DNA of 56,435 nucleotides from assembly GCA_016869765.1 (NCBI GenBank), contig VGES01000023.1, forward strand, positions 1 to 56,435. Reading direction: 5' to 3'. Shown here piece after piece: positions 1 through 56,435 of this stretch (positions are counted from its first letter, which is position 1; each line of letters opens with the position of its first letter). Both the position numbers and the translations under genes were made by a program. Source of the stretch: Alphaproteobacteria bacterium (GTDB lineage: Bacteria > Pseudomonadota > Alphaproteobacteria > SHVP01). The notes under the pieces are model-generated. The model saw nothing but the letters and a program-made list of their open reading frames with translations. It was not told where the DNA came from and ran no database searches.

Positions 1-116
1 GTGACCCGCGCATCCGGCGTAAAGCAGTCGAGCACGCCCTGATAGTCCTCGCGCGTGACACAACCGAAGTACTTTCGAATCAGACGGACATAGTCGGCAC
101 GCACAAGTTTCTTCAC
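1..116 (-). CDS. NTF2/SnoaL-like protein, 5' end only (cut by window edge)
   Basis: Only the first 38 codons are in the window; the gene runs off the left edge. I place the start at GTG 116 because a GGAGAG ribosome-binding site lies about eight bases upstream. The visible residues include VRLIRKYFGCVTREDYQGVL and then a CFTPDARV segment, the usual opening of SnoaL-like/NTF2-fold proteins (helix, then 'F.pda.v'). Members are either small isomerase/hydratase-like enzymes or non-enzymatic subunits; the substrate cannot be told. It lies downstream of the ThDP enzyme on the same strand with a gap of about 100 bases, so co-transcription is possible. Confidence 0.5.
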   Translation of the reverse strand, partial: MKKLVRADYVRLIRKYFGCVTREDYQGVLDCFTPDARV

Positions 117-217
117 GGTGGAACTCTCCTGGAACGATCGATTAGGTTCGGCGGACTGCCGCTTCGGATGGAGACCCATCCTGCCCAGGCCAAAGCGCGC
201 CTGCAACCCGAAGTCGG

Positions 218-1993
218 TTACTTCCGGCCGATCATCTGGGCCGCCGCGACACGTGTTCCGGGATCGATTCTGACATCGATGACACAGGGCTCGCCATTGG
301 TCAGGTGACCGACGCCGCGCCCCACCGCCTTATGGAGCGCCTCGACCGTTGTGACCGGGCCGATCCCGATCACCCCCTGACCTTCCGCGAGCTTGGCAAT
401 GTCGGCATCGGGCTCGCTGATCCGCTGGCCGATCCATCGGTTGGCGGGGTCACGGCCACGCTGCCGGGCGACGCGGTCCTGGTGCATCTCGTCATTGAAG
501 AACGAACGGTTGTTGGCGACGATCGTCAGCAGCGGGATCTTGTAGTGCGCCGCTGTCCAATACGCGTTCATCCCCATGAGGAAATCGCCATCGCCGATGA
601 CCGCAACCGGCAGATGGCCGGAATCGCGGAGCGCAAGCGCGGAACCGATGGCCATCCCCGGCCCCGATCCGATGCCACCACCGCCGTCGTGCCCCATGAA
701 CGCCAACGGGTGAACCAGTGGCCAATGTTCCGCGGGCCAACCTCCGCCCAGCCGTACGAGCGAGACCGAACGCCCGGTCGTCGCCTGCCGCAGTGCCTCC
801 GCAATGTGCTCGACCGATAGCGCTCCGCCTAGCGGCGTATTCGCCGCGACCGGCCGCGCGATCGGCGCCTTGGCCGTGGTTCCCGCTCGTCGCAGCGCCT
901 CGATCAGCGGCGCCACCACGGCGTCCGGTTCGGCCAAGAGGTTGATATCCACCGGCGGTAAGCCGTGGTGGTCCATGCTCCAACCGTTGTGCACGTACTG
1001 ATCGATCGAAGCACTGATGACGGTCGCAGGCGGGTTACCGTCCGGCCAGACCTGACGCAACGTGCCGGCGAGATCCACCCAATCGAGGGACAGGATTACA
1101 TCGGCCGTCTTGAACTGCTCGATATCGCTCGGCGACAGAAACTGGAGCGCCGCGACGTGGAGCGGATGGTTGGTGGGAAATGCCGCCGCGGTCTTGCGGT
1201 CGGTGAAGATGCGCGCGCCCAAGAGCTCCGCCAATGCGACCCGATCGCGCCATCCCTGCTCGCTGCGCGAGACGCGACCGACCAGCACGATCGGGCGCGA
1301 CGACCGGGCCAAGCGTTCGGCCGCCGCGCGTAGAGTGCCTGGATCGGGCTGCGCCGCCGGCCCAGGCCGAAAACGTCCTGGATCGAGTGGAACCACCGGC
1401 TTTGCCAGTTTTTCCTCTTGTAGGGTCGCATCGAGACAGACGTAGACCGGCCCGCAAGGCGCGGTCCGGGCGATGACATTGGCGCGATAGATCGATTCGA
1501 CGGCCGCGGCGACCGACGCCGGCTGATCGTCCCATTTGATGAAGTGACGGATGAGCGCACCCTGGTCGCGCGCGGTGTGAATCCAGTCGATCCATGGTCG
1601 CCGCTTCATGGCATCGACGGGGCCGGTGGCCCCGATCAAGATCACCGGCACACGGTCACAGAACGCATTGAAGATGGCCATCGTGCCGTGCATCAGTCCG
1701 ACGTTGGAATGCAGGGCGACGGCCATCGCTTTTCCAGTCACCTTGGCCCAGCCATGAGCCATCGCGACGGCATGCTCTTCGTGCAGGCAAAGCAGCATCT
1801 GCGGCCGCTCGTTGCCGAGGAAGTTGACCAGGCTGTCGTGGAGGCCGCGATAGCTCGCCCCTGGATTGAGGGCGATGTAGGGCACCCCGGTGTTGCGCAG
1901 GGCCAGCGCCATGGAATCGCCACCCCATTGCGGTGGCGCATTCGAATCGATGCGCGGTGGCCGTTCACGCTCGAACGCGGACATCTTGCTCAC
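218..1993 (-). CDS. Thiamine-diphosphate-dependent enzyme (acetolactate synthase / benzoylformate decarboxylase superfamily)
   Basis: This 591-residue protein has the three-domain POX-type architecture. The N-terminal pyrimidine-binding domain carries the activating glutamate in HEEHAVAMAHG (about residues 71-81). A central domain follows. The C-terminal PP domain has the ThDP motif GDG at 467 and NN at 494-495. Family members decarboxylate 2-oxo acids or ligate C2 units. I cannot assign acetolactate synthase, because there is no small regulatory subunit and the flanking motifs differ from IlvB, so the substrate is open. Its start overlaps the stop of the upstream DUF1194 gene by four bases (ATGA), implying translational coupling. 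The 100 bases downstream hold no obvious terminator. Confidence 0.85.
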   Translation of the reverse strand: MSKMSAFERERPPRIDSNAPPQWGGDSMALALRNTGVPYIALNPGASYRGLHDSLVNFLGNERPQMLLCLHEEHAVAMAHGWAKVTGKAMAVALHSNVGLMHGTMAIFNAFCDRVPVILIGATGPVDAMKRRPWIDWIHTARDQGALIRHFIKWDDQPASVAAAVESIYRANVIARTAPCGPVYVCLDATLQEEKLAKPVVPLDPGRFRPGPAAQPDPGTLRAAAERLARSSRPIVLVGRVSRSEQGWRDRVALAELLGARIFTDRKTAAAFPTNHPLHVAALQFLSPSDIEQFKTADVILSLDWVDLAGTLRQVWPDGNPPATVISASIDQYVHNGWSMDHHGLPPVDINLLAEPDAVVAPLIEALRRAGTTAKAPIARPVAANTPLGGALSVEHIAEALRQATTGRSVSLVRLGGGWPAEHWPLVHPLAFMGHDGGGGIGSGPGMAIGSALALRDSGHLPVAVIGDGDFLMGMNAYWTAAHYKIPLLTIVANNRSFFNDEMHQDRVARQRGRDPANRWIGQRISEPDADIAKLAEGQGVIGIGPVTTVEALHKAVGRGVGHLTNGEPCVIDVRIDPGTRVAAAQMIGRK

Positions 1994-2796
1994 TGATTGT
2001 CTGGGGTGCGGAACTGGAATTGACGGAACTGTCGTTCCCCGAGCAGGCAGTCGGTCAATCGTGCCTGCGCGGGTTGCACCCGCGGTTCGGGTTCGACGCC
2101 GGCGATTTCGAGAATCAACTTGCGCCGCACCGCCGTCGCAAACTCCTTGAAACCGTTGGCGACGATCATGAACGCGCCCTGTCCACCGATGACGCAGTTT
2201 TCATAGTAGACGTCGAGATCACGGTTCTGATTCGGCCCACCGAACGGGTTCGGCCGATCATTGACGATCGGCAGGCCGTTGATGGTGATCCGTTTGGCCA
2301 CGGCCTGATCACGGGCAAACAGGATGAAACGGCCGGAATTGTTGTAGCCGTCGCCGGACACGTCGATCACCTGACGTGTGCTCTCGTATTCGTTGGCGTC
2401 GAACATGGGTGACGCGAAGTCGATCGCCCCGGAAATCGAGGTGTAGCGGCCTCGGGCAATCGGTTGCTTCGCCAATTCGTCGGCAAAAGCCCGCGCGCTG
2501 GCCGCATCCTTGATCAGCGTCCAGCTCATGACAACCTGCTGCTGCTCGCCGCCCGACCACTCGATGTAGGCAACCGCTATCCGTCCATGGTTGCCGTCGA
2601 TGATCGTCTTGATGAGGATCGGGTCGAGAAAGGCTTGAACGTAACCTTCGCGCTGAAGCTGAGCCTCTTCGGCATCGATCGAACCCGAAACGTCGACGGC
2701 CAACACCAGTTCCAGGTCGACCGGAAGCGCGCGCGCGGGCACGATGCTGACGATCCACCCCACCACCGCCAAGACGCACAAATGACGTCGGATCAC
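1990..2796 (-). CDS. DUF1194 family secreted von Willebrand factor A-domain protein
   Basis: This is a 268-residue protein. Residues 1-23 form a signal peptide (hydrophobic core, cleavage near PARA-LP). A vWA fold follows immediately, with the MIDAS metal-site motif DVSGS at 35-39 and a later DVSGDGYNN segment. This matches the DUF1194 family of alphaproteobacteria, whose function is unknown; the vWA fold suggests metal-dependent protein binding in the periplasm. It is the first gene of a two-gene operon with the ThDP enzyme (4-base overlap), which is odd because the partner is predicted to be cytoplasmic. Coordinates are secure; the role is unknown. Confidence 0.85.
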   Translation of the reverse strand: MIRRHLCVLAVVGWIVSIVPARALPVDLELVLAVDVSGSIDAEEAQLQREGYVQAFLDPILIKTIIDGNHGRIAVAYIEWSGGEQQQVVMSWTLIKDAASARAFADELAKQPIARGRYTSISGAIDFASPMFDANEYESTRQVIDVSGDGYNNSGRFILFARDQAVAKRITINGLPIVNDRPNPFGGPNQNRDLDVYYENCVIGGQGAFMIVANGFKEFATAVRRKLILEIAGVEPEPRVQPAQARLTDCLLGERQFRQFQFRTPDNQ

Positions 2797-2877
2797 GGCC
2801 CCACCTCGCCCAACATCCTAGGCGCGCCCCGGGACAGTGGCTACAGAACGACAACGCGAAACTGGGGATAACTCGCG

Positions 2878-3296
2878 CTACCAGACGCCGACATTGGGCA
2901 TCGAGGCCCACGGCTCCTGTCTCAGTTTGGCAGCACCACGCTGCAGGAGTTCGATGGAGATGTTGTCGGGCGAGCGAATGAAGGCCATGCGGCCATCGCG
3001 GGGCGGTCGGTTTATCGTGACGCCCCCGTCCTTCAGGCGCTGGCACAGCGCGTAAACATCGTCGACCTCATAGGCCAAGTGGCCGAAGTTCCGTCCGCCG
3101 GTGTAGACCTCGGGATCCCAGTTGTAGGTGAGCTCGACCTGCGCGGAATCGTCGCCAGGCGCCGCAAGGAAGATCAACGTGAACCGGCCCCCGGATTCTC
3201 CTGCCGCCGGAGCTCCCTCAGGCCGAGCTTGTTGCAATAGAAATCGAGCGAGCGATCGAGGTCGGTTACCCGAACCATCGTGTGCAGGTATTTCAT
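2878..3296 (-). pseudogene. gloA: Glyoxalase I (lactoylglutathione lyase), broken by a 1-base frameshift
   Basis: Read from ATG 3296, the protein starts [20 protein letters not shown] as glyoxalase I does, but hits a stop at about residue 41. Adding one G to the run of five at 3188-3192 (C on the plus strand) restores a continuous 139-residue frame ending at 2878. The restored protein has all four metal ligands: H5, E55 (VELTYNW), H73 (FGHLAY) and E116 (SIELL). The enzyme isomerises the methylglyoxal-glutathione hemithioacetal. A longer open frame begins at 3309, but its first 35 or so residues are an out-of-frame reading. Either the gene has just decayed or the homopolymer was miscounted; the intact remainder and preserved ligands favour a miscount or a very recent mutation. 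Confidence 0.85.
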
Positions 3297-3436
3297 GTTC
3301 CCTTGCCAACGGCCAAATGAACGTCGGTCCGAGAATATCGCGTCTAACCGTTCATGAGCGATCGAATCGGCGAGCGAAACGACTTGAGTCGGTCGTGCAC
3401 CGGCAAGGGCACCCGTTGCTTTGTCCTAATCGCGGG
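3297..3436. other. Intergenic region between gloA and the psp locus
   Basis: This is the upstream region of gloA and the end of the psp side. I see no hairpin with a T-tract and no convincing promoter. The full gene-poor stretch is 3297-3601; its right part (3437-3605) holds the possible frameshifted ORF listed separately. Confidence 0.5.
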
Positions 3437-3605
3437 TCAGTTTCCCCTAGGAATTCGTGAGAATGGGGCGACGGATTGGCCGGTCGGAGGTTGAGTCATC
3501 GACGACTCGATCACCACGATCCAGGTGGCCAGCCACCGCAGGAAGAGTGCAATGCGCCGGACGGAAGAAGCCTGGGACAAGTTCGCCGAGCACGAAATGG
3601 ATCAC
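3437..3605 (-). pseudogene. Possible small membrane ORF coupled to pspC, interrupted by a frameshift
   Basis: The stop codon of pspC (3602-3604) overlaps a GTG (3603-3605) in the GTGA arrangement used elsewhere in this window, with GGAGG about ten bases upstream. From that GTG the frame reads VIHFVLGELVPGFF and then loses membrane-protein character. The frame one base later reads RRIALFLRWLATWIVVIE and runs to a TGA at 3437. Together they would give about 55 residues with one hydrophobic helix. This is inference from composition and coupling; I know no homologue. It could be a psp-associated small membrane protein broken by one base, or chance. Confidence 0.3.
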
Positions 3606-4003
3606 GTACTACCCGCCTCCAGGTCACGGAATTTGCGCCGGAGGTCGAACTCTTTCGCCGTGATCTGCGCCTCGATGCGGCGGAGCCGCCGCTCGTTGCT
3701 CAAGAACCGGTGGTGCAGGTCATGCATCGTGCTCGATGGTGTCGCACGCACGCGTCGCCAAAACGTCTCTTCTTCGGGCGAGTCGTAGAGCTGCTCCGGC
3801 GCATCGTCGAGCAACCATGCCGCCCCGAAATAGATGATGAGTGTGGGCAACGAGAACATGATGAGCGCCACCACGGCCAACGCACGGACCAACAGCGCCG
3901 GGATCCCCGTGTAGTCGGCCACACCGGCACAGACTCCGGCGATCTTCCCCTTGCGCCGGTTCCTGTACAGCTTGCTCGGACTCGGTCGCGACCTCTCAAA
4001 CAT
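3602..4003 (-). CDS. pspC: PspC domain protein (phage shock protein C)
   Basis: This 133-residue protein starts at ATG 4003 (MFERSRPS), with CGGAG upstream. An in-frame upstream extension exists but is out-of-frame pspB sequence. The PspC domain is clear: a basic N-terminus, GKIAGVCAGVADYTGIP, then a transmembrane helix (about residues 38-66). The C-terminal cytosolic tail is rich in Arg, Lys and Glu and likely helical. In enterobacteria PspC, with PspB, senses inner-membrane stress and draws PspA away from PspF. The start overlaps the end of pspB by eight bases, so the two are co-translated. Confidence 0.9.
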   Translation of the reverse strand: MFERSRPSPSKLYRNRRKGKIAGVCAGVADYTGIPALLVRALAVVALIMFSLPTLIIYFGAAWLLDDAPEQLYDSPEEETFWRRVRATPSSTMHDLHHRFLSNERRLRRIEAQITAKEFDLRRKFRDLEAGST

Positions 4004-4232
4004 GGGGTTTACTCCGCCATCCAGGGGCTTCGGCATCGAGGATGCGCTCGAGCGTGTCCAGGCGCTGCTCCATTTTTTCGGCGCTTTGCCAGAGCTCGCG
4101 CAGCATCTTTTCGTCATCACCCGACAGCGTCTTGGCTGTCCGCCACCGCGTGATGTAGTGCGCGATGATCCAAATTGGTGCGACGATCGTAAGAAACAGG
4201 ATCAACGGAACTGTGATCGCGCTCCACAACAT
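3996..4232 (-). CDS. pspB: PspB-like envelope stress membrane protein
   Basis: This is a 78-residue protein with an N-terminal transmembrane helix (about residues 5-26, LILFLTIVAPIWIIAHYI). A cytosolic amphipathic coiled coil follows (LWQSAEKMEQRLDTLERIL), which is the PspB layout and size. PspB partners PspC in sensing membrane damage. A strong GGAGGAG ribosome-binding site precedes the ATG. It is the middle gene of pspA-pspB-pspC, read from the sigma-54 promoter near 5121. Confidence 0.9.
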   Translation of the reverse strand: MLWSAITVPLILFLTIVAPIWIIAHYITRWRTAKTLSGDDEKMLRELWQSAEKMEQRLDTLERILDAEAPGWRSKPHV

Positions 4233-4280
4233 CCCACTCCTCCGGGGTCGATTTCAGATGGGGTGCCGAGCGTTCCTGCG

Positions 4281-4946
4281 CTAGGCCGTCTTGCCGACTT
4301 TCGCCTTGAGCGCTTCCAGCTCCGCCGTGATGGCGCTGTCGGCCTCCAGTTCGGCCAACTCCTGGGACAAGGTCTTCCGCTGGCCGAGGTCGAACGCGTC
4401 GCTCAACCCTTCCGTACGGTCGATCCGTTGCTCGATCCGGTCCAGACGCGCCATCGCCTCATCGACCTTCGAGGAATGGAGCTGCAATTTCACGCGCAGG
4501 CGGGTCCCTGCCGATTCCTGCCGGGAGCGGATCGTTTTCTGTTTGGCTTTGGCCTCGGCCAACTTGCCTTCGAGTTTGGCAACATCCTCATCACCTCGCT
4601 CCAAGGCCGCATCCAGCGCCGCGCGTTCCTCTGCGAGCGCCGCCACCGCCTCGGTCAACTTGGTCTTTTCGTGCAGGGCGGCACGGGCCAGATCGTCGCG
4701 TCCTTTGCCGACGGCAAACTCGGCCTTGCGCTGCCATTCGGCCGCGCCGCGCTCCAGACGTTCATTCTCCCGCACCAGCCCTTTGCGTTCCGCAATGATC
4801 CGGGCCGCCTGACTGCGCACCTCGACGAGCGTGTCCTCCATCTCCTGGATTGCCAGGCGGACCATCTTCTCGGGATCCTCCGCCCGATCGAGCATCGCAC
4901 TGAGGTTCGAATTGACGATGTCAGAAAGCCGCGAGAACACGCCCAT
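4281..4946 (-). CDS. pspA: PspA/IM30 (ESCRT-III-like) membrane-stress protein
   Basis: This 221-residue protein is almost wholly alpha-helical with heptad patterning, the normal PspA length. It opens MGVFSRLSDIVNSNLSAML, the amphipathic membrane-binding helix 0 of the family, followed by the long hairpin helices (AEDPEKMVRLAIQEMEDTLV). PspA polymerises on damaged inner membrane and, when free, inhibits PspF. A CGGAGGA ribosome-binding site precedes ATG 4946. It is the first large gene after the sigma-54 promoter; the small ORF at 4989-5108 lies between promoter and gene. Confidence 0.95.
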   Translation of the reverse strand: MGVFSRLSDIVNSNLSAMLDRAEDPEKMVRLAIQEMEDTLVEVRSQAARIIAERKGLVRENERLERGAAEWQRKAEFAVGKGRDDLARAALHEKTKLTEAVAALAEERAALDAALERGDEDVAKLEGKLAEAKAKQKTIRSRQESAGTRLRVKLQLHSSKVDEAMARLDRIEQRIDRTEGLSDAFDLGQRKTLSQELAELEADSAITAELEALKAKVGKTA

Positions 4947-4988
4947 GACTCAATCCTCCGATTGACCAAAGCCCCTATCCGCCGTCGT

Positions 4989-5108
4989 TCAAGACGACAG
5001 GACGATCACCAGCGGCACCAACGCCAGGAGCACCAACATCAGCAACGCAAGGCCCGTAAGCTCTATCGGGCGACGCTCCGGCGCTAGATTCGTGCGGCGA
5101 TCATCCAT
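4989..5108 (-). CDS. 39-residue single-span membrane ORF at the head of the psp operon, possibly leaderless
   Basis: The frame runs from ATG 5108 to TGA 4989. It has a charged start (MDDRRTNLAPERRPIE), a roughly 20-residue hydrophobic helix rich in Leu and Val, and ends VLSS. No Shine-Dalgarno sequence fits. Counting 12 bases from the sigma-54 -12 element puts the transcription start at about 5110, two bases before the ATG, so it would be a leaderless message. It precedes pspA by 42 bases. The composition argues for a real small membrane protein, but I do not recognise a family. Confidence 0.5.
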   Translation of the reverse strand: MDDRRTNLAPERRPIELTGLALLMLVLLALVPLVIVLSS

Positions 5109-5120
5109 GCCTCTGGGAAG

Positions 5121-5136
5121 AGCATGGATCGTGCCA
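5121..5136 (-). promoter_or_regulatory. Sigma-54 (-24/-12) promoter of the psp operon
   Basis: On the minus strand TGGCAC (5136-5131), five bases, then ATGCT (5125-5121) matches the sigma-54 consensus TGGCAC-N5-TTGCW, with the invariant GG and GC in place. It faces pspA, and PspF, the expected enhancer-binding activator, is encoded immediately upstream on the other strand. The predicted start of transcription is near 5110. Confidence 0.85.
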
Positions 5137-5141
5137 CTTTC

Positions 5142-5154
5142 TAACCTATTGATT
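5142..5154 (-). promoter_or_regulatory. IHF-binding site between pspF enhancers and the psp promoter
   Basis: The minus strand reads AATCAATAGGTTA, an exact match to the IHF consensus WATCAANNNNTTR. It lies in an A+T-rich stretch just upstream of the sigma-54 element, where IHF bends DNA to bring PspF to the holoenzyme in enterobacterial psp loci. The PspF enhancer sites should lie further upstream (about 5160-5220); I could not define them. Confidence 0.7.
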
Positions 5155-5226
5155 TTTCACAAATTTTCTCAATAGCTAACCGATGGGTGTAAAAAATACG
5201 ACTACTATTGTTAAATATTATCATAA

Positions 5227-6282
5227 ATGTCAAAATCCGACATCATGGATGCAAGCGATCGGCCTGATCTTATCGGCGAGGCTCCGACGTTCTTGGACCT
5301 GCTCGAACGTGTATCGCGTGCAGCACCACTGAATCGTCCGGTCCTGGTCGTAGGAGAGCGCGGCACAGGAAAAGAGCTGATTGCCGCGCGTCTCCATTTC
5401 CTGTCGCCACGATGGAATCGGGCGTTCCTCAAGCTCAACTGCGGCGCTTTGGCGGAGACCCTGCTCGAGTCGGAGCTGTTTGGCCACGAGGCTGGAGCGT
5501 TCACGGGAGCCATCCGCCGCCGCCGTGGGCGCTTCGAAGTCGCCGACGGTGGGACCCTCTTCCTCGACGAGATCGCCGAAGCGAGTCTGACGATCCAAGA
5601 GAAGATGTTGCGGGCGGTCGAATACGGCGAGTTCGAGCGCGTCGGCGGCAACACGACGATCGCTTCGGATGTCCGACTTATCGGTGCGACCAACGCCGAT
5701 CTGCGCGAGCGTGCCGATCGCGGGCTGTTCCGCGCCGACCTCCTCGATCGCTTGAGTTTCGACGTCCTGACCGTCCCGCCGCTACGCCATCGCCGAGAAG
5801 ATATCGCGCTCCTCGCCAACCACTTCGGCCGACGCATGGCGACCGAACTCGGCTGGACCGAATTCCCCGGATTCACGAGCGCGGCCCAGGCGGCGCTCGA
5901 GGCCCACGCCTGGCCGGGCAATGTCCGCGAGCTCAAGAATGTGGTCGAACGCGCGATCTATCGCGGCGAAGCCGGACGCCGCGTGGGCGAGATCGTCATC
6001 GACCCGTTCGAATCGCCCTATCGTCCCGCGCCGCGGCCTCCGGCGACGTCGGTTGCGGTGCCGCCCGGGGGCGAAACCGCTTTCGATGCGCGGGTTGATT
6101 TTTCGCGAAGCCTCGAACGGTTCGAGCGCCGGCTCTTACAGCAGGCCCTCGAGGCCAATCGCTTCAGCCAGCGTGCCGCGGCTGCCCAGTTGAAACTCAA
6201 CTACAGCCAGCTCCGCCACCTGCTGCGGAAACACGGGCTCTTGCCCGTTACGCGCAAGGCCGCGGCGCAGCAATCAGCGTGA
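5227..6282 (+). CDS. pspF: PspF, sigma-54 enhancer-binding transcriptional activator
   Basis: This 351-residue AAA+ activator has no N-terminal receiver domain, like PspF. It carries Walker A GERGTGKE (43-50), the sigma-54-contacting GAFTGA loop (90-95), Walker B GTLFLDEI, and the sensor and R-finger region (FRADLLDRL). A C-terminal helix-turn-helix of the Fis type follows (FSQRAAAAQLKLNYSQLRHL). It activates the divergent psp operon and is held inactive by PspA. No strong ribosome-binding site precedes ATG 5227; an in-frame ATG at residue 7 is an alternative start. This is the only DNA-binding regulator I can recognise in the window. Confidence 0.93.
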   Translation: MSKSDIMDASDRPDLIGEAPTFLDLLERVSRAAPLNRPVLVVGERGTGKELIAARLHFLSPRWNRAFLKLNCGALAETLLESELFGHEAGAFTGAIRRRRGRFEVADGGTLFLDEIAEASLTIQEKMLRAVEYGEFERVGGNTTIASDVRLIGATNADLRERADRGLFRADLLDRLSFDVLTVPPLRHRREDIALLANHFGRRMATELGWTEFPGFTSAAQAALEAHAWPGNVRELKNVVERAIYRGEAGRRVGEIVIDPFESPYRPAPRPPATSVAVPPGGETAFDARVDFSRSLERFERRLLQQALEANRFSQRAAAAQLKLNYSQLRHLLRKHGLLPVTRKAAAQQSA

Positions 6283-6301
6283 GACCGGGCGATCCGCGGC
6301 C

Positions 6302-7111
6302 CTAGGGCGAATAGTACGGATTCGTGCCACCGGCATGATCGGTGGTGTCCAGGACCTGAACGATCGAGGGCACCTTGTTCTTGATCGCGACCTCGACACC
6401 CTGTTTGAGCGTCACCTGCGACATGCCGCAGCCCTGGCACCCACCTTCGAGACGAATGTAGGCGATGTTGTCCTTCACATCGACGAGGCTGATGTGGCCA
6501 CCGTGTGAGGCAACACTCGGATTGACCTCGTCGACAAGCAATTCCTGGATCGCCTTCCCTTCCGGCGTGTCGAGGCCGGGCTTGGGCAGGGTGTCGATGA
6601 AATTGACCACCCGCACGACCTCGGGAACGTAGTGGCGCAGCATGTTCTCGATGCCGCCCATCAGCCGCAGGGCCGATCCCTTGAGTTCGAGAACCACATC
6701 GCCATCGTTGTAGCGATGAAACACGACCTCGCCGCCATCTTTGGCGACGACCGGCGATATCCGGGTGTCCAGGAGATCCTTGATCTGCGTGACGATCGGA
6801 TCCTCGGCCCCATCGGGAAGCGCCGTGTCGGAAACCGTCGGACGACCGGTCGTGTAGTGATCCATGATTGCCACCAATACGGAAGGTTTGAGGTTGGCCC
6901 ACTCGATCTGGGCGGACTTGCGTACGAGGATGTAACCCTCGCCCAGTTCCACGCCCGCGACGTGAGAAATGGCGAACAGGCTCCGCGCCAGCGGTGAACC
7001 CTTGGCTTCCTGCGCCGACGAAAACGACACCATCCCGGAGCGCACCACCTCGCGTCCGGGCAGAAAACGCATCGCGTTCGCGTCGGTCGTGGCTTCGGTT
7101 TGAATGAACAT
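6302..7111 (-). CDS. NfuA-type Fe-S scaffold with an extra, degenerate Nfu copy
   Basis: I start at ATG 7111 (MFIQTEATTDANAM, as in NfuA) because CGGAG lies eight bases upstream; ATG 7117 is possible. The 269 residues comprise an Nfu_N domain (1-90), a NifU C-terminal-like domain (about 105-175) and a second such domain (about 185-255) with the cluster-binding motif CQGC at 225-228. The middle copy retains GGIENMLRHYVPEV, but the segment that should hold CxxC is missing: GS at 145-146 runs straight into ALRLM. Usual alphaproteobacterial NfuA has about 190 residues with one Nfu domain. The protein probably delivers Fe-S clusters through the last domain, with the middle copy structural. It faces pspF, with stops 20 bases apart. 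Confidence 0.85.
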   Translation of the reverse strand: MFIQTEATTDANAMRFLPGREVVRSGMVSFSSAQEAKGSPLARSLFAISHVAGVELGEGYILVRKSAQIEWANLKPSVLVAIMDHYTTGRPTVSDTALPDGAEDPIVTQIKDLLDTRISPVVAKDGGEVVFHRYNDGDVVLELKGSALRLMGGIENMLRHYVPEVVRVVNFIDTLPKPGLDTPEGKAIQELLVDEVNPSVASHGGHISLVDVKDNIAYIRLEGGCQGCGMSQVTLKQGVEVAIKNKVPSIVQVLDTTDHAGGTNPYYSP

Positions 7112-7308
7112 CGTCATTGCTCCGCGGAAGCTTTCGTCAATGTACGCCGTAGCCCCGGTTTTTCAAGGCGCGGTGCGACTTTAGCCGCACTTGTTCAAGG
7201 GACATTCGGGTTGCTCCACGCAATCGGGCGTGGTGTTCTTGGTAGGCCGCTACCCGCGGCCCGCTTCGAGTTTCGTGGCGGCCCTTGGCGAAGAAATCGG
7301 ACGGACCC

Positions 7309-8178
7309 ATGGCACGTGTGCGCGCGATCACCGGCATCGATCACCTTGGCATCGTCAGTCGCGACATGATGGCGACGGAGCGCGCCTACAAACGTCTCGG
7401 CTTTTACGTGACCGAGCCCAAACCGTTGACCGCTCCCGACGCGCGGGGTCGGCAGCAGCCGACCGGGCAGGACAGCCAGCATTTCGTCTTTCGCGACACC
7501 TATGTCGAGTTGACCGGCATCACCGATCCGAACGCCAAGAACCATCTCGAGCCCTACATCGCGCGCTACGCCGGACTGCACATCCTGGCCTTGAACTGCA
7601 AGTCGGCTGATGCCGCTTCGGCAGCGCTGCGCGGCGAAGGGCTGCCGATCCCGGCCGCCAATCAGGCCGGCCGCGAAGTCCTTTATGGCAAGCCGGGGCT
7701 CGCCAGATTCAAGTGGTTCATGATTCCCCCCGCGATCGCGCCCGAAGGCCTGGTTTGCGCCGTCGAGCACGTTACGCCGGAGATCGTTTATCAGGACGTG
7801 GTGATGAATCACCCGAACGGCGCGGTGAGTCTGATCGAAGCGACCTTGTGCACCACTGATCTCGCCGGAGCCTGTCGTAATTACCAGCGCTTCCTCGGGG
7901 TTCCCGACACACCGCTGCCCTACGGGCGCGCCTTCGATATGGGGGAATCGCGGGTCGTGCTCTGCGACCCGGCGGGGCTCGCCCGGCGTTATCCGGGCGT
8001 CAGGCCCCCCGCCGTACCCTGCTACATCGGCCTCGCGGTTGGGGTCGTCGACCTCGATCACACGCGCACCTATCTGACCAACGCCGGAGTTCGCATCCAG
8101 TCGGATGGCCTCGACCGACTGTGGGTCGGCCCTGAAGCAGGCGCTGGAGCGGTCGTCGAGTTTCGCCGCGCCGATTAG
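7309..8178 (+). CDS. Two-module VOC (glyoxalase-fold) family protein
   Basis: I choose ATG 7309 (MARVRAITGIDHLG, preceded by GGACGG) over a TTG at 7285. The 289 residues begin with a VOC module whose opening GIDHLGIVSRDM matches the Glyoxalase_3-like subgroup. A second module begins at EATLCTTDLAGACRNYQRFL (about 180) and ends near the C-terminus. VOC proteins bind divalent metal and act as lyases, isomerases or extradiol dioxygenases; the substrate is not evident. The stop overlaps that of the convergent ABC ATPase by four bases. Confidence 0.8.
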   Translation: MARVRAITGIDHLGIVSRDMMATERAYKRLGFYVTEPKPLTAPDARGRQQPTGQDSQHFVFRDTYVELTGITDPNAKNHLEPYIARYAGLHILALNCKSADAASAALRGEGLPIPAANQAGREVLYGKPGLARFKWFMIPPAIAPEGLVCAVEHVTPEIVYQDVVMNHPNGAVSLIEATLCTTDLAGACRNYQRFLGVPDTPLPYGRAFDMGESRVVLCDPAGLARRYPGVRPPAVPCYIGLAVGVVDLDHTRTYLTNAGVRIQSDGLDRLWVGPEAGAGAVVEFRRAD

Positions 8179-9122
8179 GCGTGCAGGTGACAGCGCACCT
8201 GGTGGCCGCTTGCGACCGTACTGACCACGGGAACCTCGCCGCGGCAGCGCTCCGTCGCTTGCGGGCAACGCGGATGAAACGGGCAACCTGAGGGAATATT
8301 GGTGGCGCTGGCCACCTCGCCCCGCACGCGTGCCAGGGCGGCGCCATGGCGCTTGCGCGCGCCGACGGCCGGAACCGCCGCGAACAGGGCCTGGGTGTAG
8401 GGATGGGCCGGCGCAGCATACAGGCGCGCAGTTGGTGCCTGTTCGACGATCTGGCCCAAGTACATGACGGCGACCCGATCGGCCGCATGCCGGATAACGC
8501 CGAGATTGTGCGAGATCATCACCTGGGCGATGCGCAGCTTGGCCTGCAAGCCGACGAGAAGCTCCAAAATCCGGGCCTGGACCGAGACATCGAGCGACGC
8601 CGTGGGCTCATCGAGGAAAAGCAACTTGGGGGATATGGCGAGGGCTCGCGCGATGCCCACCCGTTGACGTTGTCCACCCGAAAGCTGGCTCGGCCAGGAG
8701 TCGAGCATTCGCGACGGCAGACCAACGCTATCCATCAATTCGACGACCCGGCGTTCACGATCCTGTGGGCTTCCGATTCGTTGCGCTTCGAGCGGTAGCG
8801 CGATGATTTGACGGACCGACTTGCGCGGATTCAGCGACGACAGGGGGTCCTGGAAGACCATCTGGACATGGCGATGGATGTAGCGCTGATGGTCCGAACG
8901 TAGCTCCGTTACGTCGCGATCGAGCAAGGTCACGCGACCGGAGGTCGGCTTGGTGAGCCCGAGGGCGATGCGGGCGAGCGTCGTTTTCCCCGAACCCGAC
9001 TCGCCCACGATCCCGACCCGCTCGGCTTCGGAAACACCGAGCGACACGTTGTTGAGGGCGCGAACCGGCTGGCCGCGGCCCCCGAAGACCTGTGTGACGT
9101 CGCGGAGGTCGAGCACCGTCAT
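8175..9122 (-). CDS. ABC transporter ATP-binding protein, second ATPase (DppF/OppF type)
   Basis: The true start is ATG 9122 (MTVLDLRDV); the longer frame upstream is the end of the preceding gene read out of frame. The 315-residue ATPase has Walker A GESGSGKT, Q-loop FQDPLSSLNP, signature LSGGQRQRV, Walker B LLFLDEPT, and a C-terminal oligopeptide-transporter extension with Cys pairs (CPFHPRCPQATERC), which in DppD/OppF proteins holds a 4Fe-4S-like site. It overlaps the upstream ATPase by four bases (ATGA) and is the last gene of the five-gene ABC operon. Confidence 0.93.
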   Translation of the reverse strand: MTVLDLRDVTQVFGGRGQPVRALNNVSLGVSEAERVGIVGESGSGKTTLARIALGLTKPTSGRVTLLDRDVTELRSDHQRYIHRHVQMVFQDPLSSLNPRKSVRQIIALPLEAQRIGSPQDRERRVVELMDSVGLPSRMLDSWPSQLSGGQRQRVGIARALAISPKLLFLDEPTASLDVSVQARILELLVGLQAKLRIAQVMISHNLGVIRHAADRVAVMYLGQIVEQAPTARLYAAPAHPYTQALFAAVPAVGARKRHGAALARVRGEVASATNIPSGCPFHPRCPQATERCRGEVPVVSTVASGHQVRCHLHA

Positions 9123-10144
9123 GCGGCCAACGTCAGTTCGGTCGCACGCACGCAGGCCGCCCGACGCCCGTCGCCGACATCGACCAGCGGCGGGACAACG
9201 CCCTCGCACGCCGCGGTCGCATAGGGGCAACGCCAGCGGAACGCGCATCCCCCGCCGATCGCCTTCGGATCCGGCAGTGTTCCCTTGATTCCGGCGAAGG
9301 GTTCGTTGCTGACCTTCGGGACCGCCTTGAGCAGACCCGCCGTATAGGGGTGGCGCGGCGCATTGAAAACCTCGTGCGTCGCCCCCTCCTCGACCACGCG
9401 TCCGGCGTACATCACGTAGACCCGGTCGGCGAGTTCGCTGGCGATGCCGAGGTCGTGGGTGATGTAAATCATCGCCATGCCACGCGCTTCGACGCGTTCG
9501 CGTAGCAAGTCGTTGATCTGGGATTCGATGGTAACGTCGAGCGCAGTGCCGGGTTCATCAGCGATCACCATCTTCGGCGAGCCGAGCAGCGCCATTGCAA
9601 TCAGCACGCGCTGACTCATGCCGCCCGAGAGTTGAAACGGGTAACGCCCGAGAATCTCCTCGGGGGCAGGAAGACTCACTTCGCGCAGCGCTGCGATGGT
9701 CCGCTCGCGGGTGTCGCGCCGACGGGTTGCTGACAACCGTGGCTTCCAGTAGTCCACGAAACCGACGCGCGCCCGGCCCTGATAGTTCATGAGGTCGAAG
9801 AACTGCTGCTCGACCGTGAACATCGGGTTCAACGATGACAACGGGTGCTGGGGCACCAAGGTGAATCCGGGACCGCGCAGCGCGTGATATGCGGCCGCCG
9901 GCAGCTTCAGGAGGTCGCGACCTTGAAACCGGATCGCGCCGCGTTTGATGCGCAGCGGCGGCTGCGCCAGCACGCCCAGGATCGCCTTCGCGGTGATCGA
10001 CTTGCCGCATCCCGACTCCCCCACCAGCGCGATGACCTCGCGTTCGCGCAGGGCAAGATCGATGCCGCGGAGCAACGTCACTTCGGCACCGTCCGCGTCG
10101 GTGAATCCGATCTCCAGGCCTTCGACCTCGAGCAACGCGGTCAC
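9119..10144 (-). CDS. ABC transporter ATP-binding protein, first ATPase (DppD/OppD type)
   Basis: The start is GTG 10144 (VTALLEVEGLE), set by a GTGA overlap with the permease stop; the earlier in-frame codons are shadow. The 341 residues carry Walker A GESGCGKS, signature LSGGMSQRV, Walker B MVIADEPGTALD and the C-terminal Cys-rich tail CAFRWRCPYATAAC. It forms a heterodimer with the downstream ATPase. An insert after NYQGRARVGF makes the helical domain slightly longer than usual. Substrate class (peptide, nickel, glutathione) cannot be told from the ATPase. Confidence 0.93.
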   Translation of the reverse strand: MTALLEVEGLEIGFTDADGAEVTLLRGIDLALREREVIALVGESGCGKSITAKAILGVLAQPPLRIKRGAIRFQGRDLLKLPAAAYHALRGPGFTLVPQHPLSSLNPMFTVEQQFFDLMNYQGRARVGFVDYWKPRLSATRRRDTRERTIAALREVSLPAPEEILGRYPFQLSGGMSQRVLIAMALLGSPKMVIADEPGTALDVTIESQINDLLRERVEARGMAMIYITHDLGIASELADRVYVMYAGRVVEEGATHEVFNAPRHPYTAGLLKAVPKVSNEPFAGIKGTLPDPKAIGGGCAFRWRCPYATAACEGVVPPLVDVGDGRRAACVRATELTLAA

Positions 10145-11040
10145 TGGCGCGCTCCGAGAATGTCGTTGAGGCCGTCGCCCAGAAGGTTGAAGCCCATCAC
10201 CGTGACGAACACCGCAAGACCCGGGAAAGTCGTCAACCACCAGGCATCGGGAAGCTGCTCGCGCCCTTCCGCCACCATGATGCCCCACTCGGGCTCGGGC
10301 GGCTGAACCCCGAGGCCGAGATACCCGAGGGACGCCCCGAGCAGAATGACGTAACCGATGTCGAGCGTGACCTTGACGATGAGCACGCTGGTCAGATTGG
10401 GCAAAATCTCGCGAAAGGCGATGCGCATCTTGCTGGCACCGGAGACCTGCGCCGCTTCAACGAACTGCTCCTGCTTGATCGACAGCACTTCGCCGTAGGC
10501 CAGGCGTGCGTACCAGGTCCACCACGCCAGCGAAATGGCGATGATCACCACCGGCAGGCTCGGCCCCAACAACGAGCTCACGGCGAGCACGAACACGAGG
10601 GAGGGAATCGCGAGAAAGACCTCGTTGATGCGCATGATGCCGCCGCCGAGGCCGCCACCGAAGTAGGCGGCGATGACCCCCAGCGGCACGCCGATCAGCA
10701 CGGCGAACACGATCACGAACAGCGCAATCGTGAGCGAGATTTGCGATCCGATGATCACGCGCGACAGCACATCGCGTCCGACGACGTCGGTCCCGAACCA
10801 GTGCTCGGCCGACGGCGGCTTCAGGCGTTTGGCGAAGTTGACGCTGGCGCCGGCGTCCTCGGGGAACGGTGCGATCCACGGGCCGAAGATCGCCACCAGG
10901 ATCACGAACACGACGATCACCAGCCCGACCAACGACAGCGGACTGCGACGGAGCGTTTCGATCGCGACCCGTGTGGCGCTGACGCGTTCGCTGACCGGCC
11001 CGTCTTCGAGGACGCTCGTGGATTTCAGCGCGTCGGTCAT
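10141..11040 (-). CDS. ABC transporter permease, DppC type
   Basis: This is a 299-residue inner-membrane protein with an N-terminal cytosolic leader, one helix, the periplasmic segment ending HWFGTDVVGRDVLSR (hallmark of DppC/OppC), five further helices, and the EAA coupling loop (EAAQVSGASKMRIAFREILPN). It pairs with the DppB-type permease, whose stop overlaps its ATG by four bases. Confidence 0.93.
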   Translation of the reverse strand: MTDALKSTSVLEDGPVSERVSATRVAIETLRRSPLSLVGLVIVVFVILVAIFGPWIAPFPEDAGASVNFAKRLKPPSAEHWFGTDVVGRDVLSRVIIGSQISLTIALFVIVFAVLIGVPLGVIAAYFGGGLGGGIMRINEVFLAIPSLVFVLAVSSLLGPSLPVVIIAISLAWWTWYARLAYGEVLSIKQEQFVEAAQVSGASKMRIAFREILPNLTSVLIVKVTLDIGYVILLGASLGYLGLGVQPPEPEWGIMVAEGREQLPDAWWLTTFPGLAVFVTVMGFNLLGDGLNDILGARQ

Positions 11041-12056
11041 TTGCGCTGCAGCCGAAGTCGCGGGTCGAGCCAGCCGTAAGCCAGGGTGACCAACGTGTTG
11101 GCCGCGGCGTAACCGAGGCCCACGATCAGAGTCACCGCAACGATCGCGTTGAAGTCCTTGAGCTGGAGCGCCCGCACGCCGTAACGCCCGATCCCGGGCC
11201 AGGAAAACACGGTCTCGACGATGAAGGCGCCGCCGATGAAGTAGCCGAACAACAACCCGATGATAGTGAGGGTCGCCGAGAACGCGTTACGCAACATGTA
11301 CTTGTACGTGATCAGGTTGGACGGCATGCCGTTGGCCCGCGCCGTCAGCACGTAGTCCTTGCCCATCTCGTCCAGCATGCTGGCGCGCAACAGGCGCAGG
11401 ATCATCGCCATCGGTGACACCGCGAGAGCCACGGCCGGTAGCACGATGAACCCGGAGACATGCCAGAACAGGCTGAAGTCGAACGCGAGGAGTGAATCGA
11501 TCAGGTAGGCCCCAGTGACCTCCGGTGGCGCCTTGCGATCGACATGAATGCGCCCGACCGTGGGAAGCCATCGCATGCCAGCCCAGTTGGTTGCCAACAA
11601 CTGCTGGATCATGAGCGCAAACCAGAATACGGGAACGGCAACCCCGGCGAATGCGAGCGCCCGTCCGATCGAATCGGAGAGTTTGTTGCGACGCACGGCG
11701 GTCATCACGCCGAGCGGCACCCCGACCAGGATCGACACCCCCATCGCCAGAATGGCGAGCTCGATCGAGGCCGGGAGGAAGATCGCCAGGTCACCGGCGA
11801 TGGGCCGGAACGTCGACAGCGAAACGCCAAAGTCACCTTTGGCAATCCCGACCATCATCCGCCAATACTGGACCGGGTAGGGGCGATCCAGCCCCATCTC
11901 CTGAGTCAGTTGCGCGATCTGCTCGGGCCGGGCGTTTTCCCCGAGCGCCGTGCGGACCGGGTCGCCCGGCAACAGTCGCGAGATCGCGAAAATCAGGAGC
12001 GACAACCCGACCATGACGATGATCAGTTCGCCGAGCCGGCGGACGACAAACCGCAC
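11037..12056 (-). CDS. ABC transporter permease, DppB type
   Basis: This 339-residue permease begins MRFVVRRLGELIIVMVGLSL, then LLPGDPVRTALGENA (DppB signature), and has six predicted helices and the coupling motif LRASMLDEMGKDYVLTARAN. It is separated from the binding-protein gene by 118 bases that hold a terminator, so it is probably expressed at a lower level than the binding protein by read-through. Confidence 0.93.
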   Translation of the reverse strand: MRFVVRRLGELIIVMVGLSLLIFAISRLLPGDPVRTALGENARPEQIAQLTQEMGLDRPYPVQYWRMMVGIAKGDFGVSLSTFRPIAGDLAIFLPASIELAILAMGVSILVGVPLGVMTAVRRNKLSDSIGRALAFAGVAVPVFWFALMIQQLLATNWAGMRWLPTVGRIHVDRKAPPEVTGAYLIDSLLAFDFSLFWHVSGFIVLPAVALAVSPMAMILRLLRASMLDEMGKDYVLTARANGMPSNLITYKYMLRNAFSATLTIIGLLFGYFIGGAFIVETVFSWPGIGRYGVRALQLKDFNAIVAVTLIVGLGYAAANTLVTLAYGWLDPRLRLQRK

Positions 12057-12120
12057 CGCACCCCCCGTTCACCCACGGATACTCTAGGCGGTCGCCCGAA
12101 TGACGACCATCCCGCACGTC

Positions 12121-12156
12121 GAGAAAAAGAAAGGGGCGGCCAGGTCGGCCGCCCCC
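12121..12156 (-). terminator. Rho-independent terminator/attenuator inside the ABC operon
   Basis: A perfect nine-base stem (12133-12141 with 12147-12155) and a five-base loop are followed on the minus strand by TTTCTTTTTCTC. It lies 20 bases after the stop of the binding-protein gene and before the permease genes. This placement normally gives excess binding protein over membrane components. Confidence 0.85.
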
Positions 12157-12174
12157 GATCTCAACTCGAACGGC

Positions 12175-13776
12175 CTAACGACGCAGGTCGTAGGCGTAGA
12201 GATCAAAGGCCATCAGACCCTTGCTCTCGTAGTTCTTGACCCGCTCGGAGACCGCCGTGCGATGGAACGGATAGCCGACCCACAGCGAGGTTGCCTCGTC
12301 GACGATCTTCTTGGTGGCATCCGCGTACTTCTTGTTGCGCTGCGCGGTGTCGACCGTGGTACGGGCCTCCTCGAGAAGCTTGTGCACCGCGGGGTTGGTG
12401 TACCACGCGGCGGCCTGCCATTGCCCGTGGCTGGACGGGTGGTACATGGCATAGGTGTACGCGTCCGGCGTCGGATACTTGGCCGTATTGAACACCGCGA
12501 ACAGGTGCGGCGTGGTCTCGGGCTTCGAGACTTTTTGCACCAGGTTCGGCCACTGATCGTTCTTGATCACCACCGGAATCCCGAGCTGCTTCAGGTTGGC
12601 CTGCAACAGGAGGGCGATCTCCTCGTGGATGCCGACCTTGAGAAACCCGTACTCGAGTTCGTATTGGTCGGGCCTGTACTTCGACTTGGCCAGAAACTCG
12701 CGCGCCTTGGCGAGGTTGGTTTCGTATTTCGTCGTCGAGCCGTCGAACCCAGGCATGGCGCTTGGGATCGGCCCCTTCGCCTGCTCCGCTCCGCCCATGA
12801 TCGTTTCGGTCGCCGTCTTGTAGTCGAAGGCGTACATCACGGCTTTGCGGAAGTTCTCGTCGTCGAACGGCGCCCGCCTGGTATTGAACTGGACGTAATA
12901 GAGTTTGTTGTCCGGCGCCTCCATGATCCGCACGCCCTTCTCCCGCGCGACGTTGCGGTAGAAGTCGACCGGCTGCCACTGATCGACGAAGTCGACCTGG
13001 CCGCCGGTCAGCATGGCGCGAGCGGTGGCCGTTTCCGGCACAATTTCGATCACGACGCGTTCGAACTGGTCGGGTTTCCACCCGCCGCGATAACGGTCGT
13101 TCTTCACGTAGACCCGGCGACGATCCGGCACGAAGGAGTCGAGCTTGTAGGGACCCGAGCCGGCGGTATTCGAACGCAGGAACTCTGTACCGTAGTCGCC
13201 GTTGTCGCCAAACTCGCCAGGCTTCTTCGTGTTGGCCTTAACGAGCTCGCTGTTGACGACGTAGAACTGGACCAACGTCTCGATGAACGGTCCGAACGGT
13301 TGTTCGAGATTGAACTCGACCGTCGTCGCGTCCGTCGCCTTCGTCGTTCCCGCCTTCAGAATGCCGGACCACAATGAGGCGTACCCCTTGCCGATCGTCA
13401 GCATGCGATCCATCGAATAGACAACGTCAGCCGAGGTCAGTTTCTTGCCGTCGGCAAACACCACGTCGTCGCGCAGCTTGAAGGTCCACTTCTTGCCGTC
13501 CGGGCTGACGCTCCAGGAGGTGGCGATATGAGCTTTCGGAAAGCCGCCCTTCACCGGGAACACGAGCGGCTCGTAGCTGTTGATGATGTCGGCCGCGTCG
13601 AACTCGGCGAAGTGGAAGGCCGGATCGAACTTGGAATCGGTCAGGCGAGTCGCGATCGTGAAGGTGGTTGGGCTCGACTGAGCCTGGGCCTCGAGCGATC
13701 CCGCGAGCGGCAGCGCGATCAAGGCCGCGAGGGCCACAGTCCGTGGCACCCGAAGCAAATGTTGCAGCATCGTCAT
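12175..13776 (-). CDS. Family-5 periplasmic substrate-binding protein of the ABC operon
   Basis: This is a 533-residue SBP_bac_5 protein. A signal peptide occupies about residues 1-32 (cleavage near AQA-QSS). The mature protein has the family's YEPLVFPVKGG opening and the characteristic WTFKLRDDVVFADGKKLTSADV segment. It captures peptides or related solutes in the periplasm and passes them to the permease pair encoded downstream. GGGAGGA precedes the ATG. The 146-base divergent region to 13923 should contain its promoter; the near-palindrome ATGGTTCTACCAT there is a possible operator. Confidence 0.93.
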   Translation of the reverse strand: MTMLQHLLRVPRTVALAALIALPLAGSLEAQAQSSPTTFTIATRLTDSKFDPAFHFAEFDAADIINSYEPLVFPVKGGFPKAHIATSWSVSPDGKKWTFKLRDDVVFADGKKLTSADVVYSMDRMLTIGKGYASLWSGILKAGTTKATDATTVEFNLEQPFGPFIETLVQFYVVNSELVKANTKKPGEFGDNGDYGTEFLRSNTAGSGPYKLDSFVPDRRRVYVKNDRYRGGWKPDQFERVVIEIVPETATARAMLTGGQVDFVDQWQPVDFYRNVAREKGVRIMEAPDNKLYYVQFNTRRAPFDDENFRKAVMYAFDYKTATETIMGGAEQAKGPIPSAMPGFDGSTTKYETNLAKAREFLAKSKYRPDQYELEYGFLKVGIHEEIALLLQANLKQLGIPVVIKNDQWPNLVQKVSKPETTPHLFAVFNTAKYPTPDAYTYAMYHPSSHGQWQAAAWYTNPAVHKLLEEARTTVDTAQRNKKYADATKKIVDEATSLWVGYPFHRTAVSERVKNYESKGLMAFDLYAYDLRR

Positions 13777-13922
13777 TGTCCTCCCTCTGGACGGTCGTTC
13801 GCCAACCTCTCACAATTCGGGCTGACGTTGCCATGGTTCTACCATAAGTTTGTCGGCAAACCAGTCTGCCGGGCAGCGACATGCCCATTTTTCGTGGCGC
13901 ATCTTACTGGGGGAGAGAGCCG

Positions 13923-14774
13923 ATGGCCCGTGAACACGTGCTTTTCATTCAATCGCAGGGAGTTCCTTGGCGAAAACGCCTCTATGGCTCGGTGCGTCCG
14001 GACGTGCAAACCAAGATGTTGTCGATCGACGCCAAGAAAGGCGCTTCGACGTGCATTGTGCGCTACCCAAAAGGGTGGTCGCGCCGCATCCCGGAATATC
14101 TCACGGCCCATGAAGAGTTCCTCGTGTTGGAGGGCTCGATAACCATCAACGGCATCGCCTATCGCCAACATGCTTACGCTTTTCTGCCGGCAGGACACGT
14201 GCGTGCGAGCGCCTCAAGCAAGGAGGGTTGCGTCCTCCTCCAGACGTTCAGTGCCACTCCGACCCTCGGCCAGGGCAAGTCGCCACGCGGGATGTTCGAC
14301 AAGAAGCTCCTGGTCGAACACCTCGACACCTTGAGCATGAGTTGGGATGCGAGCCTCGTCGATCCGCAACTTGCCGCCGGCGTCGCCATCAAGCCGTTGC
14401 GCACCGACCCCTACACCGGCGAAACGTCGTTCCTCTATTCGTCGGCCGCGCACCGCATCCCGAAAGGCGAACTGAAGCCGAAATGGACCCATTCGATAAT
14501 CGAGGAGATCTACTGCCTCGACGGCGAGTACGTGTGGGGTGATTGCGGCGTCATGGGGCCGGGCGGCTACGTGTGGTGGCGCGAACGGGTCTGGCATGGG
14601 CCTTCAGGGTCGATCGCCGGCTTCAACCTGTGGGTACGAACCGTCGGTGGTCCCATGGAAAACATCTTCCAGAAGAAGAAGTGGGCGATGAACTGGAACC
14701 CGCCCTATCGTCCGCAGATCCCCAAGGCTGTGCGGAAATACGCCAAAGCCTACGTGCGACCCAAGAACTACTAG
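13923..14774 (+). CDS. Bicupin protein (ChrR-like/DUF4437-type cupin)
   Basis: The start is ATG 13923, with GGGGGAGAG upstream; the longer frame from 13881 is less likely. The 283 residues contain two cupin barrels. The first (about 35-120) has LTAHEEFLVLEGSITINGIAY; the second (about 165-260) has IEEIYCLDGEYVWGD and WHGPSG. ChrR-like cupins bind a metal and act as stress sensors or dioxygenase/isomerase-type enzymes; no anti-sigma domain or sigma gene is present, so an enzymatic role is more likely. It begins a co-directional run with an MDR reductase, a GlcG-like gene and the double alpha/beta-fold gene. Confidence 0.75.
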   Translation: MAREHVLFIQSQGVPWRKRLYGSVRPDVQTKMLSIDAKKGASTCIVRYPKGWSRRIPEYLTAHEEFLVLEGSITINGIAYRQHAYAFLPAGHVRASASSKEGCVLLQTFSATPTLGQGKSPRGMFDKKLLVEHLDTLSMSWDASLVDPQLAAGVAIKPLRTDPYTGETSFLYSSAAHRIPKGELKPKWTHSIIEEIYCLDGEYVWGDCGVMGPGGYVWWRERVWHGPSGSIAGFNLWVRTVGGPMENIFQKKKWAMNWNPPYRPQIPKAVRKYAKAYVRPKNY

Positions 14775-14863
14775 GTCTGCAGCACCGTTCGCGAGCTCGG
14801 ACGGGCTGGCACGACCTGGACCACAGCCGCCGTTGCGGCCAACATGGGTAGCGGGAGGAGCGC

Positions 14864-15922
14864 ATGGCGGATAACAATGTCCAGGTGGTACTGGCGGCGT
14901 ACGCGAACGGCACACCCAAGGAGAGCGATTTCCGCCTCGATCGGACTCCGCTACGAGCGCTCGAACCGGGCGAGTTCCGGGTGCGCTCGATCTACCTGTC
15001 GGTCGACCCGTTCCTGCGCATGCAGATGAACCCGACGACGGCCGCCAATCAAACCTCGCGCAAATACGGCGTGATCACCGATGTCGGCCGCGTCATGGCG
15101 GGCGGCGTGCTGGGCGAGGTCACAGACTCGAACCACCCGACGTTTCGCCGCGGCGACATCGTCGAAGGGATTCTCGGCTGGCAGCTCTTTTGCACAACGA
15201 ACGGCTGGATTTCGAAACGTCACAATCCGGCCGGAGTCGTCAAGTGTGATCTGTCCTTGGGTGTCCCGCTGTCGGCGTTTGCCAGCGTGCTGGGGCGAGC
15301 CGGACTCACAGCGTACTACTGCATGATCCGCGAGTTGCGCCCGCGCAAGGGCGATACCGTGGTCATCACCTCGGCGGCTGGCGCCGGCGGCTCGATCGCC
15401 GGTCAGATCGCGAAGATGGAGGGCTGTCGCGTCGTCGGCCTCACCTCGACCGATGCCAAGGTCAAATACATCACCGAGGAACTCGGCTTCGACGTCGGGA
15501 TCAACTACCGCACCGTGAACGACCTGCGCGCGGCGCTGCGTCAAGCCTGTCCGAACGGGGTCGACATCCATTACGACAACGTTGGTGGCGAAATGGCGGA
15601 TGCCATCACGGAGCTCCATGCCCCAGGGCATCGCTACCGTCTCGTCGGCCTGGCCTCGGAATACAACACCGTTCCCAAGGACAAGCCCTTCTGGTCATGG
15701 CCGTACCATCGCCGGCAGTTTGTCGTTCATGACTACACGGCCGATTTCGAGAACGGTATTCGCGAGATGGCGTGGTGGATCAAGGAAGGCCAACTCAAGT
15801 ACCGCGAGGACATCCTGGTCGGCATCGAGAACACGCCGAAGGCATTCTGCGGCCTGTTCCACAGCGAGAACATCGGCAAGCGTCTGGTCAAGGTCGCCGA
15901 GGAACCAACCCGCCCCAATTGA
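14864..15922 (+). CDS. MDR-superfamily NADP-dependent oxidoreductase (CurA/prostaglandin-reductase type)
   Basis: This 352-residue zinc-free medium-chain reductase starts after GGGAGGAG. The N-terminal GroES-like domain has the LSVDPFLRMQM motif. The Rossmann domain has AGAGGSIAGQIAK, then GLTSTDAK and NPADPH-type features (IHYDNVGGEM). Relatives reduce the double bond of alpha,beta-unsaturated ketones or aldehydes. It resembles the protein at 28604-29692, with the same order of motifs and the same SSAAG/TSAAG and YDNVGG segments, so the two are paralogues. The GlcG-like gene follows after 12 bases. Confidence 0.9.
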   Translation: MADNNVQVVLAAYANGTPKESDFRLDRTPLRALEPGEFRVRSIYLSVDPFLRMQMNPTTAANQTSRKYGVITDVGRVMAGGVLGEVTDSNHPTFRRGDIVEGILGWQLFCTTNGWISKRHNPAGVVKCDLSLGVPLSAFASVLGRAGLTAYYCMIRELRPRKGDTVVITSAAGAGGSIAGQIAKMEGCRVVGLTSTDAKVKYITEELGFDVGINYRTVNDLRAALRQACPNGVDIHYDNVGGEMADAITELHAPGHRYRLVGLASEYNTVPKDKPFWSWPYHRRQFVVHDYTADFENGIREMAWWIKEGQLKYREDILVGIENTPKAFCGLFHSENIGKRLVKVAEEPTRPN

Positions 15923-15934
15923 AGGAGAGAGGTC

Positions 15935-16363
15935 ATGGCCGAACTGTCGCTGCAGCAGGCGAGCGCCATCGTCGACGGGGCGCTCGCCAAAGCTCGTGCC
16001 ATGAAATTGCTGCCGATGACGATCGTCGTCGTCGACCGCAACGGCGTCATGAAAGCCATGAAGCGCGAAGATGGGACCGGCCTGATCGGACCCGACATGG
16101 TGTTCGGAAAGGCCTTCGGCGCGGTATCGCTCGGCCGAAGTTCGGGCGAGAACGCGACGCGCATGAGCGGCAACCCCGGGCTGGTCGCCGCCCTTTCGGC
16201 CGCCTCCGGCGGCAAGTTCATCGCCGCCCGCGGCGCCGTCCTCATTTTCTCGAGTGACGGTGAAATGATCGGTGCCGTCGGTGCCGGCGGGGACACCGGC
16301 GAAGCCGACGAGGTCTGCTCGGCCGCCGGAGTCGCGGCCGCCGGCCTCAAGACATCGGCCTGA
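15935..16363 (+). CDS. GlcG/HbpS family protein
   Basis: This 142-residue protein has the GlcG/HbpS fold: AIVDGALAKARAMKLLPMTI, VVDRNGVMKAMKRED, then a KAFGAVSLGRSS segment and a C-terminal GAVGAGGDTGEADE motif that is near-invariant in the family. Members bind haem or act as cofactor-associated subunits in glycolate/propanediol and aromatic-degradation clusters; the biochemical role is mostly unknown. An AGGAGAGAG site precedes the ATG, and the next gene begins two bases after the stop, so this is an operon. Confidence 0.85.
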   Translation: MAELSLQQASAIVDGALAKARAMKLLPMTIVVVDRNGVMKAMKREDGTGLIGPDMVFGKAFGAVSLGRSSGENATRMSGNPGLVAALSAASGGKFIAARGAVLIFSSDGEMIGAVGAGGDTGEADEVCSAAGVAAAGLKTSA

Positions 16364-16365
16364 CC

Positions 16366-18033
16366 ATGGACGACGCGACGATCTGGCGAACGCCCCCGGA
16401 CGTATCGCGAGAGTACGTCGACGGCCGCTTCGGTCAGACTCACCTGCGCATCAATCGACCGGCAGCGGAGACCCGGGTTCCTCTGCTCTGCCTTCATTCC
16501 ACCGGCTTCTCCGGGCGAATGTTTGCGGCCCTGCTCGCCGATCTGGCGCGCGATCGCCTGGCGATCGCGCCCGATTCGCCGGGGTATGGCGAATCCGATC
16601 CGCCGCCGGCACCCACCACGATCCAAGACATCGCGATGGCTCATGGCGAACTGATCGACGGTCTTGGTCTGTCGCAGGTCGACGTGCTCGGGTATCACGG
16701 CGGCACGAAGACGGCCGTCGAACTCGCGCTACAGCGCCCGCGCCAGGTTCGGCGCGTACTCCTGGTCGGGGCGCCCGTCCCAAACGATGAAGAACGGGCG
16801 CGCCAGCGCGCGGCGTTCTTGCGTCCTGACTACGCCCGCGACGGCGGCCATCTGCAGCGGCGCTGGCAGTGGGCGCTTCCGTTTCGCCGACCCGACGTAC
16901 CGCTGATATCGTTGTCAAAATCGTTGGCCGAAACACTTCGACCTGGTCCTCGCGCCTGGTGGGGCTCGCGCGCCAACTATGACTATCGTCTGGAAACGAA
17001 GGTTCCCCAGCTCCCACAGCCCCACCTCGTGCTCAACCCGGACGATGACCTGACGGCACAGACGCGACGCCTGCAGGCAAGCCTCGGGGCGAAGGGCCGG
17101 TACCGCGAACTTCCCGAATGGGCGCATTGGCGACTCGACACCCGAGCCCCGCAATTCGCGGGTTGGGTCCGCGAGTTCTTGGATAGCGGATTGCCGGCGC
17201 CCTCGTCGTCCTGGCGTCTACCGCGGGTCGCCACCCCACCCCTCACGGTTCGACGCCTTTTTGTCGAGACGCCGCTCGGTCGCGTGCACTTGAGGCTGGC
17301 TCAGCCGGAGGTGCCGCTCGCCCGTCCGCTCATTCTCCTGCATATCAGCACGCTGTCGTCTCGCGTATACGAGGCGCTGCTGCCCGAGATGGGGCGGGAC
17401 CGCGTCGTCGTTGCGATCGATACCCCAGGGTTCGGCGAGTCCGAGGCCCCGGCCGAGCGACCCTCGATCGAGTTCTACGCCACCGTCGCCGACCACGTGA
17501 TCAGGGCGCTCGATCTCGGCACCGTCGACGTCATGGGCTATCACACCGGTTCGGTGATCGCGGTGGAACTCGCGCGGCAACGCGGTCCGGGGGTGGCGCA
17601 TGTCGTCATGATTTCAGCGCCGATTTTCACCCGCGAGGAGATCGCCGAACGTCACGTCCGCAATGGCCCCGAACTCCTCGAAGAAGATGGTTCGCACCTT
17701 ACACGTCGCTGGCGGCGAACGTTGTCGTTCTATGGCCCGCGCGTGAGCGACCAGATCATCGAGCGCAACTTCGCCGAAGCCATACGCGGCGGCCCGATGG
17801 CCCATTGGGGCCATTTCGCGGTCTATGATTACCCGCTTGCCGAACGCATGCCCGACCTCGACCAGCCGACACTGATCCTACGCCCGGACGACGATTGCGC
17901 CGAGATGACGCTTCGCGCCGATGGGCTTCTGCGTCGTGGCAGGATTCTCGATTGTCCGGAATACGGGTTCGACTTTCTCGATGTGCGAACCCGCGAGGTC
18001 GCCAACACCTTGCGGACGTTTTTCGCCAGTTAA
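16366..18033 (+). CDS. Double alpha/beta-hydrolase-fold protein lacking nucleophile serines
   Basis: The 555 residues hold two complete alpha/beta-hydrolase-fold units (about 18-275 and 295-553) joined by a Pro/Ser-rich linker. The nucleophile elbow, normally G-x-S-x-G, reads GYHGG at 109-113 and GYHTG at 391-395, so Ser is His in both. A candidate acid lies in NPDDD (about 225) and RPDDD in each half. A C-terminal His is visible only in the first (PEWAHW). Each half also has DG(G/S)HLxRRW (159 and 441). Such changes suggest a non-hydrolytic enzyme, unusual chemistry or a binding role. The gene is coupled to the GlcG-like gene and has a distant homologue at 24141. Confidence 0.85.
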   Translation: MDDATIWRTPPDVSREYVDGRFGQTHLRINRPAAETRVPLLCLHSTGFSGRMFAALLADLARDRLAIAPDSPGYGESDPPPAPTTIQDIAMAHGELIDGLGLSQVDVLGYHGGTKTAVELALQRPRQVRRVLLVGAPVPNDEERARQRAAFLRPDYARDGGHLQRRWQWALPFRRPDVPLISLSKSLAETLRPGPRAWWGSRANYDYRLETKVPQLPQPHLVLNPDDDLTAQTRRLQASLGAKGRYRELPEWAHWRLDTRAPQFAGWVREFLDSGLPAPSSSWRLPRVATPPLTVRRLFVETPLGRVHLRLAQPEVPLARPLILLHISTLSSRVYEALLPEMGRDRVVVAIDTPGFGESEAPAERPSIEFYATVADHVIRALDLGTVDVMGYHTGSVIAVELARQRGPGVAHVVMISAPIFTREEIAERHVRNGPELLEEDGSHLTRRWRRTLSFYGPRVSDQIIERNFAEAIRGGPMAHWGHFAVYDYPLAERMPDLDQPTLILRPDDDCAEMTLRADGLLRRGRILDCPEYGFDFLDVRTREVANTLRTFFAS

Positions 18034-18046
18034 GGCCGCGTCCGAT

Positions 18047-18670
18047 TTAGCGTGAGATCGCCATGCCCCGTTTGACGCCCGGGCGCTGCCCGACCAGATC
18101 GAACCAACGCGCGATGTTGGCGTAGGGCCGGAACCCGTCGGGCAGGCGCTGCACCGAGGTGGCCATCAGGGGAAAGGTGAGCGCGTCGGCGAGGCTGAAC
18201 TCGCTCCCCGCCAAATAGGGAACAGCCCCGAGCCGAAGATCAATTGCGTGCAAGGCGCGTTTGGCCTCCGACACGACGAACCCCGTCGCCTCGCTGACGT
18301 CCGACTTGGCCCGCAAAGTGGTGAAATATTGGACCGCCAAGTTCGGCGTGAGGTCGGTGGCCGTCACTGCGGCATAGATATAGGCCTCGGTTCGGGCTCG
18401 CGGGTCGGTGGGGAGGAGCCGACCAGTCTTCTCGGCCAGGTAGAGGCCGATCGCCAGGCTTTGGAACACCGTGATTGGTTTGCCGTCGGGCCCCTCGGTA
18501 TCGACGATCGCGGGAAGTTTCCCTTGCGGATGAATGGCCCGGTATTCAGGGGAATCCTTGAACGGGTCGCCGGATTTGAGCTCGTGCACGCGGTAAGCCA
18601 GGCCCAGTTCCTCCAAGACGATCGCCACTTTCTGGCCGTTGGCGGTGCGGATCAGATAGAAATCGATCAT
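18047..18670 (-). CDS. Glutathione S-transferase family protein
   Basis: The start is ATG 18670 (MIDFYLIRTANGQKV); the extension upstream lacks family features. The 207 residues have an N-terminal thioredoxin-like domain with the glutathione-binding GKLPAIVD and FQSLAIGLYLAE segments and an all-helical C-terminal domain (YLAGSEFSLADAL). It resembles the YfcG/Ure2p-like group, in which an Asn/Thr near the N-terminus replaces catalytic Tyr/Ser. Substrate unknown; GSTs are common in xenobiotic or lignin-type aryl-ether metabolism. It is convergent with the preceding gene and divergent from the next. Confidence 0.88.
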   Translation of the reverse strand: MIDFYLIRTANGQKVAIVLEELGLAYRVHELKSGDPFKDSPEYRAIHPQGKLPAIVDTEGPDGKPITVFQSLAIGLYLAEKTGRLLPTDPRARTEAYIYAAVTATDLTPNLAVQYFTTLRAKSDVSEATGFVVSEAKRALHAIDLRLGAVPYLAGSEFSLADALTFPLMATSVQRLPDGFRPYANIARWFDLVGQRPGVKRGMAISR

Positions 18671-18759
18671 GCCCTCGTGACCTCGTGGGAAAGCCCTTGC
18701 CGGGGTCCGCATCCCATCGCAGGATGCCCGCCGGAACAAGACCTTAGGGAGGTTTTTCC

Positions 18760-20334
18760 ATGACGTATACCCGCGCTTCGCGCCGGGTCGGCCAGCTCCT
18801 GGGAGCCGTGGCCGTTTCCGCATTGCTAGCACCTACGACGCTGCCGTCCACCGCCAGCGCCGAAACGATTCGTGCCGCCGTCCGTGGCATGCCGCCGGGC
18901 GAAGGTAATCCTTATACCGGTCGTGGCATTCCGCACGTGTTCATGTGGTCGTCGATGTTCGACTACATGGTCGAGATGGACGCGCAGGGCAATCCACTGC
19001 CGGGCGTGGCCGAGTCGTGGAAGAACATCGACAAGGACACCTGGCAGTTCACGCTTCGCCCGAACGTGACGTACACGAACGGCGAGAAACTCAACGCCCA
19101 GGCCGTCAAGGCAACGATGGATTGGCTGGTCAAGACCGACCCGGGCAAGGCTTCGGTCACCGGCCGCGACATGGTCACCGTCGTGCGCGAGGTCAACGTG
19201 ATCAGCGACACGGTGGTCGAGATCAAGACCGTGACGCCCAATCCGATCGCACCCAAGCGCATGGGTGCGGTGGCGATCACGCCGGCCAAGGCCTGGGCCG
19301 ACATGGGCCCGGCGGCATTTGCCAAAGCGCCCGCGACCGCCGGCCCCTACAAGATCGTCTATTTCAAGCCGGGCGAAGGCGAGGTCGAGGCCTATCCGGG
19401 CTCGTGGCGCAAGATCACGGGCAACGTCGATCGCATCCGCTACATCGAAATCCCCGAGCCGCCGGCGCGCGTCGCCGCGCTGCAGGGTGGGCAGGTCGAG
19501 ATTGACGTCCAGACCTCGATCGACGCGCTCGATCAACTGCGTCGTGCCGGCTTCTCGGTCGATATCGGCGCCCCGCCTCGGACCATCGGGCTTTCCCTGG
19601 TGACGATGCGGAAGAAGGATGCCCAGTCCAAGGCCGAACCGATCAGCGGTCCGCTCAAGGACGTTCGCGTTCGCCGCGCACTCAACCACGCGATCAACAA
19701 GGACGCGATCGTCCAGAACATCTTCAAGGGCGCGGGCGCGGCCGTCGGTCAGATGGCGACTCGCACGTCGTTCGGCTTCAACCCGGACATCAAGCCCTAC
19801 GCTTACGATCCGGCGCTCGCCAAGAAGATGCTGGGCGAGGCGGGTTTCCCCAACGGCTTCGAGCTCGAGGGGCGGGCGTCGGCCGGCAATGCGACGTTCG
19901 ATCTCCTCTACCAGTCGGGGGTCCAGGACCTGCAAGCCGTCGGTGTGCGGGTCAAATTCCAAAGCCAACCGTTCCCGGAATGGCTCAAGCATTGGCTGGC
20001 GGGCGACTGGCCCTACGACATGTTCGGCTTTGGCACCGATCTGACCTCGACCTTGGACGCGAGCCAATCGTTCAAGGACTACGCCTCGTGCCTGAAGGAG
20101 TCGCCTTACTACTGCAACGAGGCCGAAGTCCCCTTGATCAACGCGGCGTTGTCCGAGTTCGATCAGGACAAGCGCAAGAAGCTGTTGCAGGATCTCTTGA
20201 AGATCAACGCCGAGAATGCGCCGATCATCTTCCTGGCGGAGGGTGGCGAACCTGTGGCCTATACCAGCAAGCTGCGCAACTTCAAGCAGGCCAACACCGT
20301 GTTCAACTGGCACGAGATGGTGTTGCAACGGTAG
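18760..20334 (+). CDS. Orphan family-5 periplasmic substrate-binding protein (copy 1)
   Basis: This 524-residue SBP_bac_5 protein starts after AGGGAGG. The signal peptide ends near residue 33 (TASA-ET). The mature protein begins AAVRGMPPGEGNPYTGRGIP and contains WQFTLRPNVTYTNGEKLNA. There is no permease or ATPase gene nearby. It shares many exact segments (GNPY(T/S)G, FNWHEMVLQR-type end, PYYCNEAEVPLINAA) with the protein at 21218, so the pair arose by duplication. It may dock onto an ABC permease encoded elsewhere, or onto the one at 10141-12056. A terminator follows at once. Confidence 0.92.
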   Translation: MTYTRASRRVGQLLGAVAVSALLAPTTLPSTASAETIRAAVRGMPPGEGNPYTGRGIPHVFMWSSMFDYMVEMDAQGNPLPGVAESWKNIDKDTWQFTLRPNVTYTNGEKLNAQAVKATMDWLVKTDPGKASVTGRDMVTVVREVNVISDTVVEIKTVTPNPIAPKRMGAVAITPAKAWADMGPAAFAKAPATAGPYKIVYFKPGEGEVEAYPGSWRKITGNVDRIRYIEIPEPPARVAALQGGQVEIDVQTSIDALDQLRRAGFSVDIGAPPRTIGLSLVTMRKKDAQSKAEPISGPLKDVRVRRALNHAINKDAIVQNIFKGAGAAVGQMATRTSFGFNPDIKPYAYDPALAKKMLGEAGFPNGFELEGRASAGNATFDLLYQSGVQDLQAVGVRVKFQSQPFPEWLKHWLAGDWPYDMFGFGTDLTSTLDASQSFKDYASCLKESPYYCNEAEVPLINAALSEFDQDKRKKLLQDLLKINAENAPIIFLAEGGEPVAYTSKLRNFKQANTVFNWHEMVLQR

Positions 20335-20358
20335 TGCTTCGGCAATGATTGCCGATCC

Positions 20359-20389
20359 AGGGCCCGGCTAACCACCGGGCCCTTTTTTT
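20359..20389 (+). terminator. Rho-independent terminator
   Basis: An eight-base stem (GGGCCCGG 20360-20367 with CCGGGCCC 20375-20382) with a seven-base loop is followed by seven T. It lies 25 bases past the stop of the binding-protein gene, so that gene is expressed alone. Confidence 0.9.
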
Positions 20390-20421
20390 GGCTCGAACGG
20401 TCGGCTCTCGCCACCGTCAGG

Positions 20422-20626
20422 GTGGGTGCGCAAATTGCCGCGTTTCGAGAAGAAGTGCACCGCGAGATCGCGGCCTTGCGCGGCGAGGTTGGATCGGGAG
20501 ATCGCGGCACTTCGTCAGGAAATGAATCAACGTTTCGATCGCATGCAAGGCCGCCTAACGATCCGACTCGGGGCGCTACTGGTCGTCGCTATTGGCGCCC
20601 GCACGACCCTCCAGAGACCGACCTAG
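20422..20626 (+). pseudogene. Frameshifted remnant of a coiled-coil, membrane-anchored small protein
   Basis: One frame (from GTG 20422) reads QIAAFREEVHREIAALRGEV and then loses sense. The frame one base later reads DREIAALRQEMNQRFDRMQ, a 12-residue hydrophobic stretch (LGALLVVAIGA) and a stop at 20626. Removing one T near 20494 joins them into a single heptad-patterned protein with a C-terminal helix, similar in layout to DUF1640-type coiled-coil proteins. No plausible start lies upstream of 20422, because the terminator of the preceding gene occupies that space, so the 5' end also seems lost. Confidence 0.5.
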
Positions 20627-21105
20627 GACGAACCAGCGCGCCGTTCCATGTCCGCGACCCAGCCCTCGCGATGTGGCGCCCAGAACTTGATGTCGGTGCG
20701 GACGCGCTCGAATAGCCACCGCCCGGAACGGCGGACGTAGACATCGTCGTAATAGCCGAGGATCCAGTACGCGACCTTCTCGCCGTTCTCGACCCGCGTC
20801 GACGGGCAGGTCACCCACCAGTTTCCGCGTGCCCGATCGCCATCGATCGTAATGATCGGATTGGTCACGAGGTGCGCGATAAACGCTGGTTTGGCCGGCT
20901 GAAAGAACGCACGAATGGCGTCGCGACCCTGGCAACGGACCTTGCCGTCGGCGGTCTCCCAAATGCCATCTTCGGTGAACATCTGAGCGATTGCCTCGGC
21001 GTCGAACGGGGCATCGCATGCCACGCAGTAACGGGCCTTCAACTGCTGGATATCCTCGATGGCTTCAAGCCGAGCCACTGCGTCTTCCGTGGTTTGGCTA
21101 TTCAT
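20623..21105 (-). CDS. NTF2-fold SnoaL-like protein
   Basis: The start is ATG 21105 (MNSQTTEDAVARLEAIEDIQ), since the upstream extension is shadow. The 160 residues match the SnoaL_4 pattern: a leading helix with LKARYCVACD, then FTEDGIWE, GRDAIRAFF, and a beta-rich second half with GNWWVTCPS and a YYDD(V/I)YVRR stretch. Members include ring-hydroxylating dioxygenase small-subunit-like folds and dehydratases; function unknown. It is divergent from the second orphan binding protein, sharing a 112-base promoter region, and its end touches the frameshifted coiled-coil remnant. Confidence 0.82.
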   Translation of the reverse strand: MNSQTTEDAVARLEAIEDIQQLKARYCVACDAPFDAEAIAQMFTEDGIWETADGKVRCQGRDAIRAFFQPAKPAFIAHLVTNPIITIDGDRARGNWWVTCPSTRVENGEKVAYWILGYYDDVYVRRSGRWLFERVRTDIKFWAPHREGWVADMERRAGSS

Positions 21106-21217
21106 TGTCACGGTCCCGTTGACGGTGCGCATTGTACCCGCTGTTGCATTGCCCGGGCACGGAAAAGCACGGACAATGGAGCCGTTCGCTACAGGTGAAA
21201 AACAGGGAGGCCTAGCG

Positions 21218-22774
21218 ATGGGTGCGTTTGGACAAGTATCGAGGTTGGCGGGCGCAACGTTGCTCGCGGGTTCGATGGTCATCGGGGTGGCGCAAGCCGA
21301 AACCCTGAGGGTGGGCGTGCGTGAGTTTGCGGTAGGCAAAGGAAATCCTTACTCGGGTTGCATATGCACGCCGTCGGTTTTCGTTTGGTCGGCGGTTTAC
21401 GAGCAACTGACGCTGATCGACGAGACGGGGGACGTGAAGCCGTTCCTAACGACCGGCTGGCAGAACACCGCGCCTGACACCTGGCAATTCAAGCTTCGCC
21501 CCAATCTCAAGTTCTCCAACGGCGAAGCGCTCAACGCCGAGGCCGTCGTCGCGGCCTACGAGTGGATGACCACATCGGAAGGCAAGGCGACGTCGCAGGG
21601 CCAGCAGTACGGTCAGTTCGTGTCCTCGATCCGGGCGGTCGATGAGACGACGGTCGAGATCAAGACGCCGCAGCCAAACCCGATTCTGCCGCGCAACTTG
21701 CAGTCGTTTTCGATCGTGCCCAAGAAGGCTTGGGCTGACCAAGGGGTCGCAGGCTTTACACAGAAACCGATCGGAAGCGGTCCTTATGTCGTCGAGTTCG
21801 CTCGTGACCGTGCCATCGCGACGCCGTTTGCCGGCTCGTGGAAGGCGCGCAAGAATGTCGATCGCATCGAGGTAATCGAACTTCCCGAGGGCCCCGCCCG
21901 AGCGCAGGCGCTGGTCTCGGGACAAATCGATCTCGACGTTGCTCTGTCACGGGACGCGATCGATCAGGCCAACGCGTCGGGGATGAAGACCTTTACACGA
22001 CCGGCGACGCGGACTCTCGGCATCACCCTCGTCTCTGTGCGCAAGAAGGTGGCTGGCGGCCCGTCGGAGACTACCGAAGGACCGTTTAAGGATGTTCGCG
22101 TCCGGCAGGCCGTCAACTACGCGGTGGACAAGGACACGATCGTCAAGAATATCTTCCGCGGCGCCGGCCGGCCAGCGAGCCAGGCGGCGACATCGAAGAC
22201 GTACGGTTACAACGAGGCGGTGAAGCCCTACGCCCACGACCCCGATCGGGCCAAGCGGCTGTTGACCGAGGCGGGATTTGCCAACGGCTTCGACCTCGAG
22301 ATTCGGGCCATCACGACGGATGCGACGATTGCGCTCGTCTATCAATCGGCGGTGCAAGACCTCAACAAAGTGGGCATTCGCACCAAACTGATCTCTCAGA
22401 CCTTCGCCGACTGGCAGCGGCCATGGATCGCCGGAGATTGGGCCTGGGACGCTTTCGGTATCGGGCATGACCTGACGGCGACGATGGATGCCCTGCGAGC
22501 GTTCGATACCTTCTCGTCGTGCCTAAAGGGTAACCGCCAAGCCCCTTACTATTGCAATCAGGATGAGATGAAGTTGATCACCGCTGTGCAGGGAGAGTTC
22601 GACGCAGAGAAACGCAAGAAGATGCTGGGCGAACTTCTCGAGATGAATGCCAAGAACGCCCCGATCCTCTTCCTCGTCGAGTTCGATGAAATCATGGGAT
22701 TCAACCCCAAGATCCGGAACTTCAAGCACGTGAACTTGTGGGTTCCCTACGACGAACTCGAAGTCGGTCGCTAA
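21218..22774 (+). CDS. Orphan family-5 periplasmic substrate-binding protein (copy 2)
   Basis: I place the start at ATG 21218 (MGAFGQVSRLAG) after CAGGGAGG; the open frame upstream is non-coding. The 518 residues begin with a signal peptide (cleavage near AQA-ET), followed by GKGNPYSGCICTPSVF, where the Cys pair is absent from the paralogue at 18760. The same overall SBP_bac_5 fold and the same PYYCNQDE segment near the C-terminus show shared ancestry. Divergence elsewhere suggests a different ligand. No transporter genes adjoin, and a terminator follows. Confidence 0.92.
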   Translation: MGAFGQVSRLAGATLLAGSMVIGVAQAETLRVGVREFAVGKGNPYSGCICTPSVFVWSAVYEQLTLIDETGDVKPFLTTGWQNTAPDTWQFKLRPNLKFSNGEALNAEAVVAAYEWMTTSEGKATSQGQQYGQFVSSIRAVDETTVEIKTPQPNPILPRNLQSFSIVPKKAWADQGVAGFTQKPIGSGPYVVEFARDRAIATPFAGSWKARKNVDRIEVIELPEGPARAQALVSGQIDLDVALSRDAIDQANASGMKTFTRPATRTLGITLVSVRKKVAGGPSETTEGPFKDVRVRQAVNYAVDKDTIVKNIFRGAGRPASQAATSKTYGYNEAVKPYAHDPDRAKRLLTEAGFANGFDLEIRAITTDATIALVYQSAVQDLNKVGIRTKLISQTFADWQRPWIAGDWAWDAFGIGHDLTATMDALRAFDTFSSCLKGNRQAPYYCNQDEMKLITAVQGEFDAEKRKKMLGELLEMNAKNAPILFLVEFDEIMGFNPKIRNFKHVNLWVPYDELEVGR

Positions 22775-22798
22775 CAGCCCCGCGGACTAGGTTCTAGG

Positions 22799-22830
22799 GT
22801 CGCGCCCTGCTTGGGCGCGGCCTTTTTCTT
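22799..22830 (+). terminator. Rho-independent terminator
   Basis: A stem of seven bases (CGCGCCC 22801-22807 with GGGCGCG 22813-22819, extendable by two) with a five-base loop is followed by TTTTTCTT. It lies just after the second orphan binding-protein gene. Confidence 0.85.
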
Positions 22831-22924
22831 CTGATGTCATGACAGGTTGTCGCGACACCATGGCGTCCCGGCACGCCCCTCCCCTATACTTTTCGTCACG
22901 ACCGTGTCGAACAGGGAGACGCGA

Positions 22925-24058
22925 ATGCGCTTAGGAACGCTAGCCGGCCAACACCAGCACGCCATGATGGCGAAGATGGACCACGACGACGTCGCTCGTC
23001 AGTCCTTCGTCTCGAACTTCATGCGGGACGTGAACACGACTCTGCACGCGGGATTGGGGCACCTGTGTGATCCTCCGGGGACCCCCGCCTCGCTCGACCA
23101 AGTCATTGGTCAGCGCAAACGGATCCTCGCCGATTCCTACGGCCAGATGTGGTCGAGCCTGCGTCGCATCGGTCGCGAGATGCACACCGACGTGGTCGGG
23201 CCGGCCGTCGAACGGCAGTTGCCTGAGCTGATCGACCGCGCACGCCGGTTGCGGGATTCCAATCGCAAGCTCGGTTCGCTGTCCCTCGACCCTTCGATCC
23301 GCGCGCCGCGCTACAACACCGAGATCGAGATTCACATCAAGCCGGGCGGATATCACACCGACCTGACCGAGGACGACGTGTTCGCTGGCGCCGAGTACGA
23401 ACGCACCACGTATATGAACTCGGCCGGTGCCCTCGGGCCGATCCAGGATGGGCTGGGGCGCGACACCGCCCGGTGGGTCAAGCGCAACTACCCGACGTTG
23501 AAGCCGAAACGAATCCTCGAAATGGGCTGCACGACCGGCCAGTCGACCCTGGGTTGGGTCGATGAGTTTCCGGACGCCGAAGTCTACGCCATCGACGTCG
23601 GCGCCCCGGTGCTGCGATATGCCCACGCACGGGCCGAAGCCCTCGGTCGTCGGGTTCACTTCGCGCAGCAAGATGCCGAGAAAACCCGTTTCCCGGACAA
23701 CCATTTCGACATCGTCTGCAGCCACGCCATGATCCACGAAACCTCGGTCAAGGCGATGCACAGCATCCTGCGCGAGACGTTGCGCATCCTGAAGCCGGGC
23801 GGCCTCATGGCCCACAACGATGGCACACCGTTTCGTGACCTGGACCCCCTCGGTCGTGTCGTCCCCGACTGGGACACCCATTACAACGCAGAACCGTTCA
23901 TCACGACCCTGCGCGCGACCGACCTCACCAAATGGGCGGTGGCGGCCGGATGGAACGCGAAGCGGGTGCGAAACGGCTACAGTCACGAAGGCCCGACCAA
24001 AGGCCAGCAGATCAACGTCATCGGAGGCGCTGGCTACATACTGATCGGAGAGAAATAG
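22925..24058 (+). CDS. SAM-dependent methyltransferase with a long conserved N-terminal region (copy 1)
   Basis: The start is ATG 22925 after GGGAG. The 377 residues have an N-terminal region (1-185) unlike standard methyltransferase add-ons, then a class I Rossmann domain with motif I ILEMGCTTGQS (198-208), YAIDVGAP, AQQDAEK and LRILKPGG. The N-terminal part shares patterned identity with the protein at 27407: QMWSSL near 75, PRY at 128, then H(I/N)(K/Q)PGGY and DDV(F/Y)AGA. The acceptor is unknown. The next gene follows an 82-base gap that contains a strong hairpin. Confidence 0.85.
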   Translation: MRLGTLAGQHQHAMMAKMDHDDVARQSFVSNFMRDVNTTLHAGLGHLCDPPGTPASLDQVIGQRKRILADSYGQMWSSLRRIGREMHTDVVGPAVERQLPELIDRARRLRDSNRKLGSLSLDPSIRAPRYNTEIEIHIKPGGYHTDLTEDDVFAGAEYERTTYMNSAGALGPIQDGLGRDTARWVKRNYPTLKPKRILEMGCTTGQSTLGWVDEFPDAEVYAIDVGAPVLRYAHARAEALGRRVHFAQQDAEKTRFPDNHFDIVCSHAMIHETSVKAMHSILRETLRILKPGGLMAHNDGTPFRDLDPLGRVVPDWDTHYNAEPFITTLRATDLTKWAVAAGWNAKRVRNGYSHEGPTKGQQINVIGGAGYILIGEK

Positions 24059-24066
24059 CGCACGTA

Positions 24067-24140
24067 TTCGTCGGGACGGTGGGTCTCCAGGGTGACCGTC
24101 CCGACGAAAGCAAACAAGAAACCGGAAAAAGGAGACCCAC
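24067..24140 (+). promoter_or_regulatory. Leader hairpin whose loop is complementary to the downstream Shine-Dalgarno sequence
   Basis: A perfect 14-bp stem (24067-24080 with 24095-24108) encloses a 14-base loop (24081-24094). The bases GTGGGTCTCC at 24079-24088, eight of them in the loop, are the exact complement of GGAGACCCAC at 24131-24140, which is the ribosome-binding site and the bases up to the ATG. Pairing would give a pseudoknot that hides the ribosome-binding site of the double alpha/beta-fold gene. There is no T-tract, so it is not a simple terminator. Regulatory function is inference. Confidence 0.55.
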
Positions 24141-25817
24141 ATGTCCGACATCCGTCGTCACTTCGTCACGGTCGGGAAGCGCCGCGTCCATTACCGGCGC
24201 GCTGGTTCGGGGCCTGCAGTGGTCCTGCTCCATGCCTCGCCGTGCTCGAGCGCGGTCTTCACCATGCAGATCCGCGCCTTCGCCAAGCACTTCACGGCGC
24301 TCGGCTTCGATAGTCCCGGCTACGGCCTCTCCGATCCACTACCGCTCGAGAAACCCGAGATCGAGGATTTCGCCGATGCGCTCGACGAGACGCTCGAGGC
24401 CCTCGGGATCCGGCACTGCGCGGTCTACGGCCGCCACACCGGCGCCTCGATCGCCGTCGAGTTCGGCCGGCGCCACCCCGAACGCACCTCGTTCGTCCTA
24501 TTGGACAGCTACCCCGCGTTCTCGCCGACCGAGGGGCAGGACTACCTCGCCCGCTACTTGAAGCCTTTCGTGCCCGAGTGGGATGCCGGCCACTTGATGT
24601 GGTTGTGGTTCCGCTATCGCGACCAGCATGTCTTCTGGCCGTTCCACCAGCACACGATCGCCAACCGCGCCACCCAGGACGTCCCCGGTCTCGACTTCCT
24701 GCATCGTGGCTGTGTCGAGATCATGCAAGCGGGCGATGGTTACCGCGTTGGCTACGCCGCGGCCTTCCGACACGACGGGCTGAAGGCGGTCGATTCCCTC
24801 AAGGTTCCCGCGTGCTTCACGTCGCGCAAGAGCGACACCCTTTACCCGATGCTCGACAAGTTGCCCAAGGGGACCTGGATCGAGCGCGTTCCCTCCGACA
24901 AGCGCGAGGCAACCGTCCGTGAGGTCGAGTTGTTGCGAACGACCCCCGCGCGGGGCGAGCCGCCCCTGGCGCCGAAACCAACCTCGATCACCGGACGCCT
25001 CGATGACGGTTACGTCACGCTCTCCGGTCGCCAACTGCGCATCCGATCCGCCGGGGATGTGGGAGGATCGCGCAAGCCCCTCGTCGTATTGCATGCGGTC
25101 CCTGGCTCCAGCGCACTGCTCACGGAGCTTCTGCAGGAAGTCGGCGCGCAATGGCCCGTCCTGGCGATCGACCTCCCGGGCCACGGCGACTCTGACATGC
25201 TTGGGGAACACGCGATCGAATCGTACGCCGGTACCGTGTCGGCGGTCCTGTCCGATCTCGGGTTGAAGCGCTACCACCTCTATGGTCGGGGCACCGGGGC
25301 CACCGTTGCCGTGGCGCTCGCCCTTGCCGACGAGGCTTGCGCCCAAAGCCTGATTCTTCACGAGCCCATGACCTTGCATGAGCGCGAGGACGAAGAATTG
25401 GCGACGGTGTACGCCTTCGACGCCTCCCCCCGCTGGGATGGAAGCCATTTGACGGCCGTTTGGCATCATCTCCGCGACCAGCAACTTTGGTGGCCCTGGT
25501 TCCGGCGCATCGAATCGGCGGCCCGAACCAACCCGCCGATGGTCCAGCCCCCTTGGCTCCAGCGCCAAGTTACGGAGGTGATGAAGCATCCGCGGTCGTA
25601 TGAACCCGCGTGGCGAGCCGCTTTTCGGTATGGCATGCGGCGGCGGTTGACCGAGCTACACCTCCCCGTCATGCTCGCGTCAGCCGGAACCGACCTGTTC
25701 CACCATTGCCGTTCGATGGCTGCCAACGTCCTCCCCAAGGCGACGATTTGCGATCTCCCCGACGCCCCGGCTACGGGCGCCGCTGAGTTCGTCAAATTCC
25801 TTCGGAAGCAGCCTTAG
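24141..25817 (+). CDS. Double alpha/beta-hydrolase-fold protein lacking nucleophile serines (second)
   Basis: The 558 residues again form two alpha/beta-fold units (about 8-265 and 285-556). The nucleophile elbows read GRHTG at 97-101 and GRGTG at 382-386, so His or Gly replaces Ser. No C-terminal catalytic His is evident in either half. Both units share WD(A/G)(G/S)HLxxxW and RDQxx(F/W)WP(F/W) in the cap region (147-168 and 432-453), showing an internal duplication. It opens MSDIRRHFVTVGKRRVHYRR, a normal hydrolase beta-hairpin start. GGAG precedes the ATG but may be masked by the leader hairpin. It is distantly related to the protein at 16366. Confidence 0.85.
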   Translation: MSDIRRHFVTVGKRRVHYRRAGSGPAVVLLHASPCSSAVFTMQIRAFAKHFTALGFDSPGYGLSDPLPLEKPEIEDFADALDETLEALGIRHCAVYGRHTGASIAVEFGRRHPERTSFVLLDSYPAFSPTEGQDYLARYLKPFVPEWDAGHLMWLWFRYRDQHVFWPFHQHTIANRATQDVPGLDFLHRGCVEIMQAGDGYRVGYAAAFRHDGLKAVDSLKVPACFTSRKSDTLYPMLDKLPKGTWIERVPSDKREATVREVELLRTTPARGEPPLAPKPTSITGRLDDGYVTLSGRQLRIRSAGDVGGSRKPLVVLHAVPGSSALLTELLQEVGAQWPVLAIDLPGHGDSDMLGEHAIESYAGTVSAVLSDLGLKRYHLYGRGTGATVAVALALADEACAQSLILHEPMTLHEREDEELATVYAFDASPRWDGSHLTAVWHHLRDQQLWWPWFRRIESAARTNPPMVQPPWLQRQVTEVMKHPRSYEPAWRAAFRYGMRRRLTELHLPVMLASAGTDLFHHCRSMAANVLPKATICDLPDAPATGAAEFVKFLRKQP

Positions 25818-25826
25818 ACCTCGGAC

Positions 25827-27401
25827 ATGTCCGGCGGCGGTGTGCGACAGGAACCTCTGCCGGACGGTCGTCGCGCTGAGCCCGCGCCCGACCTGCGAGC
25901 GATTCACTACACCTTTCGGGACGAGGCCCTGGAAGCCGCCTTCCAGGCCGCAACCTGGCCGGCCTATCGACGCCGCGTTCGCCGGGTCGTCTTACTGGCG
26001 TCTGCACTGATCCTGCTCGGACTTCTCGCCCATGTTTCGGGACTGCAGCGCTTTGGGGACACGCCAAGCGGCTTGGCGCTTCGTGCCGTCGCTTTGGTGG
26101 CCTTGGCCGTGATCTTCTTGGAATGCCGAAGGCCAACGAGATCGGGCGCGTTGGACGTGGGCATCCTGGCCGCCACGCTGGCGGCCGTGGCTGCCTGGTT
26201 GCTGCCGGCCTTGTTGACCGACGGCGAGGCGCAATCCCCGGCGGTGCTGATCGCGGTCCTCGCCCTACTGCTGCTCGTACCCCAGCGTTATCCCCTGGCA
26301 TTGACGGCGACCCTGGCGTTCTTGGCTGCCGTCGGGATTCAAGCGGTGGCCGACCCGTCGGGAACGAAAATCGAGTTCTCGCTTGTTCTCGCAGCCGCCG
26401 GGGCATTTGCGATCTTCAATTCGCGCGAGGTCAAGATCGCATCGCGGCGACGATTCCTGGCGCAGCACCAAGTGCAGGCCCTGACCCAAGAGCGCGATCG
26501 CGCAACGACGAACCTGACGGCCGCTCTGGCCAACATGGATCAGGCCCTGCTGGTCATCGATCAGGATCAGCGCGTCGTCACATGGAGTCCGCGGTTCCTC
26601 GAGGTGTTCGCACTCGACCCGTCGTTCATGGAAGTCGGCAAGCCGTTTTCATCCATCACGGCGCGGTTGTCGGAAGCCGGCCTTCTCGGCCGACGCGGCC
26701 TGGATGAAAGTCTACACGACAGGATTACGACGCCGCGGGCCGGTGATCGCCTCGAACTCCCCCTGACCGATGGACGCTTCATCGACGTCCGTCGTAACGC
26801 TCGACCCGGCGGCGGCCTCGTAATCACTTACACGGACATTACGGACCGAAAACGCTCCGAACTGCTGTTTCGCCGTCAGGCCGAGCTTGATGGCCTGACC
26901 GGCGTGATCAATCGTGCGGCGTTCTTGGCGCGCCTCGAAAGCCTTCTTTCCGACCCGTCGAACGCGGGGATTGCCGTGTTGCTGCTCGATCTCGATCACT
27001 TCAAGGTGGTCAATGATCAGCATGGGCATGCCTCGGGCGACGTCGTCCTGAAGGCCGTGACCGAGCGACTACGACGGGCCCTGCGCGAAAACGACCTCAT
27101 TGGGCGGCTCGGTGGGGACGAATTTGTCGCAGCGCTTCCCGATATTGCGACACGCCACGATGTGCTCATCCCCGTGCAGCGAATCCTGGTCGAGGTCGCT
27201 CGCCCAATTTCCGTCGACGGCCTCGAGGTGACCGTTGGCGTCAGCATCGGCATCGCTCTATGCCCGGCCGACGGTACCCAGGGTCGAGAACTCCTCGAAC
27301 GCGCCGACGCCGCCATGTACGCCGCCAAGTCGGACGCCCGCGGCTATGCCTTCGCCAGTCGTGAAGCGCTTGACGAACCGGACGCGAGGGGAAAAGGATA
27401 G
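25827..27401 (+). CDS. Membrane diguanylate cyclase with PAS domain (GGDEF)
   Basis: The 524 residues have about six transmembrane helices (50-195), a PAS_7-type sensor (ALANMDQALLVIDQDQR), and a GGDEF domain with the active-site motif intact (GRLGGDEF). An RxxD inhibitory I-site (REND) lies five residues upstream, so product inhibition by c-di-GMP is expected. It lacks an EAL domain. It would turn a membrane or small-molecule signal into c-di-GMP. It begins ten bases after the preceding gene and ends six bases before the next ATG, so it seems part of the metabolic operon; no clear ribosome-binding site precedes its ATG. Confidence 0.92.
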   Translation: MSGGGVRQEPLPDGRRAEPAPDLRAIHYTFRDEALEAAFQAATWPAYRRRVRRVVLLASALILLGLLAHVSGLQRFGDTPSGLALRAVALVALAVIFLECRRPTRSGALDVGILAATLAAVAAWLLPALLTDGEAQSPAVLIAVLALLLLVPQRYPLALTATLAFLAAVGIQAVADPSGTKIEFSLVLAAAGAFAIFNSREVKIASRRRFLAQHQVQALTQERDRATTNLTAALANMDQALLVIDQDQRVVTWSPRFLEVFALDPSFMEVGKPFSSITARLSEAGLLGRRGLDESLHDRITTPRAGDRLELPLTDGRFIDVRRNARPGGGLVITYTDITDRKRSELLFRRQAELDGLTGVINRAAFLARLESLLSDPSNAGIAVLLLDLDHFKVVNDQHGHASGDVVLKAVTERLRRALRENDLIGRLGGDEFVAALPDIATRHDVLIPVQRILVEVARPISVDGLEVTVGVSIGIALCPADGTQGRELLERADAAMYAAKSDARGYAFASREALDEPDARGKG

Positions 27402-27406
27402 TCGTC

Positions 27407-28555
27407 ATGCAACACCAGTTTCCGCACGCCATGCTCCCCGTCGCCCTCCACGACGAGCGCGCCCGCCAGGACTTTGTCCGGAGCTACAAGGTCGACGTAC
27501 TGACGCGGCTCGGTCCCGGCAATCGTGAGGTGTTCGACCGTCGGGCCAAACCCTCGTACCAACGGAAGACGGGCCAGCCCCCGCGGAGCCGGCGCGAGAT
27601 TGCGACGGCCATGCAAGGCGATGCCTTTTGGCAAATGTGGTCGTCGCTCAACCGCTCCGGACAGGAGATGATGTGGGAAGCTTTGACCGAGCCCGCCTTT
27701 CGCGAGCGTCCGCGCTTGGTCGCCCAAGCCCAGCGCCTCCGCCGGAAACGCAAGAGTTTCGGGTCGCTGCAAATTTCTGGTGATCCCGTGCCTCGCTACA
27801 TCGCGGCCGTCGACATCCACAACCAGCCCGGTGGATACGGCTTGGTTCTCGGCCAGGACGACGTCTACGCCGGCGCGCTCTACGACCTCTCGGCCTATCA
27901 CTACTCGGTCGGTGGATTGGGTCCGTTGGGATCTGATCCAGGCGACTCGACGGTCGCGTTCCTGCGCGAGCACCATCGCCGGTTCGCACCGCGACGGATC
28001 CTCGATCTCGGGGCCTCGATCGGCGCCTCGACCCTGCCGTTCGCCGATGCCTTTCCCAAGGCCCGGATCGATGCGATCGACGTCAGCGAGGGCATGATGC
28101 GATATGCCGATGCGCGGGCAAAAAGCCTTGGGAAGACTATCCATTTTTCACAGCAGAACGCCGAGCGGACGAACCTTTCGTCGGGCTCGTTCGATCTCAT
28201 CGTCTCGCATCTGTTCTTCCACGAGACCTCGGCCGCGGCCGTGCGAAATGTCATGAAAGAGTGTCACCGCTTGCTCGCGCCGGGCGGGCTCATGATTCAT
28301 TCGGACGTGCCCGAGTCGAACCAGTTCCATCCCGACCCCTATGATCAGTGGTGGCGCGACTGGACGACCCACTTCAACGCCGAACCGTTTCGCTCGACCC
28401 TTCGCGACACCAGTCTGTCGAAGGTCGCCGTCGCGGCGGGCTTCGCCCCCCGGAATGTGCGCGAGCTGAAGATCCCGAGCGCGGCGGCCGTCGGCGTCTA
28501 CAAGAAGACACACGGCTACGGGGCCGAGTGGCACTTGGTCGTCGCCACGAAATAG
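27407..28555 (+). CDS. SAM-dependent methyltransferase with a long conserved N-terminal region (copy 2)
   Basis: This 382-residue paralogue of the protein at 22925 starts after AAAAGGA. The N-terminal region has QMWSSLNRSGQEMM, PRYIAAVDIHNQPGGYGLV and DDVYAGALYD. The Rossmann domain has ILDLGASIGAST, DAIDVSEGM, QQNAERTN and CHRLLAPGG. The C-terminal HGYGAEWHLVVATK corresponds to GGAGYILIGEK in copy 1. It lies within one operon-like run with the diguanylate cyclase and an MDR reductase. Two diverged copies in one cluster suggest successive or alternative methylation of related substrates (inference). Confidence 0.85.
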   Translation: MQHQFPHAMLPVALHDERARQDFVRSYKVDVLTRLGPGNREVFDRRAKPSYQRKTGQPPRSRREIATAMQGDAFWQMWSSLNRSGQEMMWEALTEPAFRERPRLVAQAQRLRRKRKSFGSLQISGDPVPRYIAAVDIHNQPGGYGLVLGQDDVYAGALYDLSAYHYSVGGLGPLGSDPGDSTVAFLREHHRRFAPRRILDLGASIGASTLPFADAFPKARIDAIDVSEGMMRYADARAKSLGKTIHFSQQNAERTNLSSGSFDLIVSHLFFHETSAAAVRNVMKECHRLLAPGGLMIHSDVPESNQFHPDPYDQWWRDWTTHFNAEPFRSTLRDTSLSKVAVAAGFAPRNVRELKIPSAAAVGVYKKTHGYGAEWHLVVATK

Positions 28556-28603
28556 CAGCGTCACAGAGAACGTCGCTAGGACGACAGGAAGGTCGGTAAG
28601 GCC

Positions 28604-29692
28604 ATGACCAAGGCCATTTCCGAGATCATGGTGACCGAGGCCGATCTCAAGGTCGCCGATGTCCATCGCCGATGGCTGCTGGCCCGCCACCCGCTTGGCC
28701 CGGTCAAGGTCGAGGACTTTGTCTACGTCGAAGACACCGTTCCGCTGCCGCCACCCGGCAAGTTCCTGGTCCGGGTGCTTTGGCTTTCGATCGACCCGAA
28801 ACAGCGTCTGTTGATGAACAACATGCCACGCAACGTCGAACAGGTGCCGCTGTTCGGCACCATGTTCGGCATGGCGGTCGGCGAGGTCGTGTTGTCGAAG
28901 AACGACGCGTTCGAGGTGGGGGATATCGTCGTCGACCTCTTCGGTTGGCAGAGCCATGCCATTGCCGATGGCCGCGGGCACTACGTCAACAATCCCTACG
29001 GCACGCGCCGAATCGATCCCAGCCTCGGCCCGATCTCGACCGCGTTGGGCGTCTTGGGCACCGGCGGCCTCACCGCCTACTTTTCGGTGCTGCGCGAATT
29101 GAAACCGCAGGCTGGCGAGACGATCGTCGTTTCGAGTGCTGCCGGCAACGTCGGCCTGATCGCCGGGCAGATTGCCAAGATCCATGGCGCGCGTGTGATC
29201 GGCCTCACCAGCACCGATGCCAAGTGCCACACCATCGTACGGGACTTCGGCTACGACGACGCGATCAACTATCGCACGACCAACGACCTCAGCGCCGCGA
29301 TCCGGCGCATCGCCCCCAAGGGCGTCGACATGTACTACGACAACGTCGGGGGCTCGATAGCGGCGGCGGTGTCGCGGACGCTCAACTCGGGAGCCCGTGT
29401 CACGCTCGTCGGCGTCACCGAGCATTACGGCGAGGTCACCGGGGCAGGAAAAGCCTGGACCTGGCCGCAGCGCGACACAATGTCTTACTTCATCGTGCAC
29501 GACTATCACCGGGAGTTCGACTCCGGTATCCGCCAGCTTGCGGCTTGGATCAAGGAAGAAAAGTTGCGCTACCGCGAGGACATCGTCGAAGGCCTCGAAA
29601 ACGCACCCACCGCGCTGGTCGACCTGTTCGGTGGCGGCAACTTGGGAAAGCGTGTCGTGCGCGTCGCCGCGAACCCGCCAGGCATCGCCTGA
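28604..29692 (+). CDS. MDR-superfamily NADP-dependent oxidoreductase (second copy)
   Basis: This is a 362-residue, zinc-free medium-chain reductase of the CurA/prostaglandin-reductase group. It has LSIDPKQRLLM in the catalytic domain, SSAAGNVGLIAGQIAK as the dinucleotide-binding loop, GLTSTDAKCH and MYYDNVGGS. It is a paralogue of 14864-15922, differing mainly in a longer N-terminus (ITVTEADLKVADVHRRW-like leader). It is likely to reduce alpha,beta-unsaturated carbonyls. It is the last gene of the rightward run and converges with an old-yellow-type reductase four bases away, with no terminator hairpin seen between them. Confidence 0.9.
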   Translation: MTKAISEIMVTEADLKVADVHRRWLLARHPLGPVKVEDFVYVEDTVPLPPPGKFLVRVLWLSIDPKQRLLMNNMPRNVEQVPLFGTMFGMAVGEVVLSKNDAFEVGDIVVDLFGWQSHAIADGRGHYVNNPYGTRRIDPSLGPISTALGVLGTGGLTAYFSVLRELKPQAGETIVVSSAAGNVGLIAGQIAKIHGARVIGLTSTDAKCHTIVRDFGYDDAINYRTTNDLSAAIRRIAPKGVDMYYDNVGGSIAAAVSRTLNSGARVTLVGVTEHYGEVTGAGKAWTWPQRDTMSYFIVHDYHREFDSGIRQLAAWIKEEKLRYREDIVEGLENAPTALVDLFGGGNLGKRVVRVAANPPGIA

Positions 29693-29696
29693 TCGA

Positions 29697-31664
29697 TCAG
29701 AGCGCGGCCACCAGTTCCAAAGCCTCGGTCGTCGCCGCCCAGAGACCGCGGGGGGCCACGCAGTCGCCAATTCCTCGCACGCCCTCCGGAATTGGACGCG
29801 AGACAGTTCCGGTGCTGAGCACGATGGCATCGAACGGGCCGAGACGTCGACCGTCGGTGAATTCGACCGATCGTCCATCGACCCGCGACACGAGCGAGCC
29901 GGCCAGTACGGCGACGCCACGAGACTTCAGGCGTTCCCCCGCCTCACCTGCTTCGCGCGTCCACTGAAGCTCTGCCTCCCCGAGTTGCCGCTCGGCGCAC
30001 GCGACGGTCAACGACGTCACGTTGCTCTGCGCCGCGATGGCCTCAACCAACGATACGGCTGGCCACCCTCCCTCCTCGTCGATGACCAAGACCCGGCCGC
30101 CGACCTTGGCCTCCCCCGCCATGACCGTCCGGCCGTGGGCCAAACCCTCGGCCCCGGGAATTCCGTCGAACAATTGCGGCCGTAGGCGCCAGACCGCGGT
30201 CCACGCTGGCGTTGCCCCGGTCGCCCAGACGATCGTTCCGGCATCGAGCGATCGGGGATCATGCACGGCCGAAGACAAACGGACCTCGACCCCCAAACGC
30301 GTCAACTCCTGCTGCCACCAGGCAATCGGTGCCAGCATCTCGCCCCGAAATGGTGCGTTTGCCGCCAAGCGCAGTTGCCCGCCCAGGGCCGGCCCAGCCT
30401 CGTGGAGCGTCACCCGAAACCCGCGCATCGCCGCCAACCGAGCCGCTTCCAACCCGGCCGGACCACCACCCACGACGGCCAGAGCCGTTCGAGTTTTGAT
30501 CCGTGACAACCTCGGGAACTCGATCTCGCGTCCTGACCTCGGATCGAGCACGCAGCCAGATCTCAGGCCACGATTCAAGAAGCCAGCGCAAGCCTGATTG
30601 CACGACATGCATGGACGGACCTCGTCGTCGCGTCCCTCGGCATACTTGGCGGCCCAGGCGGCATCGGCAACCCAGGTCCGGGCCATCGCCACGACGTCAG
30701 CCAACCCTTCCGCGATGATCCCATCGGCCTCGGCCGCCGTGCGAATCCGGCCCGCGACGATTACGGGGACGCCACTCACCTCGCGAAACCGCCGACTGAC
30801 CTGCGTCAACTCCATCCGCGGCCGGGCCATCGAGGGCATGGTATAGCCAGACGCCCGGTAGGTGCCCGCCGACAGACTCACATAGTCGACCAAGCCCGCC
30901 TTCGCCAACGCCGCCATGGCGGCCACCGAATCGTCGACCCCATAGTCGTTGTCCGCCCCGGGCGTGTAGTGCGCGACGGCCGTCCGAACACCAACAGCGA
31001 TCCCCGGACCGGCCGCCTCGCGGACGACCGCCAGAATTTCCGCGACGATCCGCAGACGATTCTCGGGCGATCCGCCGTAGGCATCGGTGCGCCGATTGAT
31101 CAACGGCGACAGAAACGACCCGAGCAGATAGTCACTTGCGGTCTGAACTTCCAGGACGTCCACCCCCGCCTGGCGGCAGCGGCGTGCGACATCGCGGTAA
31201 CACCCGATCAGTTCCCGGATATCCGCCAACGATAGCGCGCGCGGCACCTCGCCCCGAGAATTGGGAACCGCCGATGGAGCGACGGTCACCCCGCCTGCCA
31301 GCGGCGACACGTTGTATCCCGCATGCCAGAGCGTGATCCCGAATTTCGCATCCGCACGATGAATGGCCTCGGCCGATCGCGCCAACGAAGGAATCAGGTC
31401 ATCGCTGCTCACGCGAATCTGCAGACCCGCGAAGCGCTGGCTGCTCTCGTGAACCGGCAGAGACGACGCGCTGACCAGCGACGCGCCGCCCTTCGCGCGG
31501 GCGACCATATAAGCGCGGTGGCGAGCGCTGATCGTCCCCGTGTGATCGCCCAAGCGCATGCCGTGAGCGGCCATCGTGGCTCGATGCTTGAGAGTCACCG
31601 GACCCAACGTTACCGGCGCGAACAGATTCGGGTAGCGACCGTATCCAGGCGGTGCGGCGGCCAT
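29697..31664 (-). CDS. Old-yellow-enzyme/FeS/FAD oxidoreductase (2,4-dienoyl-CoA reductase/TMADH family), copy 1
   Basis: I start at ATG 31664; GTG 31667, directly after the preceding stop, is possible. The 655 residues comprise an FMN-binding TIM barrel (1-350), a 4Fe-4S Cys cluster (CMSCNQACAGF and a later C at SGCVLDP, C-x2-C-x3-C-x11-C) and an FAD/NAD(P) half (VVGGGPAGLEAARLAAMRG). Family members pass NAD(P)H electrons to reduce enoyl-CoA or enones, or oxidise methylamines. It is nearly collinear with the protein at 31967. The pair are transcribed divergently, separated by a small membrane ORF and a 116-base gap. Confidence 0.92.
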   Translation of the reverse strand: MAAAPPGYGRYPNLFAPVTLGPVTLKHRATMAAHGMRLGDHTGTISARHRAYMVARAKGGASLVSASSLPVHESSQRFAGLQIRVSSDDLIPSLARSAEAIHRADAKFGITLWHAGYNVSPLAGGVTVAPSAVPNSRGEVPRALSLADIRELIGCYRDVARRCRQAGVDVLEVQTASDYLLGSFLSPLINRRTDAYGGSPENRLRIVAEILAVVREAAGPGIAVGVRTAVAHYTPGADNDYGVDDSVAAMAALAKAGLVDYVSLSAGTYRASGYTMPSMARPRMELTQVSRRFREVSGVPVIVAGRIRTAAEADGIIAEGLADVVAMARTWVADAAWAAKYAEGRDDEVRPCMSCNQACAGFLNRGLRSGCVLDPRSGREIEFPRLSRIKTRTALAVVGGGPAGLEAARLAAMRGFRVTLHEAGPALGGQLRLAANAPFRGEMLAPIAWWQQELTRLGVEVRLSSAVHDPRSLDAGTIVWATGATPAWTAVWRLRPQLFDGIPGAEGLAHGRTVMAGEAKVGGRVLVIDEEGGWPAVSLVEAIAAQSNVTSLTVACAERQLGEAELQWTREAGEAGERLKSRGVAVLAGSLVSRVDGRSVEFTDGRRLGPFDAIVLSTGTVSRPIPEGVRGIGDCVAPRGLWAATTEALELVAAL

Positions 31665-31667
31665 CAC

Positions 31668-31850
31668 TCAGCCGACGATCAGGCCGGCCAGGAACCCGAG
31701 CGATCCGGCAACGAAGAAGATTGCCGCGAAGATCGCAACGAAAGAGACCGCGAACTGGACGGCGCCGACCGCGACCGCCCAAGCGCGATCGTCGACGGCG
31801 AGCAGCAGGCTCGTCAAAACGACAACGATGGCGGCAAGCAGATCGATCAT
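31668..31850 (-). CDS. 60-residue two-helix membrane protein
   Basis: I start at ATG 31850 (MIDLLAAIVVVLTSLLLAVD). The protein has two hydrophobic helices (about 5-18 and 28-58) with a short charged link, and ends FLAGLIVG. The stop is next to the start of the old-yellow-type reductase (TGA followed at once by GTG ATG), so the two are co-transcribed. No ribosome-binding site of note and no family recognised; the coupling and composition support a real gene. Confidence 0.6.
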   Translation of the reverse strand: MIDLLAAIVVVLTSLLLAVDDRAWAVAVGAVQFAVSFVAIFAAIFFVAGSLGFLAGLIVG

Positions 31851-31966
31851 GGTCGGCCCCGGAGGCGACATCCTAGCCCGAGGCCCGCCCAAGGCCCAAG
31901 CGGGCCAGCACATTGGCAGGGAGGGCGCCACCCGATAGGCTTGCCCCCTCGAGGGGAGATCCAGCC

Positions 31967-33925
31967 ATGCCGTCGTCACGTGAACGCTACCCGCACCTTC
32001 TGTCGCCGATTCGCCTGGGGCCGGTGACGCTCAACAACCGTGCCGTGATCAGCGGCCACTCGATGCACCACGGGGACGGCCGACCGGGGATATCGGATCG
32101 CTTTCGCGCCTATTTGGCCGCACGGGCGCGCGGTGGGGCCGGCTTGGTCGGCATCGAATCGGCGCCGATGCACCCGAGCACAGTCAACGGCACGAGCCAA
32201 GTCGAGACCCATCGGGACGAGGCCATTCCTTCGCTGGCGCGCCTCGCCCGAGAAGTCCACGACGCGGGTACACGCTTGTCGATCATCCTTTGGCATGGCG
32301 GGCACAACGTGCCCCACCGGGCTGGACACTACGCCGTCGCTCCGTCCCCGATCCCGAGCTTCCGCGTTCGCGAGGTTCCGAAGCCACTGACCCGTCGGGA
32401 GATCAAGGACATCGTCGCTGGTTATGGCTCGGCCGCCGGACGATGTCGGTCGGCCGGGATCGATGTCATCGAGATCCAGACATCCACCGACTATCTCCTC
32501 GGTTCGTTCATGTCGCCCACGCTCAATCGGCGCACCGACGAATACGGTGGGTCGCTGGACAACCGAATGCGGGCGGTGGCAGAGGCCTTGGAATCCGTAC
32601 GCAAAGCGGCCGGCGATGCGATCGCTGTCGGCGTGCGTACCTCGATCGCCCATCTGGTGCCGACGGACCCCAATGATTACGGCATCGAACAATCGTTGGC
32701 TGCCATGGAATGGCTCGTTCAGCGCGGGCTCGTCGACTACGTGAGCCTGATCACCGGATCGCACTGGTCGATGCCGGAAACCATTCCGCCCATGACCAAG
32801 CCGCGGCCGCAGCTCGCAGATCAGGCGGCGATCTTCAAACGCGCCCTGAAAGTCCCTGTAACGGTCGCCGGCCGCATCCGCACCGCCGCGGAGGCCGAGG
32901 CGATCATCGCCGGGGGCAAGTCCGATCTGGTCGCCATGGCCCGGACATGGATCGCGGAGCCGGAGTGGATCAGGAAATTGGTCGAGGATCGGGAGGACGA
33001 AATCCGCCCATGTATGACCTGCAACCAGGCGTGCATCGGCTTCGTCACCCGGGGCCTCCCCGGGAGTTGCAACATCAATCCTGCCGCGGGCCGTGAGTTC
33101 GAATTGGGCGATCTCTCACCGAGCCGGCAACCAAAACGCATTGCCGTCGTCGGCGGCGGGCCGGCCGGTCTCGAAGTGGCGCGGGCCGCGGCCCTGCGCG
33201 GCCACCGCGTAACACTCTACGAGGCGAGCGCCCGATTGGGGGGGCAGATGCGCCTCGCAGCGGAGGCCCCGAACCGAAGCGAAATGCTCCCCGCTATCGC
33301 ATGGTGGGAGCGCGAACTGCAACGCCTGCAGGTTCGCGTGAACCTCAAACACGCGATCAAGCCCGATACACGCCTCGACGCCGATCAGGTCGTTTGGGCG
33401 GTCGGTGCGATCCCTGCCGCAACAGCCATTTGGCGTATCCGGCCGCATCTAGTGGACGGCATCCCTGGTGCAGAGACACTCCCACACGGCCGCGACGTGA
33501 TCAGCGGCCAAGCCAAGGTTTCAGGCCGCGTGTTAATCATCGATGAGGAAGGCGGATGGCCGGCGATTTCGCTCGCCGAGACCCTCGTGGCCCGCCCGAA
33601 CGTGCGGTCCGTCACGGTGGTGACCAGCGAAGCGACTCTCGGTGGTCCAGAGCTTGTCTACTCCTTCGAGGAGGGCGACGTCCAAGCGCGGATCAAGGCC
33701 TCGGGCATCATTGTCGAGAGCGGCAAACTGGTAGCCTCGGTCGACGGCTCCCGCGCCATCCTCACCAACGGCACCGCGCTAGGACCGTTCGATTCGATTG
33801 TGCTTTCGACGGGGACCTTGCCCCGCGAAATCCCCGAAGACGCGTTGGCGGTAGGCGATTGCATCGCGCCGCGCGGCATCTGGGGCGCCACCCACGACGC
33901 CAACCGCCTCGCCCGAACGCTCTAG
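31967..33925 (+). CDS. Old-yellow-enzyme/FeS/FAD oxidoreductase, copy 2
   Basis: The start is ATG 31967 (MPSSRERYPHLLSPIRLG) after GAGGGGAG. The 652 residues have an FMN barrel with the active-site neighbourhood LWHGGHNVPH, a 4Fe-4S motif (CMTCNQACIGF then C at GSCNINP) and FAD/NAD(P) domains (VVGGGPAGLEVARAAALRG). It shares runs of identity with copy 1 (STDYLLGSF, NRRTDEYGGS-like, GPFDSIVLSTGT), so the divergent pair is a recent duplication. Probable substrates are unsaturated acyl-CoAs, enones or N-methylated compounds. Confidence 0.92.
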   Translation: MPSSRERYPHLLSPIRLGPVTLNNRAVISGHSMHHGDGRPGISDRFRAYLAARARGGAGLVGIESAPMHPSTVNGTSQVETHRDEAIPSLARLAREVHDAGTRLSIILWHGGHNVPHRAGHYAVAPSPIPSFRVREVPKPLTRREIKDIVAGYGSAAGRCRSAGIDVIEIQTSTDYLLGSFMSPTLNRRTDEYGGSLDNRMRAVAEALESVRKAAGDAIAVGVRTSIAHLVPTDPNDYGIEQSLAAMEWLVQRGLVDYVSLITGSHWSMPETIPPMTKPRPQLADQAAIFKRALKVPVTVAGRIRTAAEAEAIIAGGKSDLVAMARTWIAEPEWIRKLVEDREDEIRPCMTCNQACIGFVTRGLPGSCNINPAAGREFELGDLSPSRQPKRIAVVGGGPAGLEVARAAALRGHRVTLYEASARLGGQMRLAAEAPNRSEMLPAIAWWERELQRLQVRVNLKHAIKPDTRLDADQVVWAVGAIPAATAIWRIRPHLVDGIPGAETLPHGRDVISGQAKVSGRVLIIDEEGGWPAISLAETLVARPNVRSVTVVTSEATLGGPELVYSFEEGDVQARIKASGIIVESGKLVASVDGSRAILTNGTALGPFDSIVLSTGTLPREIPEDALAVGDCIAPRGIWGATHDANRLARTL

Positions 33926-33944
33926 TTGAGAGGCGATCTCGGAC

Positions 33945-35162
33945 TTACGTTCGCGGCGATCCGATCCGAACAGCGAGCGTGCCCGCGATCGCCAGCGCCA
34001 TGAGCACGGCGCAGCCGATGAATGGCGCGATCGGCGATACCTGATAGAGCCCGCCGCTGAGCAGCGGACCCACCACCCAGCCCACGCCCTGGACCATGCC
34101 GTTCAAGCCCGCAACGCTGCCCTGCTCGGATGCCGTGGCGTTGAGAGTCAATCCGGCGGTGTAGGCGGGGTTTGTGAAGCCGAAAGACAACCCCATCAAC
34201 GTGACGCCGAGCACAATGAGCGTATAACTCGCGCTCAGCGTCAGGATAACCGCCCCGAGCACGCCGATCACGCCCCCTACCAGCAGCAGGCGTTTGGGCG
34301 GCCATCGCAGCCACTGAATGAGCACCGCCTGGGCGAACACCACGGCAATCGCGGAACCAACCAGGGCGGCACCGGCCATGCGCGCCGTTTCCTCTGGCCC
34401 CAAGCCTTGCGTGTCCTGCACGCGAAACCCGGTGGCTTGCTGGATCGCTGCCACGGTCGAAAACACACAGGCCCCGACGAACAGCAGCGGGAGGACGCGC
34501 TTGGGCACGTGAACCAGGCGCCTCCCCATCCCCCGGCGCCCCTCCTCCGGCAGTCGCCGCACGAACTTGGCCGCGGCCAGCCAGGCCAGGAACACGCATC
34601 CCGAAATGACGAAGATCGGCGTCACCAACCCGTAACTCGCGAGCAAGGCCGCCGCGCCCGGACCCGCGATCGTGCCAATGCCCAAGGCCGCCCCCAACAG
34701 GCCGATCGCCTGGGTGCGACGCAATTCCGAGGTCGAATCGGCGATATAGGCCTGCGCGGCCGGCGTCGACGCGCCCGCCGTGATGGCAAACATGACGCGA
34801 ACAGACGTAAGGGCCACGAAAGCCGCACCGCCAATGAGGTACCCAGCCAAGCCTGCCCCGGCCACCACACCGAAGACCGTGTTCAGGATGGCGTAACACA
34901 GCACGCCAAAGAGAAAGACGCGCCGCCGGCCCCAGTGGTCACTCGCCCGACCCCACAATGGGCTGGTGAAGGTGTAGATGAGCGACGCGATTGCGGTGAT
35001 CGACCCGATTTGCAGCTCGGTTAGCTGCACTTCGCGGCCGAGCGGCGGCAGGATCGCGAAATAAAAGGTCTGACCCGCGCCGGTGCAGATCGTCGTCGCG
35101 AAGATCGCGCGCAAGTCGGCCCGGGCGATAGGCGCCCGATCATCGATCGCCGGAAGGGTCAC
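33945..35162 (-). CDS. MFS transporter (multidrug/tetracycline-resistance type)
   Basis: This 405-residue, 12-helix major facilitator carries motif A GRASDHWGRRRVFLFG in the loop between helices 2 and 3 and the proline/glycine-rich motif C (GAALGIGTIAGPGAA) in helix 5, so it is a proton antiporter exporter of the DHA1 type. The start is GTG 35162, overlapping by four bases the stop of the 60-residue ORF upstream. It could export a product or toxic intermediate of the cluster. It converges with the old-yellow copy 2, with 19 bases between stops. Confidence 0.9.
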   Translation of the reverse strand: MTLPAIDDRAPIARADLRAIFATTICTGAGQTFYFAILPPLGREVQLTELQIGSITAIASLIYTFTSPLWGRASDHWGRRRVFLFGVLCYAILNTVFGVVAGAGLAGYLIGGAAFVALTSVRVMFAITAGASTPAAQAYIADSTSELRRTQAIGLLGAALGIGTIAGPGAAALLASYGLVTPIFVISGCVFLAWLAAAKFVRRLPEEGRRGMGRRLVHVPKRVLPLLFVGACVFSTVAAIQQATGFRVQDTQGLGPEETARMAGAALVGSAIAVVFAQAVLIQWLRWPPKRLLLVGGVIGVLGAVILTLSASYTLIVLGVTLMGLSFGFTNPAYTAGLTLNATASEQGSVAGLNGMVQGVGWVVGPLLSGGLYQVSPIAPFIGCAVLMALAIAGTLAVRIGSPRT

Positions 35163-35341
35163 GCAGTAGCCACGCCACCCGCGTGTAACCGGCTGTACGC
35201 CACCGCGGTCACGCGGTCACCCGCTTCGCACACGAAGTAGGAGATCGGGACGAAGCACGCCGCCAGCGCCTCTTTGGAATCGACGTGGCGGGCCGCAAAT
35301 TCGTCACTCGGAGCCGGCTCGTCGCCCTCGGGATCGATCAC
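35159..35341 (-). CDS. 60-residue ORF overlapping the MFS start, unknown function
   Basis: The frame starts at GTG 35341 and its stop overlaps the GTG of the MFS gene (GTGA). The acidic first third (EGDEPAPSDE) is followed by a more hydrophobic, Cys-containing part (EALAACFVPISYFVCE). I recognise no family. It lies between the amidohydrolase remnant and the MFS gene, so it may be a degraded gene end or a small coupled protein; the tight coupling is the only real support. Confidence 0.4.
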   Translation of the reverse strand: MIDPEGDEPAPSDEFAARHVDSKEALAACFVPISYFVCEAGDRVTAVAYSRLHAGGVATA

Positions 35342-35358
35342 AGCGCATGGTCCTACCC

Positions 35359-35439
35359 CTACTCGAAGAAATGGCCGTCGCCATCGATGATCGGGTGGCC
35401 GACACGCTTGCGTACCTCGGCCGAGGAAACACGGCTCAC
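35359..35439 (-). pseudogene. 5' remnant of an amidohydrolase gene
   Basis: A GTG at 35439 overlaps the stop of the M24 peptidase gene (GTGA) and opens a 26-codon frame containing AEVRKRVGHPIIDGDGHFFE before a TAG. The HPxIDxDGHxxE pattern is the typical first strand of amidohydrolase-2/LigW-type decarboxylase proteins, which normally continue for some 300 residues. None of that follows. The rest appears to have been deleted, leaving only the start. The assignment is from motif memory. Confidence 0.5.
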
Positions 35440-36647
35440 GCCAACTCCGTCAGGTCGAGGGGAAGCTGCGTCAGGGGGACGTTGCCGCTGCCCGTGATGT
35501 GGAGTGTGTCCTCCAGATGCATGTGCGCCCAGCCCAACTCGTGGTGCGGCATGTCGAAGGAGATCACCATGTCCTCGGCAAGCACCATGTCCCCCGATGG
35601 TGTCTCGAGGCCGTGCGACGCTGGATTGTCCGTGTGTTCGAGGCCGATCGAGTGAACGACCGCGCGATGAAACTGAGGAAAACCAGATTTGTGTACGACC
35701 CCGACGGCGAGATCGATCAGGTCGGCGACACGGGCTCCTGGTTTGGCGGCGTCGCGCGCCGCCTCCCAGCCTGCCTTGATGGCGCGAAAACTCCTTGAAA
35801 AGTCGCCCGATGGCGGTCCGACAATCGCGGTCCGGCCGATGTCGCCGTGGTAGTGGGCGAACTCCCCCAGGGCGTCGACCATGAACGGATCACCCCGCCT
35901 GACCCGGCCGTAGCGCATGCCCCCGGCCGACCCGAGTAGGATATAGATGCCGCGTCCACCCTGCTTTGCCCACTCGATATTGAACACCGTCTCGATTTCT
36001 TCGAGCGTCGCCCCATCATGGGCGGCCCGTGTCGCTCGGTCGCAGGCGTTGGCATTCGCGACGGCCGCGCGTCGGAGCAATGCGACCTCGGCCTTCGTCT
36101 TGATCACGCGAATCTCTCGGAAGATATTGGTCGCATCGACCGGCTCGATCCCCGGCAGCCCGAGATCGCGAAGCCACTGCAAGACCCTGAGATCGTCACA
36201 CCCGATACGGCCGCGCGAGAGTCCGGCGTCCGTCAGGGCTCGCTTGAGGGCGAGCAGCGGCGTCGGTTGAAACTTCCCCTGTTGGCCAGCAATCAATGTG
36301 TTCCACGCTCGCTCCTGATCGGTGAGTGGCGCGCCGGCTCGGGTCGGGTAGAGCTCAGGTGGCGCGTCTTCAGTCCCGACCTCGGGGTTCCGTGCATAGG
36401 CAATCACATTGGGCACCCACGTGCGGTGCTCTGCCAACGCGTGCAGCTCGGCCATCGCGGTGACCAAAGCGGCTGGGGCCCGCTCGGCCCGCGGCAGTAC
36501 GGCGAAGTTCGAGAAGGCGCGATCGATCCGCATCAGCGCGCCCCAGAAGTCGGTCAGGTAGTAGACGTTGACCCGGTGGCTCGCGACCAAACCATCCAAG
36601 CGATGTTTGGTCATGATTTCGCGCGCGCGCGGCAGATTCAGCAGCAT
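35436..36647 (-). CDS. M24 family metallopeptidase (Xaa-Pro aminopeptidase/creatinase fold)
   Basis: The start is ATG 36647 (MLLNLPRAREIM) after GGAGGG. The 403 residues have a creatinase-type N-terminal domain and a pita-bread domain. Probable metal ligands are the two Asp in VDALGEFAHYHGDIGRT, His in HSIGLEHTDN, and Glu near the end (HLEDTLHI). M24 enzymes include prolidases and the non-peptide hydrolases creatinase and DMSP lyase DddP; the divergence from canonical HGIGLEVHE makes a non-peptide substrate possible. It is coupled to the truncated amidohydrolase downstream. Confidence 0.85.
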   Translation of the reverse strand: MLLNLPRAREIMTKHRLDGLVASHRVNVYYLTDFWGALMRIDRAFSNFAVLPRAERAPAALVTAMAELHALAEHRTWVPNVIAYARNPEVGTEDAPPELYPTRAGAPLTDQERAWNTLIAGQQGKFQPTPLLALKRALTDAGLSRGRIGCDDLRVLQWLRDLGLPGIEPVDATNIFREIRVIKTKAEVALLRRAAVANANACDRATRAAHDGATLEEIETVFNIEWAKQGGRGIYILLGSAGGMRYGRVRRGDPFMVDALGEFAHYHGDIGRTAIVGPPSGDFSRSFRAIKAGWEAARDAAKPGARVADLIDLAVGVVHKSGFPQFHRAVVHSIGLEHTDNPASHGLETPSGDMVLAEDMVISFDMPHHELGWAHMHLEDTLHITGSGNVPLTQLPLDLTELA

Positions 36648-36703
36648 TTTTCCCTCCAACGCCCGTGGCATGAGCGTCGTAGAACCCGAGGCGCCCCCTG
36701 CCT

Positions 36704-37486
36704 CTAGGACCAGAAAACGAATGATCGATCCGGCATCCGCCCGATGAACGAACCGATCTGAAGACGCTCGCGGCCGTCCTTACCACCTGAGATCTCGTGT
36801 GGGTTACGCGTGTTGAAGATGACAACATCGCCGTCGACCGCCTTGTAGGTCCAGCTTTCTGCACCGCTGATGGCGTCGTTGCCGAGTCCATAACTCATCG
36901 GTGGTTCCTTGCCCGCCTCGGCTTTGACGTTCCAAGGCTTGTTCCAAATCGTGGTCTCGCCCCCGACGAGCGGCGCCTCGAAGAAGAGGTTCCACCCAAG
37001 CTGCTGGTCGATCCGCGCGATGTTCCACCCCGGGGTGTTCATCGGGGCATAGTCGACGTGGCGACCCGTCCCCTTGCTCGCCTTGCGAATGATACCGGCG
37101 AAACAGCGACCCTCGGGCTCGTCGGCGACACGCGTTGGCTTTCCGGTCAGGTCGGCCACCATTTTCATCATGCGTTCGAGCGGGTTCCACGAACGATCGA
37201 CGACGTAGTGCCAGTCTTTCCAGGCCCGGGCGCAGGCCTCGAAATAGTCGGCCTTGCTCTTGCCCCAGCGATATTCGACCTGTGCCGTGCCGATGTAGCC
37301 CACCGGGGCCAGGCGGTAGTACTGCATGTTGGCCCCGTCCATCGCTCCGATGAACTGTTTGCATTCTGCCTGACTCGCAAATCCTCTGATCCGGAGGGCG
37401 GGAATTTCGTTGTCCAGCAGGGCCGCAAAATTCTCTTTCGTGAAGGGCAGCTCTTCTCGTCGCTGCCAGCGAAATGGTGCGTCCAT
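36704..37486 (-). CDS. 2-oxoglutarate/Fe(II)-dependent oxygenase-like protein
   Basis: This 260-residue protein has the double-stranded beta-helix features of Fe(II)/2OG oxygenases: an HxD pair at H143 and D145 (GRHVDYAP), a distal His at 230 (RNPHEIS) and a likely 2OG-binding Arg at 241. The 90 or so N-terminal residues form a helical cap. Such enzymes hydroxylate or demethylate small molecules or proteins. I infer an oxidative catabolic role from its flavin- and oxygenase-rich surroundings. It is co-directional with the M24 gene downstream (56-base gap) and with the monooxygenase upstream (45 bases). Confidence 0.75.
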   Translation of the reverse strand: MDAPFRWQRREELPFTKENFAALLDNEIPALRIRGFASQAECKQFIGAMDGANMQYYRLAPVGYIGTAQVEYRWGKSKADYFEACARAWKDWHYVVDRSWNPLERMMKMVADLTGKPTRVADEPEGRCFAGIIRKASKGTGRHVDYAPMNTPGWNIARIDQQLGWNLFFEAPLVGGETTIWNKPWNVKAEAGKEPPMSYGLGNDAISGAESWTYKAVDGDVVIFNTRNPHEISGGKDGRERLQIGSFIGRMPDRSFVFWS

Positions 37487-37531
37487 AGGTCCCTCGTTGA
37501 AGCAGGTTCGCCAGTTTACTCGTGACAGACG

Positions 37532-38761
37532 CTACTTTGGAGTGGCTGACGGCCGCTGCACGGCGCCCCAGGTGGGCGCCAGCGGAATGCCAAGCGCCCA
37601 TTTGCCGTAAGGCGCCATGTTGACGTCCCAGTTCACGCCGATCTGGGCGGCCATGGCGTGCAGATCACGAAAACAGCGTTGCACCGGGTTGTCGTCGTGC
37701 AGACCGAGCGCCCCCATCATCCGCACGAGGCGTTCCGCCGACTGCAGACAGAGCTTCATGACGAACGCCCGATCGCGCATGACCATGACGCGATCTTCAT
37801 CGCTGAACGACTGGCCCGCCTTGCCGCGCGCGTTGAGGAGATCGTAGGTCTGATCGGCCAAGGCGCGAGCCGCCGCCAACTCCGCCGCGGACTCGGCCAC
37901 GCGCATCTGAACCGCGGGATTGTCGGCGACCTTGTCCTTGAAGATCGCTCCCTGCTTCACGCGCGTCATCGCAACGTACTCTTCGTAGGCCGCTTCGGCC
38001 GCTCCCATGATCGGGCCGAGCAAGCCGGAGCCCGAGAACGGCCGAAACTCGACCCGATACAAATAGTGATCGTGAACGGCGCCGCCGGGTGGATTGGCGC
38101 CATTGAAGACGCCGGTCAGGAGCGCCCGATGATCGGGAACGAAGGTTTCGTGGAGTTCAATGTCCTTCGTGCCCGTGCCTTTCATGCCGGCCACGTGCCA
38201 GGTATCGCTGACGACGAAGTCTTTGCGTGGGAAAAGGAACTGACGCGGCTCCGGCTCGCCCTCGATCCGGCCCGCCGCCATCCCCCACTTCGCGTGATCG
38301 ACACCCGAGGCAAACCCCCAACTTCCGTTGAGGACAAAACCGCCCGCCACACGTTTCACCGATGCGCCGGGTCGTTGCACCGATCCGGTGGCAATCAACA
38401 CATCATGGTCGTCACCCCAGACCTCGTCCTGTGCTTCCATGGGAAAGCGCGCGACGTAGCCGGCATGGGTGCCAACGACGCAGACGATCCATGCGGTCGA
38501 CGGGCAACCGCGCGCGATCACACGCCCGAGGTCGTACTGCGTACCCCATTCCATCTGCCAGCCGCCGTAGCGCGCCGGCTGGAACACGCGGAAAAGACCG
38601 GCGGCAAACAGCGCATTGATGACCTCGGTCGACAACGTCCGGCGACGCTCTGTTGCGATGGCATCGGCCCGCAACATCGGAACCAACGCTCGGGCACGAT
38701 CGATCAACTCGGCGCGGGTTGGAACGCTGGACGCTTTGCGATGGGCAACGACATTGGTCAT
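37532..38761 (-). CDS. Acyl-CoA-dehydrogenase-fold flavin monooxygenase (HsaA/HpaB-like oxygenase component)
   Basis: The start is ATG 38761 (MTNVVAHRKASS). The 409 residues have the acyl-CoA dehydrogenase fold: a helical N-terminal domain, a central beta-domain with WGFASGVDHAKWGM, then DTWHVAGMKGTGTKDIEL, and a C-terminal four-helix bundle. The Ser-Thr-Ala-Trp (PSTAWIVCVVGTHAG) and GMKGTGTKD motifs are those of two-component phenol/hydroxyphenylacetate/HsaA-type monooxygenases, not of true dehydrogenases, which carry a catalytic Glu. It would need a separate flavin reductase; none is next to it. Confidence 0.82.
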   Translation of the reverse strand: MTNVVAHRKASSVPTRAELIDRARALVPMLRADAIATERRRTLSTEVINALFAAGLFRVFQPARYGGWQMEWGTQYDLGRVIARGCPSTAWIVCVVGTHAGYVARFPMEAQDEVWGDDHDVLIATGSVQRPGASVKRVAGGFVLNGSWGFASGVDHAKWGMAAGRIEGEPEPRQFLFPRKDFVVSDTWHVAGMKGTGTKDIELHETFVPDHRALLTGVFNGANPPGGAVHDHYLYRVEFRPFSGSGLLGPIMGAAEAAYEEYVAMTRVKQGAIFKDKVADNPAVQMRVAESAAELAAARALADQTYDLLNARGKAGQSFSDEDRVMVMRDRAFVMKLCLQSAERLVRMMGALGLHDDNPVQRCFRDLHAMAAQIGVNWDVNMAPYGKWALGIPLAPTWGAVQRPSATPK

Positions 38762-38859
38762 GGGGGAGGCCTCGAACCCTTTTTGTTCCTGGCCGTTAAC
38801 CAAACCGCAGCCTGGAACCCGAACGGAAGATCAGGTAAGTCTAACCTCCTGGGGGCGGG

Positions 38860-39375
38860 ATGGGCAGCATTCGTGAGCGTTCGGCTGTACTGACGGCGAT
38901 TGCCATGGCGATCGGATTGGGCCCGGCAGCGCACGCCGCCGATTCCGCGACCCTCGTCCTCTCCGGAAGCGTGGCACCGACGGCAAATCTGAGCGTTACG
39001 CCGACGGCGGCCGCGACCAATCTCAATCTCGGCCTCAGTCAGGCGCCGATGAAGATTGCTGGCGTATTGGCGGCGGCCAATCGCGCAACCGGGTACACGG
39101 TCAGCGTGGTTTCGAGCAACGTGACCACGGCCAACTGCACGACGCCGTGCTTCTTCAGCCCGAGCACGTCGCAAAGCTTATCGTATTCGCTGTACCGCGG
39201 GACGTCTGCGGTGAACTTCACAGCGGGAGGCGGAACCTTCGTCAGGACATCCGCCAAGTCGGCAGCGTCCGGCGATAGCCACGACGCCAATATCGCCTAC
39301 GACGGCTCGGCCGCGGGGTTGCCGGCTGGCGCGGACTACAGTGAAACGTTGACCTTTTCGATCGCCGTCAACTGA
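38860..39375 (+). CDS. Secreted beta-rich protein of unknown function
   Basis: The 171 residues have an N-terminal signal peptide (1-26, cleavage near AHA-AD), then a Ser/Thr/Ala-rich mature part with beta-sandwich character, a single Cys pair (NCTTPC), and ends in a hydrophobic strand (YSETLTFSIAVN). This ending and size resemble spore-coat-U/fimbrial-adhesin-like domains, so an extracellular structural role is possible. No chaperone or usher gene adjoins. It is divergent from the monooxygenase across 98 bases. Confidence 0.6.
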   Translation: MGSIRERSAVLTAIAMAIGLGPAAHAADSATLVLSGSVAPTANLSVTPTAAATNLNLGLSQAPMKIAGVLAAANRATGYTVSVVSSNVTTANCTTPCFFSPSTSQSLSYSLYRGTSAVNFTAGGGTFVRTSAKSAASGDSHDANIAYDGSAAGLPAGADYSETLTFSIAVN

Positions 39376-39405
39376 GTCGGCGCCGCCGGAAGAGAGTGAC
39401 GACGA

Positions 39406-39591
39406 TCAGGCTGCGTGACGCTTGAGTTGGTCGTTTGCCGGACCAGCCACGTCCACAGAGCCGTCGATCACCGTGGTGGCCCGCCGTGCCAGCTTTCTTC
39501 GCTCGGTCTGCTCCAGGGTGAAAAGCAAGATCGCGAAGAAGGCAAACGCCCCGACTACGAGCGCCAAGTACGCTAGATCGCCGCCACTCAT
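39406..39591 (-). CDS. 61-residue single-pass membrane protein
   Basis: The start at ATG 39591 (MSGGDLAYLALVVGAFAFFA) is chosen because ACGGAGGG lies seven bases upstream; an earlier ATG at 39615 has none. One N-terminal transmembrane helix (6-25) is followed by an amphipathic, basic stretch (EQTERRKLARRA) and a polar tail ending KRHAA. No family is recognised. It stands alone between convergent and co-directional neighbours. Confidence 0.6.
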   Translation of the reverse strand: MSGGDLAYLALVVGAFAFFAILLFTLEQTERRKLARRATTVIDGSVDVAGPANDQLKRHAA

Positions 39592-39783
39592 TGGAAACCC
39601 TCCGTCAGGATGCAAAGGCAGCGTGCCTTGCTCTAGGAGAGGGTTGATTGATCCATGTCAATCGCCGCTGCGGCAGAGGGCCGCAGCGCAGGCGCTTCCA
39701 GCCAAGGACGGATCAGCGAGCGTCGTTCTTCCGCGAGCCGAAAACATCCGATATCTGATCGCTCATGTCGCTAACCGCGAAAC
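39592..39783. other. Intergenic region, no feature seen
   Basis: These 192 bases lie between the 61-residue membrane protein gene and the stop of the third old-yellow-type gene. I see no ORF of coding character, no terminator with a T-tract and no promoter that I can defend. A short inverted repeat (CTGCGGCAGAGGGCCGCAG near 39669-39687) could form a hairpin. Confidence 0.4.
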
Positions 39784-41793
39784 TCACAGGGCGTTGCCGG
39801 CGACGTGGCCGTCCTGCGTAGCCGCCATGACGTTGCGCGGCATGTAGGCATCGCCCACGACGTGAACCGTGACGCCAGCGGCTTCGAGTGGCCCCTGCAT
39901 CTCCAGGTTCGGACGCCGTGGCGTCGCATAGGTGAAGAGCGCGACGTCCCCGATCTCCCCCTCGTCGCCGTTGATGACGTTGCGATAGACCAGCACGCCA
40001 TCCTCGAAGCGTGACTTCGCAGTGGGCTCGCTCAGGAGCTGAACATCGATCCGCTTGCCATAGATCCGGCGATAGACGCTCTGCTGACGCACCAAAGGTT
40101 CGTCACGCCCGATCGCCTCGCGCGGTGTCAACAACACGACACGATCGAATTTGTCGCGCATGAACTCGGCCGCCGAGTACGTGCCGTCCATCCCATCCAT
40201 GTCAAGGATCACCGCGGTCCCCGGCTGCTTGACCGGATGGAGCAAGAGTTCCTGGGTGATGGCGCGTAGGTCGAGCAGAAACCCCTCGTCCTGCCAGGCC
40301 TTGGGCAACATCGTGGGCCAGGCCATCGTCGAACCCGTCGCGAGCACAACGGCGTCCGGCGCCAGGGCCAGGACCTCGTCCACTCCGACGGTGACCCCGA
40401 GCTCGAACTTCACACCGGCTTTCTTCGCCATGACCTGCTGGAAGTCATAGATCGAGGACAACGGGTCGCATCCGGGAAGCAGCGCGTTCAACCGGGTCTT
40501 GCCGCCAAGCTCGCTCGACGCACTGAACAGGGTCACGGCGTGACCACGTGCCGCCGCCACCCAAGCGGCCTCGAGCCCGGCGATCCCGCCGCCCACGACC
40601 ACGACACGCTGCTTCTTGGCTGCGGGCTTGGGCCACCAATCGACCTCGTCGGGCAGTCCCGCGCGCGGATTGTTGTCGCACATGAGGGGCTGTTCGAGAT
40701 TGATGACGCCCCAGCAGTTGTTGCACGACACGCATTTTCGAATGTCGTTGTCGCGGTTCTGCGCCGCTTTGAGTCCCCAAGCGGGATCCGTGAGCAGCGT
40801 GCGACTCATCATCACCAACTCGCCGATGCCATCCCGGAGCAGTGCTTCGCCCTGTGCCGGTTCGAGGATTCGCCCGACCGCGCCGCACGGAATGCCGTTC
40901 GCTGCGTCGTGCAGGCGCTTGATCAACGGGAAGAATGTTCCCCGCTCCCAGTGCATGTCGGGCAGATGCATGTCGAGGGTGCGGGCGTGCGAGCCTTGGA
41001 CCCAGCAGAAATAGTCGACCTGACTCTTGGCTGCGAAATAGCGCGTGATGCGCTCGGATTCGTCGGGATCGACGCCGCCGGGAATGCCGTCGTCGCCCGG
41101 GAGCCGCAGCCCGAGAATGAAATCGCTGCCGCAAGAGGCCCGCACCGCCTCGATGACGTCTTGAATCAGGCGGCAGCGGTTCTCCAGCGCGCCGCCGTAG
41201 GCGTCCTCACGGATGTTCGACCACGGCGACAGGAACTGATGGAAAATGTGGCCATGGCCGCCGGATATCTCGAGCCCGGAAAAGCCGGCGGCTTTCAGCT
41301 TGCGCGCCGAGAGCGCGAAATCATCCACCATCTGGCGGATTTCGCCTGTCGACATGGCGTGCGGGATCGTCCAACTCCAGTCGTCGGGGAGCGGCGAGGG
41401 CCCGAGCGCCTTCATCTTGCGCCCGGGCTTGTGGTTGCCTCGGCCGGGATCCTGGATCTGCGTTAGGATATGGCCGTCGGCCGCCTGGATCGCTTCCGCC
41501 AGGCGCTTCAAGCCATCCATGTTGTCCTGATCCCAGACCCGCATGCGCGTGTCGGACGCTTGACCACGGCGTAGCGCCATCGGCTCTGTGATGGTCATCG
41601 CCGTTCCGCCTTTGATGCGGTTGACGTGATAGTCGACGAAGCGTTGCGTCACTTCACCGTTGCGACCGTAGCGCGTCGACATCGCCGCATGGACGATGCG
41701 GTTCTTGAGGCGTTTTCCGGCGAGCGTGAACGGTGAAAGCAGCCGTGGATATTCGAGTTCCGCGCCGGTCACCGGCTGACGTTGGACGTTCAT
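39784..41793 (-). CDS. Old-yellow-enzyme/FeS/FAD oxidoreductase, copy 3 (divergent)
   Basis: The 669 residues have the same three-part plan as the pair at 29.7-33.9 kb: an FMN barrel (KRLKNRIVHAAMSTRYGRNG), a 4Fe-4S motif (CVSCNNCWG then C at LMCDNNP; spacing C-x2-C-x2-C-x11-C) and FAD/NAD(P) domains (VVVGGGIAGLEAAWVAAARG). It is more distant in sequence from the other two. FMN-barrel features include GGHGHIFHQFLSPWSN. It follows an alpha/beta hydrolase gene by 56 bases on the same strand, so the two form an operon. Confidence 0.92.
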   Translation of the reverse strand: MNVQRQPVTGAELEYPRLLSPFTLAGKRLKNRIVHAAMSTRYGRNGEVTQRFVDYHVNRIKGGTAMTITEPMALRRGQASDTRMRVWDQDNMDGLKRLAEAIQAADGHILTQIQDPGRGNHKPGRKMKALGPSPLPDDWSWTIPHAMSTGEIRQMVDDFALSARKLKAAGFSGLEISGGHGHIFHQFLSPWSNIREDAYGGALENRCRLIQDVIEAVRASCGSDFILGLRLPGDDGIPGGVDPDESERITRYFAAKSQVDYFCWVQGSHARTLDMHLPDMHWERGTFFPLIKRLHDAANGIPCGAVGRILEPAQGEALLRDGIGELVMMSRTLLTDPAWGLKAAQNRDNDIRKCVSCNNCWGVINLEQPLMCDNNPRAGLPDEVDWWPKPAAKKQRVVVVGGGIAGLEAAWVAAARGHAVTLFSASSELGGKTRLNALLPGCDPLSSIYDFQQVMAKKAGVKFELGVTVGVDEVLALAPDAVVLATGSTMAWPTMLPKAWQDEGFLLDLRAITQELLLHPVKQPGTAVILDMDGMDGTYSAAEFMRDKFDRVVLLTPREAIGRDEPLVRQQSVYRRIYGKRIDVQLLSEPTAKSRFEDGVLVYRNVINGDEGEIGDVALFTYATPRRPNLEMQGPLEAAGVTVHVVGDAYMPRNVMAATQDGHVAGNAL

Positions 41794-41849
41794 GACCTCT
41801 CCTGCCCCGCGGCCGTCGTTCGAATGTTATCGCCTCGGCTATGGTCCAA

Positions 41850-42641
41850 CTAAGCGGCGAGGCGCGGCCCGACGCAAAAGTTCGTTATCGCCTCGGCGTA
41901 GTGCTTGGGATGCTCGGTATACGGCAGGTGGCCGCACTTATCGATGAGCGTCACCTTCGCGGCGGGCAAATGCTTCTTGAATTCCTGGGCGTAGCCGACC
42001 GGGGTGAATTTGTCCTGCATGCCCCAAACGATATGGACCGGAACACGGATGCGATGCAGCCACTTCGGCATATCCGGATCGTGTCGGCTCTCTCCGGCGA
42101 GGATTTGCGACGTCGCCCGGTTCTTCTTGTTGATCGGGTTGTCGTCGGCATTGGCCGGAAGGCGAGCAATCATCTGCTCGGCCAACGCTTGATCGTAGAG
42201 CACCATCCGCATGGTTTCGGCCTGGGTGCGCGGCATCGCCGAGGGCCGCGGGATGTCGGGATTGCTGAGCCCGCCGGCACACACCAGTGTCAGGGTCTTG
42301 AGCGGCGTCGGATTGACATAGGCGACGGTGGCGGCGATCCAGCCGCCGATCGAAGTGCCGACCAGGTGAACGCCGGTCAAACCGAAATGACCCATGAACT
42401 CGTGGTAGTAGAGCGCCATGTCGCGCATCGACCCGAGCCAGGTCGGCATGTCGGATTCCCCGTAGCCGGGATGTTGCGGCACAATGACGTCAAAAGACCG
42501 CGCCAACTGTTCCATGAACGGCATCACCGTGCTGACGACGCCCGCGCCGTGCAGATAGAGCAGCGGCTCGCCATGGCCGCCACGCTGGACCATGACCTTG
42601 CAACCGTTGATGACGTGTTGTTCCTTGACAAAAGTCGCCAC
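41850..42641 (-). CDS. Alpha/beta hydrolase (meta-cleavage-product-hydrolase-like)
   Basis: The start is GTG 42641 (VATFVKEQHVINGCK) after GGGGAGGAG; the longer frame is shadow. The 263 residues keep a full catalytic triad: Ser in GTSIGG, Asp in WGMQDKFTP and His in KCGHLPYTEHP. Unlike the two double-domain proteins in this window, it should be an active hydrolase, probably of C-C or ester bonds as in MhpC/BphD-like enzymes. It precedes the third old-yellow-type reductase in an operon. Confidence 0.88.
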   Translation of the reverse strand: MATFVKEQHVINGCKVMVQRGGHGEPLLYLHGAGVVSTVMPFMEQLARSFDVIVPQHPGYGESDMPTWLGSMRDMALYYHEFMGHFGLTGVHLVGTSIGGWIAATVAYVNPTPLKTLTLVCAGGLSNPDIPRPSAMPRTQAETMRMVLYDQALAEQMIARLPANADDNPINKKNRATSQILAGESRHDPDMPKWLHRIRVPVHIVWGMQDKFTPVGYAQEFKKHLPAAKVTLIDKCGHLPYTEHPKHYAEAITNFCVGPRLAA

Positions 42642-42891
42642 GCGCTCCTCCCCTGGCCTCGCCGGGCCTGACGCCCCTGTTTGGTTCCTGTGGATAGCAT
42701 GTTTCCCGCAGCCCCGGGAGGCGCTCGCGCATGCACCGGCGCGCGTGCCACCGCCCGTGCGACGAGCCCCGCACCCCCGCGACACTGGCGTTGGCCGGGC
42801 GCGCCTTGGTGACCCCCGTCTCCGCTGTTAGAATACTCGCCTCACGAGCCCGCACATGATGACCGCGGGCATCAAGACCAATCGAGGTTCC
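42642..42891. other. Divergent intergenic region
   Basis: These 250 bases separate the alpha/beta hydrolase from the quinone reductase. It holds the promoter candidate listed at 42806-42834 facing right. I see no second ORF with coding character. Confidence 0.5.
42806..42834 (+). promoter_or_regulatory. Candidate sigma-70 promoter of the quinone oxidoreductase gene
   Basis: TTGGTG (42806-42811), 17 bases, then TAGAAT (42829-42834) fits the vegetative -35/-10 layout, about 58 bases before the ATG at 42892. Confidence 0.5.
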
Positions 42892-43935
42892 ATGAAAGCT
42901 GCCGTCATGCACCGGCACGGCGGGCCCGGAGTGCTCGCCTTCGAAGATATAGCGACTCCCAGCGCCGGACCGGGGGAGGTCCTGATCAAGCTGACGGCCG
43001 CCGGGGTTAACCGCTTCGACACGCTGGTTCGCTCGGGCAACGTACCCAACGCGTCGGTGACCTTCCCGCACATCCCCGGGGTCGAGGGGGCCGGGCTCGT
43101 CGCTGCCGTCGGGGATGGGGTAACCGCCTTCAAAGTCGGCCAACGCGTTATCCCGATCCTCACTGTATCGCTTGGGCTTTGCGACAAACCGGTCTGCTAT
43201 TGCGCCCAAGGCCACGACAACATATGCGCCAAGTTCGACAAACTCGGGCACACACGATGGGGCACCTACGCCGAATACGTCCGGGTCAACCAGTTCAGCC
43301 TGCTGCCGCTTCCCGATGCACTCAGCGATCTCGACGCGAGCGCCGCGGTGGTCGCATTCGCCACGGCATGGGAATTGTTCAAAAAGGTCAGCGTCCGGGC
43401 CGAGGACACGGTCCTCGTCAACGCCGCCGGCGGGGCCGTCGGCAGCGCCGGCGTACAGATCGGCCGCATGCTGGGATGCCGCGTCATCGCCAGCGCCGGT
43501 TCCGATGACAAGCTCGCCCGCGCCCGACAGCTCGGTGCCGACGCCGGGATCAACTACCGTTCGCAAGACCTCACGGCCGCCGCACGCGAACTCACCGGTG
43601 GTCGCGGGGTCGACGTTGTCATCGAGGGCGTTGGCGGCGAAATCCTCCGCCAAAGCCTCGATGCCCTGGCGCCCAACGGTCGCTGTTCCACGGCTGGGTC
43701 CATCGCGCCTACGGAAACGCTGATCGACATCCGCAAATACATGGTGCGCTCGCAGATCACGCTGACGGGATCACACTTTACGCCGAAGGAATCGATCAAG
43801 GAGATCTTGCGCATGCTGGCCCGCGGGGCGCTGCGCCCGGTGATCGCCCGCACCTTCCCGTTGCGCGAAGCGAATCGCGCACACGAACTGCTCGAGAGCC
43901 GCGACCTGTTCGGAAACATCGTGCTCGAGGTCTAG
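42892..43935 (+). CDS. MDR-superfamily quinone oxidoreductase/alcohol dehydrogenase
   Basis: The start is ATG 42892 (MKAAVMHRHGGPG) after CGAGG. The 347 residues have a GroES-like domain and a Rossmann domain with NAAGGAVGSAGVQIGRM. The insertion between them has Cys pairs (CDKPVCYCAQGHDNIC) that may hold a structural zinc, as in zinc-type ADHs, although the catalytic Cys/His set looks incomplete. So NADPH:quinone reductase, or zinc-type alcohol dehydrogenase, remains open. It converges with a small ORF and the ASCH gene. Confidence 0.88.
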   Translation: MKAAVMHRHGGPGVLAFEDIATPSAGPGEVLIKLTAAGVNRFDTLVRSGNVPNASVTFPHIPGVEGAGLVAAVGDGVTAFKVGQRVIPILTVSLGLCDKPVCYCAQGHDNICAKFDKLGHTRWGTYAEYVRVNQFSLLPLPDALSDLDASAAVVAFATAWELFKKVSVRAEDTVLVNAAGGAVGSAGVQIGRMLGCRVIASAGSDDKLARARQLGADAGINYRSQDLTAAARELTGGRGVDVVIEGVGGEILRQSLDALAPNGRCSTAGSIAPTETLIDIRKYMVRSQITLTGSHFTPKESIKEILRMLARGALRPVIARTFPLREANRAHELLESRDLFGNIVLEV

Positions 43936-43943
43936 GATCGCCT

Positions 43944-44195
43944 TCAGCGGTCGGCGACCTCCGTGATCAGCATCGTCACCTCCGGCGCCGAGATGCCGTT
44001 CATTTGGATCCACAACGGCGTTCCGGCGGTCAGGTGGTACGCGATACTTTTGACGAGCGGCCGACACTGCGTCTGAGCCTCATAGGCCGGCGATTTGACG
44101 AGTTTCTCGCCCTCGACGACATCGACCCAAATCTGGCCCGAATCAAGGCTTGGGGTAGACGCACTCGAAACGCTCGACCACGACTGCCATGTCAT
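43944..44195 (-). CDS. Small ORF overlapping the ASCH gene, start uncertain
   Basis: The frame ends at 43944. ATG 44195 is preceded directly by GTGGAGG (spacing too tight) and would overlap the ASCH coding sequence by 53 bases. The downstream part (GQIWVDVVEGEKLVKSPAYE and AYHLTAGTPLWIQMNGISA) has good protein character, ending ITEVADR; the first 18 or so residues look like shadow. Possibly a separate small gene with a different start, or the 3' part of a frameshifted ASCH gene. No family recognised. Confidence 0.4.
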   Translation of the reverse strand: MTWQSWSSVSSASTPSLDSGQIWVDVVEGEKLVKSPAYEAQTQCRPLVKSIAYHLTAGTPLWIQMNGISAPEVTMLITEVADR

Positions 44196-44622
44196 CCTCC
44201 ACTTTCTTTCCCAACGGGCCGAGCAGGTCGTTCCAATACTTGGTGTGAACCCCACGCCACACGCCGAGATCACGCACTGGAGGACCGTCGAGACCGGTGT
44301 GGCTGGCATCGATCTCCTTGAAGGTCGTCAGTGTCAGCTGCTTGACCTGCAGTAGCGCCTGCGGCACGCCGTCATAGGTCGACAGCACGACGAATTGCCC
44401 GATCTCGGGCTTGGTGTTCGGATGAGCCGCCCACAGCCAGGGCACGGAGAACGTGCCCCGCTTCTCGCCCGCTCTCACATGACGGCAGATCGATTCCGAC
44501 GTCTCCTGATTCCAGCCGATGCAGCGCGTACGATAGTTCTCGATCTGGGCCTTGGGCAAGGCGCCGCGGGCTCGATCAATGAACGAATTGAGCGCGGCGG
44601 CGGTCGGTTGGGCGGGCGGCAT
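44143..44622 (-). CDS. ASCH-domain protein
   Basis: The start is ATG 44622 (MPPAQPTAAALNSF) after a good CGGAGGA. The 159 residues follow the ASCH pattern: an N-terminal helix, CRHVRAGEKRGTFS, then G(Q)FVVLSTYDG.PQALLQV, TFKEIDASHT and LGVWRGVHTKYW near the end. ASCH domains bind RNA or nucleotides and some are amidohydrolases or esterases acting on modified nucleosides; here the role is unknown. It is divergent from the isochorismatase-family gene. Confidence 0.75.
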   Translation of the reverse strand: MPPAQPTAAALNSFIDRARGALPKAQIENYRTRCIGWNQETSESICRHVRAGEKRGTFSVPWLWAAHPNTKPEIGQFVVLSTYDGVPQALLQVKQLTLTTFKEIDASHTGLDGPPVRDLGVWRGVHTKYWNDLLGPLGKKVEDDMAVVVERFECVYPKP

Positions 44623-44719
44623 GAAATCCTCCGGGGTCTGAACTGCCCAAGCTTGTCCGCGAACCGCGCGTTGGGCAAGCTCCCATCGAGGATTGTGGTG
44701 TCCGCGAAAGGACGGCGTC

Positions 44720-45358
44720 ATGGACTTCAATAGCGAACGGATGGCCCTGCTCGCCATCGACTTGCAGGTCGGGTTCTGTGCACCGGACGGGTCGGTCGCG
44801 CGACGGGGCCGCGATACGACCATGCTCCAGGCGGCGGCCAAGAAGTCCGGGGAACTCGTCGCACACGTCCGCAACGCCGGAATCCCCATCATCTGGACCC
44901 AAATGACACTGCGTCCCGACTACAAGGATGGCGGCCTCCTGACCGACGTCTACAAGCCTAAGATCGCCGCAGGAGGCGGGTTGCAACGCGGGACCAAGGA
45001 TGTCGACCTGCTGCCGGGGCTCGATGTCCGGGCAGAGGACTTCATCGTCGACAAACCGCGCAATTCGGCGTTCTACGCCTCGACCCTCGAGGCCATCCTG
45101 CGTGCCCGCCGAATCGAGAGCCTGCTGGTCTGCGGCGTGACCACGGCGATGTGCGTCGAATGCTCGGTGCGCGATGCGTTTCAGCGCGACTACGCCACAT
45201 TCGTCGTCGCCGATTGCGTCGGCGAATACAACCCTGAACGGCACCGCAACGCCCTATCCGCGATGGCGTACGGATTTGGCAACGTCCTGTCCTGGGAACA
45301 AACGTTGGCCGGCTTGCAGCGGGGCCGATTCACCCTGGCGCCCGGGACCACCGACTAG
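44720..45358 (+). CDS. Isochorismatase-family cysteine hydrolase
   Basis: The start is ATG 44720 (MDFNSERMALLAIDLQ) after AAAGGA. The 212 residues carry the Asp-Lys-Cys triad: D14 (AIDLQ), K112 (VDKPRNSAF) and C145 (TTAMCVE). The family includes nicotinamidases, N-carbamoylsarcosine and ureidomalonate-type amidohydrolases and isochorismatases. Given the Cys nucleophile I favour an amidase (C-N hydrolase), with substrate unknown. The stop is at once followed by an 18-base palindrome. Confidence 0.88.
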   Translation: MDFNSERMALLAIDLQVGFCAPDGSVARRGRDTTMLQAAAKKSGELVAHVRNAGIPIIWTQMTLRPDYKDGGLLTDVYKPKIAAGGGLQRGTKDVDLLPGLDVRAEDFIVDKPRNSAFYASTLEAILRARRIESLLVCGVTTAMCVECSVRDAFQRDYATFVVADCVGEYNPERHRNALSAMAYGFGNVLSWEQTLAGLQRGRFTLAPGTTD

Positions 45359-45376
45359 CCGGACCTATAGGTCCGG
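45359..45376. promoter_or_regulatory. Perfect 18-bp palindrome (candidate operator) before the TRAP genes
   Basis: CCGGACCTATAGGTCCGG is self-complementary over its full length. TATACT at 45380-45385, four bases on, is a good -10 element, and no -35 element fits at normal spacing, so an activator or repressor at the palindrome is plausible. It also could act as a hairpin at the end of the preceding gene, but there is no T-tract. A further seven-base hairpin lies at 45405-45428 in the leader. Confidence 0.45.
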
Positions 45377-45446
45377 ACATATACTGGCTGCACCGGGGAA
45401 ACATACGGGGCGTGGAATCCGGCCCCGTCAACATTGTGAGGGGGAA

Positions 45447-46421
45447 ATGCGACTGATAAACAACATCTCGGGCGTGGTCGTCGGCGCCGCCATGATCATG
45501 GCAGCGGCCCAGGCCAGCGCACAAACGCAGCAATTCAAGATGGGAGCCGGCTTGGCTGGAACCTATCCCATCTATTCGGCAAAGTTCACCGACCTGATCA
45601 ACAAGAACGTGCCCGGCGTGCAGATCGCGCCGGTGTCGATCGGCAGTCTCGAAGCCCAGTTCGACATGCAGAAGGGCGAACTGCAGTTCAAGATCGGCTA
45701 TGCCTTCGACGTCAAGCGCATCACCGATGGTCTGTCGTCCGTGCCGACCAAGACACCCGACGTCTGCCACTTGCAGATGGTGTTCGGCGACGGGCTCTAC
45801 GTCGTGGCGAAGCGGGACAGCCCGATCAACAGCCTCAATGATCTGACCAAAGGCCGCTACCGCGTGTGGGTCGGCCCGAAGACGGGCTTCTTCTTCAACA
45901 TCATCAACCCGCTGATGGAAGCCCACGGTATGAAACTCGAGGACCTCGAGAAGACGGGCACCGTGCTCGAGACGTTCGGTTACGGCGATACGGCCCAGGC
46001 CTTCCAGGATCGCCGCCTCGACTTGACCTTCTTCTCGGGCGGCATCCCCTACAACTTGATGCTGCAGATCGAGAATCAGCCCGGCTTCAAGTTCATCAAG
46101 ATCGGCCCCGACGCGATGAAGAAGTTCCTCGAACTGCGTCCGGGCATCACGACGCGCACCGTTGCCAAGGGCACCTACAAGGGCCAGGACGAGGAAATCA
46201 CAGTCCCCTGGTATGCCAACCAGGTGATCGCGACGACCAAGGTGCCCGAGCCGATCCAGTATCAGATCACCAAGGTGATGAACGAGAAGGCCAAAGAATT
46301 CCACGGTATCTTCCCAGGGTCTGACGAAATCGGGGCCGTCGATCCGTTGGCGGGTAACCAGGTCCAGGTCTGCGCCGGGGCGCAGCGCTATTACCGGGAG
46401 ATCGGCAAGCTACGCTCCTAA
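45447..46421 (+). CDS. TAXI-family TRAP transporter solute-binding protein
   Basis: The start is ATG 45447 (MRLINNISGVVVGAAM) after GAGGGGG; the longer frame is out-of-frame upstream sequence. The 324 residues have a signal peptide (cleavage near ASA-QT), followed by FKMGAGLAGTYPIYSAKF, the glycine-rich TAXI start, with the conserved RVWVGPKTGFFFNII and DLTFFSGGIPY regions. It binds organic anions in the periplasm and feeds the fused TRAP permease encoded next. Confidence 0.9.
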   Translation: MRLINNISGVVVGAAMIMAAAQASAQTQQFKMGAGLAGTYPIYSAKFTDLINKNVPGVQIAPVSIGSLEAQFDMQKGELQFKIGYAFDVKRITDGLSSVPTKTPDVCHLQMVFGDGLYVVAKRDSPINSLNDLTKGRYRVWVGPKTGFFFNIINPLMEAHGMKLEDLEKTGTVLETFGYGDTAQAFQDRRLDLTFFSGGIPYNLMLQIENQPGFKFIKIGPDAMKKFLELRPGITTRTVAKGTYKGQDEEITVPWYANQVIATTKVPEPIQYQITKVMNEKAKEFHGIFPGSDEIGAVDPLAGNQVQVCAGAQRYYREIGKLRS

Positions 46422-46454
46422 TGGCTTAGGGGCATTGCGGAGCGTGAGACGCCA

Positions 46455-46488
46455 GGGGCCGGGCATGATCGCCCGGCCCCGTTCTTTT
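46455..46488 (+). terminator. Terminator/attenuator between TRAP binding protein and permease
   Basis: A perfect 10-bp stem (46455-46464 with 46471-46480), six-base loop, then GTTCTTTT. It lies between the stop at 46421 and the ATG at 46500, and probably gives more binding protein than permease. Confidence 0.7.
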
Positions 46489-46499
46489 CACGGACAAGC

Positions 46500-48878
46500 A
46501 TGAACGTTGTGAGCATCGTAACCGGGCGCGGCGCGCCGGCATCGGACCTGTGGCGGGCTTGGTTCATCGCCTGGCTCGGGGTGTCGTGGATCCTGCTGCA
46601 CCTCTATGCCGCGTTCTACGGCGCACCGAATGCGATGCTCTACCGCACGCTCCACCTTGGGGTCGCCCTGGCGCTGACGTTTCTCTATTTCCCGCTTGGC
46701 GCCGGCCGATCCAAGCCGTCGCTGGCGCTCGGCGCCATCGATGCGGTGCTCATCGTCGGCAGTCTCTGGATCTCCGCGTACTTCATCATCGAATACAAGA
46801 CCTGGGAGTTGCATCGCGCCGCGATGCGCCCGATCGATTTTGCGACCGGCATCTTGCTCATCGTCGTGACCCTCGAGGCGACGCGCCGCGCGGTTGGCAT
46901 GGCCCTCGTCTGGGTGTGCCTGTTCTTCCTCGTGCATGCCCTGTTTGCCGATTGGTTCCCCGGCCCCTTCAACCGTCCCCCTTCTTCGCTCGATCGCCTT
47001 ATTCGCAGCGTCTTCCTGGGCGATGATGGTGTGTTCGGCGTCGCTGTGGCCGTAATGGCGAACTTCGTCATTCTGTTCATCCTGTTCGGCACGCTGCTTA
47101 CGGTCACTGGCGGCGGGGCCTTCTTCACGCGGTTGGCCTTCGCCCTGTTCGGGCACCGCACGGGTGGTCCGGCCAAGGCCGCCGTGGTGTCGTCGGGCCT
47201 CCTTGGGATGCTGTCGGGGAGTTCGGTCAGCAACGTGGTGACGACCGGAACCTTCACGATTCCGCTGATGCGCCGCCTCGGTTACCGCGGATCGTTCGCC
47301 GGTGGAGTCGAGGCTGCGGCCTCGAACGGCGGCGTCATCATGCCCCCGGTCATGGGCGCCGTCGCCTTCATCATGGCCGAGTTCATGAACCGCAAGTACG
47401 CCGAGATCGCCTTGGCCGCGGCGATTCCGGCGGTTCTCTATTACCTCGTGATCTATCTGACCGTTCACTACGAGGCGAGGAAGCTCGGCCTGCGGGCGAT
47501 GGATCGCAGCCTGTTGCCGAGCGCCTGGGGCATCCTCAAGCGTGAAGGCTACCTGCTGATCCCGCTGGCGCTGATCATCGTCGCGCTGGTCCTCGGCTAT
47601 TCGATCGTGTTCGTCGGTGTGGTCGTCATCAGCGCTACGTTCGTCATCGCCCTGCTCGAAAAAAGCCGACGTATGACGCCCTACCGTCTGCTCGACACCT
47701 TCGAGCAGACGGTGCGTTCGACCGCCGGCCTTTGCGCCACAGCGGGAGCGGCCGGCATCATCATCGGATCGGTTTTCGCCACTGGTCTGACATTTTCCGT
47801 GGCGCAATACGCGGTCGATCAATCGGGCGGCCAAGTCTGGATCATTCTCGTCCTTGCCGCGGTCCTGTCGCTGATCATGGGCATGGGGATGCCCGGGGTT
47901 GCGATCTACATCACGTTGGCCGCGACCGTCATCCCGATTTTGATCAAGTCGGGGATTTCGCCGATGGCGGCGCACATGTTCGCGTTCTACTTCGGCAATG
48001 CCGCCAACATCACGCCGCCCGTGGCCATCGCCGCCTACGCCGCCGCCCCCATCGCCAAGGCCGACCCGATCGCCACCGGCCTGCAAGCCAGCCGCCTGGG
48101 CGCCGGGACATTCTTGCTGCCGTTCCTATTCGTCTATGGGCCGGGTCTGCTGCTCGAGGGCACGTGGTATGAGATCCTCCAGGTGAGCCTGACCTCGGCC
48201 CTCGGACTCACCGCGTTCGCCTTGGCCCTCACCGGGTATTTCCAGAGCCCGCTCAGCCATTGGCAAAGGGTTGTGCTGCTCGCATCGTCGCTGTTCCTAA
48301 TCGTCCCCGAAGTGATCACCGATGGAATTGGCGTTTTGTTGTTCGTGATTGGCGCCGGGAGCAACTGGCTTGCCGCCCGACGCGGAATACAGCAGGTCGG
48401 TGGGAACCTTGCCGTGACCAACGAGCGGATCATCGCCGGCCAAAGCGAGTCCGAGGAACGACGGCGCTCCCCGCAGGTCGGCGGCGACCTCACCATCGCC
48501 GGACAACAGCCAAACGCGCCGCAGACCCCTGAAACTCCCCTTGGACGCGCTTGGCAGCGCTTCTTGCAATCCCGGGTTCAAAAGGAAGCCGAAGGGGCGC
48601 GTATCGCGACCGAAGCCCAGAACGTCGACAACATCACCCAGGCCCTGATGAAAGACGAACCGATCCCAGGGGCCCCGAACGAGGTCCGGCCACGGGCGCT
48701 ATGGGGCGCGTGGGCCGTCGTCGTGCTCGGTGCGCTGGCGATGGAAACGATGGGCCAGAATTTCTTCCACGCGACCGATCCGCTCCTGTGGGTCGCGGCG
48801 ATCGGCGTGATCGGTTTGGTCGGCTTGGTCGGCGTGGCGCGAGTCTGGGGGACGGGAAGAATCTCCCAACCCACCTAA
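46500..48878 (+). CDS. Fused TRAP transporter permease (DctQ-DctM, 4TM12TM family)
   Basis: The 792-residue membrane protein has the small Q-type four-helix unit at its N-terminus and the large M unit (from about residue 170) with SGSSVSNVVTTGTFTIPLM, SNGGVIMPPVMGA and MGMPGVAIYI, typical of fused permeases associated with TAXI binding proteins. After the last core helix (about 640) there is an atypical tail: a soluble Gln/Glu/Arg-rich stretch (about 645-735) followed by two further helices (VVVLGALAMET and IGVIGLVGLVGVARV). No strong ribosome-binding site precedes the ATG at 46500. The stop overlaps that of the convergent VOC gene. Confidence 0.9.
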   Translation: MNVVSIVTGRGAPASDLWRAWFIAWLGVSWILLHLYAAFYGAPNAMLYRTLHLGVALALTFLYFPLGAGRSKPSLALGAIDAVLIVGSLWISAYFIIEYKTWELHRAAMRPIDFATGILLIVVTLEATRRAVGMALVWVCLFFLVHALFADWFPGPFNRPPSSLDRLIRSVFLGDDGVFGVAVAVMANFVILFILFGTLLTVTGGGAFFTRLAFALFGHRTGGPAKAAVVSSGLLGMLSGSSVSNVVTTGTFTIPLMRRLGYRGSFAGGVEAAASNGGVIMPPVMGAVAFIMAEFMNRKYAEIALAAAIPAVLYYLVIYLTVHYEARKLGLRAMDRSLLPSAWGILKREGYLLIPLALIIVALVLGYSIVFVGVVVISATFVIALLEKSRRMTPYRLLDTFEQTVRSTAGLCATAGAAGIIIGSVFATGLTFSVAQYAVDQSGGQVWIILVLAAVLSLIMGMGMPGVAIYITLAATVIPILIKSGISPMAAHMFAFYFGNAANITPPVAIAAYAAAPIAKADPIATGLQASRLGAGTFLLPFLFVYGPGLLLEGTWYEILQVSLTSALGLTAFALALTGYFQSPLSHWQRVVLLASSLFLIVPEVITDGIGVLLFVIGAGSNWLAARRGIQQVGGNLAVTNERIIAGQSESEERRRSPQVGGDLTIAGQQPNAPQTPETPLGRAWQRFLQSRVQKEAEGARIATEAQNVDNITQALMKDEPIPGAPNEVRPRALWGAWAVVVLGALAMETMGQNFFHATDPLLWVAAIGVIGLVGLVGVARVWGTGRISQPT

Positions 48879-49834
48879 ACCCACATCGCCTCGATCACCT
48901 CGACCCGCTCGGCGTCTGGCCCCGTGAAGCAGAACGCCCGTCTTCCGCCATAGGGGGCCGCTGCAATCGGGCCGGGCTCGGTCGGGATGCGGGCAAGGCG
49001 ATGCGATGTTACCGCGCGATACAGCCCATCGAAGTCCCTGGCCCCCAACGTCGCCATGCATGTGCCGCCATCGAAATGCATCGGGTCGGCCGGATCGTCG
49101 TCGATGAAACCCGCTGGCAGGCCATGAATCTCGATGCAGCCCCGGCCGCTGTCGGGGGCATCCCCCTTGACGATATCGAGGAAGTACATCGGCCCCGGCG
49201 GAACCTTCCATGCCTTGTGAATGGGGCCATGGGTCCCGCCCGACTCGAGCGTCACCTCCATGCCGAGCGTCTCCTCGTAGAAGGCGCGGCAGCGGGCATA
49301 CTGCGGCGTGTTGAGCGGGACCTGGAAAAACTGCCCGACCTGAGTCTTGGCCGTCGGGAACTTGCGCTTTTTCGGCTGGGTGACGCCCATGGTCATCGTC
49401 ACATGCGTGCCGCCCGGCAGCCTGGAGCTGAACGCCTGGTGCAGATTGCTCGCGGCGTGGGTGAAGTCGTAGTCGACCGGAGCCTGATAGGGTTTGAAAT
49501 CGGGGTGATTCGCGAGCCGGCGGTGTAGGCCGACGATGTCCGAGGTGACGATGATCTCGAACCCGGCCCACCGGGCGGCCCGCTCGCGAACACGCCGGCG
49601 CTCCGAGCCGCGAACGACCCGCACCATCCCGTGATCGGAACCAGGGGCTCGCACGATCCAGAAGCGATCCCCGGCACTGCCCGGGGCGATGTGCCATAGG
49701 CGCTCGAGGTCGGACCCGATCCCGCCCTCCATGAGCACCTCCCAGCCCCACTCCTTGGTCACGAGGTTCAAGAACCGTTGGGGTTCGGGGCAACTGTGCG
49801 TCATTCCGGCGAGGCCAATCACCAGAGGTCTCAT
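48875..49834 (-). CDS. VOC (glyoxalase-fold) family protein, two modules
   Basis: The 319 residues start MRPLVIGLAGMTHSCPEPQR and contain two glyoxalase-type halves. The first is about 5-150 (SDIVGLHRRLANHPDF, PGGTHVTMTMG); the second begins FFQVPLNTPQYARCRAFYEE, with GTHGPIHK and EVIEAMWV at the end. The metal-ligand positions cannot be placed with confidence. It may be a lyase or isomerase. It is the last gene of an apparent minus-strand run after two lipoprotein genes. Confidence 0.75.
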   Translation of the reverse strand: MRPLVIGLAGMTHSCPEPQRFLNLVTKEWGWEVLMEGGIGSDLERLWHIAPGSAGDRFWIVRAPGSDHGMVRVVRGSERRRVRERAARWAGFEIIVTSDIVGLHRRLANHPDFKPYQAPVDYDFTHAASNLHQAFSSRLPGGTHVTMTMGVTQPKKRKFPTAKTQVGQFFQVPLNTPQYARCRAFYEETLGMEVTLESGGTHGPIHKAWKVPPGPMYFLDIVKGDAPDSGRGCIEIHGLPAGFIDDDPADPMHFDGGTCMATLGARDFDGLYRAVTSHRLARIPTEPGPIAAAPYGGRRAFCFTGPDAERVEVIEAMWV

Positions 49835-49855
49835 GTCCTACCTCGATAAGGGGGG

Positions 49856-50383
49856 TCAGTACGCCTTGTCGAACTCTAGCTCCCGGTGGGCGCGAAGGAA
49901 CTCCAAGACATCTTCTGGGTCGCCGTCCAGGCGTTCGAGTTCGATATCCATGTCCGCGGAAGTGTCGAGCGTAACGTCGAACGTCTCGGCCAACTCGCTG
50001 TATCCCCGGGGCATCATCCAGGTCAGCCTCCGGTCGGCCCACTGAAAAAAGTAAATTTCGTAGGTTCGATGCCCATCGAAGAGCACTTGCAGGGCATAGA
50101 TGTTACCGCGGATCGGCATCGCGCGCGCAGTGCCGTTCCGTACACGACCGTCAGCGGATCGGTCGCTAAAGCGATAGTCGCGCGTCGCCGGGACGTAGGT
50201 AAACTGTGCGCTCGCTCCATCGTTCGAATTGAGCGGTCCGACCAGCCCTGGAACGGCAACGCCAGCCGACACGGGAATGGCCTCGAACGTCGTTTCGTAG
50301 CAGGCGGCCGCGAGAAACGCGACAAACACCGCCGCTAGCTGCCGCAGAGGCGGTGTGAGCGTCGTGTGTTTCAGTCTGAACAT
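49856..50383 (-). CDS. Lipoprotein of unknown family (paralogue A)
   Basis: The start is ATG 50383 (MFRLKHTTLTPPLRQ), without clear ribosome-binding site. The 175 residues have a hydrophobic segment (about 19-27) and a lipobox-like FLAAACYE, so Cys would be lipidated. The mature part has (F/L)xYVPATRDYRFSDRSADG, RGNIYALQVLFDG and ends AHRELEFDKAY. It resembles the next protein at nearly every one of these segments. No known family. It lies immediately upstream of the VOC gene. Confidence 0.7.
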   Translation of the reverse strand: MFRLKHTTLTPPLRQLAAVFVAFLAAACYETTFEAIPVSAGVAVPGLVGPLNSNDGASAQFTYVPATRDYRFSDRSADGRVRNGTARAMPIRGNIYALQVLFDGHRTYEIYFFQWADRRLTWMMPRGYSELAETFDVTLDTSADMDIELERLDGDPEDVLEFLRAHRELEFDKAY

Positions 50384-50408
50384 GGTTCGATCGGGGATCG
50401 CGGGCACA

Positions 50409-50927
50409 TCAGTCCGACTTCTCGAAGCGAAGCTCGCGGTGGGCACGCAGGAAGGCAAGAAGGTTCGCCGGGTTTCCCTCCAAGCGATTCATATCCCATT
50501 GTTCGTCATTCTCTGGCTCCGTGAAGTTGACAGCATAGCGTCGCCCTAACTCCACGAGGTTTCCCTGCGGCGACATCCACTCGACACGAGTGGCGGTCAC
50601 TTGCAGGAAATAGATCTCATAGTTGCGCGACCCGTCGTACAGGACCTGCAGCGCGTAAATATTGTCGCGCACCGGCATCGCCCGCACCGAACCGTTGTGT
50701 ACACTGCCGTCCGCCGAACGCTCGCTGAAACGATAGTCGCGCGTTGCCGGCACAAACGAAAATTGCACCGAACCGCCATTGTTCCAGGTGATCGGCGAAA
50801 TGGCCTCGGGAATCTGCACACCCGCGGATGCGGGAATCACTTCGCGCCCAACCTCGTAGCAGGCGCTCACGAGCAACATGGCGATTGCGGCGACAATTCT
50901 CGTCACCCCGCGACGGAACGAACCCAT
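50409..50927 (-). CDS. Lipoprotein of unknown family (paralogue B)
   Basis: I start at ATG 50927 (MGSFRRGVTRIVAAIAM), because AAAGGA lies six bases upstream; the ATG at 50933 is too close to it. The 172 residues have a signal sequence with a good lipobox (LLVSAC). The mature part has SFVPATRDYRFSERSADG, RDNIYALQVLYDGSRNYEIYF and FLRAHRELRFEKSD. It aligns with the neighbouring lipoprotein over its whole length, so the two are a tandem duplication. Function unknown. Confidence 0.7.
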   Translation of the reverse strand: MGSFRRGVTRIVAAIAMLLVSACYEVGREVIPASAGVQIPEAISPITWNNGGSVQFSFVPATRDYRFSERSADGSVHNGSVRAMPVRDNIYALQVLYDGSRNYEIYFLQVTATRVEWMSPQGNLVELGRRYAVNFTEPENDEQWDMNRLEGNPANLLAFLRAHRELRFEKSD

Positions 50928-50939
50928 GACCATTCCTTT

Positions 50940-51716
50940 TCAGCGGTCCAGTGCGTCTTCGGCAACGAGCAGGCCGTCGTAGACCGAATCGGGCAATGCC
51001 TGGTTCGGCGCAATGCCATTCATGTGCAGGAGCGCGGCGAGTTGACGCGAATGTTGCCCGGCGTGGGAAACGGTGCGCAACAAAACCTCGCGCATCGGTT
51101 TTTCGCCATAGTACGTGTTCATCGGCGCCACACCGTTGCGGTCGGCGGAGGCGCGCCACCAGGTCAGGAACCGCCCGCGGATGTCGTGCCCGTAGTCGGC
51201 GATCTGCGCCGAGCTGTGCATCTCCCCGGGCGGCGGCCGGACGAGCGTCTCATAGGTGAGGACATCGCCCCCGAGCGCCTCCAGGAACGTTTCGACGACG
51301 TTGAAGGCGTGGTGGGCCAGTATGCGATATGTACGGTTTGGGCGATTCGGCATCTCGGTCGCGAGCAACGCCTCCGGCAATTGTCGCACGTAGCGTTCGG
51401 AGGCGGCCAAGATGGTCTCCCCACGCTCGATCAGCACGGCAGGCGCGAGCCCGAACGACGTCGGCGCCAACCCGACGAAGGCAGCGACGTCCGCGATCGA
51501 CTGGGCGTAAACGAACTTGTCGCCGCGGGCGACGATCGGCACGCTACGTGCTCCGATCGCCCGCATGTCGTCGTAGGCGTTTTTGTGTTCGAGCACGTTG
51601 ATCGACTCGTAGTCGACCCCGTTTCGCGTCAAGAATTGCTTGACGAAGGCGCAGCTCGAACAGTGCGGTTGCCAATAGACGCGCAGGCGTGACGAAACGG
51701 CGGTATCGAGGGCCAT
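50940..51716 (-). CDS. Glutaredoxin-DinB fusion protein
   Basis: The start is ATG 51716 (MALDTAVSSRLRVYW); GGGAG lies nine bases upstream. The 258 residues have a glutaredoxin domain (about 9-90) with the redox pair C19-S-S-C22 and the cis-Pro motif ARSVPI. A DinB/YfiT-like four-helix metal-binding domain follows (about 100-250), with candidate ligands in RILAHHAFN and VSHAGQHSR. DinB folds include mycothiol- and bacillithiol-dependent thiol transferases. A glutaredoxin fused to DinB suggests glutathione-linked transferase chemistry, which is inference. The lipoprotein genes follow after 12 bases. Confidence 0.8.
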   Translation of the reverse strand: MALDTAVSSRLRVYWQPHCSSCAFVKQFLTRNGVDYESINVLEHKNAYDDMRAIGARSVPIVARGDKFVYAQSIADVAAFVGLAPTSFGLAPAVLIERGETILAASERYVRQLPEALLATEMPNRPNRTYRILAHHAFNVVETFLEALGGDVLTYETLVRPPPGEMHSSAQIADYGHDIRGRFLTWWRASADRNGVAPMNTYYGEKPMREVLLRTVSHAGQHSRQLAALLHMNGIAPNQALPDSVYDGLLVAEDALDR

Positions 51717-51813
51717 TCTTCTTTTCTCCCTTGCGTCGATCATCGTCCGGACCGCGGGTCCCGGCAAGCTGCCCCTACTCCCTCGGGCATCGGCGGCATG
51801 CAACCCTGGCGGG

Positions 51814-52581
51814 CTAAGCGAAGCGTTGCGCCAAAGCGGCCACGTCGTCCGCCCGCATCGACAGCGAGGCGGAATCGATCTGGACCCCGGCGAACACGTC
51901 GTCTCCCGCGAGCCAACGACGTTCCGCATCGAGCGCCTCCAGCGCGCGCACGACGCCAGCATTCAACTCATAGGACACGATCGGTAGGCCCTTGGCGCGA
52001 AGGGCCGCACGAAAGATCGTGAGGACCGTGCTCCGGGCCTGCTGGGGCGGGACCGCAAACGGAACCTCGATCGTCGCCCCCTGACGGATCGCGCCCTCAC
52101 ACGCCTCGGCGGAAAACGAGGTTGTCGAGCGACAGGACGTAGGCCGCGTCGCGTAAGCGCTGCATAGTCCGCCATCGAGGATTGGGCATGGCACGATCGC
52201 GCGCAACCGCTCCTCGATCGACATCGGATGCGTCTGACGGTTGGTGGCCAGCAGGCGCTGTTTTGCCGCCTCGTCGATCGATCGCGCCAGGAGAAAAATC
52301 TCGGGCGCGGTCGCAGAAACGAACAGATGGCAGCAGTGCGTGCAGCCACCGCGGCAGGCAATCTCCTTGGGCGTCACCGCATTGTGGACCTTGCTCAGGC
52401 ATTGCAGCATCGCGCGCGCGGCATCGGATGGGGCGTTCGCGCGGCCGGTGGCCAGGATCGAGAAAAACGCCGAACCAAGCGCCGCCGCATCATCGACGTG
52501 GGGTCGCAGATCGATCCCGTGGGTCAAGAGCTCACGACCACGCTTCTCGAGAAGACGCCGCTGTGCCCGATTGACCGCCAC
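51814..52581 (-). CDS. YkgJ-type cysteine-cluster protein
   Basis: The start is GTG 52581, two bases after matB. The 255 residues carry the YkgJ (CxxxCxxCC) signature CRGGCTHCC at 76-84 and a second cluster PCPILDGGLCSAYATRPTSC. It is predicted to bind Zn or Fe-S; the role of the family is not established. The N- and C-terminal helical regions are without named domain. Close linkage to matB suggests a cofactor or maturation role, without further evidence. Confidence 0.8.
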   Translation of the reverse strand: MAVNRAQRRLLEKRGRELLTHGIDLRPHVDDAAALGSAFFSILATGRANAPSDAARAMLQCLSKVHNAVTPKEIACRGGCTHCCHLFVSATAPEIFLLARSIDEAAKQRLLATNRQTHPMSIEERLRAIVPCPILDGGLCSAYATRPTSCRSTTSFSAEACEGAIRQGATIEVPFAVPPQQARSTVLTIFRAALRAKGLPIVSYELNAGVVRALEALDAERRWLAGDDVFAGVQIDSASLSMRADDVAALAQRFA

Positions 52582-52583
52582 GT

Positions 52584-54104
52584 CTACCCCGCCAGGCGCC
52601 GGTAGAGATCGCCATAGGTCTGTCGCAACACGTTCTTCTGCACCTTCCCCATCGCGTTGCGCGGCAAGTCTGTCACGACGATCACCCGCTTGGGCAGCTT
52701 ATAGCGGGCGAGGCGAGCCTCGAGCGCCTTCAGGACTTCGATCTCCTCGAGAACTTGGCCGGGTTGAACGACGACCGCCGCAGTCACCCCTTCGCCGAAG
52801 TCCGGATGCGCCACCCCGAACACCGCGCTTTCGACGACACCCGGCAGGCCGTCGATCTCGCTTTCGACCTCTTTCGGATAGACGTTGTAGCCGCCACTGA
52901 TCACGAGATCCTTGTCGCGACCGACGATGTGGAGGTAGCCGCGATCGTCGCGACGCGCGAGGTCGCCGGTGATGAAAAAACCGTCGCTCCGGAACTCCGC
53001 CTTGTTGCGCTCCGGCTGACGCCAGTATCCGGGAAACACCGTCGGCCCGCGAACCTCGATCATCCCGGTCTCTCCCCGAGGCAGGGCCTGGCCGCTCGCG
53101 GGATCGACGATGCGAAGCTCGACACCCGGCAGCGGGAAGCCCACGGTTCCGGCGACACGATCACCGTCATAGGGATTCGAGGTCGTGATCACGGTCTCGG
53201 TCATGCCGTAGCGTTCGAGGATGGCGTGTCCGGACCTCGCCTGCCAGGCCCGGTGGGTCTCCGCGAGCAGCGGGGCCGAGCCCGAAACAAAAAGCCGCAT
53301 GTTGGCGCAAACGCCACGATCGAGCCGTGGGTCGCCGAGCAGCCGGGTGTAGAAGGTCGGAACGCCCATCATGGTCGTCGCGCGCGGCAGAAGACGCATC
53401 ACGACGTCGAGATCGAACTTGGGCAGGAACAACATGGACGCGCCGGCGACCATGACCGTATTGGCGGCGACGAAGAGACCATGAGCATGAAAAATCGGCA
53501 AAGCGTGGAGCAGCACGTCATGCTCTGCGAAACGCCAAGTCTCCGCGAGGGTCATCGCGTTGCTGGCGAGATTGCCGTGGGTCAGCATGGCGCCCTTGGC
53601 CCGCCCGGTCGTGCCCGACGTGTAAAGAATAGCAGCGATGTCATCGCGTCCAGGGTTTTCATCCGCCGGCACGGTGGCCTTGGAGGCGGTTGCGGGCAGA
53701 GAACCCTCCCCAGCCGTGCCCAACGTCATGATCTTGGCCCCGATACCGGCCGCCAGGGGAGCCAGCGCTCGCTCTTGTTCCGGACGCACGACGAAGACGG
53801 CGGGCTCTGCGTCGCCCAGGAAATAGTCGAGCTCGGCACTGGTATAGGCGGGATTGAGCGGCAGGAATACAAGCCCTGCGCGAAGGCAACCGAGATAGAG
53901 CGCAAACCCCTCCGGACTCTTGTCGATCTGCGCCGCGATGCGATCCCCGCGCCGTGCGCCAGACGCCAGCAGTGCGCCAGCCAACCGCCCGGCCAGATCG
54001 AGCACGTCCCGATAGGTCCAGCAGCGACCGTCGGGCGTTTCGATGAGGGGCCTGTCCCGAACGCCGGGGCGACGCTCGATCAGGGAGATCAGGTTTTCGG
54101 TCAT
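52584..54104 (-). CDS. matB: Malonyl-CoA synthetase
   Basis: The start is ATG 54104 (MTENLISLIERRPG); a TTG at 54128 is less likely. The 506-residue adenylate-forming enzyme has the A3 loop YTSGTTGRAKG (161-171), A5 YGMTET, A7 GDLAR and a C-terminal catalytic Lys near 487 (AMGKVQKN). The segments HALPIFHAHGLFVA and NTVMVAGASMLFLPKF are close to those of rhizobial MatB, and the substrate is therefore predicted to be malonate or a methylated form. It makes malonyl-CoA from malonate and CoA. MatA, the decarboxylase, is not in the window. Confidence 0.9.
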   Translation of the reverse strand: MTENLISLIERRPGVRDRPLIETPDGRCWTYRDVLDLAGRLAGALLASGARRGDRIAAQIDKSPEGFALYLGCLRAGLVFLPLNPAYTSAELDYFLGDAEPAVFVVRPEQERALAPLAAGIGAKIMTLGTAGEGSLPATASKATVPADENPGRDDIAAILYTSGTTGRAKGAMLTHGNLASNAMTLAETWRFAEHDVLLHALPIFHAHGLFVAANTVMVAGASMLFLPKFDLDVVMRLLPRATTMMGVPTFYTRLLGDPRLDRGVCANMRLFVSGSAPLLAETHRAWQARSGHAILERYGMTETVITTSNPYDGDRVAGTVGFPLPGVELRIVDPASGQALPRGETGMIEVRGPTVFPGYWRQPERNKAEFRSDGFFITGDLARRDDRGYLHIVGRDKDLVISGGYNVYPKEVESEIDGLPGVVESAVFGVAHPDFGEGVTAAVVVQPGQVLEEIEVLKALEARLARYKLPKRVIVVTDLPRNAMGKVQKNVLRQTYGDLYRRLAG

Positions 54105-54196
54105 TCCACTCGGATCGTCTGACCCCAAACCCTAGCGCAATCGACCCCGCTTTCAACCGCCGTCGCACCGGTAACGGTTTCGGGCCGGCACCCGAC

Positions 54197-55417
54197 GTGG
54201 CAAAGTGCGCCCTTGGTTTCGGCCCTCCCGTGTCCCTCTTTTTCCTCCTGACGGCCACCGTCGTATCGGTCGTCGCAGCGACCATCTACACGCCATCCCT
54301 GCCCGGCATCGCGCGAGATCTCGATGCCAGCGCGACCGTCGCGCAATGGTCGGTCACGGTTTTTGCCGCGACGTTCGGATTGGTCCAGGTCTGGCACGGC
54401 CCGGCCTCCGATCGCATCGGGCGCTGGCGCGTGTTGCACGTCAGTCTGTGGTTGTTCCTCTTGGGCACGATCGTCAGCGGTGCGGCCCCGTCGATCGGCG
54501 TGCTGTTGCTCGGACGGGTGCTCCAGGGGCTGGGCGCCGCCGGGCTCACGGTCGTGCCGCGGGCGATCGCCAGCGACAGTTTTGTCGAGCCGAAGCGTGG
54601 CCGGGTGTTCGTCTACCTGTCGATGGCCACGGCGGTCGGGGCGACGAGCGCCCCGCTCATCGGCGGATGGCTCGACGCATGGACGGGAACCTGGCGAACG
54701 AGTTTCGCCGTGTTGGCGCTTTTGCTCCTGGTCGTGCTCGTCCTCGCCGTCCGGCGGTCGCCGGACATGGCAGGCGGCCGACGCGATCGCCCACCGGGAT
54801 GGCGCGGGGCGATGGCGGATTATCGCAGCCTGCTGCAGCGCCGCCCGATCTTGTACACGGTGCTGACGGGCGCGTTCATGCGCGCCGGCTATTTCGGCTT
54901 CCTTACGCTCACGCCGTTCGTCTTGGCCGATGCGTTTGCGCTCGAGGTGGGCGCGGTCGGCACCGCGATGATGACGCTAACGGCCGCATTTCTTGTGGCC
55001 AACACCGTGGTCGTTCGCCTGACGAACCGCATTGCGGGCCACGATCTCATCGTCGGTGGGACGATCTTTGCCCTGACGGCGCCATTGACCATGGCGATCG
55101 CCGCCTACTCTGGTGCGACGCTCTTCGTCGGCCTGATCCTGCCGCTGGCCTTGTACGGGTTCGGCCAGGGCATTGCGATGCCGATCGCCAATGCGACGGC
55201 GGTCAACGCCGACCCGCGCATGGCGGGGGCCGGTGCGTCCCTCCTTGGATTCGTCGGCTATCTGATGGGCGCCTTGGGAACCTTCGTGGCCGGGCTGCTC
55301 GCCCACGACACCGCCATACCGCTCGCCGGGTTCCTCGCGGTGACAACCATGCTCGCGCTCACGTTCGCTTGCTGTGCACAACGCGCCCAGGATCCTATCG
55401 AGGAGGTCGGACGATGA
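54197..55417 (+). CDS. MFS transporter (Bcr/CflA-like drug exporter)
   Basis: The 406-residue, 12-helix protein carries GPASDRIGRWRVLHV (motif A) and GRVLQGLGAAGLTVVPRAI (Bcr/CflA-like motif). The start is uncertain: GTG 54197 (VAKCALGFG) or GTG 54230 (VSLFFLLTA), neither with a strong ribosome-binding site; the second begins directly at helix 1. It is divergent from matB and its stop overlaps the GST start by four bases (ATGA). Probably exports a toxic or end product. Confidence 0.88.
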   Translation: MAKCALGFGPPVSLFFLLTATVVSVVAATIYTPSLPGIARDLDASATVAQWSVTVFAATFGLVQVWHGPASDRIGRWRVLHVSLWLFLLGTIVSGAAPSIGVLLLGRVLQGLGAAGLTVVPRAIASDSFVEPKRGRVFVYLSMATAVGATSAPLIGGWLDAWTGTWRTSFAVLALLLLVVLVLAVRRSPDMAGGRRDRPPGWRGAMADYRSLLQRRPILYTVLTGAFMRAGYFGFLTLTPFVLADAFALEVGAVGTAMMTLTAAFLVANTVVVRLTNRIAGHDLIVGGTIFALTAPLTMAIAAYSGATLFVGLILPLALYGFGQGIAMPIANATAVNADPRMAGAGASLLGFVGYLMGALGTFVAGLLAHDTAIPLAGFLAVTTMLALTFACCAQRAQDPIEEVGR

Positions 55418-56094
55418 GGCTTTTTTTCACGCCATCTCAGAGCCTCCACAAGGTCGCCATCGTGGCGCGCGAAAAGGGGTTGTGGGACCGCATCACGGTC
55501 GTCCCCGTGTACCCCTATCGTGACGGCTACGACCTTGGCCCGATCAATCCCCTGGCCAAAGTCCCGACTCTCGCGCTCGACGACGGCACGACATTCTATG
55601 GCAGCCCCGTCATCTGCGAGTACTTCGAGTACCTCGTCCCCTCACCTCGATTTTTTCCCAGCGACCCGCGCGAACGGCTCGAGGCGCTTCGCCGCATGGC
55701 CCTGGCCGACATGGTGTTCGAGGCCGCGGTCACCATCAGCCTTGAGAACGGACGTCGCGAGGGTCGGCGCCAGGACGTCTTGGAACGGCAGTGGCCGAAG
55801 CTGCTCCGGGGGTTCGCTGCGATGGAAAGCGAGTGCCCCGCACGCGGCTCGGTCGACATCGGGGACATCGCTGCATTGCACCCGCTCAGCTATGTCCACG
55901 CCGGACGCACGGCCAAGGACCCGCTACACCCTGGCTACTACTGGCGGACCAAGCACCCCTTTCTAAGCGATTGGTATGAACAGATGATTCAACGTCCGGC
56001 CGTGCGAGGCCATGTTGCCTGGCGTTTCAACGGTGATGACAGTCCGGAAGCGTTGCGACGGCAGGTCGACGCCGTGCTAGCGGCACGCCGCTGA
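55414..56094 (+). CDS. Glutathione S-transferase family protein
   Basis: The start is ATG 55414 with GGAGG upstream. The 226 residues have MRLFFTPSQSLHKVAIVARE, INPLAKVPTLAL and SPVICEYFEYL in the thioredoxin domain, then a helical domain with GDIAALHPLSYV. It is coupled to the MFS gene by an ATGA overlap; such pairs suggest conjugation with glutathione followed by export. Confidence 0.88.
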   Translation: MRLFFTPSQSLHKVAIVAREKGLWDRITVVPVYPYRDGYDLGPINPLAKVPTLALDDGTTFYGSPVICEYFEYLVPSPRFFPSDPRERLEALRRMALADMVFEAAVTISLENGRREGRRQDVLERQWPKLLRGFAAMESECPARGSVDIGDIAALHPLSYVHAGRTAKDPLHPGYYWRTKHPFLSDWYEQMIQRPAVRGHVAWRFNGDDSPEALRRQVDAVLAARR

Positions 56095-56097
56095 AGA

Positions 56098-56312
56098 TTA
56101 CTGCGGCGTGCTGCTGCCGCTCGTGTCGTCGGTCGGGTTGTTGCCGCCCGTCGGAGGCGTCCCGTTGCCGCCCGTACCACCGCCGGTCGCGGGCGTCGTG
56201 GACCCGCCTGTGCCGCCAACCGGGCCGGTTGGAGCCACGGGCGTTCCCTGGGTCGACGGAGCCGCCGCTGTGGGCGGCGTGGGAATGTTGGCCCCCGGTG
56301 ATCTGCCCCCTT
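56098..56312 (-). pseudogene. 3' end of a Pro/Gly/Thr-rich protein, cut by an IS element
   Basis: The frame ends at TAA 56098. The last 65-70 codons are low complexity (GANIPTPPTAAAP, PTGPVGGTGG, TGGNNPTDD, ending SSTPQ). The same frame continues rightward into IS sequence, where it is not related to any sensible protein. I infer that an IS3-family element has entered the gene and that the rest lies beyond it, outside the window. The function is unknown; such tails occur at the C-terminus of cell-envelope proteins. Confidence 0.5.
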
Positions 56313-56435
56313 TGAAGTGGTCCTCCCTGAAGTATGGTTTTGAGGATGGAGGAGGACATCGATGGCAAGGAAGAGACGCACGGCTGAAGAGATCGTGACG
56401 AAGCTTCGGCAGGTGGAGGTGCTGACGGCCCAAGG
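56313..56435 (+). mobile_element. IS3-family insertion sequence, left end
   Basis: The last 120 bases begin with TGAAGTGGTCCTCCCTGAAG, a likely terminal inverted repeat (TG-ended), and then GGAGGAGG and an ATG at 56362 that opens a transposase orfA. The right end of the element is outside the window, so the inverted repeat and target duplication cannot be tested. Confidence 0.65.
56362..56435 (+). CDS. IS3-family transposase OrfA, 5' end only
   Basis: The visible 24 codons read MARKRRTAEEIVTKLRQVEV and on to the window edge, matching the start of OrfA in IS407-type IS3 elements (helix-turn-helix TAEEIV.KLRQ). The gene is cut by the window end. Confidence 0.75.
   Translation, partial: MARKRRTAEEIVTKLRQVEVLTAQ

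Follow-up and report, generated by a model that had tools for sequence, protein, structure and literature searches.

Two double-domain proteins, P1 and P2, encoded in the window (the whole stretch of 56,435 nucleotides of alphaproteobacterial DNA analysed here), lack in all four of their alpha/beta-hydrolase-fold units the elbow Ser that defines Ser-His-Asp hydrolases, the residue being His, His, His and Gly. We propose, at a probability of about 0.5, that they belong to an undescribed clade of this fold in which a catalytic elbow His (G-x-H-T-G) is the active-site base. The alpha/beta-hydrolase fold is among the most studied enzyme folds, and the P1/P2 family is a large, uncharacterised one, a new variant on a known fold. 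If confirmed, its active site would be of a new kind, and this in an enzyme superfamily that ranks among the largest; the label 'alpha/beta hydrolase' suggests catalysis by serine, which is impossible at the elbow of these proteins.

A histidine at the nucleophile elbow of P1 and P2

Both open reading frames are intact, each with two Abhydrolase_1 matches (Pfam), and the AlphaFold2 models (mean pLDDT 93 for P1 and 83 for P2) predict for both the canonical alpha/beta-hydrolase fold with its beta5-elbow-alphaC arrangement. The earlier note had picked out the motifs GYHGG, GYHTG, GRHTG and GRGTG as elbows without Ser; all four are present at their places in the two open reading frames, and structure prediction, which it had proposed as a check, put the residues in question (H111, H393, H99, G384) precisely in the nucleophile elbow between beta5 and alphaC. 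In the models H111 lies between strand 105-110 and helix 112-123, H393 between strand 387-392 and helix 394-409, and H99 between strand 93-98 and helix 100-111, and G384 sits at the elbow formed by strand 378-384 and helix 385-396. The HLxxxW cap motif was likewise found in all four units, and the hydrolase encoded at 41,850, to which the note had ascribed a full triad, keeps a GTSIG elbow and a C-terminal GH. The positions of these features are collected in Table 1.

Table 1 Features of P1, P2 and a contrasting hydrolase in the window
Feature	Position	Strand	Basis
P1, double alpha/beta-hydrolase-fold protein, P1-type (GYHTG) subfamily, 555 aa	16366..18033	+	ORF, Pfam, AlphaFold2
P1 N-domain oxyanion-loop Thr46	16501..16503	+	Ser/Thr in 97% of His-elbow domains
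P1 N-domain elbow GYHGG (residues 109-113), His111 at nucleophile place	16690..16704	+	model, alignments
P1 N-domain acid Asp227 after beta7 (strand 220-225)	17044..17046	+	alignment, model
P1 N-domain His254 after beta8	17125..17127	+	sole canonical C-terminal His among the four units
P1 C-domain oxyanion-loop Ser328	17347..17349	+	family alignment
P1 C-domain elbow GYHTG (residues 391-395), His393	17536..17550	+	model, alignments
P1 C-domain acid Asp509 after beta7	17890..17892	+	alignment, model
P2, double alpha/beta-hydrolase-fold protein, P2-type subfamily, 558 aa	24141..25817	+	ORF, Pfam, AlphaFold2
P2 N-domain oxyanion-loop Ser33	24237..24239	+	10/10 in P2-type alignment (A2)
P2 N-domain elbow GRHTG (residues 97-101), His99	24429..24443	+	model; His in 9/10 P2-type sequences
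P2 N-domain acid Asp232 after beta7	24834..24836	+	9/10 in P2-type alignment (A2)
P2 N-domain Asp253 at place of canonical catalytic His after beta8	24897..24899	+	Asp 9/10, Glu 1/10
P2 C-domain elbow GRGTG (residues 382-386), Gly384	25284..25298	+	model, paralog comparison
Ordinary hydrolase with Ser in its elbow (GTSIG), used for contrast and as outgroup	41850..42785	-	sequence, tree

Because H111 and H393 occur without exception across 16-24 P1-type double-domain homologues, the elbow His of P1 is not a chance substitution; the paralogs and orthologs of P1 reach identities of up to 50-53%, and Asp227 is invariant in both P1 homologue alignments (A1, A4). The acid after beta7 is present as D227, D509 and D232, and the combination that defines the GxHTG family, an elbow His with an oxyanion-loop Ser or Thr, was found in the P1 N-domain, the P1 C-domain and the P2 N-domain. 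The P2 C-domain has neither part of it (elbow GRGTG, oxyanion loop HAVP).

The exact location of His at the nucleophile position of the AlphaFold2 models would also suit a covalent role for this residue, with an acyl- or alkyl-imidazole intermediate, but no precedent was found in the open-access literature searched and a general-base role needs fewer assumptions, so that we consider direct attack by His very improbable.

Conservation of the elbow histidine across the family

Homologue searches revealed a His-elbow family much wider than the two local genes and much larger than the earlier note, made from the sequence alone, could tell. For a census of the elbow we used only domains fetched by whole-protein search, which carries no motif bias, and left out the loci from a contig scan whose pattern contained HTG and was therefore biased. 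Among domains scoring above 100 bits in this set, 98 of 106 have an elbow His and none a Ser; above 60 bits the count for His is 100 of 116. The single Ser elbow (GASVG) belongs to a degenerate P2-type C-domain below 100 bits, and Ser hydrolases encoded at the same loci score below 60 bits.

The residues around the elbow are fixed as well. In 202 domains with a His elbow, the oxyanion loop has H36 wherever that position is covered, and its residue 38 is Ser or Thr in 97%; Thr directly follows the elbow His in 96%, and the acid motif contains Asp in all P1-like domains. The His after beta8 behaves differently, being retained in about 73% of P1-like domains and 60% of all His-elbow domains. It is missing in 28 of the 29 members of the GDHTG subgroup and replaced by Asp or Glu in P2-type N-domains, and because of these two subgroups the canonical beta8 His appears to be dispensable in the family. 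The earlier note had found it missing from three of the four units; that count holds, H254 of P1 being the exception, but the loss is a property of subgroups rather than of the family. In P2-type N-domains S33, H99, T100, D232 and D253 are nearly invariant, and the sole P2-type sequence without Asp232, which has Ser there, is the one with a Lys elbow. Since the beta8 His is missing or replaced in GDHTG domains and P2-type N-domains, these domains have no candidate base at the triad positions other than the elbow His.

Loss of the elbow His, which occurred independently about six times on the tree, is accompanied by loss of the acid in L019 (Lys elbow, D to S) and in L100 and L103 (Ala elbow, DD to AT). 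Some His-less members, with GYFTG or GYYTG elbows, retain the acid, and L018 is the only paralog with an Asp elbow. Paired changes between the elbow His and Ser/Thr38, Asp219 or other sites number only 3-6 independent pairs on the tree.

Several of the conserved residues are His (100% at the elbow, which defines the set, 83% at H154 of the cap, 68% in WGH and 60% after beta8), which could point to a metal-dependent hydrolase or oxygenase with ligands from the elbow His, the beta8 His or Asp, and an acid or cap His (WGH, SHL motifs). The ligand set would, however, differ among subgroups, as the His after beta8 is lacking in GDHTG and P2-type domains and that of the cap is variable, and a metal site is accordingly an improbable explanation.

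A degenerate second domain in P2

The C-domain of P2 stands apart from the other three units. In its lineage the elbow residue is G, S, N, Q, W or Y in paralogs, the oxyanion Ser is absent, the leading His is often Pro and the acid is often lost too. In two P2-type doubles from outside the Alphaproteobacteria family (L080 and L123) the C-domain still has GSHTG and HASP, and the simplest reading of these sequences is that the P2-type C-domain was once active and later decayed in the lineage studied here. The P2 C-domain is degenerate and probably non-catalytic, its remaining part probably being structural or that of a lid or dimer partner. The earlier note had left open a His-based chemistry or a binding role. 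The former is favoured for three of the four units, because a coherent and large His-elbow family exists; the GRGTG unit more probably has a structural or binding function, because its C-domain lineage lost the oxyanion Ser and often the acid.

An alternative for the whole proteins is that they are non-catalytic and serve in binding or as receptors, with the pocket preserved and hydrolysis lost. The canonical nucleophile is absent from all four domains, P2-type C-domains are clearly degenerate, and the superfamily includes families without catalytic residues (PMC11878206). A relaxed elbow is not what we observed, however: it is fixed as His across phyla together with the surrounding Thr, Ser/Thr and Asp, and high copy number inside catabolic gene clusters is better suited to enzymes. 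We therefore regard loss of catalysis throughout the family as rather unlikely.

Distribution and history of the family

The genome that contains the window (G000, 4.0 Mb) encodes 11 full-length P1-type and 12 long P2-type doubles, 23 copies together, and has 70 domain-level matches at E <= 1e-18. Both types occur in nine of nine relatives of the same GTDB family. Outside that family the distribution is sparse: of 298 genomes sampled evenly across the phylum, 3 have a strong match, and these remote relatives still retain the His, with GHHTG or GMHTG elbows. Further members were found in Actinobacteria, including Nocardioides and Dactylosporangium, in Hyphomonas, and on Novosphingobium megaplasmids (GFHTG and GTHTG). 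Since an aquatic lineage of Alphaproteobacteria has amplified it to tens of copies, the family may contribute to the degradation of complex dissolved organic matter.

In Alpha- and Gammaproteobacteria the domains are found as fused doubles, as adjacent single-domain gene pairs and as lone single-domain genes. The earlier note had proposed a family of paired alpha/beta folds. A coherent His-elbow family does exist, but pairing does not define it, because the GYHTG elbow is shared by members that are single domains or tandem genes. A maximum-likelihood tree placed the family in a clade, most of whose domains have the elbow His, apart from the Ser outgroups (SH-aLRT 96, in a quick tree with long outgroup branches) and separated a P1-type group (SH-aLRT 99) from a P2-type group (93), with N- and C-domains tending toward separate branches within both. 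One gene of the unfused tandem pair L090 groups with the N-domains and the other with the C-domains, and fusion from a tandem pair is for this reason the simplest history that the sequences suggest: single domains would have come first, then tandem pairs, then fusion, on two lines (P1-type and P2-type).

Searches of curated databases returned the fold and not the family. In Pfam only broad fold models match (Abhydrolase, Thioesterase, Hydrolase_4, Ndr) and none is family-specific, and in NCBIfam no curated cut-off is reached by P1 or P2. A profile search of the PDB with the single-domain family gave a best score of 74 bits (a dehalogenase), against more than 100 bits for family members; since no chain scores like a member, the PDB copy searched holds no solved structure of one. 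Foldseek and VIA returned for P1 ordinary esterases, enol-lactonases, C-C hydrolases and dehalogenases (for the P1 C-domain against esterases, Z about 30 and rmsd 2.2 A over about 250 residues in VIA); only such common neighbours were seen there, and the absence of the family from these results is not evidence of absence. A literature search for a His elbow or GxHxG found nothing relevant in open-access sources, which hold few of the subscription journals.

Comparison with known systems and proposed mechanism

By profile and structure, the nearest relatives are Ser-His-Asp hydrolases: esterases, the 3-oxoadipate enol-lactonase PcaD, and meta-cleavage C-C hydrolases such as HsaD and DxnB2. They share with the P1/P2 family the fold, the cap position, the beta7 acid and the His that starts the oxyanion loop, but have a Ser elbow and an HGx oxyanion loop where the family has a His elbow and HxSP, with the beta8 His often missing. 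Haloalkane and haloacetate dehalogenases and epoxide hydrolases, with Asp in the elbow, offer a precedent for a changed elbow residue. In haloalkane dehalogenases and epoxide hydrolases, however, Asp is the nucleophile and the beta8 His is required, whereas neither P1 nor P2 has an elbow Asp and the beta8 His seems dispensable. In the alignment with haloalkane dehalogenases, the Ser/Thr of HxSP falls on the HGNP Asn and the Thr of the elbow on the GHDWG Trp. This Asn and Trp form the halide-stabilising pair of LinB (PMC11351021), and because of this alignment the pocket in front of the elbow His may, by homology, be a hydroxyl-lined anion site.

The cofactor-free 2,4-dioxygenases HOD and AqdC depend on a His-Asp dyad with His251 (PMC10548524), a beta8 His, whereas in the P1/P2 family it is the elbow His that is kept, several subgroups having lost the one after beta8; a beta8 His with an Asp as base is absent from three of the four units and could exist only in the P1 N-domain. 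Ser-less lyases and CGI-58 (ABHD5) work without an elbow Ser (PMC11878206), but no conserved elbow His is described for them in that source, unlike in the P1/P2 family. The same superfamily-wide classification, from 2024, lists Ser, Asp, Cys or none as the elbow nucleophile and describes the His after beta8 as 'totally conserved' (PMC11878206); a fixed elbow His with an optional beta8 His would break both rules.

We favour the elbow His with the beta7 Asp as the active-site base because in P2-type N-domains and GDHTG domains this His is the sole one at a triad position and the Asp is kept. In the proposed mechanism the retained Asp after beta7 would polarise the elbow His, which would then activate water or take a proton from the substrate. 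An anion pocket, located where dehalogenases have their halide site, would be lined by the hydroxyls of two residues, the Thr next to the elbow His and the Ser/Thr of the H-x-[S/T]-P oxyanion loop. The canonical His after beta8 would be accessory and was lost in several subgroups. Conservation of such residues could stem from binding and not from catalysis, which weighs against the base model.

The main rival to an elbow His-Asp base is a triad in which the oxyanion-loop Ser/Thr is the nucleophile and the elbow His with the Asp its base, leaving the protein a covalent hydrolase or acyltransferase. Near invariance of Ser33, His99 and Asp232 in P2-type N-domains that have lost the beta8 His is what such a triad predicts, and Ser/Thr at the oxyanion site is far more frequent in His-elbow domains than in others (97% against 40%), a contrast confounded by phylogeny, with about 2 of 6 independent pairs. 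The site is, however, Asn in one Novosphingobium member (HQNP) and Ala in two (HMAP), and some members with an Ala or Phe elbow keep the Ser, which makes this arrangement unlikely, if the strongest of the alternatives. A broader formulation, in which Ser and His have exchanged places, the elbow His is catalytic, the oxyanion-loop Ser/Thr is either nucleophile or anion pocket, and the beta8 His is dispensable across a class that spans phyla, is put forward tentatively.

Gene context

The window forms a catabolic island whose genes encode an ABC transporter of the oligopeptide type, several solute-binding proteins (Pfam), three ene-reductase/FAD proteins, zinc-type dehydrogenases and cupins (Pfam), and an acyl-CoA-dehydrogenase-like protein (PF08028), a SnoaL protein, a GST and an M24 peptidase. 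Enzymes of these kinds recur next to family members in other genomes, along with CoA-transferase III, MmgE/PrpD, cyclase and VOC proteins. Because the context is catabolic both here and elsewhere, it suggests that P1 and P2 would act on small organic compounds within catabolic gene clusters. The acyl-CoA dehydrogenases in this context are monooxygenase-like.

A methyltransferase family with about 60 copies in the genome also neighbours the hydrolases. A functional link between the two was rejected for this genome, as 5 of 30 hydrolase clusters lie within 5 kb of a methyltransferase gene against 5.4 expected. The two families occur together on six plasmids, all from the single genus Novosphingobium.

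Methyltransferases and GxHTG hydrolases

Two class I methyltransferases of the window belong to a family whose N-terminal stretch, approximately 190 residues long, carries no annotation; one 4.0-Mb genome holds approximately 60 paralogs, mostly 37–50% identical. On six Novosphingobium megaplasmids, this family co-occurs with close GxHTG hydrolases (alpha/beta-hydrolase-fold proteins with His at the nucleophile elbow), separated by approximately 6–26 kb; one example, L152, has monooxygenases of the LLM and FAD types close by, as well as an M24 peptidase. The genome of the window also carries a direct tandem of three single-domain P2-type hydrolase genes (L024). An actinobacterial cluster around the GxHTG gene is common to loci L114, L124 and L105, with CoA-transferase III, MmgE/PrpD, VOC and FAD_binding_2 proteins as shared neighbours.

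Other genes of the window

Two SBP_bac_5-type solute-binding proteins fall into one sequence cluster; their genes enclose a SnoaL gene and lie apart from the opp-like ABC operon. Three paralogous ene-reductase fusions fall within 12 kb, and a gene with a weak, above-cutoff match to WelO5, a carrier-protein-independent halogenase family, adjoins one for an acyl-CoA-dehydrogenase-like protein.

Coordinates of the genes and loci described
Feature	Location	Strand	Remark
opp-like ABC operon	window 8175-12056
SBP_bac_5-type solute-binding protein	window 18760-20334
SBP_bac_5-type solute-binding protein	window 21059-22774
Class I methyltransferase	window 22847-24058
Class I methyltransferase	window 27407-28555
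FMN ene-reductase + FAD/NAD fusion	window 29697-31667	-	PF00724; paralog
FMN ene-reductase + FAD/NAD fusion	window 31913-33925	+	PF00724; paralog
WelO5-like	window 36704-37486	-	PF22814; match weak, yet above cutoff
FMN ene-reductase + FAD/NAD fusion	window 39784-41793	-	PF00724; paralog
Hydrolase tandem	L024 5480-8051
Methyltransferase family + GxHTG hydrolase (L152)	NZ_CP141945.1 307611-328327		Novosphingobium plasmid
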